A stretch of DNA of 64,000 nucleotides, from contig CALWDO010000001.1 in the NCBI GenBank assembly GCA_944376715.1, positions 124,001 through 188,000 on the forward strand, written 5' to 3'. The notes below the pieces were generated by a model. It did not search any database, was not told where the DNA came from, and worked only from the letters and a program-made list of their open reading frames with translations. The translations under genes were made by a program, and so were the position numbers. Shown one piece after another: positions 1 to 64,000 of this stretch (the stretch's first letter is position 1; each line of letters opens with the position of its first letter). This stretch comes from an uncultured Lachnoclostridium sp. GTDB lineage: Bacteria > Bacillota > Clostridia > Lachnospirales > Lachnospiraceae.

Positions 1-917
1 GACAGCATTGCGGAATAATCTACCAATATTATATCACTTGCCATCATATATGGCAGCCAGTCATCTCCAGGTGACCGTACAATAAACCCATTTTCTCTTT
101 GCTGTTCAACTATTGATCCAAGAGGTTTGATATTTTCATCATATTGTTCATATTCTTTAGGATGAATAGACAAAATAAAAATATACCCTTTTTCCTTTAA
201 CGATTTACATACATCAAAAAGTTCCATTCCCAATGTATGAAATAAACTGTCTTTATTCCATGATCCCCAAATACTGACTACTTTTTTATCCTGTGGTATC
301 CCTAATTGTACCCGATAGTCACTTTTTTTCAAAGAAGCCTCTTTTATTCTTGCGGAAAAACGGTAACCTGCCGAACGGATTATTCTCCCATATACTGGAT
401 CCTGTTTCATTTTGGCTGCAGTTTCTTTATTGGGTTCCAGCATGATATTGAATAACGGATGCCCTTGACTATCCAAGCTTGCATCACTATAGTCATACGA
501 ATGTTCTCCTCCGTCATAACTGATTCCACCTGATCCATGCCCAATATAGAGGACAGGAATTGTACCCTTTTTTATCCAAAAAGGATAATCCATATCCGGA
601 CAAACAATCAAATCCCATCTCATAAAATACAGTTTCCATTCTTTTTCTATAACTATCACATTTTTATTGCGAAACAAAGTATTATTTATATTAATAAAAC
701 TCTGTCCAAAATACAAATACATCCTGTATCTGGAATCATCTTCTATTTGCTCCATAAAATTCAGCAGATGCTCTTCCATCGTTTTACTTTGGCAAAACAA
801 TAAAATATGTTTTTCATCCGAATATCCGTGATGCAGATTCTTGAAGCCAGAAATTTCTCTTCCAATTGTTTTTCCTAAAAACAAGCATTTACGATTTAGA
901 CATTTACGATTTAGCAC
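1..917 (-). CDS. CDP-glycerol glycerophosphotransferase family protein (partial, cut by left edge)
   Basis: I translated this frame by hand; it stays open to the window edge, giving about 305 residues of the N-terminal part. Seen: a GHGSGGISYDGG segment, then IHPKEY and a DWLPYMMASDIILVDYSAM stretch, which match the nucleotide-binding half of the TagF/TagB-type GT-B family (PF04464). Such enzymes transfer glycerol-phosphate or another polyol-phosphate from a CDP donor to a teichoic acid or capsule chain at the inner membrane face. There is no ATG at the start. GTG at 917 (or TTG at 920) sits about 9 (or 6) bases after a GGAGG, and the gene overlaps the flippase end by 14 bases, so the two are translationally coupled. 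The first residues read LNRKC twice because of a 15-base tandem duplication. The polyol used cannot be told. Confidence 0.8.
   Translation of the reverse strand, partial: MLNRKCLNRKCLFLGKTIGREISGFKNLHHGYSDEKHILLFCQSKTMEEHLLNFMEQIEDDSRYRMYLYFGQSFININNTLFRNKNVIVIEKEWKLYFMRWDLIVCPDMDYPFWIKKGTIPVLYIGHGSGGISYDGGEHSYDYSDASLDSQGHPLFNIMLEPNKETAAKMKQDPVYGRIIRSAGYRFSARIKEASLKKSDYRVQLGIPQDKKVVSIWGSWNKDSLFHTLGMELFDVCKSLKEKGYIFILSIHPKEYEQYDENIKPLGSIVEQQRENGFIVRSPGDDWLPYMMASDIILVDYSAML
886..915. repeat. 15-bp tandem duplication at a gene junction
   Basis: The plus strand reads CATTTACGATTTAGA followed by CATTTACGATTTAGC, two 15-base units differing only at the last base. The stop codon of the flippase lies in one copy. 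In the downstream frame the duplication encodes a repeated LNRKC. Because the unit is 15 bases, gain or loss of a copy keeps the downstream frame. Confidence 0.85.
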
Positions 918-2346
918 CAAAAATACCCTCCAGCAAAATTTTCCTGTTTTTCCATATAACTAAACCAATTACTATAAGTAATCCCCACCTTATCCATGTA
1001 TAAGGATACAAGAACTGTGAAAAAATGGACATAACCAACACAATCAGCCCAATGATTCCTAATTTTTTCATGTCGTATACAGATTCTCCTGTTACTTTCC
1101 GGACAGCTATATAGCTCCAAACTACTTGAAGCAAATATGCGACTAAAGTAGTATAACCGGCCGCGAAATATCCACACAAAGGAATAAAAATATAATTAAG
1201 AATAATATTTACAATTGCGGCTGCCACGCCAGCCCCCATCACATACTTCGGTTTTTTCTCGTAATAAATAATGTTTGAAAATATACTAAAAATGGACATA
1301 TAAAATACTCCGCCTACAATAACGGGAATGATATACATTCCTTCACCATAACTGGAGGGAGCCAGGAACCATATGATCTCCGGTGATAAAAGCATTATCA
1401 GAATACATACAGCACCATACCCGGCAATAATTGGAATTACCAGCTTAGAAAGGCTTCCCCTCCTCCCCTCATCGCATCTTTTATAGATAGTCGGTACTAA
1501 AGTAGCGTTTATTGATGTCCAGACAATATTAGCCACCGCAGACATTGTATAAGCTATTCCATATATCCCCGCCTTATCTTCACCCCAAAAATATCCTATC
1601 ATCAGTCGATCGCTGCTGCTCAGAACATATGTCGACAAAAAGTAGGGAAGCAACGGAATATTATAAGCCAGCGCATACTTCCAATAACTGATTTTGGGCA
1701 AACCATGTGCAGCCTTTACCTCATAAAAATAACAGCCCAAACTGATCAATAACGTTACTAATTGCGCCCCTATAATACGTGCCTCTACTTTGTATGACGG
1801 AAACAGAAAGATGCCTGCAACAGATAAAATAGGAGAAAAAATCATTACCAAAAGCATAAATACACATAACAATTTATACTTATAAGCAAATCTTTGATCT
1901 GTTTTCCAAAATTCAAATGCCGGTTCCAATAAAAATGAAAAAAACATGAAAAAAATCAAAGTGTCCGGAACATTCAAAAAAGTAAATATGTATTTATTGA
2001 TTATCCAGACCACAGCAAATGTTATTAGAGTAATTATATTTGACAAAGACAAAAGAGAAAATGTAAATTTTTTTTGGTCATTTTTAAATTCCAGTATTCC
2101 TCTGCAATAAACATTGTTATATAAACCAAACATTGCAAAAATACCAATCACATCAAGCCAAGAAGAATAAATCGTAATTACGCCATATTCACTCGTCGTC
2201 AAAAGCCTTGTAAATATTGGTGCCGTCAAAAAGGATATGCCTTTCTGCATAAAGTTTACTGCCATGAAAGCCATGGAAGCCTTTACCTGGACAGAAGAAT
2301 TCTGAATCAGATTCACTCCTTTTTTCAAATAGTTTCCTATAAGCAT
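904..2346 (-). CDS. Wzx-type polysaccharide flippase (MOP superfamily)
   Basis: This multi-pass membrane protein of about 480 residues flips undecaprenyl-diphosphate-linked repeat units across the membrane. Seen: an N-terminal FLTAPIFTRLLTTSEYG signature typical of Wzx/MOP transporters, and 12 or more hydrophobic segments through the length. A TTG lies in frame upstream, but ATG at 2346 is preferred because AGGAAAGGCAGG lies just ahead of it. It overlaps the following glycerophosphotransferase by 14 bases. Upstream is the tRNA-Thr terminator, with only about 35 bases between, so I find no separate promoter; expression may depend on read-through. By eye it is much more AT-rich than the rlmB-cysE block, a sign of transfer. 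It is distinct in sequence from the flippase at 10135-11658. Confidence 0.88.
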   Translation of the reverse strand: MLIGNYLKKGVNLIQNSSVQVKASMAFMAVNFMQKGISFLTAPIFTRLLTTSEYGVITIYSSWLDVIGIFAMFGLYNNVYCRGILEFKNDQKKFTFSLLSLSNIITLITFAVVWIINKYIFTFLNVPDTLIFFMFFSFLLEPAFEFWKTDQRFAYKYKLLCVFMLLVMIFSPILSVAGIFLFPSYKVEARIIGAQLVTLLISLGCYFYEVKAAHGLPKISYWKYALAYNIPLLPYFLSTYVLSSSDRLMIGYFWGEDKAGIYGIAYTMSAVANIVWTSINATLVPTIYKRCDEGRRGSLSKLVIPIIAGYGAVCILIMLLSPEIIWFLAPSSYGEGMYIIPVIVGGVFYMSIFSIFSNIIYYEKKPKYVMGAGVAAAIVNIILNYIFIPLCGYFAAGYTTLVAYLLQVVWSYIAVRKVTGESVYDMKKLGIIGLIVLVMSIFSQFLYPYTWIRWGLLIVIGLVIWKNRKILLEGIFGAKS

Positions 2347-2382
2347 TTTTATCCTGCCTTTCCTTCTCAACTTTTACATATT

Positions 2383-2413
2383 AAAAAAGCGGAAATTCTA
2401 TCGAATCTCCGCT
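2383..2413 (-). terminator. Rho-independent terminator after tRNA-Thr
   Basis: On the minus strand AGCGGA pairs with TCCGCT, with an inner GATTC/GAATT extension and a GATA loop, followed by a run of six T. It starts 7 bases beyond the mature tRNA end. The flippase gene begins right after it. Confidence 0.85.
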
Positions 2414-2419
2414 CTCAAA

Positions 2420-2492
2420 AGCTGCTGACGGGAATCGGACCCGTGACCTCCGCACTACCAATGCGACGCTCTACCGACTGAGCCACAGCAGC
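2420..2492 (-). tRNA. tRNA-Thr (anticodon GGT)
   Basis: A complete cloverleaf can be folded: acceptor GCTGCTG with CAGCAGC, D stem GCTC/GAGC, anticodon stem TCGCA/TGCGG with loop TTGGTAG giving anticodon GGT, and a T arm with GGTCCGATTCC. The discriminator base is T. No CCA is encoded. A strong promoter lies upstream and a terminator downstream. Confidence 0.95.
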
Positions 2493-2523
2493 CTGTCGTG
2501 TCGCTTCCGCTCGCGACTTGATT

Positions 2524-2552
2524 ATATTATCACAGGCTTATCCCAGTGTCAA
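2524..2552 (-). promoter_or_regulatory. Promoter of tRNA-Thr
   Basis: On the minus strand: TTGACA at 2552-2547, a 17-base spacer, and TAATAT at 2529-2524. It sits between the end of rlmB and the tRNA. Confidence 0.8.
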
Positions 2553-2577
2553 CACCTTTTTTAATTTTTTTGACAGA

Positions 2578-3318
2578 CTATCCTCTTTTCTGTCTCACAA
2601 TCTCATAAGCCAGTACGCCAGCCGCCACCGAAGCGTTTAGAGAATCAATATCTCCCTTCATAGGAACCGAGACCTGATAATCGCATTTTTCCCGGATCAG
2701 CCGGCTGACCCCTTCGCCCTCGTTGCCGATCACCAGCCCGATGGGCCCTTTCAGATTCACGTCATACATGACCGTCCCGTCCATGTCCGCGCACACAAAC
2801 CAGATGCCCTGTTTTTTCAGTTCATCAATAGTAGTGCCCAGATTGGTCACTTTCGCCACCGGTGTGTAGTTCAGCGCGCCTGCAGATGCTTTCGCCACCG
2901 TGGCGGTCAGCCCCACTGCGCGCCTTTTAGGAATGATCACCCCATGGGCGCCCGCCAGATTGGCGGTCCGGATAATAGCCCCCAGATTATGCGGATCTTC
3001 AATATTATCCAGCAGGATCAGGAACGGATCCTCCCCCTTCGCCCTGGCCGCCTGCAGGATATCTTCCACCTGTGCGTACTTATAGGCCGCTGCGTAGGCG
3101 ATCACTCCCTGATGTTTCCCGGTCTCGCTCATATGATCCAGACGCTCTCTGGGTACGTAGCTGATCACCGTATCCCGTTTCCTCGCTTCCCGCAGGATAC
3201 TGTTTATGGGGCCATCCTGGCACCCTTTCAGGACAAACAGCCTGTAAATAGTCCTGCCGGACCGAAAGGCCTCCAGTACGGCGTTGCGCCCCTCTACCGT
3301 CAATTCTTCATATCTCAC
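2578..3318 (-). CDS. rlmB: 23S rRNA (guanosine-2'-O)-methyltransferase RlmB (TrmH family)
   Basis: This 246-residue SPOUT-class methyltransferase is expected to methylate the ribose of G2251 in 23S rRNA using S-adenosylmethionine. Seen: an N-terminal substrate-binding region beginning with the EGRNAVLEA motif, then the three SPOUT motifs: NLGAIIRTAN near residue 112, GNEGEGVSRLI near 200 and SLNASVAAGV near 225. The last two form the knotted cofactor pocket. It overlaps mrnC by 4 bases and is the last gene of the cysE-cysS-mrnC-rlmB operon, an order common in Clostridia. I see no convincing terminator after it. Confidence 0.92.
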   Translation of the reverse strand: MRYEELTVEGRNAVLEAFRSGRTIYRLFVLKGCQDGPINSILREARKRDTVISYVPRERLDHMSETGKHQGVIAYAAAYKYAQVEDILQAARAKGEDPFLILLDNIEDPHNLGAIIRTANLAGAHGVIIPKRRAVGLTATVAKASAGALNYTPVAKVTNLGTTIDELKKQGIWFVCADMDGTVMYDVNLKGPIGLVIGNEGEGVSRLIREKCDYQVSVPMKGDIDSLNASVAAGVLAYEIVRQKRG

Positions 3319-3746
3319 GGTGTACCTCCCGTCTTCTCCAGACCCAGTTTTACCAGATCTATCATTCTTTTCATCTGATCTGTCAGATACAGATAGCCCA
3401 TCAATGCTTCAAAACCTGTGGCATGACGGTAATCATGCATAGTGGCATGCTTGGCCATACTGACTGTCTTGGCATTACGCCCGCGCTTATAGACCTGCAT
3501 CTCATCCTCTGTCAGATCCTCCTGCAAGGCCTCGATCATCGCTGCCTGGGCGGAAGCTTTTACATAACTGCTGGCTCTTTTATGCAGCGTATTGGCCTGA
3601 CGGCCTCCTCTGCATACCAGTACAGTCCGGATCACCAGTTCATAGACTGCGTCTCCGATATAAGCCAGCACCACGGGAGAGCAGGTACGGATATCCAACT
3701 CTCCCAGCTCAAACTGCTCTTTCAGATATTTTATGCTCTCTTCCAT
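3315..3746 (-). CDS. mrnC: Mini-ribonuclease III
   Basis: This 143-residue protein has an RNase III catalytic domain and no double-stranded-RNA-binding domain, as expected for Mini-III, which trims the ends of 23S rRNA precursor in Firmicutes. Seen: LAYIGDAVYELVIR near residues 27-40, the metal-binding signature of the RNase III fold, and a C-terminal EALMGYLYLT helix carrying the second acidic residue. The length fits the family. It overlaps cysS by 16 bases and rlmB by 4, so the three genes are translationally coupled. Its rRNA role matches its rRNA-methylating neighbour. Confidence 0.92.
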   Translation of the reverse strand: MEESIKYLKEQFELGELDIRTCSPVVLAYIGDAVYELVIRTVLVCRGGRQANTLHKRASSYVKASAQAAMIEALQEDLTEDEMQVYKRGRNAKTVSMAKHATMHDYRHATGFEALMGYLYLTDQMKRMIDLVKLGLEKTGGTP

Positions 3747-5140
3747 TTTACTCCCTCGCGGGTATCTTCCAGGATAATTCCCTTCTCCAGAAGTTCCGCC
3801 CGGATCTCATCTGCCCGCGCGAAATTCTTTGCCTTTCTGGCCGCCTGGCGCTCTTCGATCAGTTTCTCGATATCCGCATCCAACAGCTCTTCTTTTTTCT
3901 CGGTGATCAGTCCCATAATATCGCACAATCCCTGGATCTTCTCACGCAGCGTATCCGCATAGGCTTTGCTGCTCTTCTCGTCCGCAGTGGTATTGGCAAA
4001 TTTCACCAGATCAAAAATGGCTGCGATGGCATCGGCAGTATTGAAGTCGTCATCCATAGAATCGTCAAAGGCTTTTTCATATTTTCCTGCTTCTTCCGCC
4101 TTTGCCGCTTCCTCCGGAGTCATCTCCTGCACAGAAGCATGCTCCGCAAGGAACTTCAGATTATTCACTGCCGTCTGGATTCTCTCCAACGCATTCTTGG
4201 AAGACTCCATCAGTTCCGCGCTGAAATTCAGCGGGCTGCGGTAGTGGGCGTTCAGCATAAAGAAGCGGAGTACCTGAAGGTCGTATTTCTCGCTGATCTC
4301 TCTTACCGTAAAGAAATTTCCCAGAGATTTGGACATTTTCCGGTTATCGATATTCAAGAAGGCATTGTGCATCCAGTATCTGGCAAATTCCTTTCCCGAA
4401 CAGGATTCGCTCTGGGCGATCTCGTTTTCATGATGGGGGAAGATCAGATCCTCTCCGCCGCCGTGGATATCGATCTGCTCGCCCAGATACTTTTTAGACA
4501 TGACCGAGCACTCAATATGCCAGCCCGGACGTCCGTCGCCCCAGGGGGATTTCCAGTATGGTTCTCCCTCTTTTTTCGGTTTCCAGAGTACAAAATCCAG
4601 CGGATCTTCCTTCTCATCTTCACCGGATACCAGCAGTGAACGGTTCCCCGCCTGGAGATCATCCAGATTCTTATGGGAAAGTTTTCCATAATCCTTAAAC
4701 TGGCGGGTCCGGAAATATACCGTGCCATTCACTGCATAGGCGTCCCCTTTATCGATCAGTTCCGAGATCATATCGATCATCCCGTCGATCTCCTGAGTCG
4801 CCAGAGGATGAGTCGTAGCCGGCTTGATATTCATGCCTTCCATATCTTTTTTGCATTCCGCGATATATCTCTGAGAGATCTCCTCCGCGCTGACGCCTTC
4901 TTCATTGGCTTTTTTGATGATCTTGTCATCCACATCTGTAAAGTTGGACACAAAGTTCACTTCATAACCTTTGTGTTCCAGGTAACGGCGCACCGTATCG
5001 AATACAATCATCGGACGGGCATTGCCGATATGGATAAAATTATAAACGGTCGGTCCGCACACGTACATGCGCACCTTTCCCTCTTCCAGAGGGATGAAAT
5101 CCTCTTTCTTTTTGGATAATGTGTTATAAATACGGATCAT
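3731..5140 (-). CDS. cysS: Cysteinyl-tRNA synthetase
   Basis: This 469-residue class I aminoacyl-tRNA synthetase charges tRNA-Cys. Seen: HIGN at about residues 37-40, KMSKS near residue 270, the zinc ligand region beginning with MYVCGPTVYN, the GGGEDLIFPHHENE motif with the remaining zinc ligands, and WHIECSVMS. The C-terminal helical anticodon-binding region is present and the length is usual. The start ATG at 5140 overlaps the cysE stop (ATGA) and is preceded by GGAGG within cysE. It is co-transcribed with cysE behind the Cys T-box, so both cysteine synthesis and charging respond to uncharged tRNA-Cys. Confidence 0.96.
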   Translation of the reverse strand: MIRIYNTLSKKKEDFIPLEEGKVRMYVCGPTVYNFIHIGNARPMIVFDTVRRYLEHKGYEVNFVSNFTDVDDKIIKKANEEGVSAEEISQRYIAECKKDMEGMNIKPATTHPLATQEIDGMIDMISELIDKGDAYAVNGTVYFRTRQFKDYGKLSHKNLDDLQAGNRSLLVSGEDEKEDPLDFVLWKPKKEGEPYWKSPWGDGRPGWHIECSVMSKKYLGEQIDIHGGGEDLIFPHHENEIAQSESCSGKEFARYWMHNAFLNIDNRKMSKSLGNFFTVREISEKYDLQVLRFFMLNAHYRSPLNFSAELMESSKNALERIQTAVNNLKFLAEHASVQEMTPEEAAKAEEAGKYEKAFDDSMDDDFNTADAIAAIFDLVKFANTTADEKSSKAYADTLREKIQGLCDIMGLITEKKEELLDADIEKLIEERQAARKAKNFARADEIRAELLEKGIILEDTREGVKWKRA

Positions 5141-5802
5141 TCTGCATTTCCTCCTTTTAACGTTTCTTTTAACATTTCTAATTCTTCCCGTAATTTCCTG
5201 TTTTCTTCCCTGAGCCCCTGGATCGCGTCCAGCACCGGGTCCGGCAGGTTCACCTGATCCAGGTCATTTCTGGGAATACGAACATTGTCCTTTTTCACGA
5301 TACGTCCCGGCACGCCTACTACCGTACAGTTGGCCGGTACCGGCCCCAGCACCACGCTTCCGGCTCCGATCTTGGTATTCTCCCCAATCGTAAAAGACCC
5401 CAGAATCTTGGCTCCTGCGCTGACCATTACATTGTCTTCCAGCGTAGGATGGCGTTTCCCGTGCTCCTTTCCGGTGCCGCCCAGAGTCACTCCCTGATAC
5501 AGAGTTACATTGTCGCCCAGGATCGCAGTCTCGCCGATCACTACCCCTGTGCCGTGATCGATAAAGAGTCCTTTCCCGATCGTAGCTCCCGGATGAATCT
5601 CGATCCCGGTTTTGCGCGCTGTCCTCTGGGAAATCCATCTGGCCCAGAAATAATGACCTTTCTTATAAAGCTTATGAGCAAGCCGGTACTTCAGAATCGC
5701 ATGAAAAGTAGGGTATAAAAACACTTCCATGTTGGATTTAATCGCCGGATCCCGTTCCCGTATGACGGCGATCTCTTCTTTTACATATTTAATGAGCCCC
5801 AT
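5137..5802 (-). CDS. cysE: Serine O-acetyltransferase
   Basis: This 221-residue enzyme makes O-acetyl-L-serine from serine and acetyl-CoA, the first step of cysteine synthesis. Seen: the N-terminal helical region, then left-handed beta-helix hexapeptide repeats from about residue 70 to 165 with the catalytic segments HPGATIGKG and DHGTGVVIGETA, and GGTGKEHGKRHPTLED, a family signature. After the helix the protein ends in a charged coiled-coil-like tail. The start has a GGAGG about 7 bases ahead. It is the first gene of the T-box operon. Confidence 0.95.
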   Translation of the reverse strand: MGLIKYVKEEIAVIRERDPAIKSNMEVFLYPTFHAILKYRLAHKLYKKGHYFWARWISQRTARKTGIEIHPGATIGKGLFIDHGTGVVIGETAILGDNVTLYQGVTLGGTGKEHGKRHPTLEDNVMVSAGAKILGSFTIGENTKIGAGSVVLGPVPANCTVVGVPGRIVKKDNVRIPRNDLDQVNLPDPVLDAIQGLREENRKLREELEMLKETLKGGNAE

Positions 5803-5816
5803 ATACTTCCCTCCAG

Positions 5817-6068
5817 AAAAAATAAAACCTCCGTCTCCAAAACTAGAGACGAAGGTATCCGCGGTTCCACTCTACTGAAAGGCGTCCCGCCTTCCACTCG
5901 ATACACGTAACGTGTGTCTCCGTACAGGAATACTCGTATGCCTTTCCTCCTGTCTGCTCCCGGATGCACTTTCCTCTTCCTCTGCCCAGGACCGCTTTCA
6001 GCCGGTGACGGTCCCTCTCTGATGGTTTACAGAAGATTACTCTATCCGTTCCACGCATTTCACTATAT
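5817..6068 (-). promoter_or_regulatory. T-box riboswitch leader specific for tRNA-Cys (UGC specifier)
   Basis: The 300-base gap upstream of cysE is a T-box leader. Seen on the minus strand: a stem I region with an AGTA turn; a specifier segment GAAAGTGCATC placing TGC (Cys) at 5968-5966; the antiterminator T-box sequence GAGTGGAACCGCGG at 5872-5859; and a terminator whose arms CCTTCGTCTC and GAGACGGAGG lie at 5855-5828, followed by TTTTATTTTTT. Uncharged tRNA-Cys should pair with the specifier and with the TGGA bulge and allow read-through into cysE-cysS-mrnC-rlmB. The Cys specificity agrees with both first genes. Confidence 0.93.
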
Positions 6069-6073
6069 GCTAT

Positions 6074-6102
6074 AGAATATGGGATTCTTAAACTTTTGTC
6101 AA
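6074..6102 (-). promoter_or_regulatory. Promoter of the cysE-cysS-mrnC-rlmB operon
   Basis: On the minus strand: TTGACA at 6102-6097, a 17-base spacer and TATTCT at 6079-6074. The expected start is near 6067, which gives a T-box leader of about 250 bases. It lies only 5 bases after the stop codon of the GNAT gene. Confidence 0.85.
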
Positions 6103-6107
6103 GTCCG

Positions 6108-6935
6108 TCAGACAATTTCCGACAAACAGATCCGGAATTCTCTGAATACCATAGAAGCCAGTTCCCCGACCGTCAGTTCCAGATCGATCCTCTCCGGCGG
6201 CTGCGTCAGTTTCTCTGCTTTGCTGAAATCCGGTGCCGCCGCCCAACAGAACCAGCCGTCATTTTTCTGAATGATCGGGTCACGAATTTTCAGATATAGT
6301 TTCTGCGCCTGCCTGGTATTGACCATGCGCAGCATCTGGCTTACATCTGTGATGCGCGCCATATAAGGAGGCATCTTCCCGGACGGCGTCTCGCCTTCTT
6401 CCGCACGCTTCTCTGCTGCTAGATTTTCCAGATATACCGCGTCCCTTTTACAGAACATTTGGTAACGGGCAGCCAGGTAGCGGTTCTGGCCCGCTGCATC
6501 CATGCGCTCTACCCGGGGGGACAATTCTGTATACGGGCATATCCAGACGAAATCAAATGGCGCATAAATGCGTTCACTGGCCGGCATCAGAAAAGTAAAA
6601 GGCATATTCCGGGCAGCCATATCCCGCAAAGCGCGCACCAGGAGCAGACGCATATATCCGCGATGCCGGCAATCTTTTCTGGTAGCCACTGCCACAATAT
6701 AATTCACCGGTGTTTCAAACCCATTTACAATCATTTTATACGGATTCAGATGCACCATGGATACCAGCTCTCCATCCTGCTCCAAAGCCAGGATCTGATT
6801 ATCCCTGGTTTTACAGGTATAATAATAATCTACAAACTTTTCCGTATCTTCCGGAAACGCCTCTTTATAGAGTCTTCTTGACCTTTCTTTTTCCTCTTCC
6901 GGCAAGTAGAACGGCTCCGGCATTATTTCCTCCAT
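6108..6935 (-). CDS. GNAT family N-acetyltransferase (Eis-like)
   Basis: This is a 275-residue protein from ATG 6935. That start overlaps the ispF stop as TGATG and has AGAAGGAAG ahead of it; the longer reading from 6971 would overlap ispF by 37 bases. Seen: an acetyl-CoA-binding core with VAVATRKDCRHRGYMRLLL, the V-x-T-x(5)-R-x-RGYM pattern of the GNAT fold and of Eis-type enzymes, followed by a C-terminal part that may resemble the short Eis tail. The substrate is unknown; amines, peptides or antibiotics are possible. It follows ispF in a two-gene unit and has no obvious metabolic link to it. Confidence 0.75.
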   Translation of the reverse strand: MEEIMPEPFYLPEEEKERSRRLYKEAFPEDTEKFVDYYYTCKTRDNQILALEQDGELVSMVHLNPYKMIVNGFETPVNYIVAVATRKDCRHRGYMRLLLVRALRDMAARNMPFTFLMPASERIYAPFDFVWICPYTELSPRVERMDAAGQNRYLAARYQMFCKRDAVYLENLAAEKRAEEGETPSGKMPPYMARITDVSQMLRMVNTRQAQKLYLKIRDPIIQKNDGWFCWAAAPDFSKAEKLTQPPERIDLELTVGELASMVFREFRICLSEIV

Positions 6936-7483
6936 CAGGCTTCCTTCTGGCATCCTGCACAGCCTCCACATGTATTTTGCGGCGTCTCAAGATCCGCGTC
7001 CAGATAAGCGGTAATCGGAAGCAGCGAGCAGATCGCCTGAGAGGAGATGCCTTCTCCATTTCCGGTAAATCCGAGACCTTCCTCTGTCGTCGCCTTGATG
7101 TTTACCTGGCTTTCGTCGATCTTCAATGTCCGCGCCACATTTTGAATCATCTGCGGGATATGGGGCGCCATCTTCGGCTTCTGTGCGATGATTGTCGCAT
7201 CGATGTTTACAATCTGGTAGCTTTCCTGTTCCAGAAGCTCCCCGATATGTTCCAGAAGTTTTATGCTGGATGCTCCCTCATACTTCGGATCCGTATCCGG
7301 GAAATGTTTTCCGATATCTCCCATGGCCGCCGCTCCGAGAAGAGCGTCCATGATCGCATGCAGCAGCACGTCCGCATCCGAATGCCCCAACAAGCCTTTC
7401 TCATACGGAATCTTCACCCCGCCAATGATCAGATCCCGGCCCTCTGCCAGGCGATGAACATCATAGCCGATACCAACTCTCAT
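6935..7483 (-). CDS. ispF: 2-C-methyl-D-erythritol 2,4-cyclodiphosphate synthase
   Basis: This enzyme catalyses the fifth step of the non-mevalonate isoprenoid pathway, closing the cyclodiphosphate with release of CMP. Seen: [11 protein letters not shown] with the zinc ligands D-x-[19 protein letters not shown], and [17 protein letters not shown] 7483 is chosen because TTGGAGGG sits just ahead; an in-frame TTG lies upstream. The core ends near residue 160 and a cysteine-rich tail, CGGCAGC, follows, which is unusual for IspF. The isoprenoids feed undecaprenyl phosphate, the carrier needed by the glycan genes around it, though that adjacency may be chance. Confidence 0.93.
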
Positions 7484-7514
7484 CTGTATTCCCTCCAAAA
7501 TATATTAGCTGATA

Positions 7515-7544
7515 CAAAAATAGCTTCCTAAATCCTTAGGAAGC
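7515..7544 (-). terminator. Terminator after the tRNA-Val/tRNA-Met unit
   Basis: On the minus strand GCTTCCTAA pairs with TTAGGAAGC around a GGAT loop, followed by TATTTTTG. It lies directly downstream of tRNA-Met. The ispF start is 32 bases further on; no clear separate ispF promoter was found, so ispF may depend on read-through. Confidence 0.88.
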
Positions 7545-7549
7545 CACAG

Positions 7550-7623
7550 TAGCGAAGGGGGGACTCGAACCCTCGACACCACGGGTATGAACCGTGTGCT
7601 CTAGCCAGCTGAGCTACTTCGCC
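7550..7623 (-). tRNA. tRNA-Met (anticodon CAT, elongator type)
   Basis: Acceptor GGCGAAG with CTTCGCT, D stem GCTC/GAGC, anticodon stem CACGG/CCGTG with loop TTCATAC, and T arm GAGGGTTCGAGTCCCC. Anticodon CAT. The 5' end is not the C-A mismatch of an initiator tRNA, so it is an elongator tRNA-Met; a lysidine-modified tRNA-Ile(CAT) cannot be fully excluded by eye. No CCA is encoded. Confidence 0.92.
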
Positions 7624-7636
7624 ATATTTATTTCAA

Positions 7637-7709
7637 TGGGACCTACAGGGCTCGAACCTGTGACCCTCTGCTTGTAAGGCAGATGCTCTCCCAGCTGAGC
7701 TAAGATCCC
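7637..7709 (-). tRNA. tRNA-Val (anticodon TAC)
   Basis: Acceptor GGGATCT with AGGTCCC and discriminator A, D stem GCTC/GAGC, anticodon stem CTGCC with GCAG and a loop carrying anticodon TAC, T arm ACAGGTTCGAGCCCTGT. It is first in a two-tRNA unit with tRNA-Met, 13 bases apart. Confidence 0.94.
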
Positions 7710-7741
7710 ATTTTCTGACCGGTTTTTCAACCGACTTCGTT

Positions 7742-7770
7742 ATAATACCAAAAGCGAAGCCGGTTGTCAA
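7742..7770 (-). promoter_or_regulatory. Promoter of the tRNA-Val/tRNA-Met unit
   Basis: On the minus strand: a consensus TTGACA at 7770-7765, a 17-base spacer and TATTAT at 7747-7742. The TGA inside the -35 box is the stop codon of the pyruvyltransferase gene upstream, so there is no terminator between that gene and the tRNAs. Confidence 0.88.
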
Positions 7771-9167
7771 CTACTTTTTTTATTTTTTAATGCCTTTTCC
7801 AGATAACTACGTGAAAACTGTAAATATGGCTCTATACGCCTTCTTGCTTCATCAAAATTTATATCATTTACCACTCCTTCTATTTTAAAGCCTTCTATTA
7901 TACGGTTTTCAAGTCCCAGTCTCCCAAGTAAGTCATATATTCTCGAGTTCATTTCCACGTTTTTGTCTTTAGCTATTCTTTCAAAGACCCAAAATGGTCT
8001 TTCAAATATATATGAAAAAACTGTCGCATGGAAAGAGTCCGTCACGATACAATCGGCATATTTTATTAAACTAAAAAATTCCTCCATCCCCACTGATTTC
8101 ATTTGTATATCGCCAAATTTCCAGTCTTCTATGCGAAAGGCAAATTGATTGCCTCCTTTAATATGAGGAATTGTAACCAGTATCTTCTTTTCTCTCTTAG
8201 CAAACTCTTGTATTATTTTTCTATGTTTTCTTTCATTTCCAAGAAGATAAGCGAAAATATATGATCCGTCTATCTGCCTGGCTGCTGCCAACCCTTGCCA
8301 CTGATCAGGCGAAAGCAGCAGTGTCGGATCACAGACATTGACAATCTTATACCCAAGTAAATCCGAAAACTGTGCCGCATTTTTTTCTTCACGGACTGAG
8401 ATAGCAGAGTATTTAGTTAATTCCTTTTTCATAAATCGCTGATATTCATCCGGGAAAGTAGTAACCGCAACGCTGGATGCATAAGAAAAAATATTTTTAT
8501 CTGGAATTCCATCTAAAAAAGAAAAAACAAATGCGCCATCCACAACTCCAGGTTTCCATATTTGATCGCTGCCACTGACAAATATAGAATATTGACTTGC
8601 ACACTCATTTATATTCGCCATAGTATAAGTATTTGAGTGAGGAATACTTTCACGAAATTCTTTTAAGCGCTTCGTCCTGTCTCTTAAAGCGTCTTCCCAG
8701 TTCTTCCCGATTTTCTTCTCTAATACATTTTTTATTTTCTTTGTATACCTAACCGTCAGACTTTTTATAGTATTACGTCTTATTTTTTCGATCAAAGAAG
8801 CTTTAACAGTCTGTGACTTCACCAATCTTTTATATGTGATAAGCTCCGCGTCATATCCAAGATCGTTTATCAAGCGCCATAAAGCATACGCCTGTGCCAT
8901 ACCTCCATAATTATTATTTTCATAATATAGCGTAATAATGCCAACTCTATCAGTATCTACGGCCGACTTATCTTCCTGTTGTTTTTTTACTGGACATACT
9001 TTGACACATCTTTTACACTTTATACATTTCTGTTCATTTATCTGGGGATATAAGAATCCCTCTCTGTCCTCTTCCATGTAAATTGCATTCTGAGGGCATA
9101 TGGACGCACACGCCGCACATCCGCAGCAATCTTTTTTATCTTCATATAATATAATTTTTTCTTCCAT
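7767..9167 (-). CDS. Ferredoxin / polysaccharide pyruvyltransferase fusion protein
   Basis: This is a 466-residue two-part protein. Residues 1-60 hold two ferredoxin-type cysteine motifs, CCGCAACASICP and CIKCKRCVKVCP, which should bind two [4Fe-4S] clusters. From about residue 75 a polysaccharide pyruvyltransferase domain (PF04230) starts with GIITLYYENNNYGGMAQAYAL; it also has VSGSDQIWKPG and the late DSFHATVFSYIF motif. Members transfer pyruvate from phosphoenolpyruvate to sugars, but the role of an iron-sulfur head is not established. It pairs with the FrhB-family gene 5 bases upstream, a partnership seen in other surface-polysaccharide clusters. It is AT-rich. Confidence 0.85.
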   Translation of the reverse strand: MEEKIILYEDKKDCCGCAACASICPQNAIYMEEDREGFLYPQINEQKCIKCKRCVKVCPVKKQQEDKSAVDTDRVGIITLYYENNNYGGMAQAYALWRLINDLGYDAELITYKRLVKSQTVKASLIEKIRRNTIKSLTVRYTKKIKNVLEKKIGKNWEDALRDRTKRLKEFRESIPHSNTYTMANINECASQYSIFVSGSDQIWKPGVVDGAFVFSFLDGIPDKNIFSYASSVAVTTFPDEYQRFMKKELTKYSAISVREEKNAAQFSDLLGYKIVNVCDPTLLLSPDQWQGLAAARQIDGSYIFAYLLGNERKHRKIIQEFAKREKKILVTIPHIKGGNQFAFRIEDWKFGDIQMKSVGMEEFFSLIKYADCIVTDSFHATVFSYIFERPFWVFERIAKDKNVEMNSRIYDLLGRLGLENRIIEGFKIEGVVNDINFDEARRRIEPYLQFSRSYLEKALKNKKSS

Positions 9168-9172
9168 TTTTC

Positions 9173-10138
9173 TTATTTTATAAACCCTCGAAGTTCTGTC
9201 TTTATTTTTCGTTTTAAGATTTTTGCATATGGAGGGACTGTTCTCTTCCTACAAAATTCCAGAATATCCTCTGATGGTCTCTCGAATACTTCATCCCGAT
9301 AAGCAGGTTTCATCTGCGGCGCCTTTAAAAGTGTCTGTATTTGCTCTTCTGTAAAATCAACCTTTTTTATTTCCAATTGATCTTCTATACTCTGTAAAGC
9401 ACGCATCCCTTTATCGGAATTAACTAAAACTATAGATGTTCCCATTGGATTATACATTTCGGGACATTTGACAAAGACTGGCCAAAAATCACCTAAAGTT
9501 ATATCTGCAACATTATTTTTTTTTATTTGACACCCATAACATGAAGGTCTTAAAAAAGAATTTTTTAAAAATCCCCTCATAAAAAAATCCGTTTCTTTCG
9601 TTTTTTGGTATATCTTACCATTTTGGAGTTCTATTTTTAAGGAAAAATCCATCCATCCATTTTTTTTATCTCTAAAATTCACACCACGTATACTGCTTTT
9701 TCTTCGGATTTTCTTTAAGTATTCTCTCCACGCCACCACACTGGGTACACCATGGCACAACAAATCTATCGTCAACAGATTGCCATACTCAACACCAAGA
9801 AAAGACTTTAGACCTGCAATCTGGCATGGCGTACCGCTAAATAAAACTAACCTGCCGAATTTCAAGTATTTTTCTGCTAAAATATAAGTATCTCCAATTT
9901 TACTTTGCAGATATTTGCTTCCCATATATTGACTCAGTTCATCCATTTTTTCAGCCTTATCATGTACTACTTCCCAATGCTCATCAAATCTGGCCCCAAA
10001 TACAACACCATTTTTCTTTATCACATTTTCCCCAAGTAAGTAAAACAAACCTCCGGAAGAACTCCTTTTTAGGATTTCCATATTTTTAGCATAACAAGCA
10101 TACGCCGATGGTATGCCCGGCAAATTCATATTCGTCAC
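9173..10138 (-). CDS. Coenzyme F420 hydrogenase/dehydrogenase beta-subunit family protein
   Basis: This 321-residue protein resembles the FrhB/FdhB family, flavin- and iron-sulfur-containing oxidoreductase subunits. Seen: SSSGGLFYLLGENVIKKNG near the start, GSKYLQSKIGD, LFSGTPCQIAGL with its conserved cysteine, and IDLLCHGVPS. Later come CYGCQIKKNNVADITLGDFW, the conserved cysteine cluster. Clostridia generally do not make F420, so the acceptor is probably another flavin or the ferredoxin head of the next gene. It has a GTG start overlapping the flippase stop (GTGA) with GGAG ahead; ATG 10129 is an alternative. The likely role is an electron-transfer partner in sugar modification. The reaction is unknown. 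Confidence 0.8.
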   Translation of the reverse strand: MTNMNLPGIPSAYACYAKNMEILKRSSSGGLFYLLGENVIKKNGVVFGARFDEHWEVVHDKAEKMDELSQYMGSKYLQSKIGDTYILAEKYLKFGRLVLFSGTPCQIAGLKSFLGVEYGNLLTIDLLCHGVPSVVAWREYLKKIRRKSSIRGVNFRDKKNGWMDFSLKIELQNGKIYQKTKETDFFMRGFLKNSFLRPSCYGCQIKKNNVADITLGDFWPVFVKCPEMYNPMGTSIVLVNSDKGMRALQSIEDQLEIKKVDFTEEQIQTLLKAPQMKPAYRDEVFERPSEDILEFCRKRTVPPYAKILKRKIKTELRGFIK

Positions 10139-11658
10139 TTCAATCTTCTCCTATTGATTCTTTTCAACGGACCTGCAATCATTCCCTTTTCTGTTTCGTT
10201 CATTCCCAGTTTCCACATTGAAAGGCAAAAAACAACTAAATATATAATTCCCGCAGCAAGAAATCCTCCGAAGCGCTCCATTTCCCACCAATAATGTAAA
10301 AAGGCTCCCACAACCGCCGGAATTATGAGTGCAGGGATAAAACTGGCTATCTGTCTCCAGAAGTAAACCATGTCGAGACCTATCTTTTTATGATAGTAAA
10401 TATTCATAAAGATACAGTTGCATGCAACCAATGCAATTGCAGTTCCCAATGCCGCACCTATAGAATCCCATATTTGTATCAATGGAATACTAATAAAGAT
10501 ATTGGCAATTGCCATAATCAAATAGATTATGGAGCGTACTTTATGAAGATTTTTAGCTCTTTGTATCTCTATCCCTAAATTTTGTATTAAAGGAACAGTA
10601 ACCGGAACTATCAAAAGCAAAGCAATATAATACGAGTCTTCATATCCGTCTCCTGCCCACAACGCAATAAATGCCTGACCCAAAAAGATAAACCCGGAAA
10701 CAATCATCGACAAAATAATAAATTGGACACGCCCAACTTTTGTAAACAGTTCTGTTAAAACCCTGTCTCCCTGACCTTCGGCAACAATACGATTCACTTG
10801 TGGTATAAAGACATTCGATATAGCAGTTGACACTTGCAAATACATATTGTTCAGTTGACTTCCAATTCCATATACTGCCACAGCTACGGTTCCGCTAAAT
10901 CTACCCAAAAGGAACTTATCCACATTCCAATTAATCTGATCCACTATCATATTAATAAAAATAAAGAAAGTGAAAAACCACATTTCTTTTAAAAGTCCCC
11001 ATTCAAATCCACGAAAAACCATTTTAATATGCAATTCTTTCATGCAGAACCATATGCTGGATATCAACTTTGCAATTGTGAGTCCCGTTGTAACCAATAC
11101 AAGCGCAATCGAACCATAACCGGCAATCAGTAATGGAAGCGCAATAAATGGATTAAACAAATACTGTAAAACTTTCAGCATTCGCTGAAAGATAAACTGT
11201 TCATGAGCCGACATAAAAGAATCAAATACACTGGCTGGAAATGTAAGCGAAAGATTAAATACCATTAATGCCAGTAAAATTCTGGCCTTAGGATATTCTG
11301 CTGCCGTAAGACCGTCTCCAAAGACCAGTTCTATATTTCCAAGCATAACTGCTCCGCACAGAAGACATATGACCGCTATGATTAAAAATATAGTCATAAA
11401 CATTCCATTAAACCGGGCAATTTCCTGCTCATCATCATTCTTTTTAATGCGTGAATAAAAACGCATATATGAACTGCCAAAGCCGAGACTTAGTATGCTT
11501 AAATACGAAACTACGGATGCCACCAATTGGTATAAGCCATATTCGCTTTGCCCAAGCAGACGAAGCATAATAGGGGTATACAACAGCCCTGAAAGGATCT
11601 GAACTCCTTGTGCAATGTAAGTCAACAATACTCCAGCTTTTCTTTGGTTTATCCGCAT
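10135..11658 (-). CDS. Second Wzx-type polysaccharide flippase
   Basis: This 507-residue polytopic membrane protein of the MOP superfamily should flip a lipid-linked oligosaccharide. Seen: YTPIMLRLLGQSEYGLYQLVASVV near the N terminus, the standard Wzx signature, and a long series of hydrophobic segments. RBS AAAGGAAAGG lies ahead of ATG 11658. It is the first gene of a three-gene AT-rich cassette with the FrhB-family protein and the ferredoxin-pyruvyltransferase. I found no convincing promoter between the SEC-C terminator and this start. It is not a close copy of the flippase at 904-2346. Confidence 0.9.
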   Translation of the reverse strand: MRINQRKAGVLLTYIAQGVQILSGLLYTPIMLRLLGQSEYGLYQLVASVVSYLSILSLGFGSSYMRFYSRIKKNDDEQEIARFNGMFMTIFLIIAVICLLCGAVMLGNIELVFGDGLTAAEYPKARILLALMVFNLSLTFPASVFDSFMSAHEQFIFQRMLKVLQYLFNPFIALPLLIAGYGSIALVLVTTGLTIAKLISSIWFCMKELHIKMVFRGFEWGLLKEMWFFTFFIFINMIVDQINWNVDKFLLGRFSGTVAVAVYGIGSQLNNMYLQVSTAISNVFIPQVNRIVAEGQGDRVLTELFTKVGRVQFIILSMIVSGFIFLGQAFIALWAGDGYEDSYYIALLLIVPVTVPLIQNLGIEIQRAKNLHKVRSIIYLIMAIANIFISIPLIQIWDSIGAALGTAIALVACNCIFMNIYYHKKIGLDMVYFWRQIASFIPALIIPAVVGAFLHYWWEMERFGGFLAAGIIYLVVFCLSMWKLGMNETEKGMIAGPLKRINRRRLK

Positions 11659-11696
11659 AACAATTCCTTTCCTTTTTTACAGCCTTTGCACAGCTA

Positions 11697-11730
11697 TAAA
11701 TAAAGGGGGCAATACAAGATCGTAGCCCCC
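11697..11730 (-). terminator. Terminator after the SEC-C gene
   Basis: On the minus strand GGGGGC (11730-11725) pairs with GCCCCC (11710-11705) across a 14-base loop and is followed by TTTATTTA. It separates the SEC-C gene from the flippase cassette. Confidence 0.75.
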
Positions 11731-11739
11731 GCTTGGATT

Positions 11740-12246
11740 TTAATTCTTTTTCCCACAACAATATTTATATTTTTTTCCGCTGCCGCACGGACAAGGATCA
11801 TTTCTTCCTACTTTTGGTCCTTTTACAATCGTACCCGATTTTTTTTGCTCCAGATAAAGCTCTTTTCTCTTTTCTTCGTCAAAGATCTTCTCCCACTGGG
11901 GCAGATTATATAACCAGTCTGCTTTTGCGTCCACCATGTTCTTATAGAGTTTCTCTTTGTCAAATTTCAAACTGACTACGGTATCCTCCTCCATCTCTTC
12001 GATCGGATTCGACTCTACCAGGCTGTCATTGATTCCATCCAGGAATCCTGTCATCTCCATAACACTGAGACCGTACTTTTCAGCCAGTTCTTTCACGGTT
12101 CCTTTTACTTCCGTATCCGGCTCTTCCAGAAGTTTTTCGTACACTCCTTTTTCCAGATTAAAATAATTCGCCCAAAATCTCTGAAGCGTTCCTTTATCTT
12201 TTGTCTCATCGTAGGCAATCTTCTGCCACTCTTTTAATAATGCCAT
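11740..12246 (-). CDS. SEC-C metal-binding domain protein
   Basis: This is a 168-residue protein from ATG 12246, chosen because AAAGGAAGGA precedes it; upstream in-frame codons lack this. The C terminus ends in the zinc-binding SEC-C motif [18 protein letters not shown], as found at the tail of SecA and in many small proteins. The preceding 140 residues are acidic and helical, with no domain I can name. The function is unknown; SEC-C tails bind zinc and can contact ribosomes or SecB-like partners. It has its own promoter and terminator, so it is an independent gene between glycan blocks. Confidence 0.8.
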
Positions 12247-12297
12247 CTTTGTCCTTCCTTTCATCATTTCGGCAAATATCAAAACAAACTAATGCTT

Positions 12298-12326
12298 ACT
12301 ATACCGTATTTCCTCTTTTTTTTCAA
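12298..12326 (-). promoter_or_regulatory. Promoter of the SEC-C gene
   Basis: On the minus strand: TTGAAA at 12326-12321, a 17-base spacer and TATAGT at 12303-12298. The TGA within the -35 box is the stop codon of the LTA-synthase-like gene. Confidence 0.8.
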
Positions 12327-14194
12327 TCATTTTCTTTTATCTGCGAAAAATAATCCGTATCCAGTATTAACTGATCTATTCTCAGCTTTTCAGAGATCAT
12401 CCCCTGCATCTGCGCCGACAGTTCTGCACTTACATTTCCGACTGTCTCTCCGGTGCTGCTGTAAAAAGCGCCTTCCGAGCTGATCCATGATCCGTCCTCC
12501 CAGTAAGCGTACCCCTCATATGAACTGTCAAACACATCATTTCCAATATAATATCCATGATTATCCAACCCAAACAGATTACAGATTGTAGGATAAATGT
12601 CCGTGGTATTGACTACTTTGCTTATCGTCTGCGGCTGAATTCCTTCCGCCCAGATAAAAAATGGGGTTTTAGATAACTCATATACATTGTCGCATCCTGA
12701 CAGTTCCTTCAGATACTCCTGATCAGAGATTGTGTAGTCATAATGGTCCGCAAAACCGATAATAACCGTGTCCTCCAATAAACCATCTTCTTCCAGGCGT
12801 TCAAGAAGGCCAGTGAACATATCGTCTGTCAAATGTGCCTTTGCGCTGATGGAATCCATCTCCTCAGACTCATATTTATTTAAATACTCCGGATAAATCT
12901 GCAGCGCCCGGTCCTCATGAGAATAATTTACTCCTCCAGGAGTGCAGTGCGCGCTGTATGTGATTACATAATCAAAAAAAGGAGTATCCTGGATTAATTT
13001 TTCATAAATCTCGTCATTATTAGTCAAGGTCGCATCCATAGCGGCCGTATCGGCATCTTCGTAGTCAAGGAAAGAGACATATTCTTGAAATCCCACCGCA
13101 TTATGGAGATTCTCTCGATTATAATACTGAGAAGAATTATAATGAAACGATCTTGACGCATATCCGTTCTCTCTGAACAGATGCGGCAAGCTGTATGGAT
13201 ACAAATTATTTGTATAATTTACAATCGGTGTCCCATCCGCCGGAGAAGGCAGCCCTGTGTAACTGCAGAATTCGGAATTCAATGTGGCTGCGCTTCCATA
13301 CATTGGAGTATACATGTTACTGAAGGTAATCGCTTCATTCATCATATTACACAATGTTGGAGTCGTCTCTTCATTGATCAGCCAGTCATCCATACTTTCC
13401 ATCAAAACAAGAATGACATTTTTACCGGCAAAAACTCCCGTCATATCATTTATTTCTGGCTCTTTTTCAGCAAAGTATTGATCAACTGTCTCCACATCTT
13501 CTTCAGATACTTCTTTAGGAAGCAGTGACAGATAAAAATCTCTATTGAGAAATTCATATGCTCCAAACATACTGACTGCGCGTTTATTATCAATCCACTC
13601 CCGGTAAATCACTTTTTTCATAAAATAAGTAGCAGTTCCCGAGTCTGAAGAGACCTCCTTAAGCATTGTAGGAACAACCCCAATCCCTGCAATACAAATT
13701 ATAATGATTCCACAGCCCAGACCTCTATTCCATATTTTTTTCATTTTTAAAGGACAATTGGGAATCAAAAACCATCCGATGACTCCTATTAATAAAAACA
13801 GTCCTATCAATAAAAATGTAGCTCTATCAAAATAAGAAAATATGATGCTGAAAAAATCTGCGCCTTCCCCGGCATATTGAAGAGTTTTTACTCCATATAC
13901 ACGGTTAAAAATGCAACAGTATATATATTCTGAAAACATAAAGATGCTCCAGAATCCATAAACAATTACATACAAGCCCCGTTTTATAATTCGTTTTGAC
14001 TCTGGAATCCATGCAATGACTGTTGCGAAAATCGTACCATACAATAAATCAAATAACAGAGGCACTTCGTCCAATACCGGTACATGCAGAGACTGCATCT
14101 GCGGCTGCACCCGAAAATAAGTTTCTATGATCACAAAACACAGGATCAGTCCAATATATTTTCCCAAATCTTTCCATGCAATTTTATCTTTCAA
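12323..14194 (-). CDS. LTA synthase-like membrane sulfatase-fold transferase
   Basis: This 623-residue protein has an N-terminal membrane part of about five hydrophobic segments (residues 1-200) and a C-terminal extracellular sulfatase-fold domain (PF00884). Seen: NVILVLMESMDDWLI, where the glutamate is a metal ligand of LtaS-type enzymes; the usual catalytic-Thr region appears as PMYGSAATLNSEFCS; and the late GFADHYDY metal motif. The family moves glycerol-phosphate from phosphatidylglycerol, or phosphoethanolamine, onto glycans outside the membrane. Placement after a GT4 gene suggests it decorates this polysaccharide rather than making lipoteichoic acid. It starts at TTG 14194 after AAAGGA and overlaps the GT by 11 bases. 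Confidence 0.82.
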   Translation of the reverse strand: MKDKIAWKDLGKYIGLILCFVIIETYFRVQPQMQSLHVPVLDEVPLLFDLLYGTIFATVIAWIPESKRIIKRGLYVIVYGFWSIFMFSEYIYCCIFNRVYGVKTLQYAGEGADFFSIIFSYFDRATFLLIGLFLLIGVIGWFLIPNCPLKMKKIWNRGLGCGIIIICIAGIGVVPTMLKEVSSDSGTATYFMKKVIYREWIDNKRAVSMFGAYEFLNRDFYLSLLPKEVSEEDVETVDQYFAEKEPEINDMTGVFAGKNVILVLMESMDDWLINEETTPTLCNMMNEAITFSNMYTPMYGSAATLNSEFCSYTGLPSPADGTPIVNYTNNLYPYSLPHLFRENGYASRSFHYNSSQYYNRENLHNAVGFQEYVSFLDYEDADTAAMDATLTNNDEIYEKLIQDTPFFDYVITYSAHCTPGGVNYSHEDRALQIYPEYLNKYESEEMDSISAKAHLTDDMFTGLLERLEEDGLLEDTVIIGFADHYDYTISDQEYLKELSGCDNVYELSKTPFFIWAEGIQPQTISKVVNTTDIYPTICNLFGLDNHGYYIGNDVFDSSYEGYAYWEDGSWISSEGAFYSSTGETVGNVSAELSAQMQGMISEKLRIDQLILDTDYFSQIKEND

Positions 14195-15182
14195 CGTCCT
14201 TTATCCTCTTTTTCATAATTTCACTCAACTGCATTTCATTAAACACCGGAAAAAATTCCGCTCTTTCATAATCTCCCACACAGTCCCTGGCATACAGACA
14301 ATCCGCCGCCGCGATCCAAGCCCCCACCGAACGTGCCTCCAGAAGCGGCAGGCCGATAGTCTCAATATAAGACGGAAACACCAGCACCGACCTGGCATAC
14401 AGGTCGAAAAGATCTTGCCGGGGCATCGGGCCACGGAAACAGATCGGAAGTCCCAATTCCTCCGCCTCTCTTCGGATCCCCCGGATCCCGTCATTTTCAT
14501 CCCCGTTTACTGTCCAGATCACCTCATAATCCTGATATCCTTCCTTCTGCAGGAGCTTACATGCTTCCAGAAATGTCCGGTGGTTTTTGTAGGCCGACGC
14601 ATTTGCCGGATAAAAAAATATGGGGTGATTTTCATCCAGATGATAAGGCGCCGTCTTCAGCATCTCCACCGGCGGGAATTTTACTTCCACTTTGTCTGCC
14701 GGGATCCCGCACTGGCGTACGATCTCCTGCTTCATCCAGTTGGTCTGCACCAGGACCTTTTCCGCCCGGCGGATCGATCCTTTCATCATGCGTCCCAGGA
14801 TCTGCTGCGTCATCCAGGGGCGCAGCGCCTCCCAGGGTTTAAACCGGTATTCGGAAAAGGGCAGCGCATTGTGCTCATACACGATCTGCGGCACTCCCGC
14901 ATGGGGCAGTTCTATATTCTGCAGGGACAATACCTTATCCGCATGGTACCGCTTCACCAGACGACGGGCCGCAAAATGGTCGAAATACATCCGGTGCAGG
15001 GGGCTTCTCTTTACCCAGGGGAAATTCAATACCCGAATGCGATCCGTTTCCGGAAGTTTATATACGCTCAAGACAAAAACATACTCATTCTCCGTGTCCT
15101 GCAGAAATTCCTCATAGAAGCTTTGCAGAACAGTAGCCGCCCCGCCGCTGTCGGCGGCTACATCGTAAACCAGAATCCTCAT
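14184..15182 (-). CDS. Glycosyltransferase family 4 protein
   Basis: This 332-residue GT-B enzyme was likely trimmed at the N-terminal donor-free lobe. Seen: an N-terminal DVAADSGGAATVLQSFYEEF glycine-rich loop, FFYPANASAYKNHRTFLEA for the start of the donor lobe, and YARSVLVFPSYIETIGLPLLEA, the EX7E-type donor-binding motif of GT4. It is a cytoplasmic enzyme adding one sugar to the lipid-linked repeat unit. It overlaps the bi-domain oxidoreductase upstream by 4 bases and the LTA-synthase-like gene downstream by 11. The sugar is unknown. Confidence 0.85.
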   Translation of the reverse strand: MRILVYDVAADSGGAATVLQSFYEEFLQDTENEYVFVLSVYKLPETDRIRVLNFPWVKRSPLHRMYFDHFAARRLVKRYHADKVLSLQNIELPHAGVPQIVYEHNALPFSEYRFKPWEALRPWMTQQILGRMMKGSIRRAEKVLVQTNWMKQEIVRQCGIPADKVEVKFPPVEMLKTAPYHLDENHPIFFYPANASAYKNHRTFLEACKLLQKEGYQDYEVIWTVNGDENDGIRGIRREAEELGLPICFRGPMPRQDLFDLYARSVLVFPSYIETIGLPLLEARSVGAWIAAADCLYARDCVGDYERAEFFPVFNEMQLSEIMKKRIKDVER

Positions 15183-17302
15183 TTTTCCTTCACCGTCTGC
15201 ATGGCGCGGATCAACAGTTCCTGTCCCCGGAAAGCGTCGGCGATTGTGTCGTTTTTCGTTTTTCCTTTCAGGACAGAACAGATATATTCATATTCTGCCT
15301 TGATTCCTTTATCCTGTTTTAATTTCTCCTTCACAGTCTTCGTATTGCCATATTTGCGCAGACGGATAAAGTTATCCATCTCATAGACGGAACCGTTGGA
15401 AAATACCCGCAACTGTTCTTTTGGATACTTCTTGGATCCCATGGAAGAATAGATAATATTCCCCACAGCGCCGGAAGCGAAACGGAGCGTGATCAACACG
15501 TTGTCATTCATCGGGTAAGCATTATTTTCCGCAGCGGTCACTCTCAGTTCCTGAAGTTCGCTTCCGTCCAGGTACTGGATCAGATCCACAAAATGGCACG
15601 CTTCTCCCAGGATCCGGCCTCCTCCTGCTTCTTCATCATGCACCCAGTGATCCTTGGGAATAAATCCTGCATTGCCTATAAAATCATAGACCGCAGGAAT
15701 CTGGTCCGTCTTAAGCTCTTTCTTCAACTGTTTAATCAACGGAGCATGCCGGCGGTTCAGTCCGCAGAACAATTCTCCCTCTGACTCATCGTAGGCTTTG
15801 CGGATTTCGTCCAGTTCCTCCAGCGTCAGGCACAGCGGTTTCTCACAGTAGACGTTTTTATTGGCCTTCAGCGCCTCTACCACAAATCTCGCGTGGCTGT
15901 TATGCTGGGTGGAAACAGCGATCAGATCAATCTCCGGATCCTCCAGCAGTTTCTTGTAATCGTTCGTCGTATAGGCAAAAGGAGTCCCGTCGTTTGCCTG
16001 GGCTCCGCCTACGCCTCCGGTAGTAGCCAGTCCCCGGAATTCGAACTTGCCGGTCTCTTTCATGATGGGCAGCATGGTGCTCCGCACAAAATTCCCCGCG
16101 CCGATCAGCCCCAGACGGATCTTATCTCCTCCTGCTGCCTTTTTGGCTGCCTGGTTTTCTACTATCTCTCTCCATTTTTCCTGGTTATCGCTGTATTTCA
16201 GGAGAACGCCGATATACCGTTCGTGATTCGGGTTCTTCGTAATCATCTCATAAGCATCCGCCGCTTTCTCAAAGGGAATCTCATGGGTGATCAGGTCCGT
16301 GAAATCCGCCCTTTTCTGCGTGATCAGACGTACAAACTCTTCAATATTGCGTCCTTCCGTAAAACGGACATAACCGATGGGATAATCGATACCTTTCTGC
16401 TCATAGGTACTGTCATAGCGTCCAGCGCCGTAAGAACGGGCAATCCGGAAGGACAGCTCGCGCTCATAGTAAGGTCTGCGGTCAATATTCATCTGGGTCA
16501 CGCCGATCATACAGATGATTCCCCTGTCTCTGGCGATCGCCGCCGCCAGATCCATGGGCTGATTGGTGTTGGCGGCCGCGGTGATGATCACTTTATCCGC
16601 GCCTCTTCCATGGGTCAGAGCCTTTGTCTTGTCCGCCGCGTTGTCGTCATTGGAATTGATGAAAGCTTTCAGGTGTGTCCCCGGCATGGTCTTGTCCACC
16701 ACATCGTAGGCAATCACATCGCATCCGTAAGCGTCCAGGATCCTGCAGAGTATATGCCCCACAAGCCCCAGTCCGATAACAGCCACAGTCTCGCCCGGCA
16801 TCACTTCCGCCTGATGGATTCCTTCCAGGGCGATACCGCCCAGCGCGCAGAACGCGGCCTGCCGGTAATCCTCCAGTTCCTCCGGCACTTTCGTCAGCAT
16901 TGTACGGCTGACGCGGTTGATCTCGCAGTGATATGCGGTGCCTACCATCGCCACCAGATCCCCTGCCTGTACTTCTGTCACGCCTTTACCGCAGGCGATA
17001 ACCCTTCCCACTCCGGAATAACCCATGGGCATGGGCTCCGCCAGTTTATTAAAAGCGCTTTCCATCGTAGTGACAATACCGTCTGTGGACAGCTTTTCCA
17101 GCACCTTCTTTACCTGATCCGGACGCTCCAGCGCTTTCTGGATCAGGTTCTTGCCTCCAAAGGAAGTAAGCCCCCTCTCCGTTCCCGCGCTGACCACGGT
17201 ATACAGGCTTTCCACCAGCGCCATATTCTCTTTTACCGTCGGCATGGGCTGATCCAGCAGCTTCATGCTTCCGTCCTTTACGTTCAGAAATAACTGTTTC
17301 AT
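15179..17302 (-). CDS. Bi-domain oxidoreductase: zinc-type alcohol dehydrogenase fused to Gfo/Idh/MocA
   Basis: This 707-residue fusion has residues 1 to about 360 as a medium-chain dehydrogenase/reductase: MGYSGVGRVIACGKGV for the GroES-like part and VAVIGLGLVGHILCRIL for the NAD-binding loop. From about residue 395 a Gfo/Idh/MocA domain starts with IRLGLIGAGNFVRSTMLP and carries the lysine motif YCEKPLCLTLEEL. Such fusions occur in surface-polysaccharide clusters, often near a heparinase-like gene as at 21544 here. The likely role is redox modification of a nucleotide or lipid-linked sugar, but the substrate is not established. RBS AGGAGA precedes ATG 17302. It is the first gene of a three-gene unit. 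Confidence 0.87.
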   Translation of the reverse strand: MKQLFLNVKDGSMKLLDQPMPTVKENMALVESLYTVVSAGTERGLTSFGGKNLIQKALERPDQVKKVLEKLSTDGIVTTMESAFNKLAEPMPMGYSGVGRVIACGKGVTEVQAGDLVAMVGTAYHCEINRVSRTMLTKVPEELEDYRQAAFCALGGIALEGIHQAEVMPGETVAVIGLGLVGHILCRILDAYGCDVIAYDVVDKTMPGTHLKAFINSNDDNAADKTKALTHGRGADKVIITAAANTNQPMDLAAAIARDRGIICMIGVTQMNIDRRPYYERELSFRIARSYGAGRYDSTYEQKGIDYPIGYVRFTEGRNIEEFVRLITQKRADFTDLITHEIPFEKAADAYEMITKNPNHERYIGVLLKYSDNQEKWREIVENQAAKKAAGGDKIRLGLIGAGNFVRSTMLPIMKETGKFEFRGLATTGGVGGAQANDGTPFAYTTNDYKKLLEDPEIDLIAVSTQHNSHARFVVEALKANKNVYCEKPLCLTLEELDEIRKAYDESEGELFCGLNRRHAPLIKQLKKELKTDQIPAVYDFIGNAGFIPKDHWVHDEEAGGGRILGEACHFVDLIQYLDGSELQELRVTAAENNAYPMNDNVLITLRFASGAVGNIIYSSMGSKKYPKEQLRVFSNGSVYEMDNFIRLRKYGNTKTVKEKLKQDKGIKAEYEYICSVLKGKTKNDTIADAFRGQELLIRAMQTVKEK

Positions 17303-17340
17303 ATTCTTCTATCTCCTGACCTTCAAAATCTCAGAACATT

Positions 17341-17369
17341 TTGCTTTTTATCCTGCCTTACAGTATAAT
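17341..17369 (+). promoter_or_regulatory. Promoter of the plus-strand GT4 gene
   Basis: TTGCTT at 17341-17346, a 17-base spacer and a perfect TATAAT at 17364-17369, followed by AGAAGGAG and the ATG at 17396. Confidence 0.82.
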
Positions 17370-17395
17370 ACCATACCAGAAGGAGTTTTAATATC

Positions 17396-18625
17396 ATGAA
17401 TATTTTATTTTTAAACACCACTTATATATGCGGAGGCGCTGAATCCGTCGCCAGCCAGATTCTGCAGGGAATGTCTGCCCGGGGGCATCATGTATATGAG
17501 ATCGTCAGCTACCACAAACGTCCGGAACCTCTGCCCGGCAATGTTTCAGCGATTTACGATACAAAAGCACGTCTGCTGCTGAACCGTCTCATCACACATA
17601 ACCACGGAAACGACAGCCTGACCATCCCTTACAGCCTGCGCAAAATATCCGCTTTTATCAAGGATAAACACATCGACGTTATCCATCTTCACAATGCACA
17701 CGGCAATTTTCTTGGCATCCGCGACATCCGGAAGCTGAGCATGCTCTGCCCGGTTGTCTGGACCATACATGATTTCTGGCCGCTGACCGGTCACTGCGCT
17801 TCTCCCACGGGCTGTCCTGACCTCTGGAAAGAAGGTTGTTCTTCCTGCCCTCACCTGGATAATTATCCTCCGCTCCGTCAGGATAAGGCTGCCGCCCTTC
17901 TGAAAAAAAAAGAGGAATGCTTTAACCGTCCCTCTATCCTGTACACGGTTCCGTCCCACTGGATGGAACAGCAGTTCCGGCAGTCTGTGATCGGCCGGCA
18001 AAAATGTATCTGCATCCACAACAGCCTGGACACAGATCTGTGGAAACCCATAGACAAGATTTCTCTGAGGGAAAGATACGGGCTGCCGGCAGACAGGCAC
18101 ATCCTTGCCTTTGTCGCCGCTGATCCGCAGAAAAAATCAAAAGGTATGGATCTCCTTCTCGGCGCTCTGGAAAAACTGCCCTCCCCGGAAGATTATCTTC
18201 TCCTGATCGCGGGACGCGAAGGCGGGTTGGAAAAGATCCGGCAACACGGTTTCGCGGTGCGGCATTTTGGATATATCTCAGACCAGGAAAAAATGAATGA
18301 ATTTTACGCCATGGCCGATCTGCTGGTCAATCCATCCCTGTATGAGACTTTCGGCCTTGTCAATATCGAAGCCATGTCCTGCGGAACGCCGGTTATCGCA
18401 TTTTCTGTCTGCGCCATGGAAGAGATCATCGCCGATACCGGATGGTGCGTCCCACAGATCGACAGTAATGCATTATGTCTTACGATCCAGGAGGCATTCT
18501 CATCGCCAGATCTCTTACACTTAAAGTCAGTAGCATCCCGCCAGAGAGTTTTAAAATATTTTTCTGAAAAACAAATGCTGGATGCTTTCGAAACCACATA
18601 TTTGAGGGCCATGGCTATTTCGTAG
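17396..18625 (+). CDS. Glycosyltransferase family 4 protein (plus strand)
   Basis: This is a 409-residue GT-B enzyme. Seen: NTTYICGGAESVASQILQGM, the N-terminal glycine loop; VIHLHNAHGNFL; TIHDFWPLTGHCASP; ILAFVAADPQKKSKGMDLLL at the start of the donor lobe; and MADLLVNPSLYETFGLVNIE, the GT4 donor motif. HDFWPLTGHC is typical of the WcaC/WbdH-like subgroup in surface-polysaccharide clusters. The cysteine-rich insert around CPDLWKEGCSSCPH is typical of this subgroup. It has its own strong promoter and terminator, opposite to the neighbouring operons. Confidence 0.88.
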   Translation: MNILFLNTTYICGGAESVASQILQGMSARGHHVYEIVSYHKRPEPLPGNVSAIYDTKARLLLNRLITHNHGNDSLTIPYSLRKISAFIKDKHIDVIHLHNAHGNFLGIRDIRKLSMLCPVVWTIHDFWPLTGHCASPTGCPDLWKEGCSSCPHLDNYPPLRQDKAAALLKKKEECFNRPSILYTVPSHWMEQQFRQSVIGRQKCICIHNSLDTDLWKPIDKISLRERYGLPADRHILAFVAADPQKKSKGMDLLLGALEKLPSPEDYLLLIAGREGGLEKIRQHGFAVRHFGYISDQEKMNEFYAMADLLVNPSLYETFGLVNIEAMSCGTPVIAFSVCAMEEIIADTGWCVPQIDSNALCLTIQEAFSSPDLLHLKSVASRQRVLKYFSEKQMLDAFETTYLRAMAIS

Positions 18626-18655
18626 CCATGGTCTCAAATATCCTTTCTTTTTGCC
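18598..18655 (+). terminator. Hairpin terminator of the plus-strand GT4 gene
   Basis: A nested stem covers the last codons: ATATTTGAG (18598-18606) with CTCAAATAT (18633-18641), and CCATGGCTA (18609-18617) with TAGCCATGG (18623-18631), closed by a five-base loop. It is followed on the plus strand by CCTTTCTTTTT. The stop codon lies in the stem. The minus-strand gene converges on it. Confidence 0.78.
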
Positions 18656-18675
18656 AAAGATAGACTGCTTTTCCA

Positions 18676-20300
18676 TTATCGGAAGATTTCCAATTCTTTC
18701 AGAGAAGCAGCTTCATATGCAATATAATTTTCATCTTCATATACTGCTTCCATTTTTTCCTTTTCTGGAAGCACAATTTGCTCATCTTCTTCTTTGGTAA
18801 GAATCAGCAACGCTGTTCCTTCTTTTTCATAAATATCTACCGGACACAGCCAATCATATCTACTGGCTTCTCCCGTATCTTCATCACACTCAATATTGGC
18901 AAACTGTATTCTTCCGTCCGTGAGTTCTGTTATCACATTTCCATTCCAAAACGTCGCAATTCCAATAGAATAACCTTTTTCCTCGACAAAATCAATGACC
19001 CTTCTTTTTGCTTCATTATCATCCAAAGTAAAAATATTCTTATATTCTCTGACTCCTAAAAGAATACACGCCATACATAATATCATGTAAAAAAATCTTT
19101 GTTTATTTTTGTGTTTTCCCTCCAGCGAAAACATAAATAAGACCATTAAAGGCAGACACGCCATCATATATCTTGGAGTTACATATTTTGTTACTACGAA
19201 CACAAATAGATTAAAAAATAAAATTAACGACGAGACAAAAGATAAATCACAAACCCCCCCCCTATTTTCTGATATTCATTTATATTATTATAATTTATCT
19301 GTTTTCTTTTATATTTTCTTATTGATATCGCACATTTCATTAACATTATACCTGTTAATATTAATGCGAGAGTGTTACAAATTCCATCCAACGAAAAAAT
19401 ATACGTTTCCGCTATATAGCCAACCGCTTCAACCAAATCATTCCAAACGTCAAATATACTTCCTGCAGAAAAATATCTATATTTCATATCTGAATATGAT
19501 TTGAAATTATACATACCAGAAAGGATAAACGTATTCACCAGAAAACCTGCCAGACTTGCAGCTGCACACCCCATATTTTCAAGCCAAGAAATCCAAAAAT
19601 CTTTATTAAAAAATATTTTCTTCCAACCTTGATATTCCAGATATTTCCACAAATCCAGACATAAAAATATTCCCAGCGGTATATATGTCAATTGAAGAGA
19701 GCGGATTCCGCCCAAACCTGCAGCAAAACCAAGCAAAATCCCCAACACAAAATTAATTGTCTTTTTCTTTTGATACCTTATTCTTAAAGCAAAGCCAAAT
19801 GCCACAAAACTGATCGCTATATGGGGAACATAGTAACTTTTCATATTCAGAAAAGTCCATGCCTCACTCATAGGAATCAGCAGGAAAAATGCTGTAGCAC
19901 AAAATCTTCTGCTTGCTTTCCCCGGCTCCATAGAATGAAGCAGGAAATAATAGGAAACCAAAAGAATAATTGATAAAATTATTTGTCCCAGCACTCGAAC
20001 TATTCTGAAATCAGAGAAGAAATGAAAAAGAAGCATGTATACTAATTGCGTATTTAACACTCTGATTTCCGTGGAGTAATACCAATTAGAAGACATGATC
20101 TCTCCATTTTCTGCCAGCATTTTAGACAGAATCAGCTCGGACGCGTCATCAGAGTCAATAAAATTAAAATAATTAATCCAAGTAACCCCGGCATTTACAA
20201 GCAGGAAAAGCAAAATCATGGCTATCCCAAGTATCATTAATATCTTTTTATTATTTTCTTCTGACAACGTCATATTTTTCTTGTCAAATAAATATTTCAT
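18676..20300 (-). pseudogene. GT-C-like polytopic membrane protein split by a frameshift at a nine-G run
   Basis: Two reading frames here look like one gene. The first (20300-19224, 358 residues) has many hydrophobic segments and a luminal-type loop DSDDASELILSKMLAENGE, like GT-C membrane glycosyltransferases, and ends abruptly after a GGG codon run. The second (19203-18676) continues with more membrane segments and a soluble tail. A run of nine G (minus strand) lies at the break. Ten or seven G would join the frames, reading on as GVCDLSFVSSLILFFN into the second frame; eight or nine give a stop. So this is either a switched-off phase-variable gene or a degraded one. It is strongly AT-rich against its neighbours, suggesting transfer. 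No promoter of its own was seen; it follows the WecC-like gene by 23 bases. Confidence 0.75.
19254..19262. repeat. Homopolymer run of nine C (G on the coding strand)
   Basis: Nine consecutive C on the plus strand lie exactly at the point where the membrane-protein frame breaks. Tracts of this length are prone to slipped-strand changes and also to sequencing error. Confidence 0.95.
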
Positions 20301-20323
20301 TCATCTGCCCTCTTGCCACTATT

Positions 20324-21547
20324 CTACAGCCTGTACACCCCGTCCAGGAAACAGATATGCCTGGTATCCAGCACCACTTTTCCTTTCAGCTTATCCATAT
20401 TCTCTTTGATCTCATCGTGTCCCACCAGGAGCACCACAAAATCCACATCCGCCAGAAACGCATCCAGATCGTGATATTGGTTGGGAACCATGTCCTTCGT
20501 CACAAAAGGATCATATACTTTAATCTGTCCGCCGCACAGGTGCCGCTCCATGCTTTCCAGCATCTGAAGCGTGGGGCTTTCCCGCACATCGTCCACATTT
20601 TCCTTGTAAGTCAGACCATACAGGCCCACGCGCCCCACATCGGTCATGCCCTTTTCTTTCATGATATTGTGGATCCGCTCCAGTACAAAATCCGGCATGG
20701 AATCGTTAATCTTTCTCGCCGCCAGTATGATATTGGCAAGTCCCGGATAATCCCCTACCAGGAACCAGGGATCCACGGAGATGCAATGACCTCCTACGCC
20801 CGGTCCCGGGCTCAAAATATTAACCCTGGGATGCTTGTTGGCGATCCGGATGATCTCGTACACATCCATATTGTCAGACCGGCAGATCTTCGCCAGCTCG
20901 TTGGCAAACGCAATATTGATATCGCGGAACGTATTTTCCACCACTTTCGTCATCTCAGCGGTACGGATATCGGTCACCACGATCTCTCCTTCACAGAAGG
21001 AAGCATACAGATTTTTGATCTTCTCTCCGATCTCCCTGCTGTCCGCGCCGATCGTCCGGGAATTGTGCTTCAATTCATATACCATATTTCCAGGTATGAT
21101 CCGCTCCGGAGCATGCGCCAGATGAATATCCCGGCCGATCACAAAACCTTTTGCCTCCACTACCGGACGGACGTATTTGTCAATCGTACCAGGGGACACG
21201 GTAGACTCGATCACCACCGTGGCTCCTTTCGGGCACACTTCCATGACATTTTCCACGGCCGCCGCCACATAGCTTGCGTCTACTTTTTTGCTTGCTTTAT
21301 CATAAGGCGTCGGTACCGCCACAATGTAAACGTCCGTCTTCTGATATTCATGTGAGAAACGGATCCCTTTCCGGACCGCTTCCTGGAACAGTTCATCCAG
21401 ACCGTCTTCTTCAAAAGTGGTCTTACCTGCGATTAATGTATCCACCAGGGCTTTATTATAATCCGTACCGACCACTTCCACTCCGTGGGAAGCGAACATC
21501 AGCGCGGTGGGTAATCCGATATATCCCAAACCTACTACGTTAATCAT
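20324..21547 (-). CDS. wecC: UDP-N-acetyl-D-mannosamine dehydrogenase-like (WecC family)
   Basis: This is a 407-residue NAD-dependent nucleotide-sugar 6-dehydrogenase. Seen: VVGLGYIGLPTALMFA for NAD binding, ESTVSPGTIDK, HAPERIIPGNM, and the catalytic cysteine motif GPGVGGHCISVDPWFL. The GVGGHCIxVDPWF form is typical of WecC (UDP-ManNAc to UDP-ManNAcA) rather than of UDP-glucose dehydrogenase. The WecB-family epimerase that would supply UDP-ManNAc is 13 kb away at 34334. The start overlaps the heparinase-like gene by 4 bases. The ManNAc specificity is inferred from motifs only. It differs clearly from the dehydrogenase at 42649. Confidence 0.83.
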   Translation of the reverse strand: MINVVGLGYIGLPTALMFASHGVEVVGTDYNKALVDTLIAGKTTFEEDGLDELFQEAVRKGIRFSHEYQKTDVYIVAVPTPYDKASKKVDASYVAAAVENVMEVCPKGATVVIESTVSPGTIDKYVRPVVEAKGFVIGRDIHLAHAPERIIPGNMVYELKHNSRTIGADSREIGEKIKNLYASFCEGEIVVTDIRTAEMTKVVENTFRDINIAFANELAKICRSDNMDVYEIIRIANKHPRVNILSPGPGVGGHCISVDPWFLVGDYPGLANIILAARKINDSMPDFVLERIHNIMKEKGMTDVGRVGLYGLTYKENVDDVRESPTLQMLESMERHLCGGQIKVYDPFVTKDMVPNQYHDLDAFLADVDFVVLLVGHDEIKENMDKLKGKVVLDTRHICFLDGVYRL

Positions 21548-23217
21548 ATGTTTTTCCTCGTTTCTGTAAAATTCAACTGTATCATGTGTTCTGACCCGTC
21601 CGCCGTCCAGGAAACCTCCAGCACTTCCGTCTGCTCAAGCCTGCCGAACTCCGGAGCATAAGAGCAAATCTGCCCCTGACGGTGTACCGTGATATGGTCC
21701 CCCGGCGTGACCTGTACCGTGCAGATCAGTTCTCCGGCTTCGCTTTGAATCTGCACCTTCCTGTCCTGTTCCTCATAAAAGAAGCCCGGAGCCAGATGAA
21801 AATAAGCCTGTGCCAATCCATGGACCTGATCCCAGATCTCCACGCTCTGTCCGTTCCACTCTATGGAACGTCCCTGGGGTTTTCCCGTACAGGTAAGGAG
21901 CTTTCCCCGGATCCGGCCTGGCTCGGCCTGTCCGGACACCTGGCTTATCCTTCGCGCCACCCGGTGCTCTCCCCAGCACTCGGACTGTTCTTCTCCATCG
22001 ATCACCACAGTGTTATGGGCTGCCGTACTGCGAAAATAAGGCCGAAGCTCTCCCTGGTACAGCCCTGTCCCGGAATTGACCAGGAGAGGCTTCCCGCACC
22101 AGGACAATTCAAAACTTAAGGCGTCGCAATGTCCGTGTCCCGGCATATAGGACGGAGCGATCTCTCCCGCGTCCATAAGAATCTTGATATTCTTGCCGTG
22201 CAGGCAGTAATATCCCGCGTCGGGAAACGCCTGTCCGGGCACCGGTGTGATCAGAAATTCTTCCCTCAGCGCCGCCAGCAGGCTTGTCATACTCCGGGCC
22301 ACATTATCTCCCGCGTCATTGAACAGCGGCGTGCGCCCCAGTCCTTCTTCCAGCGAATACATGGCGTCGGCCATCTTCTGAATCGTGCCCAACAGTTCCT
22401 GATACAGGAGATGGTCTGCCGGTTTTACCGCTTTCGCGGTGCGCATCAGATCCTCCAGAATCAGTTTATGGTACATAAGACTCCGCTCATAGTGTACCCC
22501 GTCCGGCAGAATCTGCTCCGCGATTTCATCGCCCAGCCTGATCTTATACGCGTCATATACGCCCGGCTCTTTAAAATACAGCGCACCCAGCATAACTGCC
22601 TTCAGATTCTCAAAATAATGATTCCCCAGCAAATGCAGTTCCAGCCGTTTCTGGAGATGCTGGTACTGGGCATACATACTGTCATTCAGCTGCCGGAAAA
22701 ATTCCTTATCCTCCCTCACCACTTCTCCGAATCCGTCCAGGCAGATCCACAGGTTGGTAAGTCTCAGAGAAATCGTATAAGGATGCCAGCCGTCTCCGGT
22801 ACCCTCCCGGTTATCCTCTATCCATCTGCGGCAGTAATCCCGGAAACATTCATAATACTTCCGGTCCGGCTCCTCTCTCCAGGCGGCCGCAAGAGGAATC
22901 AGGAATTCCAGATAATGCAGATTAAAATTCCACAGATGCGATTTCTCCGGCTCCCGCCAACCCGGTCCGCCGGGATGGCCGCACTCGTGGAGCAGAGTAA
23001 CCTTGCCCTCCAGCAGCTCTTCCACCGAAAACCGCTTCCGGTAATCAGGATGCTGGTCCAGCCTCGGTATCCAGAGCGGCAGTTCCCCGTAGGCAGGCGC
23101 CTGCGCGGACGTTTCCGCCTTCTTTCTGCTGATCAGCCGATTGCGGACCAGATATTTGATCTGGCTTTTTTTCAGATATTTTAATGTCTGGTAATATCGG
23201 TCAATCTTTTTCCACAC
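21544..23217 (-). CDS. Heparinase II/III family protein
   Basis: This 557-residue protein has an N-terminal alpha-toroid and a C-terminal beta-sandwich as in heparinase II/III and alginate lyases. Seen: WNFNLHYLEFL, LRLTNLWICL, LLGNHYFENLKA with a catalytic-type Asn-His, and GHGHCDALSFELSW followed by TAAHNTVVIDGEEQSE, the heparinase II signature. No signal peptide is seen, so it is probably cytoplasmic. Related proteins in surface-glycan clusters sit with the bi-domain oxidoreductase and a GT4, and are suspected to act on lipid-linked uronic-acid glycans. GTG start at 23217 with AGGTGA ahead; it overlaps the GT by 17 bases. Confidence 0.85.
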   Translation of the reverse strand: MWKKIDRYYQTLKYLKKSQIKYLVRNRLISRKKAETSAQAPAYGELPLWIPRLDQHPDYRKRFSVEELLEGKVTLLHECGHPGGPGWREPEKSHLWNFNLHYLEFLIPLAAAWREEPDRKYYECFRDYCRRWIEDNREGTGDGWHPYTISLRLTNLWICLDGFGEVVREDKEFFRQLNDSMYAQYQHLQKRLELHLLGNHYFENLKAVMLGALYFKEPGVYDAYKIRLGDEIAEQILPDGVHYERSLMYHKLILEDLMRTAKAVKPADHLLYQELLGTIQKMADAMYSLEEGLGRTPLFNDAGDNVARSMTSLLAALREEFLITPVPGQAFPDAGYYCLHGKNIKILMDAGEIAPSYMPGHGHCDALSFELSWCGKPLLVNSGTGLYQGELRPYFRSTAAHNTVVIDGEEQSECWGEHRVARRISQVSGQAEPGRIRGKLLTCTGKPQGRSIEWNGQSVEIWDQVHGLAQAYFHLAPGFFYEEQDRKVQIQSEAGELICTVQVTPGDHITVHRQGQICSYAPEFGRLEQTEVLEVSWTADGSEHMIQLNFTETRKNI

Positions 23218-24463
23218 TTTTTATCACCTGATATAAACGCTCCGTCAACACAGAAAAGTCAAAATCCTTCGCGCCCTCTCTGGCGTTTACCGCCATCTGC
23301 GCATACGTATCCTCCGGCATGTCATGAATCTTCAGGATCATATCCGCCAGAGCCCTCGGCGTACACTCTTCCAGAGAAAGTCCACACTGGTATTTGTCAA
23401 GAATGCAGTACCCCATCTTCACTGTAGATATGATCGGTTTCCCGCTTGCCATATACTCAAACAGTTTGTTGGAACTGTTTCCTCTGGACCAGTTATAATG
23501 AGACTGTGAATAATTCAGGATATTCACGGAGGAACGGCTCAGAATGTAAGGAATATATTTCTTTTCCACATATCCCTTCAGCTTCACATTGTCCAGATGC
23601 TCGTCTTCCGCGCGTTTCTTAAGCCTCTCCAGCTGATTTCCGCTGCCGAAGATCAGGAAGCGGATATCCTTATGATCCTGCAGCAGCTTTGCCGTATCCA
23701 GCAGATTATCCACATTGTTGACCGGACGCAGAGTCCCTGTATAGACCACCTTAAAGCTGTCGTCCTCCAGATCCGGATCCGGCAGAACGTCTTCCTGAAT
23801 ACTGCGGTAATAATCATCCAGTTTCACTCCATTATTCACATAATGGCATTTCTTCAGATCGATTTTTCCTCCATGGGCCGTGTCCCAGCCCATCTCTTTG
23901 ATATGATCCACATCCCCTTCTTTTGTAAACACGATGGCGTCCGCGTGTACATACATCCATTTTTCGCCGGCGCTTAAAGCCCTTCCCACCAGGCTCTCCA
24001 TCTTTACTTTGCCGAATGAGAAGATCGCTTCCGGCCACAGATCCCGCACCTCTACAATCACCGGCACATGGAACCGCCTTGCTACCAGGATCCCCGCGAT
24101 ACTGGTCAGCGGATGAGCGCTGGATCCCATGATCAGATCCGGCTTTCCGTACTGCCGCGCATATTTTTTTGAGATGCGCAGCAGACCGAAAAAGAACGAC
24201 AGCATGTTAAAAACCCGGGAGATGCCGTTTCCCCGGTATTTGCTGGTCTTAACAAACACAAAGGGAACCCCCTCCTCTTCTGTGCGAAGATAGGGCTTTC
24301 CCATCGTATCTACCGACGTCCCGGTCTGATGCAGCTCATTCGCCGCAAAGACCGTCGTCTCTATGTCCTTTTCTTTTAAATATTCCGCGAAATAATAATG
24401 TCTCAGAAGCGGCCCTGTCTTAGGGGTCGTGGCATAATGATTAAATATCCAAAATCTACGCAT
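23201..24463 (-). CDS. Glycosyltransferase family 4, WbuB-like
   Basis: This is a 420-residue GT-B enzyme. Seen: the start FWIFNHYATTPKTGPLLRHY, which is typical of WbuB-like amino-sugar transferases (the P/G-rich loop with H-Y-x-A), MGSSAHPLTSIAGIL, VEVRDLWPEAI, VVYTGTLRPVNNVDNLLDTA for the donor lobe, and NSSNKLFEYMASGKPII near the C terminus. It is a cytoplasmic enzyme acting early on the undecaprenyl-linked chain, probably just after the priming transferase that precedes it in the operon with an 8-base overlap. The sugar cannot be assigned. Confidence 0.87.
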   Translation of the reverse strand: MRRFWIFNHYATTPKTGPLLRHYYFAEYLKEKDIETTVFAANELHQTGTSVDTMGKPYLRTEEEGVPFVFVKTSKYRGNGISRVFNMLSFFFGLLRISKKYARQYGKPDLIMGSSAHPLTSIAGILVARRFHVPVIVEVRDLWPEAIFSFGKVKMESLVGRALSAGEKWMYVHADAIVFTKEGDVDHIKEMGWDTAHGGKIDLKKCHYVNNGVKLDDYYRSIQEDVLPDPDLEDDSFKVVYTGTLRPVNNVDNLLDTAKLLQDHKDIRFLIFGSGNQLERLKKRAEDEHLDNVKLKGYVEKKYIPYILSRSSVNILNYSQSHYNWSRGNSSNKLFEYMASGKPIISTVKMGYCILDKYQCGLSLEECTPRALADMILKIHDMPEDTYAQMAVNAREGAKDFDFSVLTERLYQVIKSVEKD

Positions 24464-25808
24464 GGTTCTGCCCTTCCTCTACGCCTTCCGTACTCTCTTT
24501 TGTAAACATGATCTTCAGCGTCAGGAAGATCAGCCTGATATCCTGCAGGATCGAATAACTCTCGATATACATCAGATCCATCTTCAGCTTGTCCAGCGGC
24601 GTGGTATTGTACTTGCCGTATATCTGCGCATATCCGGTCAGCCCTGCCTTCACTTTCAGCCGGTAAGTGAATTCCGGCGTCTCTTTGCAGAACTCGTCTA
24701 TATAGGTCTGACGTTCCGGTCTGGGGCCTACGATACTCATATCCCCTTTCAGGATATTCAAGAGCTGGGGCAGCTCGTCCAGTCTCAATGCGCGGATCAC
24801 TCTGCCTACCTTCGTGATCCGGTCATCGTTCTTGGAAGAGAATCTCGCGCCCTGCTTCTCCGCGTCCACGATCATGCTGCGGAATTTATAAATCCAGAAC
24901 TTTTTCCCGTTCAAGGTAACACGTTCCTGCTTATACAATACCGGTCCGTGATCCTCCAGCTTGATCGCCAGAGCTGTCACCAGCATAAACGGGGACGCCA
25001 CCACCAGCATAAGCGCCGAAAGCACAATATCCATCAGGCGTTTGATCAGTTTCTGTTCAAAAGAAAGACCGTAATTGCGCAGCAGCAGAAACGGCGTATC
25101 AAAGGAATGAAGGCGGTCCGCCCCGCGGAGCAGGATGTCCGAGATCTCCGGCGCCACGTAGATACGGATGGATTTCTCGAAACAGTACTTCACCAGATCG
25201 TTGCGCTTCTGCTCTTCAATGCCATAGAGCATCATGGCGTCGCAGTCCTGCACCTCTTCCTTCAGACGCTCCAGCGGTTCTTCCGCCGACACACATTTAG
25301 ACACTTCATACAAGTCTTTTCTTCCCGCGATCTTCCGGAGCAGATTTTCCTTGTTTTTCAAATCACAGATCACCAGTAGCCTTTTGGGCGGAAACAATCT
25401 GTGGAACATCCGGTCCGAGATCTGATTCAGGATCACGATCACCACAAAATCCACTGCACTTGCCAGCAGCATAGGCCACACGATCGGAAACGGGAAAACG
25501 CCGAATGCTATAATAATCTGCACATACATGACCGCATTGGCAATCAAAGTGCCCAGTGCCTGGGACAGGATCAGCTGTCCTTTCCGGTAATAGGCATATT
25601 TTGTTCCTCCGTACAGATACACAAAAACGATCAGATACAGCACATAAAACCCGATCATCATCCAATGGCCCTTGTTTTCAAAAGGCGTGACCATCCTGAT
25701 ATTATATATTTCAAGCCAGATATATCCAAAGAAAACCGCTTCAATTAGGATCTCCAGGCTGACCACTCCGGTGCGGATCAGGCGTTTATACTGGTTAAAG
25801 CTGTCCAT
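24456..25808 (-). CDS. Polyprenyl glycosylphosphotransferase, WbaP/CpsE-like priming enzyme
   Basis: This ~450-residue membrane enzyme starts glycan assembly by moving a hexose-1-phosphate from a UDP-sugar to undecaprenyl phosphate. Residues 1-130 hold about four membrane helices, the middle is a Rossmann-like CoA_binding_3 domain, and residues ~255-440 form the catalytic Bac_transf domain: KRLMDIVLSALMLVVASPF, YKFRSM, DELPQLLNILKGDMSIVGPRPE and KAGLTGYAQIYGKY. ATG 25808 fits GAGGA spacing better than ATG 25814. It heads the operon running to the frameshifted membrane gene and has a good promoter. It is one of two priming enzymes here; the other is PglC-like at 45225. Confidence 0.92.
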   Translation of the reverse strand: MDSFNQYKRLIRTGVVSLEILIEAVFFGYIWLEIYNIRMVTPFENKGHWMMIGFYVLYLIVFVYLYGGTKYAYYRKGQLILSQALGTLIANAVMYVQIIIAFGVFPFPIVWPMLLASAVDFVVIVILNQISDRMFHRLFPPKRLLVICDLKNKENLLRKIAGRKDLYEVSKCVSAEEPLERLKEEVQDCDAMMLYGIEEQKRNDLVKYCFEKSIRIYVAPEISDILLRGADRLHSFDTPFLLLRNYGLSFEQKLIKRLMDIVLSALMLVVASPFMLVTALAIKLEDHGPVLYKQERVTLNGKKFWIYKFRSMIVDAEKQGARFSSKNDDRITKVGRVIRALRLDELPQLLNILKGDMSIVGPRPERQTYIDEFCKETPEFTYRLKVKAGLTGYAQIYGKYNTTPLDKLKMDLMYIESYSILQDIRLIFLTLKIMFTKESTEGVEEGQNHA

Positions 25809-25842
25809 AGGCATACTTCCTCATTTTCTTATAATCTTTAGT

Positions 25843-25871
25843 ATTCTACCACTTTCTGACGATGTTTACAA
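25843..25871 (-). promoter_or_regulatory. Promoter of the WbaP-like operon
   Basis: On the minus strand: TTGTAA at 25871-25866, a 17-base spacer and TAGAAT at 25848-25843 with a TG two bases ahead of it (extended -10). The last three bases of the -35 box are the TAA stop of the upstream membrane-protein gene. Confidence 0.78.
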
Positions 25872-27548
25872 GGATTGCAGACTGTAAATCTCAAATCCGG
25901 GGATGTCGTCCACTTTCGTACACTCCACGTCGGGATAAAGGCTTACCAGATATTCCAGGCCTTTGTCAAAACTGCAGATCAGATATACGTTATCCTGCCC
26001 ATACAACGCGTCTTTTACGGATGTGATGCCCTCCTGTTCCAGTTTTTCTTTCCAGACAGGGCTGAAACTCATCCAGTCGCCCAGGGACATATAGTTCATC
26101 ACATACGGCTGATCCCGCCACAGACGGACATTATAGGTCGTAAACGCCAGCGATGTAACGTCGTTGAAATAGAAGTTGTCGGGATGTTCCATACAGTATT
26201 CTTTCAGTGATTCAATATTCTGGTTCCACCGGCTCAGTTCCTGATTTTTCCCGCGAAACTTCGCCGTCTGCGCTCCTGCCAGATAGCAGAGAACAAACAT
26301 ACATGCCAAGGCTCCGGCCTTTCTGGCCGCGCCGGGCAGAGAAATTTTGGGGAAAATTTCCCTCCACAAAAGAAACGCTGTGACCAGAAGCATCAGGTTC
26401 ATACTGTAGATTACACGGTCCGGGATCCGCCCTTTATAAAGTAAATAGATCCACATTATCCCCTGGATTCCCCCTGTGCAAAGCGTCTTCCCCAGCAGGC
26501 TCCACTCTTTTTTCCACAATGCCAGGATTACCAGTCCAATGTACATGGCCAATCCCAAAAGATGCTGCATATTAAACCGATTGTCCCGAACCCCCTTAAG
26601 ATAATCTTTCACGCTCTGCACCAGTCTCTGTACAGCTGTCTGTTCAGAAGGATACATCTTCTGATAGGCTTCAATATAATCGCGAAAGAATTCCGGCGTA
26701 ATCTGATCATCGGCAGTATAGTTGTAGTTAATCAATGTCCTCGCACGGCTTTTTGTCTCTATTCCGACGCTGCTGTAAAGTTCTTCCGCCCCTTCATATT
26801 CGGGAAATGTATAATCCGGAAAATCATAGATTGCCGTACGGCTGTTATCATACGCTTTATATGCGCGCCACTCGGCGCTCCCGTATCCGGCAAGATTCCC
26901 CAGAGCAGCAGCGGCAAATATCAAAACCACAAGAAGCGGAAGCAGATACTGCTCCGGATATCTTTGTTTCTGCACTACAGTCCGAAAAGTCCAGAGTACC
27001 GCACAGACAGGCACTACCATACAGAAAATATCATACCGTACCTGGCTGGTCAAAAAAAGCAACGCAAAAAGAAGGAGGACATCTTTTGCGCAGATTTTTT
27101 CCGTCATCGCATACCAGAAAACTGCCGTCACCCCCAATACTGCCGCCGTTGTTGTAAAAGAAATCTGAACAGTCGCCTGCAGCCCAAAGGCAACAAATAT
27201 CAGAAAGGAAAATATAATACAGGCTGCTTTTCCTCTTTTCTCTTCCCTGAAACACAGCAGACGGTACACAATCAAACACATACATATTGCCTGCAGCATC
27301 AGAAAACAAAACGCATACCAGTCTATATTCGGCACTGCAGTATAAAGTACAGTGAGAAATACAGAATACCAATATCCCAGAAAAATAGTATGAGGATCCG
27401 GCGCCCCAAGATACTGTCCGGATACGATCTCCATCATAGACCGGTCGTCAATAATTCCATAGACAAATGGGATCAGCCTTCCAAGAATGACCATGTAGAG
27501 CGCCGCACATACAAGAGCGAGGCAAAGATTAATTTTATGAGTTTTCAT
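25866..27548 (-). CDS. Polytopic membrane protein, GT-C-like, unknown specificity
   Basis: About 560 residues from ATG 27548, which follows AGAAAGGC; the reading from 27599 adds a basic stretch with no RBS. Seen: ten or more hydrophobic segments, a first extracellular loop with GIIDDRSMMEIVSGQYLGAPDPH, a cluster of acidic residues as in GT-C enzymes, and a soluble C-terminal tail after the last helix. Such proteins add sugars outside the membrane from polyprenyl-phosphate donors. I do not recognise a named family. It has its own divergent promoter and stands between the WbaP operon and a plus-strand GT2. Confidence 0.65.
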   Translation of the reverse strand: MKTHKINLCLALVCAALYMVILGRLIPFVYGIIDDRSMMEIVSGQYLGAPDPHTIFLGYWYSVFLTVLYTAVPNIDWYAFCFLMLQAICMCLIVYRLLCFREEKRGKAACIIFSFLIFVAFGLQATVQISFTTTAAVLGVTAVFWYAMTEKICAKDVLLLFALLFLTSQVRYDIFCMVVPVCAVLWTFRTVVQKQRYPEQYLLPLLVVLIFAAAALGNLAGYGSAEWRAYKAYDNSRTAIYDFPDYTFPEYEGAEELYSSVGIETKSRARTLINYNYTADDQITPEFFRDYIEAYQKMYPSEQTAVQRLVQSVKDYLKGVRDNRFNMQHLLGLAMYIGLVILALWKKEWSLLGKTLCTGGIQGIMWIYLLYKGRIPDRVIYSMNLMLLVTAFLLWREIFPKISLPGAARKAGALACMFVLCYLAGAQTAKFRGKNQELSRWNQNIESLKEYCMEHPDNFYFNDVTSLAFTTYNVRLWRDQPYVMNYMSLGDWMSFSPVWKEKLEQEGITSVKDALYGQDNVYLICSFDKGLEYLVSLYPDVECTKVDDIPGFEIYSLQSL

Positions 27549-27580
27549 ATATATGCCTTTCTGCCTGTCCATTTTGCTCC

Positions 27581-27609
27581 ATTGTACCCTGTCCGGCACC
27601 GTTTGTCCA
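27581..27609 (-). promoter_or_regulatory. Promoter of the 25866-27548 membrane protein gene
   Basis: On the minus strand: TGGACA at 27609-27604, a 17-base spacer and TACAAT at 27586-27581. It is back to back with the plus-strand promoter at 27617. Confidence 0.65.
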
Positions 27610-27610
27610 C

Positions 27611-27624
27611 CAGGGCTTGCCCTG
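27611..27624. promoter_or_regulatory. Palindrome CAGGGC-TT-GCCCTG between divergent promoters
   Basis: A perfect inverted repeat with 6-base arms and a two-base centre covers the plus-strand -35 box and abuts the minus-strand -35 box. It is a possible operator for a dimeric regulator, but no regulator gene is nearby. Confidence 0.4.
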
Positions 27625-27645
27625 AAAGCAATTTTTCTCTATAAT
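27617..27645 (+). promoter_or_regulatory. Promoter of the plus-strand GT2 gene
   Basis: TTGCCC at 27617-27622, a 17-base spacer and a perfect TATAAT at 27640-27645, followed by AAAGGAGA and ATG 27676. Confidence 0.8.
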
Positions 27646-27675
27646 AATCCATCATATACCAAAGGAGATACTTTT

Positions 27676-28464
27676 ATGTCAGATCCCATTTTATCCATCA
27701 TCACCGTATGTTATAATTCCTCCGATGTACTGCCGGGTACTCTGAACAGTCTGCTTGCCCAGACCTGGTCACAGTTTGAGTATGTAGCTGTGGACGGCGC
27801 ATCCACAGACGACACGGTCGATCTCCTTGCAGAAAACCAAATATGTTTTGAAGAAAAAGGAATTCCATTTCATTTTATCTCGGAGCCGGACAAAGGCATT
27901 TACGACGCCATGAATAAAGGCGTATCCATGGCGGCCGGCAAATGGCTGCTTTTTCTGAATGCAGGCGATCTGCTGGCTTCCTCCGATGTTCTGGAAAAGG
28001 TATTCTCTGTTCCTTCCCGGGGACAAGTCATCTACGGAGATACGTTATGTGTTTATCAGGGACAGCAGAAGCTTTATCCTGCCCTTCCTCTGGAACATCT
28101 TCGCTGGGAAATGGCATTCTGCCATCAGTCTGTTTTCGTAGAACGCCGGCTTCTGGCAGAACAGCCTTATGATATTTCCTACCGGGTATGTGCCGATCAT
28201 CATTTCTTCCTGTCCATGTATTTAAAGGGAATCGCTTTTGACTACCGCCCTTTCCCGGTCAGCATTTATGAAATATCAGGATATTCTGACCGAAATAAGC
28301 TGTTGTCCCACAAAGAAAAGCTGCGGATGCAGAAGGAGTTTGGAATCTTCCGTCCGTCCCCCCGCTGGCTTCTGAGGGAAATAGAATTCTATGGGAAAGA
28401 AGGAATCAAATATCTCTTTGGGCAGCGTCTGACTGACAGAGTAAGAAAAAACCGTCTGCGCTGA
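27676..28464 (+). CDS. Glycosyltransferase family 2 protein (plus strand)
   Basis: This is a 262-residue GT-A enzyme. Seen: LSIITVCYNSSDVLPGTLNSLLAQTW at the nucleotide-binding start, AVDGASTDDTVDLL, SEPDKGIYDAMNKGVSMAAGKWLLFLNAGD (read in two pieces) carrying the D-x-D-like NAGD metal site, and AFCHQSVFVER. The EPDKGIYDAMNKG form is typical of the WcaA/WcaE-like subgroup. ATG 27676 has an ideal AAAGGAGA; an upstream extension to 27553 crosses the promoter and is rejected. It is monocistronic, ending inside a bidirectional terminator. Confidence 0.88.
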   Translation: MSDPILSIITVCYNSSDVLPGTLNSLLAQTWSQFEYVAVDGASTDDTVDLLAENQICFEEKGIPFHFISEPDKGIYDAMNKGVSMAAGKWLLFLNAGDLLASSDVLEKVFSVPSRGQVIYGDTLCVYQGQQKLYPALPLEHLRWEMAFCHQSVFVERRLLAEQPYDISYRVCADHHFFLSMYLKGIAFDYRPFPVSIYEISGYSDRNKLLSHKEKLRMQKEFGIFRPSPRWLLREIEFYGKEGIKYLFGQRLTDRVRKNRLR

Positions 28465-28490
28465 AACGGTTGCGCAGACGGTCAGATTTT
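28446..28490. terminator. Bidirectional terminator between convergent genes
   Basis: ACCGTCTGCGC (28451-28461) pairs perfectly with GCGCAGACGGT (28472-28482). On the plus strand it is followed by CAGATTTTAT, on the minus strand by TTTTTTC. It ends both the plus-strand GT2 and the long minus-strand glycan operon. Confidence 0.88.
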
Positions 28491-30051
28491 ATGCCTTTTC
28501 TTCGTGATATTCTTTTTCTGTATTTACATTCCAAATATTTTCTCTGGACTTTTCCCCCGTCAGGATATTTTTTACCGTCTCAAACGCCGTTACCATGGAG
28601 TGGTCCATGTTATTGTAGCGATGCTGCCCGTTGCGGCCTACGCAGTACAGGTTTTCAAATCCGTTCAGGTAGGAGATCAGCTGGTCGATCTGGCTGTAGG
28701 TATCAAAATAAGCCGGATACGCTTTCTTAACTTTTTCCCTGTGGGAATCCAGCACATCTTCCCTGCGGTTAATCACTCCCATGCGAACCAGTTCTTCTGT
28801 TGCCAGACGGACACATTTATCCTCCGACAGATTCCAGAAAGAGTCGCCTTCGTTGCAGAAATATTCCAGGCCAATCCATACCTTTGAATCCACATCTTCC
28901 ACCAGGTAGGGAGACCAGTTATTAAAGATCTGAATCCGTCCCAGTTTGACTCCGGTGTCCTGCACATAGATCCAGCAGTCCGGTACAATATTGTTCAATG
29001 TCCGGATCTTTGTCAGATTTTTCAGATTCAAATGATCCACTAACAATCCCACTGTGACAAAATCTCTATATGGTAGGCCCTCGGCAATCGCGCGAATATC
29101 TTTGGGAACTGTCTCGCCCATGCTTGCCACAAGATCCTTCAGAGGCATAGAAGAAATAAAAATATCCCCCTCTATAACCTGTTTACCGCCATCTGTTCCT
29201 TCCGTCTCCAAAGCTGTTACTTTTCCGTTTTCTGTCTGTACCCCGGTCACTTTACAGTTTTTCAGAATCTGTCCGCCCATAGTCTCAATCTCCGCCGCGG
29301 CCGTCTCCCAGAGCTGTCCGGGACCATATTTAGGATAAATAAATTCTTCGATCAACGAAGTCTCTACTTTGCGCCTTTTTTTGCCCGGAACCATTTTCCC
29401 GAACATGTCTTTCACTACCGCCGTAATAGACAGTCCCTTTACCCTCTGGGCTCCCCAATCGGCAGAAATCTCCCGGGGATGGCGTCCCCATAATTTCTCC
29501 GTATAACCTTCAAAAAACATACCGTAGAGGACGCGGCCAAAACGGTTCACATAAAAATTCTCCAGAGAATTTTCCGGAAGTTTATGAAAGCATGCCTCCA
29601 GATAACTCATCCCGGCCCTTACCGTCTGCGCAAAACCCATGTTGATAAAGGTCTGCGGCTTCATGGATACCGGATAGTCAAAAAACTTTTTCTTATAATA
29701 GATACGGGATACCCTCTGACGCACCAGCATCACCCGGTCTTCTTGCTCCGGATCCGGTCCTCCTTTTACGAGAGGTTTTTCCCTGCCAAGCTTTTTGTCA
29801 TCATATGCAGGTGCTCCCTGCATCGGCATCAGATCTTTCCACCATTTCATGACTTCCGGATCTTTAGAGAAAAAGCGGTGCCCGCCAATATCCATCCGGT
29901 TATTCTTGTACTTGACAGTCCGGGAAATACCCCCGATATTCTCACTTTCTTCCAGAACCGTCACATCATAATCCCTGGAAGCCTTTTTTAAAAGCTCAAA
30001 TGCCGCTGTCAGTCCGGCCGGACCAGCTCCGATAATTATTACTTTTTTCAT
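28489..30051 (-). CDS. FAD-dependent NAD(P)-binding oxidoreductase (UDP-galactopyranose mutase-like / amine oxidase fold)
   Basis: This is a 520-residue flavoprotein. Seen: [18 protein letters not shown], the dinucleotide-binding start; a second FAD contact at [12 protein letters not shown]; and [16 protein letters not shown], which is shared by UDP-galactopyranose mutases and related protoporphyrinogen-oxidase-like proteins. A C-terminal [15 protein letters not shown] segment closes the FAD site. It is longer than a true Glf (about 370 residues), so the substrate is uncertain; sugar-ring or lipid-linked sugar redox chemistry is inferred from location. It is the last gene of the long operon and overlaps the membrane protein by 4 bases. 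Confidence 0.78.
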
Positions 30052-31286
30052 TTGCCCGCCTCCTCTACAATTTTCCCTTCAGAATTTCTTTCCCTCAAAA
30101 TCGCAGCCAGAAATACCAAGCCGCCAAACAGCGCCACCAGCTGTGCCCTATAGGTATACCAATAGTGAATCTGGGAATGATTGGACATCACCAGATACCA
30201 GATATATGGATATGCTGCCACAAATAAGATCGGCACATATGCCCCTATGGTCTTCCAGTCCTTCAATTTTCTCCATATTATCAGCACCACCGCCACAATC
30301 AGAATCAGCAGCGCGATTTTGCTCCAGGAAATCACTCCTCCATCCTGTACATTCAGCCATGCTTTCAAATTTCTCTGGATCGTCCCGATCCGATCCAGCG
30401 GTTCCTCTTCGCTGCCTTCCAGGCGGTATTGTATTACGCCCATGGTTCTCCAAAAATAACGGACGCCTAAGATCGCCGCAGACAGCAGCCATTTGCTGAT
30501 CCAGGTCAGCGCATACCCGCAAAACCAGGATAACGACGCCTTGAACATAAACCAGAAATTATCTTTGAAGTCTGCCTTCTCATCTCTCACCCGGAACCAG
30601 AGCAGAAGGATCAGCGGAATCCCCAGGGTGATGATCGGGTAAGTCAAAAAATCGAAGAAATTTTCCACCATACCCACAATGAAGAAATATAACATCCATT
30701 TCACAGCCGGCAGCGGTTTCTCTTTATCATACCGGCTCAAAAGAACGATCAACGATACAAACAGCACCAGGAACGTGGTCAGGAACTGGAAACACACAGG
30801 CAAAAATACAACATAGCCGCTGGCTACCGTCAGTACATATAACATCGCATACAATGGCTTTGTCTTCTTTGCCATCAGCCAGGCGCTCCAGAAAAACAGC
30901 AGATGAAAAGTCAGCATACCCAGATACCGCAGCTCCTGAACCTGAAAGATCACTGTCAGCGGTCTCAACAGTACCTGATACCCGTGCCAGTAGCGAGGAT
31001 ATTGGTTAATACTCATTGCTGCCTGAATCGGATTGTAATAATCCCTGTTCTGGATCAGACTCTCATACATCAGTTTATCCGTATGAACATCGATAATTGC
31101 GCTGTGACGGTAGAAAAAGTACATGGGATATTCCCCTTCTCCTTCCATCACCTCTAAGGACTTCTCCACATTTCCTTGTATCCAGGAAGTCGGAATACAG
31201 TATACCAATGTCATAGAGACAAAAAAGACGGCAATCAATATAAAAAAAGTCTTTGCGAACGGCTTCAGTTCTTTTATTCTTCCCAT
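30048..31286 (-). CDS. GT-C-like membrane protein (paralogue of 53494-54759)
   Basis: This 412-residue polytopic protein begins with one membrane helix and a loop of about 70 residues, then about nine more helices. Shared with the gene at 53494: [13 protein letters not shown] after the first loop, [15 protein letters not shown] in the middle and [18 protein letters not shown] near the end. Invariant His, Arg, Tyr and Trp in loops suggest an enzyme, most simply a polyprenyl-phosphate-sugar-dependent transferase acting outside. I cannot name the family. It overlaps its upstream neighbour by 13 bases and the flavoprotein by 4. Confidence 0.65.
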
Positions 31287-32080
31287 TTCCTTGTATCCTG
31301 CCCTTCTTCATAATTTACATCTACAAAAATCCGGAATTCACTGGTTGTCCCATATTCGCGGTATCCGTAGTCCTCCCAGTTCCCTTTATATGTTCTGTTC
31401 AAAGAAAAAACGAGGAATGTGCACCCCTGTTCCCGGGCAAGCGGTCCCACAACATCCACATCGATCTCCGATTCCTGGACCGCTTTATACAGATTGGCTG
31501 TTGCGCCGCGATTTGATACATCTTCAACGCCGTTAAAGATCAACGCATTTCTGGCATATTCCAAAGTAATAGTCGGATCGTACAATCTCACATACGGCGT
31601 CAGACGGTTGGACATTACCGCATGAATATTTCCGGGAAGCAAGTCGCACACGTCCACCACATACTGTGGAATCTTGTATACGTTGGTGGACGCTTCAAAC
31701 CATTCTGCCGAAAGAACACTTTTCCCGCCGAGCACCAGTACTGCCATCAACCCTACAAATGCTATTTGGCGCTTAACACCCGTCAACATTTTCAGAAGCA
31801 TGCATCCTGCATAAGGGATAACCGCCGCCAGAGGGATCAGCCATAATACCCTCCAATACACATCCTCACCTAGTAACTTAATAAACAGCTGCCCTGATAA
31901 AGGACACCAGTATAAGGCCAGAAACGCCAACGGAAGAATTCCAAACAGAATCTTCCTGCTCCATTCCTTCTCTTTCACCAGAATCCAAATAATACTGATT
32001 ATTAAAATCGGGAAAATCCATGCCCCGCCGAAAGTGGCCAGAAAATCTGATTTTGCCGTTTCAAAAAATTCCTGTAACAT
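31274..32080 (-). CDS. Membrane protein, C-terminal half of a DUF6077-like GT-C pair
   Basis: A 268-residue protein with about four membrane segments in residues 1-115, then a soluble domain starting near VLSAEWFEASTNVYKIPQ that contains the PYVRLYDPTITLEYARN segment. This soluble tail resembles the periplasmic ends of GT-C membrane transferases. The gene begins 13 bases after the stop of the next gene, in another frame, and has AAGGACGG ahead of its ATG. Together the two could be the halves of one transferase, either natural or broken. Confidence 0.6.
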   Translation of the reverse strand: MLQEFFETAKSDFLATFGGAWIFPILIISIIWILVKEKEWSRKILFGILPLAFLALYWCPLSGQLFIKLLGEDVYWRVLWLIPLAAVIPYAGCMLLKMLTGVKRQIAFVGLMAVLVLGGKSVLSAEWFEASTNVYKIPQYVVDVCDLLPGNIHAVMSNRLTPYVRLYDPTITLEYARNALIFNGVEDVSNRGATANLYKAVQESEIDVDVVGPLAREQGCTFLVFSLNRTYKGNWEDYGYREYGTTSEFRIFVDVNYEEGQDTRKWEE

Positions 32081-32093
32081 AAGGCCGTCCTTC

Positions 32094-33125
32094 CTAGTGC
32101 GTCAGATAAATATAATACAGTCCCAGTACCAGACACGGCAGACAGGATGCCAGACCGCATAACACATAAGAAACCGTCCGCTTCTGCACAGCGATCAGAA
32201 CCGCCGCCATTCCAATAAAGACAGGAATCAACATGATCCCCATGGAAGACAGCAGACATCCGCCGAGACCGCTGATTCCTAAAAGCAGCCATTCTTTATA
32301 AGTATTTTTCCGGGACACACGCAAAACCAGCAGGAAAAGCATCGGCAAAAGCACTGCAGCCAATACTCCTTTCCCTACCCACGGAGTAATACTCAAGAAA
32401 GTAAGTCCCGCCGTATGCTGACCGCTCATGAAAAGATGCAGCAAAACTGCCATCGCCAGAAACATCCCCTGTAATTGGCTGTCTTCGGGAAACAATTTTT
32501 TCCCGATCAAAGCATATACCATATACGCCAGAGGAATGACCAGCCAGGGAAGAATCGTGTGGGCCATAATTGTGGGAATAACCCCGATCAGTTTCGACAG
32601 CCAGGCATAGAAAATCGGCCATAATGACAATACATATCTTTTATCAAAATCCGGAAAGGAGCCGGTCTCAGGATATACCCAGTAGATCTGATTCGAATAG
32701 ACGGCTTCATTTGCCAGGTTCACATAATACGTATCATCCCACTCCAAATACATATGATGATGAATATAAACCAGCTGATATACAATAAACCCAAGTGCAG
32801 CCAGATGGCCAAACGTCAGATACTTTCTCCACTCTTTTGCCAGCATCTTTCCATCTTCCATGATATCTTTCCAGCAGCAGATCCCGCAGACTGTCAGCAC
32901 CGCTGCTGCCGCGCTGTACACATATACAAAGCTTTGGAAAGATACATGCAGCATGGTCATAGGCACCAGTATCAATTCCATCAGCGCCCACCAGAGCATA
33001 GTCCCGGCTGTTATAGAAAATAAAAATCCCTCATTCTTTATTTTTATCAGACGGCGCAGAGCATATCCGGAAAAAAAGGTTCCTCCAAAAAATATGCCTG
33101 CGGACAACAGAATTTCCAGACGCAT
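32094..33125 (-). CDS. Membrane protein, N-terminal half of a DUF6077-like GT-C pair
   Basis: A 343-residue polytopic protein with about nine hydrophobic segments. The large second loop contains HHHMYLEWDDTYYVNLANEA; a pair of adjacent acidic residues in an early loop is the hallmark of GT-C catalytic sites. The family call (DUF6077) is from memory and moderately sure. ATG 33125 has AAGGAGAG ahead. The protein ends right after a membrane helix (LGLYYIYLTH) where intact relatives would be expected to continue, and the continuation seems to be the next gene. Confidence 0.6.
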   Translation of the reverse strand: MRLEILLSAGIFFGGTFFSGYALRRLIKIKNEGFLFSITAGTMLWWALMELILVPMTMLHVSFQSFVYVYSAAAAVLTVCGICCWKDIMEDGKMLAKEWRKYLTFGHLAALGFIVYQLVYIHHHMYLEWDDTYYVNLANEAVYSNQIYWVYPETGSFPDFDKRYVLSLWPIFYAWLSKLIGVIPTIMAHTILPWLVIPLAYMVYALIGKKLFPEDSQLQGMFLAMAVLLHLFMSGQHTAGLTFLSITPWVGKGVLAAVLLPMLFLLVLRVSRKNTYKEWLLLGISGLGGCLLSSMGIMLIPVFIGMAAVLIAVQKRTVSYVLCGLASCLPCLVLGLYYIYLTH

Positions 33126-33134
33126 AATCTCTCC

Positions 33135-34337
33135 TTAATCCTGGTTTTCAATTCTCCAAAGTTCCTGGTCTTCCACATTATTTCTGTATATCTTCCACAC
33201 TCCATCCTGATAATCAAAATAAGAGTTCATCTCATCTGAATTAAATATAGATATATATGGATAAGTCCACACGGTCACACCGTTTTCCCTGTAATAATAT
33301 GCCTCGGAAACCATCGCATTTAAATTTTTGATCCCCATCACCAACGTCAGACCCAGAAAGAATGCCGCCCCTGTTTTTGCGATTTTGTCGCGTTCTGATA
33401 TCAGCAGCACAACCACCGCGCATTCCAGTACTTTAAAAATCACGCAGTACCGGCTTGCATAATAAGAGCTGCCGCACATCAGCATGTAAAAACATGTCCC
33501 GCATAAATAGGCTTTCAGAAGAAGCGTCGTCCTCTGCTCCGGCTGACCGTCCTTTCTCTTTTTCCAGAAATACAAAATCAGTATTGCCGCGGCGCTGACC
33601 AGTCTCTCCCCCACGGCAAAAAGACTTACCTCGCCGTCCAGCAGAAACTGCTTTACATGATACATAGGCAGAACATTCGTAATCAGCTGCTCCACCGCTC
33701 CTATCTGCAGGATCAGTCCTCCCGCGATAGAAAGACCGAACAAAGCAAGAATTACATACAACGGCAGATAATACACGACGGGAAGCACCAACCATGCGTA
33801 TCCAACCCGGTGGAACGAAGCCGCGATCAATACACTTACTATATACCGCACCCACTTCTTCTCCAGGTAAAACGGGACCGCAATCCCCAGGAATATGCAG
33901 ATCGCCAGTCCCTGGCGAAGCCCGGACACCAGATAGACCAGATACAATACCGGATAAGAGAGAAACAGCCCCGCTGTTCTCAAAGGAACATATTTATTCA
34001 AAAACCGATGCAAAAGCAGCATATCCGCCAGCCCCAGGGCAAAAATAAATACCCAGAACGGGGCATGGAACAGTTTGAACACCGCCGATATGAGACGCCA
34101 CCCGATCTCCGGATAAAATCCGCAGATATATCCCTGCGACAGGTCAATATAGGCCGGTATGGTTTCATAAAGCCCATGATACGTCACATAATCCGTACCC
34201 TGTCCAAAACGCAGGCACAGACAGGCGGCAGCCAGTCCCCAGCAGCACCAGTAGATATATTTTCCATACTGCGGCCGAAACCATTCCCATACTGCTCCCG
34301 CAGCAAGGATCAAAAATATGATCAAATATAAATTCAT
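33135..34337 (-). CDS. EpsG family membrane protein, probable polymerase
   Basis: This 400-residue polytopic protein resembles the EpsG family (PF14897), thought to act as Wzy-like polymerases in Gram-positive exopolysaccharide systems. Seen: an early loop with LRFGQGTDYVTYHGLY, the EPEIGW-like segment YPEIGWRLISAVFK, and SGLRQGLAICIFLG, the family's most conserved stretch. It overlaps the epimerase start by 4 bases. It would join repeat units on the outer membrane face. A different polymerase candidate lies at 59440, so the two may serve different glycans. Confidence 0.78.
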   Translation of the reverse strand: MNLYLIIFLILAAGAVWEWFRPQYGKYIYWCCWGLAAACLCLRFGQGTDYVTYHGLYETIPAYIDLSQGYICGFYPEIGWRLISAVFKLFHAPFWVFIFALGLADMLLLHRFLNKYVPLRTAGLFLSYPVLYLVYLVSGLRQGLAICIFLGIAVPFYLEKKWVRYIVSVLIAASFHRVGYAWLVLPVVYYLPLYVILALFGLSIAGGLILQIGAVEQLITNVLPMYHVKQFLLDGEVSLFAVGERLVSAAAILILYFWKKRKDGQPEQRTTLLLKAYLCGTCFYMLMCGSSYYASRYCVIFKVLECAVVVLLISERDKIAKTGAAFFLGLTLVMGIKNLNAMVSEAYYYRENGVTVWTYPYISIFNSDEMNSYFDYQDGVWKIYRNNVEDQELWRIENQD

Positions 34338-35431
34338 GCTTTTCCTTCCAAGATGTCTGCAATTCTCTTCGAGGCAAATCCATCACCGTATGGATTGCTC
34401 GCCGTACTCATTTTTCTGTAAGCTTCCTGATCTTCCAGAAGCATTTTGAAGTTCTCATAGATCGTCGTCTCGTCTGTGCCCACCAGCTTCAGGGTCCCCG
34501 CCGCGATCCCTTCGGGACGCTCGGTGGTATCCCGCATCACCAATACCGGCTTACCCAGGGACGGCGCTTCTTCCTGTATCCCGCCGCTGTCTGTCAGGAT
34601 CAGATAGCTCCTGGCCAGAAAATTATGGAAATCCAGCACGTCCAGCGGTTCTATGATCCGGATCCGTTCGTCGTCTCCCAGGATGGCCTGGGCCGTCTCG
34701 CGCACTGCCGGATTCATATGAATCGGATAGACCGCCTTGATATCCGGATGTTCGTCACAGACCCGGCGGATCGCCCGGAACATATGCTTCATGGGTTCTC
34801 CCAGGTTCTCCCTGCGGTGCGCCGTAATCATAATCAGTCGACTGTCCCCGGCCCACTCCAGAACCGGATGGGTATAATCCTTCCGTACGGTAGTCTTCAG
34901 TGCGTCGATGGCGGTATTGCCCGTCACATAGATAGTCTCCGGCTTCTTTCCCTCTTTCAGCAGATTCTCCTTCGACAATTCTGTGGGCGCGAAATGATAG
35001 GCAGCGATGATCCCCACTGCCTGTCTGTTAAATTCTTCCGGATACGGAGAATAGATATTATAAGTGCGCAGTCCCGCCTCCACATGCCCTACCGGGATCT
35101 GAAGGTAATAGCAGGCCAGAGCCGTCACAAACGTGGTAGAAGTGTCCCCGTGTACCAGCACCACATCGGGACGCACAGTCTCCAGCACCTCCCTGATCCG
35201 GTTCAGAATATTCGTCGTCACATCGAACAAAGTCTGACGGTCTTTCATGATAGACAGATCGTAGTCCGGAACCACGGAAAAAGCCTCCAGCACCTGATCC
35301 AGCATCTGCCGGTGCTGACCGGTCACACAGACTATCGTCTCTATCTCTTTTCTTGTCTTCAGTTCATTGACCAGCGGACACATCTTGATCGCCTCCGGCC
35401 TGGTCCCGAATACCAGCATTACTTTTTTCAT
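34334..35431 (-). CDS. wecB: UDP-N-acetylglucosamine 2-epimerase family (WecB/WbpI-like)
   Basis: This is a 365-residue non-hydrolysing 2-epimerase. Seen: VMLVFGTRPEAIKMCPLV at the start, VCVTGQHRQMLDQVL, VHGDTSTTFVTALA, HVEAGLRTYNIYSPYPEEFNR, ITAHRRENLGEPM, and LILTDSGGIQEEAPSLGKPVLVMRDTTERPEG read in two parts, all standard. It would interconvert UDP-GlcNAc and UDP-ManNAc, supplying the WecC-like enzyme. But WbpI, which epimerises UDP-2,3-diacylamino-uronic acids, belongs to the same family, and the neighbours are WbpA/B/E-like, so that role is equally possible. Confidence 0.85.
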   Translation of the reverse strand: MKKVMLVFGTRPEAIKMCPLVNELKTRKEIETIVCVTGQHRQMLDQVLEAFSVVPDYDLSIMKDRQTLFDVTTNILNRIREVLETVRPDVVLVHGDTSTTFVTALACYYLQIPVGHVEAGLRTYNIYSPYPEEFNRQAVGIIAAYHFAPTELSKENLLKEGKKPETIYVTGNTAIDALKTTVRKDYTHPVLEWAGDSRLIMITAHRRENLGEPMKHMFRAIRRVCDEHPDIKAVYPIHMNPAVRETAQAILGDDERIRIIEPLDVLDFHNFLARSYLILTDSGGIQEEAPSLGKPVLVMRDTTERPEGIAAGTLKLVGTDETTIYENFKMLLEDQEAYRKMSTASNPYGDGFASKRIADILEGKA

Positions 35432-35432
35432 G

Positions 35433-36521
35433 CTATCCTTCCTTCAGTTCTTTCCTGATCTGCTCTGCCAGTTTATGATTATTCTTCTCCACATGCACCC
35501 TGGAGATAAATCTGTCCACCTGTTCCGTCCACCTGCTGTAATCGCCCGCAAGCTTCCTGACCGCTGAGACATAATCGTCCGAAGCGATTCCTATGCCGTA
35601 CTTTTCACAGAGTTCCTTAAGAGGAGGATTCGTGGAAGTAAGCACCGGTATTCCCTCGTACAGGAACTCAAATATCTTCCCGCTGGCACAGTATTTATTG
35701 TTAAGATCCCGCTGATGATAGGCCACAAAACCGATCTGACAGTTCTCAATAAAATACTTCAGATGATCCTGATCCATGCGGGGCAGTATTTTCACATTCG
35801 TAAGTCTCAGTTCCCGAATTGTGGCGCCTGCCAGGATCTCGTCCTCCTCGTCATTTTCACCGACCAGAAGAAGTTCATATTTTCCGCCCAGCTCCTTCAT
35901 GGCTTCCAGCAGTTTGCCGGTAGTCCGGCTCATATCGCAGCCTGCAGTAGAAATAATACGGAATCTTTTCTCCCGGAAAAAATCTCCGTTTTCTTCCTCC
36001 ATCTGCCTCTGCTTTCCTGCCGCCGTATATTCCAGTCTGCGGATGTTTTCATAGTTCAAAGGCGTTTTCTTAAGCCCGAACATTTTTACCATGATTTTAG
36101 CCCGGAATGGATTGGCGGCGATGACCACGTCCGAATGCCTGGTAAATATTTTTTCCATGATGCAGCCGATCTTCCCCGGAATACCGGCAGCGCTCTTCAT
36201 ATCGTACAATTCTCTGCAGTCCTGTACTACATACCTGGCGCCGCAGATACCCTTTGCCAGATATCCGGGCAGGATGCCTTTCCGGTTATCGATAAAGATC
36301 AGATCCACTTTCCCCAGCCGCCTGGCCTGCAGGCAGCAGAAACGGATGAAAGCCGGATATCCATGGTCCGTATAAAGGATATGATTTTTTTCCTGCGGCT
36401 CTTCTCCGTCGGAACGGCGGGTGATATAGGTCACCTCGCCCAATTCTTTGGCGACTTTAATCAGTTCCCGAAGACGCCCATCATATTTCCAATGGTCGTA
36501 GGAAATCAACAATATCTTCAT
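35433..36521 (-). CDS. Glycosyltransferase (GT4-like)
   Basis: This 362-residue protein has a GT-B look. Seen: MKILLISYDHWKYDGRLREL at the start, VDLIFIDNRKGILPGYLAK, VVQDCRELYDM, a donor-lobe start at FRIISTAGCDMSRTTGKLLEAM, and YCASGKIFEFLYEGIPVLTSTNP with the GT4-type glutamate. The N-terminal lobe is more diverged than in the other GT4 proteins here. It overlaps the aminotransferase by 4 bases and sits next to the diamino-uronate genes, so it may transfer that sugar. Confidence 0.78.
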   Translation of the reverse strand: MKILLISYDHWKYDGRLRELIKVAKELGEVTYITRRSDGEEPQEKNHILYTDHGYPAFIRFCCLQARRLGKVDLIFIDNRKGILPGYLAKGICGARYVVQDCRELYDMKSAAGIPGKIGCIMEKIFTRHSDVVIAANPFRAKIMVKMFGLKKTPLNYENIRRLEYTAAGKQRQMEEENGDFFREKRFRIISTAGCDMSRTTGKLLEAMKELGGKYELLLVGENDEEDEILAGATIRELRLTNVKILPRMDQDHLKYFIENCQIGFVAYHQRDLNNKYCASGKIFEFLYEGIPVLTSTNPPLKELCEKYGIGIASDDYVSAVRKLAGDYSRWTEQVDRFISRVHVEKNNHKLAEQIRKELKEG

Positions 36522-37654
36522 ATATCTGCTCCTGTTTTCTCACGGATCAGCCGGATCACCTTCGCCTGGTCCTCCTCTGTCAGATACGGCGACAAAGGAA
36601 GCGCCAGCACTCTCTGACATACGTCTGACGTCACCGGGAACGTTTCTCCATACAGTCTGCATCCCGCGAACGCCGTCTGCTGGTGCATCCCTCTGGGATA
36701 ATAAATATTCGTAGGCACGCCGTGCTCCTTCAGGTATTCCTGCACTGCGCCGCGCTCTTCTCCGTCTTTTAAAAGGATACTATACTGTGCCCATCCGGAA
36801 CCATATCCCTCCGGTATCTTCGGTACTTTCACACAATCTGACAGCCCTTCCTCATACCGGGCTGCTATACGGTCCGTATCCTTCAGTTCATACTCCCGGA
36901 AAGCTTTCAGCTTTACCCGCAGTACCGCTGCCTGGAGTGTGTCCAGGCGGGAATTCATCCCGATCCGGACATTGTCATACTTGTCCGTTCCCTTTCCATG
37001 GATCCGCAGAGAACGGATCAATTCCGCCCATTCGTCATTATCCGTGAAGACGGCGCCGCCGTCTCCATAGCATCCCAGGGGCTTGGCCGGGAAAAAGGAT
37101 GTAGTCGCGATATCGCCGAAACTTCCTGCCCGTCTGCCATGGAGACTTCCTCCAAATCCCTGAGCCGCGTCTTCCAGAATATACATGCCGTAACGATCCG
37201 CAATCTCCCGGATCCGCTCATAATCTGCGGGCAGTCCGAAAAGATCCACCGCCACGATTACCCGGGGCTTCAATTTCCCTTCTGCCAGTACCGCCTGCAC
37301 CGCCCTCTCCAGACTGTCAGGATCCATATTAAAAGTGTCTTCCAGAATGTCGGTGAACACCGGCGTCGCGCCTTCATACGCCACGGTTTCGGCAGAAGAG
37401 AAGAAAGTAAAGTCCGGCACAAAGACCGCGTCTCCCTCTCCGATCCCCCATGCCATCAGAGCAAGGGTCAGTGCATCTGTACCATTACCGCAGGTAATAC
37501 AATGTTTCACGCCCACGTACTCCGCCAGCTCTGCTTCCAGCTGTGCCACCGACTTTCCTCCGATATAGGCAGACTCTTCCAGAACCTGTCCGATCGCGGC
37601 ATCCATCCCGGACTTCAACACCTGATACTGCTTTTTCAGATCACGAAATTCCAT
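36518..37654 (-). CDS. DegT/DnrJ/EryC1/StrS aminotransferase, WbpE/WlbC-like
   Basis: This is a 378-residue PLP-dependent sugar aminotransferase. Seen: EFRDLKKQYQVLKSGMD, ITCGNGTDALTLALMAWGIG, VDLFGLPADYERI, ILEDAAQGFGG and TSFFPAKPLGCYGDGGAVFT with the PLP lysine, then GMNSRLDTLQAAVL. The FFPxKPLGCYGDGGA form is characteristic of WbpE/WlbC, which put an amino group on C3 of UDP-3-keto-GlcNAcA. This agrees with the WbpB-like oxidase at 41570 and WbpA-like dehydrogenase at 42649. It follows the acyl carrier protein with one base between. Confidence 0.86.
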   Translation of the reverse strand: MEFRDLKKQYQVLKSGMDAAIGQVLEESAYIGGKSVAQLEAELAEYVGVKHCITCGNGTDALTLALMAWGIGEGDAVFVPDFTFFSSAETVAYEGATPVFTDILEDTFNMDPDSLERAVQAVLAEGKLKPRVIVAVDLFGLPADYERIREIADRYGMYILEDAAQGFGGSLHGRRAGSFGDIATTSFFPAKPLGCYGDGGAVFTDNDEWAELIRSLRIHGKGTDKYDNVRIGMNSRLDTLQAAVLRVKLKAFREYELKDTDRIAARYEEGLSDCVKVPKIPEGYGSGWAQYSILLKDGEERGAVQEYLKEHGVPTNIYYPRGMHQQTAFAGCRLYGETFPVTSDVCQRVLALPLSPYLTEEDQAKVIRLIREKTGADI

Positions 37655-37655
37655 C

Positions 37656-37886
37656 TCACTCTTCCTCTCTGATCCGCTGGATCAAGTTCCAGATCCCCTC
37701 CGCGGAATTCAGATTCTCCGGCACGATCTCCTCTGCCGGGATCTCTACCCCGAACTGATCTTCGATCTCTGCGATCAGGGTAATCACATCAAAAGACTCC
37801 AGCAGTCCGTCGTCGATCAGTTCTTTTTCTGTTTCAAAATCAATCTCAGGCTTCAGGGCCTGCAGAAGCTCCATTAATTCTTCCAT
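37656..37886 (-). CDS. Stand-alone acyl carrier protein
   Basis: A 76-residue acidic, helical protein of the phosphopantetheine carrier family. The attachment site reads DDGLLESFDVITL, with Ser about residue 31 in an E-S-F context in place of the fatty-acid type D-S-L. Such divergent sites are typical of D-alanine carrier and peptide-type carriers. It is placed between the WbpE-like aminotransferase and the decarboxylase, close to the adenylating ligase at 39138, so it most likely carries the activated amino acid or acyl group for sugar N-acylation. An internal promoter may sit upstream. A fatty-acid role is unlikely. Confidence 0.85.
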   Translation of the reverse strand: MEELMELLQALKPEIDFETEKELIDDGLLESFDVITLIAEIEDQFGVEIPAEEIVPENLNSAEGIWNLIQRIREEE

Positions 37887-37931
37887 ATTACAATCTTTCT
37901 CCTGACACTTAGTATTGTTTGCTATCAGGAC

Positions 37932-37960
37932 ATTTTATCATGCCTGCATTATGAACGCAA
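37932..37960 (-). promoter_or_regulatory. Possible internal promoter upstream of the carrier protein gene
   Basis: On the minus strand: TTGCGT at 37960-37955, a 17-base spacer, and TAAAAT at 37937-37932 preceded by TGA (extended -10). The -35 lies inside the end of the decarboxylase gene. This 62-base gap is one of the few sizeable gaps within the long operon. Confidence 0.5.
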
Positions 37961-39130
37961 GTCTTCCGTGTTCCATGGCCATGTTTCCAACGCGCCGCGC
38001 ACCAGTCTGACGCCTTCTTTTTCCCCGTAAAGGTAGATCTTCGGCATCCGGCGGCTCAGGAACAGATAGATCCCCTCTGTCACCGAATAGGCCCCGATAT
38101 TATGGAAAACCAGGTAATCCCCAATCCTTGCGTCGCAAAGCGGCAGCTTTTTCAGAAGAATATCCGCCACCGTACACAGGGAGCCATAGACCGTCCATTC
38201 CTCTTCCTTCTCCTGCTCCAGCGGATGCTGCGGGAAGTAAGAAAGGATCGGCGTCTTCATAGCCATATTCTGGCCGTAGTAATTCACATGATTGATCCCG
38301 CCGTCCACGATGCACACATTGACCGCGTCATTCCTCTTCTGGTCCATGATCTTCGTCATATAATATCCGCAGGACGCGGTCAGATAACGCCCCATCTCAA
38401 ACGTCACTTCATAAGGCCTCTTCTCCCGGAACAGTTCCATGAACGACTCCAGAAGACGCCGGTCTTCCGAAAAATCATCCTTTGTAAAATATGGTACTCC
38501 CAGCCCAGGACCGAATTCCAGTTCCCTGGTCACAAAGCCTTCCTCTTCCTTCAGACGCCGGATCAGTCCTTCTATATATTCCACTTCAGCCGCGATCTTT
38601 TTGATTACTTTCTTCTGGGTGCCTGTAAAATACTGAAGTCCGCGGATATTTACATATGGATATTTATCCCTTTCACGGATCAGCTGCCGCGCATCCTCTT
38701 CACTCATTCCAAACTGGTTGCCGCTGGTCACCCGGAGCAGGATCTCCACATGCCGTTCCAGTTCTTCCGCGCAGCAGCTCACCAGATAAAACTGACTTCC
38801 GGACTCCGCGGTATAATGTACCACGCCCTGCTCCATGGCATAGCGCACATCTTCATATTCCTTATTTACACCGGACAGAACAATTTTCTTCATATCCAGC
38901 CCGTTCTGTACACAGATATGGAATTCTCCCGGGGAACACACCTCGTACCTCTCCACATATGCGTCCAATGTCTTCACCAGAAACGGGTTTGCCTTCATGG
39001 CAAAACACAGCTTTGCAGGGCGGATCGTATCCGCGATCCACCTGGCACGCTCTGTCAGGATATCTGTATCAAATACATAAGACGGCGTATCCAGCGATAC
39101 CGCCAGTTCCCGCAGCTTTTCCTCGTTCAT
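37949..39130 (-). CDS. Fold-III PLP-dependent decarboxylase (DAP/ornithine decarboxylase family)
   Basis: A 393-residue alanine-racemase-fold enzyme. Seen: YVFDTDILTERARWIAD, LCFAMKANPFLVKTL with the PLP lysine, SPGEFHICVQNG, GLQYFTGTQKKVIKK, GPGLGVPYF for the phosphate loop, and the C-terminal LCDARIGDYLVFHNIGAYS, the Cys-Asp and Tyr of the dimer active site. True LysA has a shorter list of variants; here the gene lies between an adenylating ligase and a carrier protein, as in butirosin BtrK, which decarboxylates glutamyl-ACP. A carrier-bound amino acid is therefore the likely substrate, by analogy. A similar enzyme is at 46843. Confidence 0.82.
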   Translation of the reverse strand: MNEEKLRELAVSLDTPSYVFDTDILTERARWIADTIRPAKLCFAMKANPFLVKTLDAYVERYEVCSPGEFHICVQNGLDMKKIVLSGVNKEYEDVRYAMEQGVVHYTAESGSQFYLVSCCAEELERHVEILLRVTSGNQFGMSEEDARQLIRERDKYPYVNIRGLQYFTGTQKKVIKKIAAEVEYIEGLIRRLKEEEGFVTRELEFGPGLGVPYFTKDDFSEDRRLLESFMELFREKRPYEVTFEMGRYLTASCGYYMTKIMDQKRNDAVNVCIVDGGINHVNYYGQNMAMKTPILSYFPQHPLEQEKEEEWTVYGSLCTVADILLKKLPLCDARIGDYLVFHNIGAYSVTEGIYLFLSRRMPKIYLYGEKEGVRLVRGALETWPWNTEDLRS

Positions 39131-39137
39131 TTAAGCC

Positions 39138-40649
39138 TCACTTTCTGTACTCCGCCATCAGGGCCTTCCTGTCAATCTTGCCGTTCTTGGTCACCGGCAT
39201 ATCGTCTACCCGGTAAAACACGTTAGGAATCATAAAACGGGGCAGCTTTTCCGCCAGCCCTTCAATGATCTCTTTCGCTTCCGGCGCGCCCACATAGAAT
39301 CCTACGATCTTCGTATTTGGCTCGTCATAGATGCAACATGCGCGGGAAACCCCGTCCAATGCCTGGAACGCCGCCTCGATCTCTCCCAGTTCGATCCGGT
39401 GTCCCATATGCTTGATCTGGAAATCTTTCCGCGTCACATAATAAAGTTCTCCCCGCTCATCATAGCGTCCCAGGTCGCCAGTGCGGTAGACCGGTTCCAG
39501 ATAACGCCGGTTCAGCGGATTCTGCACAAATACCTCTTCCGTTTTCTCCCAGTTCCGGAAATATCCCAGAGCAAGCGCCGTACCCGACACGCAGATCTCC
39601 CCCAGTTTCCCCGGCTCCGTCAAAAGCCTGTCTTCTTCATCCAAAAGGAAGACTCTCTCATTCGGGAAAGCCTTCCCAATGGGCAGTACTTCATCTTCCG
39701 CGAATTCTCTGTCTACAATATAATAAGTACAGTTGCAGGTAATCTCGGTAGGTCCGTATAGGTTTACATAGAGCGCGTCCGGCAGATAACTTCTCCAATA
39801 GTTCAGATGTTTCACCGGCATCACTTCGCCGCTGAACATGACTCTGCGGATCGTCTTCGGTACTTTATACCGGAATCCTTTCAACATAGAGATGATGCAC
39901 AGCGCGGAAACAGCCCATGTAAGATTTGTCACCTTTCTGTCATCCAGGAAATCCAACAGTTTCTTCGGTACCGAGAAAAATTTCTTTGGAATCACTTCCA
40001 ATGTAGCCCCTGTCTTCAGCGCAGGGAAGATGTCTTTCACTGAGACATCAAAGTCGAAAGGCGCCTGATTGGCAATCACATCATCCCTGCCGATTCCGAA
40101 TATTCTCACAAAATGCTCCGTAAAATCGATCACAGACCGGTGGGATACGACCACTCCTTTCGGCGTCCCGGTGGAGCCCGAAGTAAAATTTGTATACAGA
40201 GGATCCACATCACAGGAAGCTTCTCTCCTGGACTTCAGCACAGTCTCACAGATCTCATGCTCCGCCAGATCCTCGGCCAACAGAATCTTTCCGGAAAATC
40301 CCAGTTCCCGCACCTTCTGTTCCAGCTTCCTGCCGGTCACCAGAACATCAGCCTCCAGGGTGGACAGGATCGTCAGGATCCGCTCCGCCGGCTGTTCCGG
40401 CTCCACCAACGAATAAAAGCAGCCTGCATAGACTGCTCCCATAAATACATTCAGTGTCCACGCCTCTTTTTCCATCAGAACCGGTACCGGCGCATTCTGA
40501 GGAAGCACTGCCGCCAGGGCACTGCCGATCCGTTTTCCGTATTCTCTGACCTGCGCATAGGTGTAGCTCTGCTCCAGGTCCTCGACCGCCGCCTTATCCG
40601 GGCACTGCGACGCGCTGCACTCCAGATAATCCAGGATATTCTGAACCAT
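39138..40649 (-). CDS. AMP-forming amino acid adenylation enzyme (DltA-like, stand-alone)
   Basis: About 500 residues from ATG 40649, which has AGGAGAG ahead; the longer frame to 40775 overlaps the next gene and is rejected. Seen: NFTSGSTGTPKGVVVSHRS (ATP loop), APFDFDVSVKDIFPAL, NLYGPTEITCNCTYY, YRTGDLGRYDERGELYYV, GHRIELGEIEAAF and the catalytic lysine in TKNGKIDRKAL. This is a free adenylation domain with no fused carrier, like DltA. It should activate an amino (or similar) acid and load it on the small carrier protein at 37656. The amino acid cannot be read by eye. The dltB partner is absent, so D-alanylation of teichoic acid is unlikely. Confidence 0.86.
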   Translation of the reverse strand: MVQNILDYLECSASQCPDKAAVEDLEQSYTYAQVREYGKRIGSALAAVLPQNAPVPVLMEKEAWTLNVFMGAVYAGCFYSLVEPEQPAERILTILSTLEADVLVTGRKLEQKVRELGFSGKILLAEDLAEHEICETVLKSRREASCDVDPLYTNFTSGSTGTPKGVVVSHRSVIDFTEHFVRIFGIGRDDVIANQAPFDFDVSVKDIFPALKTGATLEVIPKKFFSVPKKLLDFLDDRKVTNLTWAVSALCIISMLKGFRYKVPKTIRRVMFSGEVMPVKHLNYWRSYLPDALYVNLYGPTEITCNCTYYIVDREFAEDEVLPIGKAFPNERVFLLDEEDRLLTEPGKLGEICVSGTALALGYFRNWEKTEEVFVQNPLNRRYLEPVYRTGDLGRYDERGELYYVTRKDFQIKHMGHRIELGEIEAAFQALDGVSRACCIYDEPNTKIVGFYVGAPEAKEIIEGLAEKLPRFMIPNVFYRVDDMPVTKNGKIDRKALMAEYRK

Positions 40650-40671
40650 ATACTCTCTCCTGTCTTTACAT

Positions 40672-41577
40672 TTATTTCTTTTTGATTTCCAGTACCTTCC
40701 TGGCCGGATTGCCAAACTGCTTCTCACCCTCCGGCACATCCTTGATCGCCACTGCTCCGAGTCCCAGATACGCATGATCCCCGACCTCTATCCGGTTCGT
40801 CGTCACCGCCATGGGCGCTACGTACGCCTGATCGCCGATCCGGCAGTGTCCTGAGATACTGGCCTTCCCGCTGACCAGGGTCTCTTCACCGATCCGGCAG
40901 TTATGTCCCACATCTCCCAGAAGGCCAATCATGGACCCTCTTCCAAGCACGGTCGTCCTGGTGTCCCCTGCCGCCAGCACGGAACCCGCCAGCAAAAGAC
41001 AGCCATCCTCGATCACCGTTCCTGCCAGATGGGGCAGCGTCCTGCAGGCTCCGTCTTCTGTCCGGTATATATCCGCGTCTTCCACGCCTATCAGACATTT
41101 TTCACGGATCTGCACATCTCTTCCGATCCGCACATGATCTCCGATCACGGTCCCTGCTCCGATCCGGGAATTATCTCCTATCACTACATCTCTTCCAATA
41201 ACGCAGAAAGGTCCAATCTGCACATTTTCTCCTATCTGAAGATCCTCACTGAAGCAGCATCCGGCAGCCATTCTCTGCCCTACATGAGGCATAAGACATT
41301 TCAGCCTCTCCAAAAGCTCTCCATAAAGATTTTTAGGATAAGAACATTTCAGTTGTATACTGGATGGATCCAGACTTACTTCCATATCTTTTTTCGTGAT
41401 GAAAATGCATTCTTTGACCTTTTCTGCATCCTCGGACACATCATTTTTCACGAATATAATAGAATGGTCTTCCGGCGCTTCCGGATCAGACACGCCATAG
41501 ATCCTTCCTTCCAGATCCCTTCCTTCGGGAAAACCCTCCAGAAGATCCCGGATCGTGATCTCACATATCTTAAACAT
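40672..41577 (-). CDS. LpxD-like left-handed beta-helix acyltransferase
   Basis: About 301 residues from ATG 41577, with GGGAGAG just ahead. Residues ~1-100 form a separate N-terminal domain; then hexapeptide repeats: IGENVQIGPFCVIGRDVVIG, IGAGTVIGDHVRIG, and VGHNCRIGEETLVSGKASIS with the catalytic His of LpxD/LpxA-type enzymes, closing with QFGNPARKVLEIKK. The arrangement (N-terminal domain, long helix, VGHN) resembles LpxD, which uses an acyl-ACP, more than the acetyl-CoA-dependent WbpD. It neighbours a carrier protein and its ligase, so acyl-carrier-dependent N-acylation of the C3 amine of a UDP-uronic acid is inferred. A Gram-positive has no lipid A, so true LpxD is excluded. Confidence 0.8.
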   Translation of the reverse strand: MFKICEITIRDLLEGFPEGRDLEGRIYGVSDPEAPEDHSIIFVKNDVSEDAEKVKECIFITKKDMEVSLDPSSIQLKCSYPKNLYGELLERLKCLMPHVGQRMAAGCCFSEDLQIGENVQIGPFCVIGRDVVIGDNSRIGAGTVIGDHVRIGRDVQIREKCLIGVEDADIYRTEDGACRTLPHLAGTVIEDGCLLLAGSVLAAGDTRTTVLGRGSMIGLLGDVGHNCRIGEETLVSGKASISGHCRIGDQAYVAPMAVTTNRIEVGDHAYLGLGAVAIKDVPEGEKQFGNPARKVLEIKKK

Positions 41578-42649
41578 CGAACTCTCCCGCCATATCTGTA
41601 CTTTCAAAATCTTTCAACGGCAGCTTCACCGGCACGCCTTCTTTCTGGCTCTTGTAAATGGCCAGCACCAGTTCCAGGGCATTCCTTCCTGCCGCAGCGT
41701 CCACATACGGCTTCCGGTCATGTTCTATCGCGTCTATCATATCCGCATACAGACTGGTATGACCATTCCCGTAGACATTGCTGGTGGCCTCTTTAAGCCC
41801 CTTATTGGCGTCATCCCTGGCTTCTTCGTCCGCAAAGTCCCACACATCAATATTGTTCGTGGACTTTCCTCCGATCTTCACAGTTCCCTTCTCTCCGAAG
41901 ATATACAGAGTCTCTTCCAGATTCTGCGGATATACGTTGGTCGTCCCCTCTATGGTGGCAATCGCGCCGTTTTTAAACTTCACCACTGCCATGCCCACAT
42001 CCTCTGCCTCCAGGTAATGGTGGAACTGCTGACGGGTCTGTCCGTAGACTTCTTCCACTTCATCCCCGAACATCCAGCGGAGGAGATCGATGCCGTGAAT
42101 ACACTGATTCATCAGCGCTCCCCCGTCGGAAGCCCATCTGCCTCTCCAGGGAGCCTGGTCATAGTAGCTTTTATTCCTGTTCCATCTCACATGAACAGAG
42201 CCGTGGGAAAGTTTTCCGAATCTTCCTGCCTCCAGCGCTTTCCTGGTCTCCTGCACCGCGATGTTGAACCGGTTCTGATGGCAGGCGGAAACTTTCACGC
42301 CTTTCTCTTTGGAACGGCGGACAATCTCATCCGCATCCTTCATGCTCATGGCAATGGGCTTCTCGATGATGCAGTTCACTCCATGATCTATGCAATACAA
42401 AGCGATCTGTGCATGCACGCCGCTCTCTGTGGCGATCCCCACCAGCTCCGGACGTACCTCTTCCACCATTTTTCGGTAGTCTGTATATCTGGCGATAGAA
42501 GAGTCCTTCTCCAGTTCATGCTTTGCCAGCAGGTTCTCCATCTGCTGCGGATCCACGTCGCAGACCGCGGCAAATTCCAATCCGTTGTTCAATACCGCTT
42601 TTACATGATTTGTGGCGATGCGTCCGCATCCGATCAACGCGTATTTCAT
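41570..42649 (-). CDS. Gfo/Idh/MocA oxidoreductase, WbpB/WlbA-like
   Basis: This 359-residue NAD-dependent oxidase, by analogy to WbpB/WlbA, oxidises C3 of UDP-N-acetylglucosaminuronic acid. Seen: YALIGCGRIATNHVKAVL (NAD loop), ATESGVHAQIALYCIDHG, CIIEKPIAMSMKDAD with the catalytic lysine, and the WlbA-type stretch YYDQAPWRGRWASDGGALMN followed by QCIHGIDLLRWMFG. ATG 42649 is used rather than the adjacent GTG 42652; it overlaps the TGA of the dehydrogenase gene. The order WbpA-like, WbpB-like, acyltransferase is that of 2,3-diamino-uronate clusters. Confidence 0.86.
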   Translation of the reverse strand: MKYALIGCGRIATNHVKAVLNNGLEFAAVCDVDPQQMENLLAKHELEKDSSIARYTDYRKMVEEVRPELVGIATESGVHAQIALYCIDHGVNCIIEKPIAMSMKDADEIVRRSKEKGVKVSACHQNRFNIAVQETRKALEAGRFGKLSHGSVHVRWNRNKSYYDQAPWRGRWASDGGALMNQCIHGIDLLRWMFGDEVEEVYGQTRQQFHHYLEAEDVGMAVVKFKNGAIATIEGTTNVYPQNLEETLYIFGEKGTVKIGGKSTNNIDVWDFADEEARDDANKGLKEATSNVYGNGHTSLYADMIDAIEHDRKPYVDAAAGRNALELVLAIYKSQKEGVPVKLPLKDFESTDMAGEFDV

Positions 42650-43968
42650 CACAATACCTCGATATTCTCTCTGTTTTCTATGTTTTTCATGACATTCTTG
42701 GTGTCAAAGACGGCTTTTGCATGCCGCTGCACCAGTTCATAATCCACGTTGGTATGGGCCGTCGTGATCATGACCAAATCCGCGCTCTCGATCAGATCCT
42801 CCGTCAGTTCCGGCTCGCTTACGCGCTCCTGTCCCTTGAATCTGTACTGTCTGACCCAGGGATCATAATAGACCACATCCGCTCCTGTCTTTTCCAGTTC
42901 CTCGATCACGCGCAGGGCAGGGCTCTCCCGGTAATCATCGATGTCCTGCTTGTAAGCCACGCCAAGGATCAGCACTCTGGAACCGTTCAGGGATTTCCGG
43001 AAACGGTTCAGGATCTTTCCTGCCCGTTCCACACAGTATGCCGGCATCTTATCGTTAATCATCATGGAACTTTCGATCATGGAAGTATGGAATCCGTATT
43101 CCCTCGCCTTCCAGGACAGATAATAGGGATCCAGCGGAATGCAGTGGCCGCCCAGTCCCGGTCCCGGATAAAACGGCTGGAAGCCGTAAGGCTTCGTGCT
43201 GGCCGCGTCAATGACCTCCCAGATACTGATGCCCATCTCGTTGCAGAGCATCGCCAGTTCATTGATCAGGCCAATATTGATGTTCCTGTAAGTATTTTCC
43301 AGAATCTTCTCCATCTCCGCGATGGCCGGGGAAGACACCTCTTTCACATCGCCTTCCAGGACTGCCCGGTACATGGCTGCGATGACTTCCGTGGCGTCTT
43401 TGCCCACTCCGCCGATCACTTTCGGAGTATTCTTCGTCTTATAGATCAGATTGCCCGGGTCCACACGTTCCGGAGAAAATCCCAAGTAAAAATCTTCGCC
43501 GCATTTCAGCCCTGATCCTTCCTCCAGGATCGGCTTCACCAGCTCTTCTGTAGTACCCGGATAGGTAGTGGACTCCAGCACGACCATGGTGTTCTTCGTC
43601 AGATATTTTGCGATATCTCTCGTGGAGTTCCGCACACAGCTCAGATCCGGCTCCTGATGGACGTCCAGCGGCGTAGGTACGCAGATGGCGATAAAATCCA
43701 CATCCTTGATAAAGCTGAAATCCGATGTGGCGGACAACATTCCTTCTTCCACCAGACGTTTCAAGTCCTTATCTACCACATCTCCAATATAATTGTGCCC
43801 CTCGTTGACCAGCTTCACTTTGTGCGGCTGTTCATCGAAACCGATTGTCCTGAATCCGGCTTTCGCCTTCTCCACCGCCAGCGGCAGACCCACATAGCCC
43901 AGGCCGATCACACCGACTACGATCTCCTTTTTCGCGATTTTATCCAATAGTAATTGTTTCATGCCCAT
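42649..43968 (-). CDS. UDP-N-acetyl-D-glucosamine 6-dehydrogenase, WbpA-like
   Basis: This is a 439-residue nucleotide-sugar dehydrogenase. Seen: GVIGLGYVGLPLAVEKAKAG, ICVPTPLDVHQEPDLS, LESTTYPGTTEELV, FSPERVDPGN, and GPGLGGHCIPLDPYYLSW with the catalytic cysteine. The LDPYYLSWKARE form is that of the WbpA/TviB group, which makes UDP-GlcNAcA from UDP-GlcNAc, and differs from the WecC-like enzyme at 20324. It feeds the WbpB-like oxidase directly downstream, with which it overlaps at stop/start. AAAGGAAG precedes the ATG. Confidence 0.88.
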   Translation of the reverse strand: MGMKQLLLDKIAKKEIVVGVIGLGYVGLPLAVEKAKAGFRTIGFDEQPHKVKLVNEGHNYIGDVVDKDLKRLVEEGMLSATSDFSFIKDVDFIAICVPTPLDVHQEPDLSCVRNSTRDIAKYLTKNTMVVLESTTYPGTTEELVKPILEEGSGLKCGEDFYLGFSPERVDPGNLIYKTKNTPKVIGGVGKDATEVIAAMYRAVLEGDVKEVSSPAIAEMEKILENTYRNINIGLINELAMLCNEMGISIWEVIDAASTKPYGFQPFYPGPGLGGHCIPLDPYYLSWKAREYGFHTSMIESSMMINDKMPAYCVERAGKILNRFRKSLNGSRVLILGVAYKQDIDDYRESPALRVIEELEKTGADVVYYDPWVRQYRFKGQERVSEPELTEDLIESADLVMITTAHTNVDYELVQRHAKAVFDTKNVMKNIENRENIEVL

Positions 43969-43971
43969 CTT

Positions 43972-45228
43972 TTATCTTCCTTTCCTGCCCATACAAGTGT
44001 TCAGAATCTCCAGATACTGTCCTGCCAGCAAAGAATAATTATATTTTTCACGGATCTCCCTGCGTCCTCGTTCACCCATTGCCCTGCGCTCTTCCTCCGG
44101 CATCTGATATATCCGTAAAAGCGCTTCCGCAAAAGCTTTCGGATCTCCGCACGGCGTCACTATTCCTCCGCCGGATTCCTCTACCACATTGACAGAGTTG
44201 CAGGCGAATACTGTAGGAACGCCGGAATACAGATAATCATTCAGCTTATTCAGACTCAGGCCCAGATCGTTCAACACCCGGTCGTCCTTCAGCGCCGCGA
44301 TGCAGGCGCCCGCTTTGGAAAGTACGACCGCCACCTGATCCGGTTCAATCCGCCCGAAGATTTTAACATGGTCCAGTTTTTCTTTTCGAACCTTCTCTTC
44401 CATTTTCGCTCTCAGATGCCCGTCCCCGATAAAAGCAAAGTGGATCTGATCCTGTCCCATTTTCTTTAAATATGCCGCTGCGTCAATCATATCTAAAGGT
44501 CGTTCTGAGTCCACGAAACTCCCGGTGTATACCGCGCACCAGTTCTCTGTCAGATAATGTTCCATCTCTTCCGGGAGATGCACGTTGCCCGACGCCAGTA
44601 TCTGGTCAATTCTCTCCGTATGATAACCGTTAGGGATCCAGAATACACGGTCTTTTTTCACATACGGAAACTGTTTCAGATATTGGTATCCAAACTCCAT
44701 CGTCATCACAATGGCATCCGCCCTCCGATATGCCCGGCGCTCCAGCGCAGAGAACAAAAGGCATACCGGATGGTATTTGGACCATCCGTAGATCTCTATA
44801 AAAGACAGGGGCCAAAAATCCCGAATTTCACAGATAAACGGGATTTTACACTCTTTGGCAATCCTGCATGCGCTTTCCCAGGCAAACGGGTGCACAGAAG
44901 AACCGATTACTGCGTCCGGTTTTCCAAAGCGTTCATAAAATTTCTTCTCATATTTTCTCATCAGGCGGCTGTAATCCATCATATTCAGGATACGGGCGGC
45001 GCCATTGCCATGATAGGCAGGAGAAGTATGCAGCCAGACGTATGTTACGCCATCTGCCACCTTTTTTACAACTGCTTCTTTTTCATATAAATATGTCTCT
45101 CCCCGATGGCTGTAGCCGGACATAAAAACGACTACTTCCAAATCATTTTTCACAAACTCTTTCGCCAGTTCAAAGTGGCGGTCACCTTCCAGCCCGGAAT
45201 GATGATTTAATATCCACAGCTTTTTCAT
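43972..45228 (-). CDS. Glycosyltransferase family 4, WbuB-like
   Basis: This is a 418-residue GT-B enzyme of the same subgroup as that at 23201. Seen: LWILNHHSGLEGDRHFELAK, IGSSVHPFAWESACRIAK, CEIRDFWPLSFIEI, VYTGSFVDSERPLDMIDAAAYL for the donor lobe, and NKLNDYLYSGVPTVFAC. It follows the PglC-like priming enzyme (4-base overlap), so it probably adds the second sugar of the repeat unit. The sugar is not known, but neighbours make amino-sugars and diamino-uronates. Confidence 0.87.
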   Translation of the reverse strand: MKKLWILNHHSGLEGDRHFELAKEFVKNDLEVVVFMSGYSHRGETYLYEKEAVVKKVADGVTYVWLHTSPAYHGNGAARILNMMDYSRLMRKYEKKFYERFGKPDAVIGSSVHPFAWESACRIAKECKIPFICEIRDFWPLSFIEIYGWSKYHPVCLLFSALERRAYRRADAIVMTMEFGYQYLKQFPYVKKDRVFWIPNGYHTERIDQILASGNVHLPEEMEHYLTENWCAVYTGSFVDSERPLDMIDAAAYLKKMGQDQIHFAFIGDGHLRAKMEEKVRKEKLDHVKIFGRIEPDQVAVVLSKAGACIAALKDDRVLNDLGLSLNKLNDYLYSGVPTVFACNSVNVVEESGGGIVTPCGDPKAFAEALLRIYQMPEEERRAMGERGRREIREKYNYSLLAGQYLEILNTCMGRKGR

Positions 45229-45875
45229 CGTGCTACTTGCTCTTTCTGTTTTCTCGCTTCCCTTTCCTCTGCCAGATTAGACTCTACCACAGCGGTATCC
45301 ACTGCTATCCCCTCTCTGGCAAATACCTTTGCCACAGTGCATATTATAATTTTCACATCACCAAGAAATGTAATATGCTCCGCATACTGCGCGTCTAATT
45401 CCAGCCGGTCGTCCCAGGCCAGCATATTTCTTCCATTCACCTGGGCAAGCCCGGTCAGCCCCGGCATAACGCTGTGCCGTTTCTTCTCCCGTTCTGTATA
45501 ATACGGCAGATAACTGCAAAGAAGCGGCCTGGGGCCTACAATGCTCATATCACCTTTAAAAATATTAAACAGTTCAGGCAGTTCATCCAGGCTTGTCTTT
45601 CTCAAAAGACTTCCAAACGGTGTCAGACGTTTTTCATCCGGCAGCAGATTTCCATCTTTATCACATGTATTCGTCATAGTCCGGAACTTATACATTTTAA
45701 AAATCTTTTCATTTTTCCCTGGCCTCTCCTGGCAGAAAATAACCGGTTTCCCGAGCTTTACACGTACCAGTACCGCTGTCACAGCCAGCACCGGACTCAG
45801 TACCACTAACGCTCCTCCTGAAAGAACCACATCACAGGCCCGCTTCCCATATCTGGCGTATATTCCTGTTTTCAC
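45225..45875 (-). CDS. Small phosphoglycosyltransferase, PglC-like priming enzyme
   Basis: This 216-residue monotopic membrane enzyme has only the catalytic domain: KRACDVVLSGGALVVLSPVLAV, the re-entrant membrane helix; YKFRTM; the Asp-Glu dyad in SLDELPELFNIFKGDMSIVGPRP; and PGLTGLAQVNGRN. It transfers a sugar-1-phosphate from a UDP-sugar to undecaprenyl phosphate. The neighbours PglF- and PglE-like make UDP-4-amino-4,6-dideoxy-GlcNAc, so the primer is probably an acylated form of that. The GTG start at 45875 has AGAGGAG ahead and overlaps the ATP-grasp gene (GTGA). Confidence 0.9.
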   Translation of the reverse strand: MKTGIYARYGKRACDVVLSGGALVVLSPVLAVTAVLVRVKLGKPVIFCQERPGKNEKIFKMYKFRTMTNTCDKDGNLLPDEKRLTPFGSLLRKTSLDELPELFNIFKGDMSIVGPRPLLCSYLPYYTEREKKRHSVMPGLTGLAQVNGRNMLAWDDRLELDAQYAEHITFLGDVKIIICTVAKVFAREGIAVDTAVVESNLAEEREARKQKEQVAR

Positions 45876-46846
45876 GGCGCAGTCTCCTCTTTGCGCATCA
45901 TGATTTCATTATATTTCATCATGACCCATCCTTCCTCATATTCCCCGATCCGAGGAATATTTTCCTCTCCCTTAAGGTTTTGTACAATGTATGCCATATG
46001 ATTTACCCCGCATTCATACGCATGGGGATAACCGCCGCCGAAACGGGGATTCACCTCCGATATATAATATTGTCCGTCACAGTCGAAGATATCAATGTCA
46101 ATCTGCCCGGTGAATCCGCTCTCCTTTACAAATCGGCTGATCAATTCAAAGAGCTCAGAATCTTTAAAAGAGAGCCCTTTATCAGTCTCCCCGGCTCTCA
46201 TCACCAGCTTCTTTTTTGTAAAAACAGAGATCGGTTCTTTACTAATCAGATCAATATAGCAATCCGCGCCAATCTCCTGTCCCTGCAGATACTCCTGGAT
46301 CATCAATCCTTCAGAATGGGCAAACAAAAGCTCAACCGTCTCCCGGTCATATGCCTTTGAAATAGCAATGCTGGCGCTTCCACGCACCGGTTTCACAAAC
46401 ACCGGATAGGTAATAAATCCCTGATCCACATCTTTAAAAAAAGCATTCTGGTCTACATAACTCCTTGCACAGCGATAACCATGAGAAGACAGCCATTGAT
46501 ACATCTGCCACTTATCCAATGTTCTCTCGCACAATTCATAAGAAGACCCTATCACTCTGACTCCCAGCTCCCTGAACCGTTCCTCATTTTGGGCCAGCAA
46601 AGACAGCTCCGGATCAATCAGAGAAAAAACCCCGTTAATCTTCTCTTTCCGGCAAATATCCAGAATTACATCCAGATATCCGGGCTCCGTCATTCGGGGG
46701 ACAATATAATACTTATCCGCCTCATAAAGAGCAGGCGCATTTGGGCTCATGTCTGTCGCAATCACCATGCCCTCACCGGCAAGTTCTCTTTTCATATACT
46801 GTATGATTTTGTTCCGGGTTCCACAACTGAGAATCAATACATTCAT
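45872..46846 (-). CDS. ATP-grasp ligase (carbamoyl-phosphate-synthase-like fold)
   Basis: About 324 residues from ATG 46846, which has GGGAACGGAAG ahead and overlaps the decarboxylase stop. Seen: VLILSCGTRNKIIQYMKREL (Rossmann-like start), a DKWQMYQWLSSHG hinge, YPVFVKPVRGSASIAISKA (ATP loop), MIQEYLQGQEIGADCYID and the metal site DIDIFDCDGQYYISEVNPRFGG (two parts). ATP-grasp enzymes join a carboxylate to an amine. Sitting between a decarboxylase, a DegT aminotransferase and a PglC-like enzyme, it probably makes an amide on the 4-amino sugar, taking the place of the PglD acetyltransferase, which is absent. This role is inferred. Confidence 0.8.
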   Translation of the reverse strand: MNVLILSCGTRNKIIQYMKRELAGEGMVIATDMSPNAPALYEADKYYIVPRMTEPGYLDVILDICRKEKINGVFSLIDPELSLLAQNEERFRELGVRVIGSSYELCERTLDKWQMYQWLSSHGYRCARSYVDQNAFFKDVDQGFITYPVFVKPVRGSASIAISKAYDRETVELLFAHSEGLMIQEYLQGQEIGADCYIDLISKEPISVFTKKKLVMRAGETDKGLSFKDSELFELISRFVKESGFTGQIDIDIFDCDGQYYISEVNPRFGGGYPHAYECGVNHMAYIVQNLKGEENIPRIGEYEEGWVMMKYNEIMMRKEETAP

Positions 46847-48009
46847 TCTTCCGTTCCCTGCACATATTCTTTTACGCCCCATCTGCGGCGTACACAGGTA
46901 ATCCTTCCTTTATCCTCCAGATATACATCCGGGTAGTAACTGATAAACAGCGGAGACAGGCACATAGTATATGCCCCCACTTTTTCATATACGATCCGAT
47001 CGCCGCACTGCAGTGCCGGCGCATCTGTCAACTGAAACAATCGATCGTCTTCCATACAGGTAAATCCTGATATAATCTGCGTCTTTACAATCCCTTCTCC
47101 TGACCTCATCGGCTCAACGTGATAAAAATAACTTTTTTTCCTCATCAAAGGATCCACATGGATCCTGCTGCCGTCTGTGATAACAAAACGATTTCTGTTA
47201 GTTTCCTTTACATCTGTCACCGTCGTTACATATTCAATCGGAGGGCAGATCAGAGAAGTCCCCGGCTCTACAATCAGACAGGTCCGTTTAGGATCAAAGC
47301 TTTTTCTCAATATCTCCGACATTACATTCAGATAATCGTCGTATTGAGGTTTATCTGGCAGTCCGCCAAAGTATCCTCCGCCTACATCTACATAATCCGG
47401 CTCTAATTTATACTCGTCGCATATTCTACACGCCGTCTCTGCTATCGCGCGATATATATTCAGGCTTCTGGTTTTAGAGCTACAATGCAGATGAAGTCCT
47501 GCAAACCTGATTCCAGGAAGCTTTTCCAACTCACCTACGACACGGCGAAGGCTCCCATTTTCATAGTTGAATCCAAAACGTCCGCCCTCTTCTCCACCGG
47601 ATGCCTCTCCCGGACACATTGACTCCAGGTCGAAATTCACTCTCAGTCCCACATTTATGGTCTCTTCGGAATCCGCAGCCTCTTTCAACCATTCTATTTC
47701 CCTCTCTGCATCCAGATTGACAATATGTCCGGCTTTACATGCCCTTAAAAAACTTTCTTTCCCTTTTACCGGGCCATTATATATGATGTGTCTAAACCCC
47801 ATATATTCCGCGAGCTCGTATTCGTCTTCCGACACAACTTCCGCATAACAGCCATGTGCTTTCATAAAGGAAAGTACCCACGGAAGCGAATTGGTCTTAA
47901 ACGAATAACCGACCACAGAATTGGGCCAATGGCGTTTCAATGCCATATGCAGTCTGTCCATCTCTTCTTCAAGAATGCTTTGATGAATTAAATAATAAGG
48001 TGTTTTCAT
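46843..48009 (-). CDS. Second fold-III PLP-dependent decarboxylase
   Basis: A 388-residue alanine-racemase-fold enzyme. Seen: VVGYSFKTNSLPWVLSFM with the PLP lysine, EVVSEDEYELAEYMG, INVGLRVNFDLESMCPG, LHLHCSSKTRSLNIY, VDVGGGYFGGLP for the phosphate loop, VEPGTSLICP, and ALQCGDRIVYEKVGAY with the C-terminal Cys and Tyr. It resembles LysA- or carboxynorspermidine-decarboxylase-like enzymes but lies far from lysine genes. It is the counterpart of 37949 in the second sugar module and adjoins the ATP-grasp ligase. It may produce an amine or a modified amino acid for attachment to the sugar. The substrate is unknown. Confidence 0.8.
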   Translation of the reverse strand: MKTPYYLIHQSILEEEMDRLHMALKRHWPNSVVGYSFKTNSLPWVLSFMKAHGCYAEVVSEDEYELAEYMGFRHIIYNGPVKGKESFLRACKAGHIVNLDAEREIEWLKEAADSEETINVGLRVNFDLESMCPGEASGGEEGGRFGFNYENGSLRRVVGELEKLPGIRFAGLHLHCSSKTRSLNIYRAIAETACRICDEYKLEPDYVDVGGGYFGGLPDKPQYDDYLNVMSEILRKSFDPKRTCLIVEPGTSLICPPIEYVTTVTDVKETNRNRFVITDGSRIHVDPLMRKKSYFYHVEPMRSGEGIVKTQIISGFTCMEDDRLFQLTDAPALQCGDRIVYEKVGAYTMCLSPLFISYYPDVYLEDKGRITCVRRRWGVKEYVQGTEE

Positions 48010-48022
48010 ATATCCTCGTTTT

Positions 48023-49156
48023 CTATGCCCACAATCTGCGGATGATCCCGCAGACTCTCTCCAGATCTTCCTCCGTCATCTTGGTATCACTTGGCAGACA
48101 TACTCCCCGGTTGAACAGTGTCTCCGCCACGCCGCCATGATCAATATAATCGCATCCCGCAAATACCGGCTGAAGATGCATGGGTTTCCACACCGGACGG
48201 CTCTCCACGTCTCCCTGCTCCAGCGCCACCATCACATCCAAAGGTTTCACCGGGCAGTCCTCCGCGATCTGTATAACAGAAAGCCAGCAGTTAGCCCGCT
48301 CGTTTTCATGCACAGGCATAAAGGAAATGCCTTCCAGATCTCCCAGATATTCCTGATAATACGCGAATATCTTCCGCTTCTGTTCGACCCTCTGCTCCAG
48401 CACCTTCATCTGTCCGCGGCCGATTCCGGCCAGGATATTGCTCATACGATAATTATAACCGATTTCTTTATGTTCATAATGGCGCGCCGGCTCCCTGGCC
48501 TGAGTCGCCCAGAAACGCACCTTCGCGATCCGTTCTTTCGCTTTTTCCTCCTCCAGATTGCAGACCAGCATACCTCCTCCGGAAGTGGTGATGATCTTGT
48601 TCCCATTAAAAGAAAAAGCCCCGTAATCTCCAAAAGTTCCCGTATACTTCCCATGATAAATGGTGCCAAGGCTCTCCGCCGCGTCCTCGATCACTGGCAC
48701 GCCGTATCTCCCACAGATCTCCATGATCCGTTCCATATTGGCCGGATTGCCGTACAGATGCACCGGCATAACCGCCTTCGCATTCGGATACTTTTTCAGC
48801 GCATCTTCCAATGCCTCCGGAGACATGTCCCAGGTCTCATAATCGCTGTCCACAAATACAGGCACCGCTTTTTCATACGCCACCGGATTCACCGTGGCTG
48901 AAAACGTCAGATCCTGGCAGATCACCACATCCCCCTGCCGCACCCCTGCCGCTTTTAGCGCCAGATGGATCGCGGAGGTGCCGGAAGAAAGAGCCGCCGC
49001 ATCAGAGGCTCCCACGTAAGAAGCCAGCTCCTTCTCAAATTCGTTCACATTTTTCCCAAGAGGAGCGATCCAGTTGGTATCAAACGCTTCTTTGATGTAC
49101 TCCTGTTCATAGCCTTCTGCGCTCATGTGCGGAGAAGCCAGATAAATATGTGCCAT
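48023..49156 (-). CDS. DegT/DnrJ/EryC1/StrS aminotransferase, PglE-like
   Basis: This is a 377-residue PLP-dependent aminotransferase. Seen: LASPHMSAEGYEQEYIKEAF and NWIAPLGKNVNEFEKELASY, a start typical of PglE and relatives that make UDP-4-amino-4,6-dideoxy-GlcNAc; ALSSGTSAIHLALKAAGV; VIEDAAESLG; and FSFNGNKIITTSGGGM with the PLP lysine. It lies next to the PglF-like dehydratase, which gives its 4-keto substrate. It is only distantly like the WbpE-type enzyme at 36518, so the two serve different sugars. Confidence 0.87.
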   Translation of the reverse strand: MAHIYLASPHMSAEGYEQEYIKEAFDTNWIAPLGKNVNEFEKELASYVGASDAAALSSGTSAIHLALKAAGVRQGDVVICQDLTFSATVNPVAYEKAVPVFVDSDYETWDMSPEALEDALKKYPNAKAVMPVHLYGNPANMERIMEICGRYGVPVIEDAAESLGTIYHGKYTGTFGDYGAFSFNGNKIITTSGGGMLVCNLEEEKAKERIAKVRFWATQAREPARHYEHKEIGYNYRMSNILAGIGRGQMKVLEQRVEQKRKIFAYYQEYLGDLEGISFMPVHENERANCWLSVIQIAEDCPVKPLDVMVALEQGDVESRPVWKPMHLQPVFAGCDYIDHGGVAETLFNRGVCLPSDTKMTEEDLERVCGIIRRLWA

Positions 49157-49174
49157 ATCTATGCCTCTTTTCCA

Positions 49175-51034
49175 TTAATTCTTATTCATATGATAAGTGG
49201 GGACAACCTCCGTCACTTTCTCCTTGATCAGCGGGCTGTCCTCCCTGGACAACCGATCCAATTCCTCTAACTGTTGTATGAACAGCTCTTCGTCAAATTC
49301 TATGGGTTTTCCAATATGGATCAGTTCATTGGCGGTACTCTGCAGGCCTTCTTCGTCCATCAACAGCTCTTCATACAGCTTTTCTCCAGGACGGAGCCCG
49401 GTAAACTGGATATCAATATCTTCGTAGGGCTTGTACCCCGACAAACGGATCAGGTTTAACGCCAGATCCAGAATCTTCACCGGTTTTCCCATATCCAGTA
49501 CAAAGATCTCCCCGCCTTTCGCAAAAGCACCTGCCTGTAATACCAGGGAGACCGCCTCCGGGATCGTCATGAAATAGCGGATAATATTGGGATCCGTCAC
49601 CGTAACCGGACCTCCCTCTTCGATCTGTTTCTTGAACAGAGGAATCACGCTGCCGTTGCTCCCCAGCACATTTCCAAAGCGGACCGCCACGAATTCCGTT
49701 TTGGACCGGCCGTTCATCATCTGGATCACCATCTCGCAGATGCGTTTGGACGCCCCCATGATATTGGTAGGATTCACCGCCTTGTCTGTGGAAATCAGCA
49801 CAAAACGCGATGTGCCGTACTTGTCAGCAGCCTGGGCAGTCTTGTATGTGCCAAATACGTTATTCTTAATCGCCTCGTTGGGACTGTCCTCCATTAAGGG
49901 CACATGTTTGTGAGCCGCCGCATGGTACACAATCTCAGGACGGTAAGTCTCAAACACACTGTTGATCCGATGCGTGTTTCTCACCGAGCCGATCAGCACG
50001 ACCAGATCCAGTTCCGGATACTCATGCTTCAGTTCCTGCTGAATATCGTAAGCGTTGTTTTCATAAATGTCAAAGATAATCAACCGCTTGGGGTCATGTC
50101 TGGCGATCTGCCTGCACAATTCGCTTCCGATGGAGCCTCCGCCCCCCGTGACCAGCACGGTCTTTCCCGACACATATCCCATAATGCTGTCAATCTTGGT
50201 GTTAATGGGCTCTCTTCCCAGCAGGTCTTCGATCTCTACGTTCCTTAACTTGGAGACACTGACCTCTCCATTGGCCAGCTGATACAGTCCGGGCAGTACT
50301 TTCAGCTTGCAGCTGGTCTGACTGCAGATATCCAGAAGTTCCTGTATCTCGCTATGGGACGCCGAAGGGATCGCGATCATAATCTCATCGATGTCGTATT
50401 CTTCTGCAAGACGGCAGATATCGTTGCGGGTCCCCGCCACCGGCACTCCGCGCAGATACTTTCCCTGCTTACCCGGATCGTCATCCACCAGGCAGCATAC
50501 ATGCTGCTCGCTGAACCGGCTGTTCTGAAGCTCTTTCAGCAAGGTATTGCCCGCTTCCCCGGCGCCTACGATCATCGTATTCTTCTTCCCTGTATGGATC
50601 AAATCCTCTTTTTTCTGCTGGATATATCCCAGGATCCGGTACATGAACCGAAATATAGATATACCCAAAGTCAGAATAAAGAAATACATAAACGGATAAC
50701 TTCTCGGATAGTCCAGATGCATCAGCCGCATGCCGGCTGCCTGCGTCACAGCCGATATCAGGCAGGCCACAATAATATTTACAAGGTCTGAAGCGCTGGC
50801 ATATTTCCATATACCCTGGTACAGCCGGAAGGCATAGAAAGCCGCTATCGTAACAATTAAATTTATGGGAAGATAGCGGAAAATATTTTCGATAAATTCA
50901 ATCGCCCGGGCTTCAAAGAACAGATTATAACGCACATAGATCGCCAGCGGACCGGATAACGTGATAATCAGAATATCCATCAGCACGAGCAAAAGGATCC
51001 GATAAATCATCTTTCTGCTTTTATGTCTAAACAT
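49175..51034 (-). CDS. Membrane UDP-sugar 4,6-dehydratase, PglF/CapD/WbpM family
   Basis: A 619-residue protein with four N-terminal membrane helices (residues 1-140), a first Rossmann domain starting MIVGAGEAGNTLLKEL, and a C-terminal SDR domain with VLVTGGGGSIGSELCRQIA, IVYHAAAHKHVPLMED and STDKAVNPTNIMGASKR. Here Met replaces the usual SDR Tyr ahead of the Lys, the form of PglF/WbpM 4,6-dehydratases. It should make UDP-2-acetamido-4-keto-2,4,6-trideoxyhexose for the PglE-like enzyme. The ATG at 51034 is very close to AGGAG; ATG 51010 is an alternative start. It has its own promoter and heads the central part of the locus. Confidence 0.9.
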   Translation of the reverse strand: MFRHKSRKMIYRILLLVLMDILIITLSGPLAIYVRYNLFFEARAIEFIENIFRYLPINLIVTIAAFYAFRLYQGIWKYASASDLVNIIVACLISAVTQAAGMRLMHLDYPRSYPFMYFFILTLGISIFRFMYRILGYIQQKKEDLIHTGKKNTMIVGAGEAGNTLLKELQNSRFSEQHVCCLVDDDPGKQGKYLRGVPVAGTRNDICRLAEEYDIDEIMIAIPSASHSEIQELLDICSQTSCKLKVLPGLYQLANGEVSVSKLRNVEIEDLLGREPINTKIDSIMGYVSGKTVLVTGGGGSIGSELCRQIARHDPKRLIIFDIYENNAYDIQQELKHEYPELDLVVLIGSVRNTHRINSVFETYRPEIVYHAAAHKHVPLMEDSPNEAIKNNVFGTYKTAQAADKYGTSRFVLISTDKAVNPTNIMGASKRICEMVIQMMNGRSKTEFVAVRFGNVLGSNGSVIPLFKKQIEEGGPVTVTDPNIIRYFMTIPEAVSLVLQAGAFAKGGEIFVLDMGKPVKILDLALNLIRLSGYKPYEDIDIQFTGLRPGEKLYEELLMDEEGLQSTANELIHIGKPIEFDEELFIQQLEELDRLSREDSPLIKEKVTEVVPTYHMNKN

Positions 51035-51072
51035 GCCATGCTCCTAAACAGTTTTTGTACATATTCTGTAAT

Positions 51073-51101
51073 AGTGTATCACCTTTGCCTTTATTTTACA
51101 A
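51073..51101 (-). promoter_or_regulatory. Promoter of the PglF-like gene and downstream operon
   Basis: On the minus strand: TTGTAA at 51101-51096, a 17-base spacer and TACACT at 51078-51073 preceded by TGA (extended -10). It lies after the terminator of the preceding GT gene. It probably drives genes from 51034 down to 28489. Confidence 0.72.
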
Positions 51102-51104
51102 GTA

Positions 51105-51141
51105 TTCAAAACAAATATAGCGTCCCCTCAAGGACGCTGTA
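51105..51141 (-). terminator. Terminator after the GT4 gene at 51148
   Basis: On the minus strand AGCGTCC (51138-51132) pairs with GGACGCT (51125-51119) around a short loop, followed by ATATTTGTTTT. It splits the long locus into two transcription units. Confidence 0.7.
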
Positions 51142-51147
51142 TTTTCC

Positions 51148-52332
51148 TTATATATTCTGGTATTTTCCAGGGTCTCTAAAAAGCTTTTCCCACTCTTCTC
51201 CTACCCTTTCAACCGAGAAATCCCTTGCCCTTACCGAGGCATTCTCTGACATTTCTTTACGCAGTTTCTCATCCTTCATCAGCCGTTCCACTGCATCCGC
51301 AAACTGTTCCAGGTTAAAATTGTCCACCAGATATCCGTTTTCCCCATCCCGGATGATTTCTGACGGTCCATCCGTCTTAAATGAGACTACCGGAAGACCG
51401 CATTCCATCGCTTCTGTCACCACCATGCCAAAACCTTCCCAGCGGGAAGTACACAGAAAAACTGAAGCCCTGGTATAATAATCTATCACATTCTTCTTCT
51501 CACCGAGCAGGTCCACATAGTTCGCCAGACTATATTCTGCGATCATTTTCCTGACCTCTTCCATACCGCTTCCTGCTCCCACTATCTCCAGCTTCCAGTC
51601 TGTATGCCCACGCTGATGAAATAATATATCTGCTATACGGATCAGAAAATCAAGTCCTTTTTGCTGCGTTTCCAGCCGACTGACAAACAGTAACTTCTTC
51701 TCACTGGTATCCGCCTTCTTTTCACTCGAAAAACTCAGCGGATTATATATATACTTTGCTTCTAAATCCATCCATCGTTTATATTCATCTTTATCCTGCC
51801 GGGTCAACGTCACCAGAGCGTCCAGTCTCTTCAGCACTTTTCCTGCAAGTTTTTGTTGGATATACGCGCTTTTCCCCGGAGTCTGGAAATAAATAGAAAA
51901 AGAATTGTGATGCCATCCTATTTTTTCTACATCTCTCATTTTTCCCGCCATAAGCCCTAAAAGAACAGAGCAAAAAGCTGTAGACGCAATCAGGCAGTCA
52001 TACCCCTCTTTCTCCCATTTTTCTTGGAGTTCCCGGATGATTTTACCCGGATAATAAGCGTGCCGCGCCGCCCAGGCAGGCAGCACGAACTGATACTTTC
52101 TCGCCGCCGCCCGTACGGCTCCCCACGGGATCTGATTCTTTACTCTTTGAAAAATGTCTTCATAGACCACTCGAACCCGCCGGTCCAATTCATAATATGG
52201 CGGCATACTGCCATCTTCCAGCGCAATAATTATGACCTGATGTCTTCCTGCGAGATCATTCGCCAACAATGTCTGTACCCGCTGAAGTCCTCCACATACA
52301 GATAAAGAAGGGGTAATAAAACCTATCTTCAA
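51148..52332 (-). CDS. Glycosyltransferase family 4 protein
   Basis: This is a 394-residue GT-B enzyme. Seen: GFITPSLSVCGGLQRVQTLLAN at the start (split here at CGG), GWHHNSFSIYF, ALVTLTRQDKDEYKRW, LLFVSRLETQQKGLDFLIRIA (start of the donor lobe), and RWEGFGMVVTEAMECGLPVVSF, the GT4 EX7E motif. It probably starts at TTG 52332 with AAAGGGAAA ahead, overlapping the next gene by 4 bases. It is the last gene of the upstream unit starting at 60693. Confidence 0.88.
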   Translation of the reverse strand: MKIGFITPSLSVCGGLQRVQTLLANDLAGRHQVIIIALEDGSMPPYYELDRRVRVVYEDIFQRVKNQIPWGAVRAAARKYQFVLPAWAARHAYYPGKIIRELQEKWEKEGYDCLIASTAFCSVLLGLMAGKMRDVEKIGWHHNSFSIYFQTPGKSAYIQQKLAGKVLKRLDALVTLTRQDKDEYKRWMDLEAKYIYNPLSFSSEKKADTSEKKLLFVSRLETQQKGLDFLIRIADILFHQRGHTDWKLEIVGAGSGMEEVRKMIAEYSLANYVDLLGEKKNVIDYYTRASVFLCTSRWEGFGMVVTEAMECGLPVVSFKTDGPSEIIRDGENGYLVDNFNLEQFADAVERLMKDEKLRKEMSENASVRARDFSVERVGEEWEKLFRDPGKYQNI

Positions 52333-53492
52333 CTTTTCTTTCCCTTTCTACTTACTTTCTGCAGGAGCCTGTCCAGTGCCCATTTCATCAAGTCTCTCCC
52401 GTTGATCACGCCATACCCGTACTCCAGGAAACGAAGTCTTTCTTTGCTATCCGGCTTATAATCCGGTATTCTTTCACTTGTGTCATATAACGTAATATCT
52501 TCCCCGTCGATATGATTTATCACATTCAGCTCCATCGGCTTCATGCACATGGAGAACCGGCGAAGCAGACGGTATGGTCTTTTACAGCAAGTCAGCAAAT
52601 ATCTTCTGTAGGAAGCCTCCTGCTTCCTTCCCCAGAAGTCACAAGTCAGCTCATCCTCCGGGATATCCAGATACCTGCCCAGCCCGACCGGTTCTCCGTA
52701 GATATCATATTTAACTCCTTCTGTGAAATCAGGCATCCGGTATTCTTTTGTCCCATAAAACAGGACGGACTGGAAAGCGGAAGAAGCATGGTTAAAATGC
52801 TCCCCGGCGTCTCCAAAATTAGTCGTCAGAGAATCATAGCTGAACACATAATACTTCTCTTTTTCCGCCACATAAGTCTGGTAATATTTCGCCCAGGAAG
52901 TCTCCGGATAATGCAGAATCGTCTGCGGTACCTTGACACTTGCGGGCAGAACCTGGTTCTGTTCATACCAGTCCTTAAAATCTTTCCACATTCTTCTGTT
53001 CCATACCTGCCCCCAGGAAGAGGCAAACTGTTGAAAATACACATCATATCCCGTATGGAGAGGATAAAATGGATACGGACTTTCCAGAAGCTCTTTTCTG
53101 GTATTCAGCGATATACCGGCGATCTGCGGACAGTCCCCGTATTTTTCAAGAGCCTGCATGGCATAATTGTAATAATCCGGAGAAACATACAGATCATCTT
53201 CCAGAATCATCACCGCGCCATATTCTTCTGTAAGATCACCGCAGGAGATGATATGCTTCCGAAGGCCAAGACGTTCCGGTTGATATACCACTTTCTTTTT
53301 CCCATGTTTCCATTCAAACATCTTTGCAATATCAACCACTTCTTCGTTGCCGCTGTGATCTATGCTGATATGAAGAGGGACGTCTGTGTAGTTATAATCT
53401 GCCTTTGCAAGCGACTCCAGAATCCTTTTCAAGGAATCCGGTCGGTTATATCCTACTACAACAATCGCAATTGCACCCCTTTTCTTTTCCAT
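52329..53492 (-). CDS. Glycosyltransferase, GT-A fold (GT2-like)
   Basis: About 387 residues from ATG 53492; a GTG lies 12 bases upstream. Seen: AIVVVGYNRPDSLKRILESL (nucleotide-binding start), HISIDHSGNEEV, VYQPERLGLRKHIISCGDL, and VMILEDDLYVSPDYYNYAM, where EDDL is the metal-binding D-x-D equivalent. FQQFASSWGQVWNRRMW is a conserved acceptor-side feature of GNT-I-like bacterial enzymes. The C-terminal third has no assignment. It is AT-rich and overlaps its neighbours only slightly. The sugar is unknown. Confidence 0.82.
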   Translation of the reverse strand: MEKKRGAIAIVVVGYNRPDSLKRILESLAKADYNYTDVPLHISIDHSGNEEVVDIAKMFEWKHGKKKVVYQPERLGLRKHIISCGDLTEEYGAVMILEDDLYVSPDYYNYAMQALEKYGDCPQIAGISLNTRKELLESPYPFYPLHTGYDVYFQQFASSWGQVWNRRMWKDFKDWYEQNQVLPASVKVPQTILHYPETSWAKYYQTYVAEKEKYYVFSYDSLTTNFGDAGEHFNHASSAFQSVLFYGTKEYRMPDFTEGVKYDIYGEPVGLGRYLDIPEDELTCDFWGRKQEASYRRYLLTCCKRPYRLLRRFSMCMKPMELNVINHIDGEDITLYDTSERIPDYKPDSKERLRFLEYGYGVINGRDLMKWALDRLLQKVSRKGKKS

Positions 53493-53493
53493 T

Positions 53494-54759
53494 TTATATC
53501 TCACTTTCTGTTCTTCTTGTTTCTAGTGTTTTCTCTTTTATATATTCTGGTATCATTGTCAAAGCAAAAACGCTTACTGCTAGGGCTCTAAATGTATACC
53601 AATAGTGAATGTATGAATGATTCGCCATCGTCAAGTACCATAGAACAGGCATGCACGCGACCAGTCCCAACGGCAGCAATTCCATTCCTTTCACTTTCCT
53701 ATGCTTTCTATATATAAAAACAATTATCCATACAATAACCAGCACCGCTAATGCAATTCCTATAAAATTAAAATAAATATATCCATTTCTCAACACCGCC
53801 ATAACTCGGTTCAATTTTTCCTCGTAAGCCTGACCTGACATACGGAAAGTAACTACGCCTAGTGCAGAATCCAAAAGATTTTCCCCTGTCAATAAAGAAC
53901 CGATAAGCCATTTTCCTGCCCACATAATACCATATCCAAATCCCCATGCAATTCCATTATTTATAATAAACTGCAGTTTTTTTCGATACTGTACCTCTTT
54001 ATTCAGAATTAAACACATAACCATCGGCATTCCAAATGTAAAAAGAGGATATGTTAGGAAATCGAAATAGCTGGTGCACATTCCAACGATCTCAAAAAAA
54101 TAAAGATAATGATTTTTCTTTACCCATTCTGAATTCTTTTTTACGACTAACAGAAGCGCTATGTTGCCTATGTAAAACACTGTGGAAAACTGTAGTGAAT
54201 ACGGAATTGCCATGGGAAACATACTGAAGACAGCCAGCAAATAAGCGATGACTCCTTTCCACATTTTCTTTCTTAACAATTCCAGAACAATCCAGATTAT
54301 AATGCAAAGAATAAATACTCCATTTATCCCTCGAATCTGCATATAGTCAAAAAAAGACAGTAATGGCTTCAAAATCACCAGATATCCATGCCAATATCTG
54401 GCATATTCTGTATGTTCCTCAGTTTTTTCTCCTTTCAAATACAACGCCAGCGACTCCATCGGCGCATCTTCAACGCCAGAAGCGCGCGACACCCGCATTG
54501 CACGTTCCGGCAACGATCCATGATCTTCTCCATAAACCGCACTTCCTAACATAATCGCATCCGTATAATTATCCAGAGAACTTCCTTTATATCCTTCCAG
54601 GACAAATGGATTCTCTCCTTCCGCCATAAATGCTTCCAACGACTTTCTGACGTTCTCCTGCATTTGTTCAACAGGGAGCAGATATACTGCGCATATACAC
54701 AATGTTCCAATAATCATTCCGGTCAGAAGTATCACCATCATCTTAATCACGCTGCGCAT
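53494..54759 (-). CDS. GT-C-like membrane protein (paralogue of 30048-31286)
   Basis: A 421-residue polytopic protein with one N-terminal helix, a loop of about 110 residues, and about nine further helices. It shares with 30048: ARYWHGYLVILKPL after the loop, SYFDFLTYPLFTFGMP in the middle, and MANHSYIHYWYTFRALAV near the end, although the rest is diverged. GGGGGAG precedes the ATG, which overlaps the next gene by 17 bases. It is probably an outward-facing transferase or modifying enzyme for the glycan. The family name is unknown to me. Confidence 0.65.
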   Translation of the reverse strand: MRSVIKMMVILLTGMIIGTLCICAVYLLPVEQMQENVRKSLEAFMAEGENPFVLEGYKGSSLDNYTDAIMLGSAVYGEDHGSLPERAMRVSRASGVEDAPMESLALYLKGEKTEEHTEYARYWHGYLVILKPLLSFFDYMQIRGINGVFILCIIIWIVLELLRKKMWKGVIAYLLAVFSMFPMAIPYSLQFSTVFYIGNIALLLVVKKNSEWVKKNHYLYFFEIVGMCTSYFDFLTYPLFTFGMPMVMCLILNKEVQYRKKLQFIINNGIAWGFGYGIMWAGKWLIGSLLTGENLLDSALGVVTFRMSGQAYEEKLNRVMAVLRNGYIYFNFIGIALAVLVIVWIIVFIYRKHRKVKGMELLPLGLVACMPVLWYLTMANHSYIHYWYTFRALAVSVFALTMIPEYIKEKTLETRRTESEI

Positions 54760-56290
54760 CAGTCTCCCCCTCTTTTTTGCAAAGCATTCCTAATACCAAA
54801 GCAAATGTAATCACTGTATTAAAAGAAAAGAATCGAAAATCAGGGCCGCATAGCAACAATGCCGTACCAAAATTATAGCATAGCACAGGAATCCATAAAA
54901 GAACCTTAGGAAGTTCTTTTTTTAGTCTGCTGACCCCGACCAGCAAAAGCAGCAGAATATAAAAACCTATATGCCAGCACCATGTCAGAACAAATGATCC
55001 ATTCAAAGATACATCTCTTACAGCATCCAATACTGTTTGTAAAACCGCTACTCCTTCTGTCTCATATCCGTACGAATTCCCTTCCTGAACAGATACATTA
55101 TATCCCCATTCCACGTGGTTTCCAAAGGGTTTCCACACCACTTCCGTCAATTTTACAACCGCACGGTATGCATAATATGGCGCGCTCTTCACGGCGTCCC
55201 ATGTATAACGAATAATATTCGCCGCGCCTTCCTCTTCCATTACATCATTGGAAATATCATCCCCCATCCACTTTGCGCTATTCCAGCTGCCTTCTCTGTA
55301 ATTTTCTTCCCAAAGTTCCTGATCCCCAATCCGGTATAAAAAATCTCTCGCTTCCGGGTCCAGTTTTTCCGGTTCATTTACCAATACGTTGGCCAACACA
55401 GTCATAGGAAGCCCCAGCATCTCCGCGCTGACCTGCGCGTGTGGCTGCACGTTTAACACGCGGTATACCGGGCCCTTTATAATTCCCATAAAAGCCACTG
55501 TCAGGACACCAGCAATCAAGCCATAGTATTTCAATTTTTTCCAGTACAGCACAGCGACCAGAAGCATAAGCGGAGCAACCAGCAGAACAGCGTTATGTCT
55601 CATTAAAGCGGCAAGCGCCCCAAAAACGGCGAAGCATACTGTGTTGCACCATTTTCTCAGCCACTGCCCATCAGAAAATAGTATCTGAAAAGTCTGTCCC
55701 GCCAGCACGATCGCAAAAATCGTCAATGCAGTGTCTTTCCAGCAAAACGAAAGCACAATAGAAGAAGAAGGTACAACTACTCCAAGGAAGCATACCAAAA
55801 AGCACCACCTTTTCCTGATACCCCAGCTCTCCAGAACCAGCCCAAGATACGCAACAGCAAGACTAATCCAGATCATCTGAACAAAATTCACAAAAGCCAG
55901 ACTGTCGCAGATCAGAGAAGGAAGCCACAAAAAAAGCAGCGTGTGTATCGCAGGATGCCAGTCTACCAAAAATCCTTTGTCCACCTGGTACCATTGATTA
56001 AAAGTATCAATAATCAACCCTCCCGGATAATACGCCAAGTAATAAATTCCCAGAACAGTAAACGAAATCCCGAACAGCAGGAGACCAAATTTCCAGTTCT
56101 TTTTCGCCGCCTTAGAACGAATTATCAAAGAAAATTTTGACAACTTACCACAAATAATGTGTACTGCCGCGCCAAAAAGCAGCAGCCGCAAAGGCGCCGT
56201 CCAGGTCAGCGGTACTGTCTGCGTATAAAAATAGCTGATAAAATACAGATACAATGTCAGGAGAACCTCTCCTAATAAACACAGACTCAT
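54743..56290 (-). CDS. DUF6020-like polytopic membrane protein, GT-C type
   Basis: This 515-residue protein has about 12 hydrophobic segments. Early in the sequence a loop reads YYPGGLIIDTFNQWYQVDKG, then DWHPAIHTLLFLWL; the Asp and His in these loops are a GT-C-like active-site arrangement and match what I recall of DUF6020. A long soluble loop (about residues 290-430) follows. It lies in a tight set with GT2 genes, so it probably moves a sugar or assembles the chain on the outer face. The family call is moderately sure. Confidence 0.62.
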   Translation of the reverse strand: MSLCLLGEVLLTLYLYFISYFYTQTVPLTWTAPLRLLLFGAAVHIICGKLSKFSLIIRSKAAKKNWKFGLLLFGISFTVLGIYYLAYYPGGLIIDTFNQWYQVDKGFLVDWHPAIHTLLFLWLPSLICDSLAFVNFVQMIWISLAVAYLGLVLESWGIRKRWCFLVCFLGVVVPSSSIVLSFCWKDTALTIFAIVLAGQTFQILFSDGQWLRKWCNTVCFAVFGALAALMRHNAVLLVAPLMLLVAVLYWKKLKYYGLIAGVLTVAFMGIIKGPVYRVLNVQPHAQVSAEMLGLPMTVLANVLVNEPEKLDPEARDFLYRIGDQELWEENYREGSWNSAKWMGDDISNDVMEEEGAANIIRYTWDAVKSAPYYAYRAVVKLTEVVWKPFGNHVEWGYNVSVQEGNSYGYETEGVAVLQTVLDAVRDVSLNGSFVLTWCWHIGFYILLLLLVGVSRLKKELPKVLLWIPVLCYNFGTALLLCGPDFRFFSFNTVITFALVLGMLCKKEGETDAQRD

Positions 56291-56304
56291 AGGTCATCCT
56301 CCCG

Positions 56305-57270
56305 TCACTTTTTTCTGATTTTTTTTGACGCATCATTTACAATGCAATATAAGTGCACACTCAGACAGCACAGCATAACCCGCAGCCGATTATATTGGGT
56401 AGCGGCTTTTCCAAGCAAAAATTTCTTATCTAAAAGTTTCCTGTATTCTTTTCGGTACATTCTCGCTTCGTATACCATATTCAAATAACTATTTACCAGC
56501 GCGTTTTTCATCCATCTGCAAAGTTCTTCATCCTGCTGATCCGCCAACTCATCCAACTCCTGCAATGTTTGAAACAAGTCTCGGATATTCTTTTCTTTAT
56601 TTTTTGACGTACTGATTGATCCTTCCCGTATCACATAATGATACATCTGTTCCGGAATCTCCAGCACCCGTTCGGCCGACAATAAGGCTCTGGGCGTAAA
56701 CTCCACATCCTCGTGGAGAATCCCCTCTTTAAAACATAAGGCATTTTCCTGTAAAAAAGCTCTCCGATACATATACAGGCAGGCTTCTGCGCTCAGATTC
56801 CTGTTTCGATAGCATTTCACCAGATAATCTCTCCCGTTCATTACCGTGATGATACAATCATCCTGCCTTCGCATAGGCACCTTTCTATCTCCATAATCTT
56901 CCGTTCCATTGAATACTACCGCATCAAGTTCGCCATAATCCCTGACCTTGTCCATAAGAACGCAGCAGGCGTCCGATTCCAGATAATCGTCTGAATCCAA
57001 AAACAGGATATAAGTTCCTCTCGCCCTCTGAAGGCCCGCGTTTCTTGCAGAAGAAAGTCCCCCGTTTTTTTTATGGATCACACTTATATTCGCAGCCTTT
57101 TTCGCCAGCTCATCACATATCAAACCGCTTCTGTCACTGCTCCCGTCGTCTACAAGCACAATCTCTATCGATTCCTCTTTTTGTTCCAAGACAGATTCCA
57201 CACATATATTCAGATAATTTTCAACATTATACACCGGCACAACCACGGATATTTCAAACTGTTCCAACAT
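56305..57270 (-). CDS. Glycosyltransferase family 2 protein
   Basis: This is a 321-residue GT-A enzyme. Seen: ISVVVPVYNVENYLNICVES, IVLVDDGSSDRSGLICDELA, VIHKKNGGLSSARNAGLQRA and YILFLDSDDYLESDA, where DSDD is the metal-binding motif. All are the standard order for this family. It has a C-terminal helical region with basic residues, likely membrane-associated. GGGGGAAAG precedes the ATG. It lies 4 bases after a similar GT2 gene; the pair shares the N-terminal half, a sign of duplication. Confidence 0.9.
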   Translation of the reverse strand: MLEQFEISVVVPVYNVENYLNICVESVLEQKEESIEIVLVDDGSSDRSGLICDELAKKAANISVIHKKNGGLSSARNAGLQRARGTYILFLDSDDYLESDACCVLMDKVRDYGELDAVVFNGTEDYGDRKVPMRRQDDCIITVMNGRDYLVKCYRNRNLSAEACLYMYRRAFLQENALCFKEGILHEDVEFTPRALLSAERVLEIPEQMYHYVIREGSISTSKNKEKNIRDLFQTLQELDELADQQDEELCRWMKNALVNSYLNMVYEARMYRKEYRKLLDKKFLLGKAATQYNRLRVMLCCLSVHLYCIVNDASKKIRKK

Positions 57271-57274
57271 ATAA

Positions 57275-58243
57275 CTACTTTCCCCCGCTCAGCCTTAAAA
57301 GGTCAACGTGCATCTTTTTTATTCTCATCTTACCGGTAATTATTTTTCCCATCCTGCACTCTGTCCATACTTTCGTCCAGACCGGATCGCGCAGGACCGC
57401 GCATATCTTTTCCTGCATCTCCGGCGAGCGGACTGTCCTTTGCCGGTCTTTGTATATTTTCAGAGTCAGATACAGCCGGTTCCAGAACAGCTGAAAATAT
57501 AATCTTTTGTTCTCATTGTTCCAGACATTCATATCTTCCAAAAAGAGCCGCAGCTGTTGAAACATATATAACTGCAGATCAAAAAGATCCATCCGGAAAC
57601 ATCCGCTCAAACTCTCCTGACTGCCCTGGCGATAATAATACAGATCTTTTGAAGAGACATAATAATTCCGCGGCGCATATCTCAGATAATTTAAGTTAAA
57701 AATCATATCCTCCCCCAGGCTCATCCCTTCCGGGAAATAGATATGATGATGTCTCAGAATATCCAGACAGTAGATTTTATTGCATGGAGAATTCACATGT
57801 CCTGCACAAAAAAATTCCATAAAACGCGAAAGGGAATATGGCCGCTCTGTTGGTCCTGCCTGCTGCAGTTCATTTGTGAATTCCATCTCTGTCACTTCCC
57901 GGATCCGGCATACCGGCATACCGCCACCTTCCAGATGCTCATAATAGTATTCCAGCAGCTGCCGGTCTGCGCAATCATCAGAATCTACAAAAATCAGATA
58001 TTCTCCTGAAGCCGCATCTATCCCCGCATTCCTCGCCGAAGAGACACCGCCGTTCCTTTTATAAATCACTTTCACACGGGAATCCTTCAACGCATATTTT
58101 TCACAGATCTGTCCGCTTTCATCCGATGAACCGTCATCCACCAGTATAATCTCAAAGGCAGGAACCGTCTGTGCAAGTAAAGAATCTATGCATTCGTTCA
58201 AATGCGCCGCCGCATTGTACACCGGAATCACAACACTAATCAT
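57275..58243 (-). CDS. Glycosyltransferase family 2 protein
   Basis: This is a 322-residue GT-A enzyme, similar to its downstream neighbour over the first 110 residues: ISVVIPVYNAAAHLNECIDS, IILVDDGSSDESGQICEKYA, VIYKRNGGVSSARNAGIDAA and YLIFVDSDDCADRQ. The DSDD metal site is present. The C-terminal acceptor part differs, so the two are not redundant. The RBS is weak (GTGG). It is in the unit read from 60693. Confidence 0.9.
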   Translation of the reverse strand: MISVVIPVYNAAAHLNECIDSLLAQTVPAFEIILVDDGSSDESGQICEKYALKDSRVKVIYKRNGGVSSARNAGIDAASGEYLIFVDSDDCADRQLLEYYYEHLEGGGMPVCRIREVTEMEFTNELQQAGPTERPYSLSRFMEFFCAGHVNSPCNKIYCLDILRHHHIYFPEGMSLGEDMIFNLNYLRYAPRNYYVSSKDLYYYRQGSQESLSGCFRMDLFDLQLYMFQQLRLFLEDMNVWNNENKRLYFQLFWNRLYLTLKIYKDRQRTVRSPEMQEKICAVLRDPVWTKVWTECRMGKIITGKMRIKKMHVDLLRLSGGK

Positions 58244-58247
58244 ATCA

Positions 58248-59453
58248 TTACCACGCTTTTCCCCAGCTCATGCTGTCGATCTTCCATCCATTCTTATAGA
58301 TCAACTCCAGATTAATCACGAAATAGCTTCCATCATAGCTGAATCCTATCTGATAGACGCTTTTCCCATCTTTTTCTTCTAAAAATTGAGGATCACCAAA
58401 ACTTGCAAAAATCATGTTGGATATTCGCAGTTGCGACATGAGATAATCCGGTTCATCTGACAGATGCCGGTATATCCACGCCAGTTCATTTTCATCATGC
58501 AGAAATATATCATAGTAGAATTTCTGAATTGTCTTTGCAGTCTCTCCCTGCTTTTTTACCACGTCCCTGTCCAGCACATCAGGGTCTATGGAATCATACA
58601 AATTAAAATATGACATTGCCGACCGAAGATCGCCTCTCTGCAGATACAGGGCAAAATCATGCACCAGCTTTTCCGGTGTTTCTTCCGAATCGTCATTCAC
58701 TATATAGCAGTTTGCCGGCAGAATATCTTCTTCCTGATCACTATAGTCCCATGGGTCCCGTCCTTCCGGAGACCAGCTGGTTTCCCTTATATCCGGTCCA
58801 GGAATCTCATATCGATCCAGAGTAGTAAAAAGGATCACTTTCCAGAAGCGTTTGTACTGCGCAAGGGAAAAATGGATTTCTTTCGGTTCTCCATCTATTG
58901 TCACATAGGCGATCACTTCTTCCACATTTCTGCATCCCAGGATCTCACAGATCTTATTCCTCGTCTGATAATACATCCCGTCAGGATTTTCCGGCACATC
59001 CTTCACTATATCATAAAGCACCAATTCATGACCATCTAAAGCCTGTCCGGCAAACTGCTCCAGCAAGCTTATATACTCTGACGCCATTCTCGCTTCTGTT
59101 ATATAAATATATGTTTCATCATCATAATCCGCAGAAGGTATCATCTCCGCATAGGAAAATTCATCCATTTCTTTCAGATAGGCGATCAGGGAAAAGTATT
59201 CAGCCACCTCTTCCACCGCGCAGCCCCGCACCGCGAGATCATAGTCTCCCTGCTGCATCTGACGAATCACATACGCTACCACATCTTCCGGTTCTTCGTA
59301 CCCGTCCAGTGTCTGTTCTCTGGCTGTCTCCGGCCCGTAAACAGGATCCGGCCCTTCAGGAACTACCGCAACCGCCTGATATCCTCCCAAAAAAACAACC
59401 AGCAGTACTGTTAAAGCGGCGCCGATCCAGACAGGCCAATCAATTCTTTTCAT
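58248..59453 (-). CDS. Membrane-anchored extracytoplasmic protein of unknown function
   Basis: About 401 residues from ATG 59453, with AGGAGG ahead. A single hydrophobic segment near residues 5-25 (WVPIG-type reading WPVWIGAALTVLLVVFLGGY) anchors it with the rest outside. Two regions look alike: one near residue 60 (VAYVIRQMQQGDYDLAVRGC) and one near 265 (VHDFALYLQRGDLRSAMSYF), suggesting two NTF2-like or helical repeats. The protein is acidic, with few cysteines. I do not recognise a family. Between a polymerase and GT2 genes it may be an assembly or chain-length factor, or a cell-wall attachment protein; this is a guess. Confidence 0.55.
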   Translation of the reverse strand: MKRIDWPVWIGAALTVLLVVFLGGYQAVAVVPEGPDPVYGPETAREQTLDGYEEPEDVVAYVIRQMQQGDYDLAVRGCAVEEVAEYFSLIAYLKEMDEFSYAEMIPSADYDDETYIYITEARMASEYISLLEQFAGQALDGHELVLYDIVKDVPENPDGMYYQTRNKICEILGCRNVEEVIAYVTIDGEPKEIHFSLAQYKRFWKVILFTTLDRYEIPGPDIRETSWSPEGRDPWDYSDQEEDILPANCYIVNDDSEETPEKLVHDFALYLQRGDLRSAMSYFNLYDSIDPDVLDRDVVKKQGETAKTIQKFYYDIFLHDENELAWIYRHLSDEPDYLMSQLRISNMIFASFGDPQFLEEKDGKSVYQIGFSYDGSYFVINLELIYKNGWKIDSMSWGKAW

Positions 59454-60693
59454 CACTTTTCCTCCTGCTTTTTGTTCTCTCCTTCGTATCCGCAAATACC
59501 GCAAGCAAAAACGGGCAATAGATCAGTTGGAAAATGTTGGCCTCGATTACGCCGTTGATAGAAACAAATACCAGAATCCATAAAAAGTCCCACTGTTTCT
59601 CTGCCCTTGCCCTGCAGCAGAGAAACAGCAGCATCAATAAGATCAGGGCCAATATCACCAGACCATACTGAAGAGAGAACTGCATATATGCACTGTCAAG
59701 GAAAAAATACTGTGTTGGCTGCGTCGTCGTTCCTCCGCTTCCAATCATACGAATATTCCTTCCCCAAGCAGAAAAACCAAACAAATCCACGCCTTTTTTG
59801 GCAAGAGCCAAACGATTCGTAATGAATTGGTTCAAAAATACCAACAAAGAGTTTTTCTCTGTATAAAGTACCGATAACACATTTATTCCTCCCGCACAGA
59901 GGACCGGCGCCAGAGCCAGTATCCCGGAACAAACCGGATTTATGCGGTAGATCCGCCCCTTTCTTCTGCAATACACTCTATACAACACACAGCAACACAT
60001 AACAAACGCCAGCAACAACAGCGATATACTGGTAAAACGCGCTTCACAGAATACATACACAAAAACACCGAAAAATGCTGAGATAATCGGATCTGCTATC
60101 GTCAGTTTTTCCGCTCTCAAATACCAGAAACACAAAACGAGAAAATATATATGCGCCGCAAAAGATGTAGGATAGCCAAAACCAAACGCAATCCGGATAT
60201 TCCTTCCGGCCTGCTGATACACCAGGTTTTCGATCAGACCGGCCTGGGATCCCGCTGCCACTCCTACCGTAACAAGCAAAGAGACCGCGAAAAATACTTT
60301 CACAATTTTACGGAAAGATATCCCTCTGGCTCCCAATATCATAAGTACCATAAACAAAATATTATCATAACCATTGATGCCAGCCGCATGCCGCGCACAT
60401 ATCAGAAGCAGCACTCCGGCCGTCCACTCTCTCCAGTCATATTTTCTGCTTATTAAAAATCTGAGAATCACCAGCCAAAACAGAATATACTGTGGTTCCA
60501 TCAAAATTAACCGATACAGTTCATGCAGAAGCGGCTGCTCTGCAAAGAGAGTATCCCATACTATGTCAATCTGTGTTGCGCACAGGGTATCATACGCAAC
60601 CAAAAGCGCAAGCAACACCAGATATACAACTTCCAATATGTCCGCTGCCTTTTCTCTGACCTTTCTGATCCCATTCAAGTATTTTTCAAACAC
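59440..60693 (-). CDS. O-antigen polymerase/ligase-like membrane protein (Wzy candidate)
   Basis: A 417-residue polytopic protein with about ten hydrophobic segments and a large outer loop with FSAWGRNIRMIGSGGTT before DSAYMQFSLQYGLVIL, a Wzy-like arrangement (conserved D-S-A-Y-x-x-x-x-x-x-G-L). Such proteins polymerise repeat units outside the membrane. GTG 60693 has AAGGAG seven bases ahead. It is the first gene of the unit down to 51148. A hairpin lies in its leader. The other polymerase candidate is at 33135. Confidence 0.78.
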   Translation of the reverse strand: MFEKYLNGIRKVREKAADILEVVYLVLLALLVAYDTLCATQIDIVWDTLFAEQPLLHELYRLILMEPQYILFWLVILRFLISRKYDWREWTAGVLLLICARHAAGINGYDNILFMVLMILGARGISFRKIVKVFFAVSLLVTVGVAAGSQAGLIENLVYQQAGRNIRIAFGFGYPTSFAAHIYFLVLCFWYLRAEKLTIADPIISAFFGVFVYVFCEARFTSISLLLLAFVMCCCVLYRVYCRRKGRIYRINPVCSGILALAPVLCAGGINVLSVLYTEKNSLLVFLNQFITNRLALAKKGVDLFGFSAWGRNIRMIGSGGTTTQPTQYFFLDSAYMQFSLQYGLVILALILLMLLFLCCRARAEKQWDFLWILVFVSINGVIEANIFQLIYCPFLLAVFADTKERTKSRRKSDEKN

Positions 60694-60721
60694 GCCGCTG
60701 CTCCTTAAATCATACTAAAAT

Positions 60722-60751
60722 CGCCATGATGTACCGCTGTACATCATGGCG
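60722..60751 (-). terminator. Strong hairpin in the leader of the 60693 unit (terminator or attenuator)
   Basis: A perfect 13-base stem (CGCCATGATGTAC with GTACATCATGGCG) has a four-base loop, followed on the minus strand by ATTTTAG. It lies between the promoter at 60764-60792 and the first gene, so transcripts starting there meet it at about base 6. It may end GH25 transcripts and also attenuate the glycan operon. The T-run is weak. Confidence 0.6.
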
Positions 60752-60763
60752 ACACCATTTTAT

Positions 60764-60792
60764 ATTATAGACAAACTTCTCCCCAAGCGCAA
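60764..60792 (-). promoter_or_regulatory. Promoter of the 60693-51148 unit
   Basis: On the minus strand: TTGCGC at 60792-60787, a 17-base spacer and a perfect TATAAT at 60769-60764. It lies between the GH25 stop codon and the leader hairpin. Confidence 0.8.
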
Positions 60793-60815
60793 CACTCTGC
60801 ACCTTTATTTCTTTT

Positions 60816-63800
60816 TTATTTATAATTCTTATAGCTTACATTCCGGTCCACATTTCCGGAGATACCACTCACGCTTCCGCTGCTGGTATACTGCCACATG
60901 GTCAGATTTCCCGGTCCGTTATACCCCGGGCCCTGTTCCAGACTTCTCCATCTGGCCAGCCAGATGTCCACGCCTTCCAGGGCTTCCGGCTCAATGTAAT
61001 TTTCCAGCCATGTCTTATTGGCATACAGCGCGAATTTGTAGCCTGCCCGTTCTACGATCTTCTTATACTCCTGTATGATCTCCGTCCGTTTCTCCCGGGT
61101 TGTATTATTCAGCACCGAGGAGTCTTCCAGATCCAGCACGATCGGATATTCCAGATATCTTCCGCCCAGCGCATCCACGATCTCTGTCGCCTCCTGGCGG
61201 GCGCCCGACTTCGTATAAGCATAGGTATACCGGTAAACGCCGACCTTAATCCCTGCTGCCCTTGCATGCTGGTAATTATACTCAAAATATGAGTCTTTAT
61301 CCAGATTCGACGTCCGCTTTCCGGTCAGGATCCGGATCATGGCAAAATCGATGCCGCCGTCCGCCACTTCATCCCAATCTATCCTTCCCTGGTAACTTGA
61401 CACATCGACTCCGTAGTACATATTTTTTTCTGCCGAAGGCTTCGACGGCTGAGCGACCTGCTTCGGAGGCTTCGTCGTCTGGCCTGTCGGTCCCAGAGTA
61501 TTGGTCTGATAGATCCCGGCAATCGCATACACCTTATAGTAATAAGTGGTTCCCGCCTGGAGCCCCTTATCCGTATAAGAAGTCTTCTTCGCCCTGCTGA
61601 TCTCCACGTAGTCGCCGTCCGCGCTGTCTGACCTCATCAGCACATACGCCTGCGCGCCGCTGACGCTCTTCCAGGAGATTTTCAGCTGATTGGTCCCCGT
61701 CTTCACTTTCAGGTTCTTCAGTTCTCCCAATACCGGTCTCCCTGAAGTCACGTTGGAGTATTCCCCATAAAAATAATCCCTGGTTGCCCGGACTTTATAA
61801 TAGTAGGTAACGCCCGTCGTCAGTTTTTTATGTGTATAGCTGGTCCCTCCCTGTGTCTTCAGAAGCTGATAAGGGCCATCCGGCGATGTCGCATAATAGA
61901 TCTCATATTTTTTGGTATTCTTTACTTTGCTCCATTTGATGGTTACACTATTGTATTTCGTTTTGGACACATATACCGTCGGCGTGCCTGTGAGCACTGT
62001 CCGGCCGGACACGGCAGCGCAATAATCGCTGTAATATTTTACTTTTCCTATCTTCTCATAGGTACGGATCTTGAAGTAATAGGTCTGCCCGCATTTTGCT
62101 TTTGTAAATTTATATGTAGTACTTTTTGTAGTCTTTGCCTTTTTATAGCCGCTGTCCGGAGATGTAGAATAATATACCTCATAAGTCTTCGCATCCCCTG
62201 ATGCGTTCCAGCTCAACTGAAGGGTATTGTATTTCGTCATCTGGACATACAGCCCCGTCACCTGGCTCAACTTGACAGTTCCGCTCCCCGCTGACGAGTA
62301 ACCAGAATACACCGTCTTCCCGGCTGCCGTACGATACGCACGAATCTGGTAATAGTAAGTACTCTCAATCGTAAGCCCCGTGTCACGATACTGTACTTCC
62401 CCACCGGACAGATTAGCAACCAAAGTATAGCCGTTTCCGGAAGACGACGAACGGTATACCTCATATCCATTGGCCCCTTCCACCGCATCCCAGGACACAG
62501 CCAGTGACTGCATGTCTGAAGCAGACACGCTCACTGCCGAAGGCGTATCCAAAGCCGTCTGTACCGACTGTTCTCCCGAATAGTCTCCATAAAATGTCTG
62601 ACTGCCTAACTGTTTTACCGGGCGGATTCGGTATGTATACGTAATCCCCGGTTCAACGGTATCTGTATAGGACGCAGTACCTGCCCGGATATCCGCGATC
62701 TTGGCATAAGCCCCATTGTCGGCTTTCCGCTCAATCTCATACCCTGCCGAAGCATCTGCAGCCTGCCAGGTGAGTTGAACCTGATTCCACGCCTCAGATA
62801 CGGCTGTCAGTGAGACAGCTTCCAATACCGGCACTTCCGTTCTCGCTTCTACTACCCCGGTATAGCCGGAATACGCTGCCGCATCTCTCTGTTTCTGTCT
62901 CACAGCGCGCACACGATAAGTGTAAGAAGCGTCATATTCCAGGCCCTCATGAAGATAGGAAGTCTCCCTCGCAGTTCCCAGCAAAGTATACTCACCGGTC
63001 ACGGCATCCTGCACTTCTACTTCATAACCGGTGGCGCCCTCTACGCTGTCCCAGGACAGTTCCACCGCATTCCCGGCGCCGGAGGCCTGGAGATTCGCCG
63101 GGGCGTCTGCTTCCGCATGAATCTCGACAGTTTCTGAAAGGCCGCTCCGATAGGTTCGGATACCATCCGAGTAAACTGCCGCCACCTGATAGACGTAGTC
63201 TGTTCCGTACAGTACGCCTTCATCCTGCCAGGACAGCGTCCCGCTGCCGTCTTCCGTCCGGTAAACAGGTTCTTCCGGAACTGCCGCTGCGGAATCATCT
63301 TCCGTCTTCTCAGTTCTGTATATCTCATACGCGTCCGCGCCTTCCACGGCGCTCCAGTTCAAAGACACACCCGTGAAATCATGCACTTCCGCAGATACTT
63401 CCGGAACGTCCAGAACCAGATAACTGAACGTCAGCGTCTGTACAATCTGTCGCTGCGCATCCTCCGTCTCCGGATTCTCCACATCTCCTGTATCTTCTAT
63501 AATATATGCATAAGATACCTGCGGGCGCAGACAGGAGGTGTCATATTCCGGATCCCAGATCATATATTCCAGCAGATCCTTGACCACATCCAGACTCAAC
63601 GCTTCTGACGCCACATCCACAGACTCCGTACTCCGGTCTATCCATGTCTGCGTCAGTACCGCTGTCAATTCTTCATATCCGGAAGAATCAAATGTATTTT
63701 CTGCCTGCACATCGAAAGACAGTTTAAGTTCACCTGTCTGGATTGCCGGCTGCAGTTCCTGCAACAGCATGCCATTATCTGCACCGGCAGTCGGCAGACT

Positions 63801-64000
63801 GTTTGAAATATTCGGAGCGAAAGTATCCACAGGAATATCCTGCTGTGTCTCTCCATCCTCTTTTTCAGGAGCTTTGCTTGAAGCATTTTCATCAATTCCA
63901 GCATCCGGGCCGTCGGCTCCGCTGTCATCTACAGGTATGTCCTGGCCGCCGGTTTCGCTGTCGTCTACAGGTATGTCCTGGCCGTCGGTTCCGCTGCCAT
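60816..64000 (-). CDS. Secreted GH25 muramidase with seven Fn3-like repeats (5' end beyond window)
   Basis: This frame is open to the right edge, at least 1,060 residues; the signal peptide is outside. At the visible N-terminal end is a hydrophilic linker with QDIPVDDS repeats, then a region of about 130 residues, then seven fibronectin type III modules (each with the NLxxSWxxVxGAxxYEIYR pattern), and finally a GH25 lysozyme domain from YYGVDVSSYQGRIDW to the end. The catalytic acidic residues are in DVSSYQ and YPIVLDLEDSS; TMWQYTSSG closes the domain. It should cleave the muramyl bond of peptidoglycan outside the cell. It terminates before the glycan locus and may help remodel the wall for glycan attachment. 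Confidence 0.88.
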   Translation of the reverse strand, partial: GSGTDGQDIPVDDSETGGQDIPVDDSGADGPDAGIDENASSKAPEKEDGETQQDIPVDTFAPNISNSLPTAGADNGMLLQELQPAIQTGELKLSFDVQAENTFDSSGYEELTAVLTQTWIDRSTESVDVASEALSLDVVKDLLEYMIWDPEYDTSCLRPQVSYAYIIEDTGDVENPETEDAQRQIVQTLTFSYLVLDVPEVSAEVHDFTGVSLNWSAVEGADAYEIYRTEKTEDDSAAAVPEEPVYRTEDGSGTLSWQDEGVLYGTDYVYQVAAVYSDGIRTYRSGLSETVEIHAEADAPANLQASGAGNAVELSWDSVEGATGYEVEVQDAVTGEYTLLGTARETSYLHEGLEYDASYTYRVRAVRQKQRDAAAYSGYTGVVEARTEVPVLEAVSLTAVSEAWNQVQLTWQAADASAGYEIERKADNGAYAKIADIRAGTASYTDTVEPGITYTYRIRPVKQLGSQTFYGDYSGEQSVQTALDTPSAVSVSASDMQSLAVSWDAVEGANGYEVYRSSSSGNGYTLVANLSGGEVQYRDTGLTIESTYYYQIRAYRTAAGKTVYSGYSSAGSGTVKLSQVTGLYVQMTKYNTLQLSWNASGDAKTYEVYYSTSPDSGYKKAKTTKSTTYKFTKAKCGQTYYFKIRTYEKIGKVKYYSDYCAAVSGRTVLTGTPTVYVSKTKYNSVTIKWSKVKNTKKYEIYYATSPDGPYQLLKTQGGTSYTHKKLTTGVTYYYKVRATRDYFYGEYSNVTSGRPVLGELKNLKVKTGTNQLKISWKSVSGAQAYVLMRSDSADGDYVEISRAKKTSYTDKGLQAGTTYYYKVYAIAGIYQTNTLGPTGQTTKPPKQVAQPSKPSAEKNMYYGVDVSSYQGRIDWDEVADGGIDFAMIRILTGKRTSNLDKDSYFEYNYQHARAAGIKVGVYRYTYAYTKSGARQEATEIVDALGGRYLEYPIVLDLEDSSVLNNTTREKRTEIIQEYKKIVERAGYKFALYANKTWLENYIEPEALEGVDIWLARWRSLEQGPGYNGPGNLTMWQYTSSGSVSGISGNVDRNVSYKNYK
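63898..63998. repeat. Degenerate repeats in the linker of the GH25 protein
   Basis: Two copies of a unit encoding GGQDIPVDDS-type residues, about 36 bases each, occur in tandem, with a third partial unit before them. The unit is low-complexity, acidic and probably a flexible spacer near the cell surface. Copy number may vary between strains. Confidence 0.65.

Follow-up and report, generated by a model that had tools for sequence, protein, structure and literature searches.

Several described systems share parts of their make-up with the locus analysed here. The locus clusters homologues of the 6-dehydrogenase, 3-dehydrogenase, 3-aminotransferase and 2-epimerase of the Wbp pathway of Pseudomonas aeruginosa (WbpA, B, E, D, I), but it carries an LpxD-like enzyme and a trio of ligase, decarboxylase and carrier protein, and no WbpD orthologue was found in the genomes of the genus that were searched. 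With butirosin biosynthesis (BtrI/BtrJ/BtrK) it shares a carrier and a fold-III decarboxylase, the latter acting on a carrier-bound amino acid, as is proposed for the present cluster, whereas the adenylation enzyme here is of the NRPS type, BtrJ being an ATP-grasp ligase, and the final acceptor and transferase differ. A free adenylation enzyme, a stand-alone carrier and a PLP decarboxylase acting on the carrier are also described for VinN/VinL/VinO and AfcQ/AfcK/AfcP in the consulted parts of PMC11284099 and PMC12186527; those systems feed polyketide or lipopeptide assembly and not sugars, and VinN has a K330/R331 pair and a loop shortening that are absent here. According to the same portion of PMC12186527, AfcP decarboxylates carrier-bound Asp, and beta-Ala is not activated by AfcQ.

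Dlt D-alanylation of teichoic acids (DltA-D) likewise employs an NRPS-like ligase and a carrier, and relatives of the present trio have MBOAT and SGNH partners as well. The trio differs from Dlt in its extra decarboxylase, in scores below the cut-offs of the DltA, DltC and (in relatives) DltB models, in a shuttle motif that in relatives sits on the MBOAT itself, and, for loci of the type described here (13 of 80 named loci, these being the closest of at least 569), in having no MBOAT. The exopolysaccharide-linked XrtA/PEP-CTERM ligase and decarboxylase models (TIGR03098 and TIGR03099) match the two corresponding proteins at 195 and 159 bits, but these scores are far under the cut-offs of 592 and 478. 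Among the matches listed for the open-licence literature, no title or abstract beginning pointed to these genes acting together in a glycan pathway or to a Dlt-like operon with a decarboxylase, and term searches of PMC1569441, PMC2907700 and PMC13059722 returned nothing on the trio.

The sugar pathway and its LpxD-like enzyme

The window, that is the whole stretch of DNA analysed, is 64,000 nucleotides long. Seven named or implied genes at 36518-43968 are placed as the first-pass annotation had them, and all genes given below are on the minus strand. Enzymes resembling WbpA, WbpB, WbpE and WbpI flank the LpxD-like acyltransferase, the adenylation enzyme, the BtrK-like decarboxylase and the carrier protein. 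The WbpA-like UDP-GlcNAc 6-dehydrogenase (P0008, 42649..43968) scores 438 bits with the NDP-sugar dehydrogenase model TIGR03026 (cut-off 190) and is present in only 6 of the 15 genus neighbourhoods, within the stretches fetched. The WbpB/WlbA-like 3-dehydrogenase, a Gfo/Idh oxidoreductase (P0007, 41570..42652), has 3q2k and 3q2i, which we take to be WlbA, as its best solved relatives (254 and 232 bits), and reaches 125 bits with the UDP-GlcNAc 3-dehydrogenase model NF040723, cut-off 450. The WbpE-like 3-aminotransferase of the DegT family (P0002, 36518..37654) matches PF01041 at 340 bits; its first solved relative is 4qgr (395 bits), followed by WbpE 3nu7 (297 bits). The sugar gene set of the earlier annotation is borne out by family models and best solved relatives.

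The predicted pathway extends downstream of 36518. A glycosyltransferase with a weak group-1 match (P0001, 35433..36521; all model matches below cut-offs) adjoins the aminotransferase in every one of the 15 neighbourhoods, and it is followed by a WecB/WbpI-like UDP-sugar 2-epimerase (P0010, 34334..35431; TIGR00236 526 bits, cut-off 210) found in 14 of the 15, one of these copies being cut to 56 residues by the end of its contig. Upstream of the pathway lies a GT4 glycosyltransferase (P0009, 43972..45228) with PF13439 and PF00534 over their cut-offs.

The LpxD-like hexapeptide-repeat N-acyltransferase (P0006, 40672..41577) has LpxA and LpxD as its best solved relatives and scores 127 and 119 bits with the LpxD models, both below the cut-offs (207 and 242.5). 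Its VGHN segment is invariant in all 14 sequences aligned. A TTG start at 41607 is less likely than the ATG at 41577, which follows GGAGAG. The predicted structure is poor (mean pLDDT 60, from 14 close sequences), and a fold search with it placed LpxD entries at the top with E 5e-3, no match reaching E 1e-3 or better.

A search of 13 of the 17 genus genomes, the window's own among them, gave no WbpD orthologue; weak matches of 43-52 bits occurred in four of the 13. WbpD was strong in three of four other genera (369 bits for the query itself, 281 and 265). The lack of WbpD claimed in the earlier annotation held in the genomes searched. LpxD-like enzymes adjoin WbpD in L159, L160 and L165, which counts against the route proposed below.

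One alternative is that the LpxD-like enzyme works as WbpD does, as a simple 3-N-acetyltransferase fed by acetyl-CoA, while the trio serves another acceptor, for example a finished polymer by way of an MBOAT elsewhere, as in relatives. We regard this as unlikely. The protein scores 97 bits with the NeuD/PglB/VioB acetyltransferase model (cut-off 161), and another genus (L162) holds a UGD-GFO-LpxD-like-AT sugar set without the trio and has no WbpD orthologue, the best match in L162 being one of 49 bits away from the sugar set. The L162 enzyme is, however, distant, with only 27% identity to that of the window, and the trio lies inside the sugar genes in all 15 genus loci.

This association is constant. 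The order LpxD-like enzyme, ligase, decarboxylase, carrier, aminotransferase was the same in each of the 15 genus neighbourhoods fetched; in seven of them decarboxylase and carrier have an additional gene of about 1.2-1.6 kb between them. Genus-wide conservation of this core shows that the genes have not come together by chance. An anti-phage system was rejected, PADLOC giving 0 hits for four core proteins.

Ligase, decarboxylase and carrier

The free adenylation enzyme (P0005 residues 43-545, 39138..40649) scores 326 bits with TIGR01733 (cut-off 317); a start at 40775 is less likely than the ATG at 40649, which follows GGAGAG. Its pocket, with positions assigned by eye against GrsA, reads D-V-K-T-M-S-L-C-N, which matches no pocket code known to us. 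A term search of PMC12283262 gave no word starting DVK or DAK. Asp235 and Lys239 are conserved in 74 of 77 ligase pockets, and as a basic pocket residue Lys239 would be better matched by a substrate carrying a further carboxylate than by free GABA or beta-alanine.

The ligase scores 303 bits with the DltA model (cut-off 476), and the solved beta-amino-acid enzymes IdnL1 (201 bits), HitB (191) and CmiS6 (188) match it no better than DltA (206) and TycA (223). LgrA was rejected as a close relative, its apparent match of 369 bits adding up one domain at 173 bits and another at 194. The features of VinN given in the consulted part of PMC11253843 are a shortened beta13-beta14 loop, K330/R331 and bulkier residues at 236 and 301. 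In the ligase no gap in the beta13-beta14 loop was seen against LgrA, and the positions, read by eye, hold C330/N331 in place of K330/R331, with V236 and S301 present. By the VinN criterion of K330/R331 and a shortened loop, loading through the side chain is therefore unsupported.

The fold-III PLP decarboxylase (P0004, 37949..39130) belongs to the Orn/DAP/Arg decarboxylase family. BtrK is its best solved relative at 112 bits against 101 for diaminopimelate decarboxylase, a margin of only 11 bits. In its loop stands Cys-Thr, the pair of BtrK and 6knh/6knk, where diaminopimelate decarboxylase 4xg1 and the genome's LysA have Cys-Glu; Cys-Thr was found in all 81 decarboxylases aligned. Lachnoclostridium sp. 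An196 has a decarboxylase 96% identical to that of the window. The best relative and the loop together bear out the BtrK-like nature claimed for this enzyme. A role as the lysine-pathway decarboxylase was rejected: the LysA model TIGR01048 gives 163 bits, slightly above TIGR03099 (159) and below its cut-off of 298, and the genome has a separate homologue with the Cys-Glu loop, 25% identical. In the part of PMC7857480 consulted, 6knk is SbnH, and BtrK, SbnH, FigC, AcsE and MccE form one subfamily whose substrates are citryl, nucleotide or carrier conjugates.

The stand-alone carrier of 76 aa (P0003, 37656..37886) matches PF00550 at 25 bits (cut-off 21) and the DltC model at 34 bits (cut-off 68), with Ser at the expected attachment site in all 27 aligned rows. 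Model matches and best solved relatives agree with the earlier assignment of an LpxD-like enzyme, a carrier, a free adenylation enzyme and a fold-III decarboxylase to this region.

Two other uses of the trio may be considered. The ligase could load the alpha-carboxylate in the manner of DltA, and the PLP enzyme could then epimerise the thioester or beta-decarboxylate it to an alanyl thioester. DltA is one of the solved proteins closest to the ligase, and relatives of the trio have Dlt-like partner genes; the invariant loop Cys is, however, typical of fold-III alpha-decarboxylases, we know of no fold-III beta-decarboxylase, and this course seems very improbable. The same end product could also arise in reverse order, the free amino acid being decarboxylated and the ready-made omega-amino acid loaded on the carrier by the ligase. 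Some fold-III decarboxylases do act on free amino acids, and the lack of VinN-type signs would fit, but the Cys-Thr loop common to BtrK and SbnH and the Lys239 of the pockets argue against it, as do AfcQ/P and VinN/O, in which loading precedes decarboxylation according to the parts of PMC12186527 and PMC11284099 consulted; we consider the reverse order improbable.

Spread of the trio and its MBOAT-SGNH neighbours

Ligase, decarboxylase and carrier recur together as a widespread module, newly recognised here, which usually has MBOAT-SGNH genes in its vicinity. Among the 80 named decarboxylase loci surveyed, the closest of at least 569, an MBOAT lies nearby in 48, and 46 of these also have an SGNH protein. 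The LpxD-like enzyme with sugar genes was seen in 13 of these 80, one clade corresponding to the window's genus; in all 13 the stretch gave no MBOAT or SGNH match, and the two sets occurred together in none of the 80. The trio is present, among others, in records bearing the names Dorea phocaeensis, Faecalicatena contorta and Lacrimispora. The ligase pocket and decarboxylase loop signatures are largely common to both locus types, which suggests that a single group is probably made for two transfer machines. The first-pass annotation mentioned neither the spread of the trio nor its MBOAT-SGNH neighbours.

The trio-linked MBOATs end in Tyr-x-x-Phe, a published acyl-shuttle motif according to the portion of PMC12148441 consulted. 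The window's genome has one MBOAT, unlinked to the cluster, with the C-terminus FLYFSF and an adjoining GDSL-type (SGNH) gene, so the motif is not module-specific. This MBOAT scores 151 bits with TIGR04091, against 135-166 for the trio-linked ones, and 89 bits with solved DltB against 94. As unlinked and trio-linked MBOATs score alike, the models cannot tell DltB from AlgI/PatA-type proteins, and the partners are MBOATs that are Dlt-like by context only. The predicted structure of the SGNH partner matches SGNH hydrolases, with the first DltD at rank 44, and the SGNH partners gave no NCBIfam match (two tested) and no Pfam match (three tested).

These neighbours bear again on transfer from acetyl-CoA by the LpxD-like enzyme. 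The DltB model has 1-5 matching stretches in each of the 17 genus genomes, none above cut-off, and with a profile of the trio-linked MBOATs four MBOATs of the genus score 376, 349, 247 and 229 bits and that of the window's genome 241; the first two, the MBOATs of the survey and the MBOAT of the window's own genome with its GDSL-type neighbour all favour an acceptor elsewhere. Against it, the latter MBOAT is unlinked, and the 13 LpxD-type loci are without such genes.

Proposed route and its significance

We lean, by a modest degree of confidence, towards a cluster that makes a diamino-uronic acid nucleotide sugar whose 3-amine bears a carrier-borne decarboxylated amino acid instead of acetate. 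UDP-GlcNAc would be converted to the uronic acid, the 3-keto form and the 3-amine (UDP-GlcNAc3NA). We infer that the ligase activates Asp or Glu through the side-chain carboxylate and loads it on the carrier, where the BtrK-like decarboxylase would strip the alpha-carboxylate to leave a beta-alanyl or 4-aminobutyryl (GABA) thioester. The LpxD-like enzyme would move this group to the 3-amine of UDP-GlcNAc3NA, and the 2-epimerase and a glycosyltransferase would act after acyl transfer. The product would be zwitterionic, an acidic sugar with a short arm that bears a free amine.

Loading followed by decarboxylation on the carrier has three published precedents in the consulted parts of PMC7857480, PMC12186527 and PMC11284099. 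The earlier interpretation, an amino acid loaded, decarboxylated on the carrier and passed to the sugar amine, stands in part: the sugar pathway, the lack of WbpD in the 13 genomes searched, the BtrK-like enzyme, the association of the trio with the LpxD-like enzyme and the precedent agree with it, but read strictly it meets a ligase without VinN signs, the L162 set with neither trio nor WbpD, and the unlinked MBOAT-SGNH pair of the genome itself.

A broader proposal, to which we give somewhat less than an even chance, is that the trio is a portable donor module of gut Lachnospiraceae in which an acidic amino acid is loaded and decarboxylated on a carrier. The same beta-alanyl or GABA group would serve two unrelated transfer machines, MBOAT-SGNH for extracellular polymers and, within a single genus, the LpxD-like enzyme for a nucleotide sugar in the cytoplasm, leading to a zwitterionic diamino-uronic acid polysaccharide. 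It may also be that the unlinked MBOAT and GDSL-type pair of the window's genome is what actually takes the carrier-bound group.

Free amines on surface glycans are tied to charge, resistance to cationic peptides and immune recognition. If the proposal is true, gut bacteria would have in it a means of placing such amines there, and on-carrier decarboxylation, known from natural-product chemistry, would be joined to cell-surface glycan assembly, with a single donor module re-used by two unrelated acyltransferases. Many Lachnospiraceae, the Dorea phocaeensis, Faecalicatena contorta and Lacrimispora records included, should then possess a system related to D-alanylation but with a decarboxylation step.

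Gene block and sugar pathway

The block comprises nine adjacent minus-strand genes (34334-43968), in plus-strand order a WecB/WbpI-like 2-epimerase, a GT, a WbpE-like aminotransferase, a carrier protein, a decarboxylase, a ligase, an LpxD-like enzyme, and WbpB-like and WbpA-like genes. The seven genes of the first-pass annotation were recovered at 36518-43968, with the ligase and LpxD-like starts corrected to ATG 40649 and ATG 41577, each preceded by GGAGAG. Gene spacing is operon-like, since from the coordinates WbpA/WbpB, WbpB/LpxD-like and aminotransferase/GT overlap by 4 to 8 bases and the gaps are 22 bases (LpxD-like/ligase), 7 (ligase/decarboxylase), 62 (decarboxylase/carrier) and 1 (carrier/aminotransferase). 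Promoter-like patterns (11 found versus 9.8 expected) and terminator-like patterns (10 versus 8.2) were no commoner than chance.

The WbpA-like dehydrogenase (438 bits versus 190) and the 2-epimerase (526 versus 210) score above their model cut-offs. The top solved relatives of the WbpB-like oxidoreductase are 3q2k and 3q2i (254 and 232 bits), which we take to be WlbA, and those of the aminotransferase are 4qgr (395 bits) and WbpE (297 bits). Model scores and nearest solved relatives thus agree with the WbpA/WbpB/WbpE-like set that had been proposed for the cluster. The five-step route runs through WbpA, B, E, D and I (PMC10622841). Replacement of WbpD acetylation by the LpxD-like enzyme and a carrier-borne decarboxylated amino acid had also been claimed, and the absence of WbpD is borne out in the 13 of 17 genus genomes searched: the best match was 52 bits, with weak matches in four of the 13 and no orthologue. 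The query came from L159, a locus of another genus with an LpxD-like relative, and is by our reading of its sequence and genomic place probably WbpD; it is 72-76% identical to its counterparts in two further such loci, L160 and L165. The same search gave matches in three of four other genera, at 369 (the query itself), 281 and 265 bits.

All 16 other genus genomes carry the decarboxylase (69-96% identity), with the gene split over two contigs in one of them. One stop codon lies inside the reported match in eight of the 16, at the end of the match, since an uninterrupted reading frame of 385-393 residues was seen in each of the 15 neighbourhoods fetched (the genome with the split gene was left out). 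These 15 all carry the LpxD-like, ligase, decarboxylase, carrier, aminotransferase, GT and WbpB-like genes in a single order, the WbpB-like gene being in two pieces in neighbourhood L042 and truncated at the end of the contig in L035. A 2-epimerase is found in 14 (L042 stops short of it and L035 has 56 residues), and a 6-dehydrogenase within the fetched stretch in only six. Seven have a decarboxylase-carrier gap of about 1.2-1.6 kb; five of these inserts were read, that of L039 being a GtrII-type membrane protein (PF14264, 200 bits), to which those of L040, L042 and L044 are similar, and that of L033 a GDPD-type gene on the opposite strand.

Carrier loading and the acyl donor

PLP decarboxylases of the BtrK-type fold require a free alpha-carboxylate, so that side-chain loading is needed if loading comes first. 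In the proposed mechanism, an amino acid would first be loaded on the carrier by its side chain and then decarboxylated there. This is the order in VinN/VinL/VinO, AfcQ/AfcK/AfcP and BtrI/BtrK, where the amino acid is side-chain-loaded before decarboxylation: 3-methyl-Asp on VinL (PMC11284099), Asp on AfcK, which is the AfcP substrate, beta-alanine not being activated by AfcQ (PMC12186527), and Glu on BtrI, from which BtrK yields a GABA thioester (PMC7857480). Among 77 aligned ligases, that of the window included and positions numbered by eye against GrsA, the pocket holds Asp235 (74), Val236 (70), Lys239 (74), Trp279 (76), Ser301 (72), Cys330 (71) and Asn331 (71). Lys239 would speak for a second carboxylate in the substrate. 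VinN has a shortened loop and K330/R331 (PMC11253843), whereas the window ligase has neither, which disfavours side-chain loading by the VinN mode. Because of the decarboxylase, side-chain loading of the putative substrate nevertheless appears the better, though tentative, reading.

The best models for the LpxD-like enzyme are LpxD (127 and 119 bits), LpxA (100) and NeuD/PglB/VioB (97), all below cut-off. Of 298 other family genomes, one per genus, ten carry a match with an E value of at most 1e-15, at 25-32% identity. The ligase-decarboxylase-carrier trio lies beside it in none of the ten, and a trio-type decarboxylase occurs elsewhere in the genome in two. WbpD adjoins the LpxD-like enzyme in L159, L160 and L165. 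In locus L162 a dehydrogenase, an oxidoreductase, an LpxD-like gene and an aminotransferase were seen together by reading, and the genome has no trio beside them and no WbpD orthologue. L156 has a carrier gene nearby (PF00550, 33 bits), whereas a comparable small gene of L161 gave no Pfam match. With surroundings so varied, the donor of the enzyme family is not readable from sequence, and it is the constant gene linkage in the genus that speaks for the carrier as putative donor of the window enzyme. Near the LpxD-like genes of five loci (L156, L157, L158, L161, L163), LmbE-type deacetylase genes were seen by reading, one of which was tested (PF02585, 106 bits); the two genes are possibly a deacetylate-and-reacylate pair swapping the sugar N-acyl group.

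Other gene groups in the window

A minus-strand group at 45225-51034 contains a second fold-III decarboxylase homologue (46843-48009, minus), which stays below cut-off with both LysA (145 bits) and FslC (136 bits). With it are a carbamoyl-phosphate-synthase-like ATP-grasp protein (45872-46882, minus; 513 bits against a cut-off of 271) and a LegC-like aminotransferase (384 bits against 420), as well as a 4,6-dehydratase-like protein and a sugar phosphotransferase, neither of which reaches its cut-off. The group may provide an ATP-grasp-based route, parallel to the proposed carrier route, for N-acylation of a 4-amino sugar by a decarboxylated amino acid. The minus-strand region 20324-25814 holds another nucleotide-sugar dehydrogenase (441 bits with TIGR03026; UDP-ManNAc type 371, below the cut-off of 459) and another initiating sugar phosphotransferase (339 bits against a cut-off of 296), and the window may therefore have two polysaccharide clusters.

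The trio outside the genus

Among genomes from other genera of the family, 11 of 43 gave a decarboxylase match above 200 bits, and the trio is together in ten of these, the contig ending in the eleventh (L050). LpxD-like, WbpB-like and WbpE-like genes were not found with the trio in the 11 loci. By reading, the trio is followed in eight of the 11 by a gene that looks like an MBOAT and by one of GDS type; four of these MBOATs scored 135-166 bits with the DltB model, all below the cut-off of 375. One locus, L055, has a thioesterase gene between trio members, a ligase in two pieces, an 82% identical 2-epimerase and, with the trio, a protein resembling asparagine synthase (63 bits with the XrtA amidotransferase model, whose cut-off is 817).

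The named-genome scan gave at least 569 decarboxylase relatives, and the closest 80 loci of those listed were kept, with a ligase within 7 kb in 76 and a carrier in 72. Among these closest 80 of at least 569, 13 have the LpxD-like enzyme with sugar genes (LpxD type), 48 have an MBOAT nearby (MBOAT type; 46 with SGNH) and 19 neither, only nine of the 19 having at least 4 kb on both sides. The 13 LpxD-type loci belong to the same genomes as 13 genus genomes and are therefore not independent of the genus count; the other stretches among the closest 80 gave no LpxD-like match.

Ligase position 278 is Thr in 13/13 LpxD-type loci and mostly Ile in the rest, and a Cys-Thr loop is present in 81/81 decarboxylases. 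With most pocket residues and this loop common to LpxD-type and MBOAT-type loci, both types probably carry out the same chemistry. In a tree of 82 decarboxylases the LpxD type forms one clade (100/100), next to a group of eight rows (five MBOAT, three neither; 88/82), with the root unsure because of the very long branch leading to the LysA outgroup. The tree would fit a single recruitment, possibly of the trio into the sugar cluster. The individual parts and on-carrier decarboxylation chemistry are already known; among the open-licence papers listed, titles and abstract openings gave neither use of the trio in a nucleotide-sugar pathway nor its pairing with MBOAT-SGNH.

All 48 MBOATs end in C-terminal Tyr-x-x-Phe, and 33 in Phe-x-Tyr-x-x-Phe; the Tyr-x-x-Phe type is the acyl-shuttle motif of DltX and PatA (PMC12148441). 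The SGNH partner model (pLDDT 85) matches SGNH hydrolases, with DltD first at rank 44. The strongest counter-case is that an unlinked MBOAT and GDSL-type pair may move the carrier product to an extracellular polymer. The window genome has a single MBOAT, which lies away from the trio and has a GDSL-type neighbour (PF13472, 67 bits). The other genus genomes have one to five MBOAT matches each, and two of four genus MBOATs tested reach 376 and 349 bits with the trio-MBOAT profile. The shuttle motif is general, being present also on the unlinked MBOAT of the window genome, and MBOAT and SGNH matches are absent from all 13 LpxD-type stretches among the closest 80 of at least 569 loci. Transfer by the LpxD-like enzyme remains our putative reading for the genus. 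The ligase-decarboxylase-carrier-MBOAT-SGNH operons themselves, seen in 48 of the closest 80 loci (L061-L140) and in L048-L051, L053, L054, L056 and L057 of other genera, are possibly a decarboxylating, Dlt-like surface acylation system of Lachnospiraceae and some Erysipelotrichaceae records.
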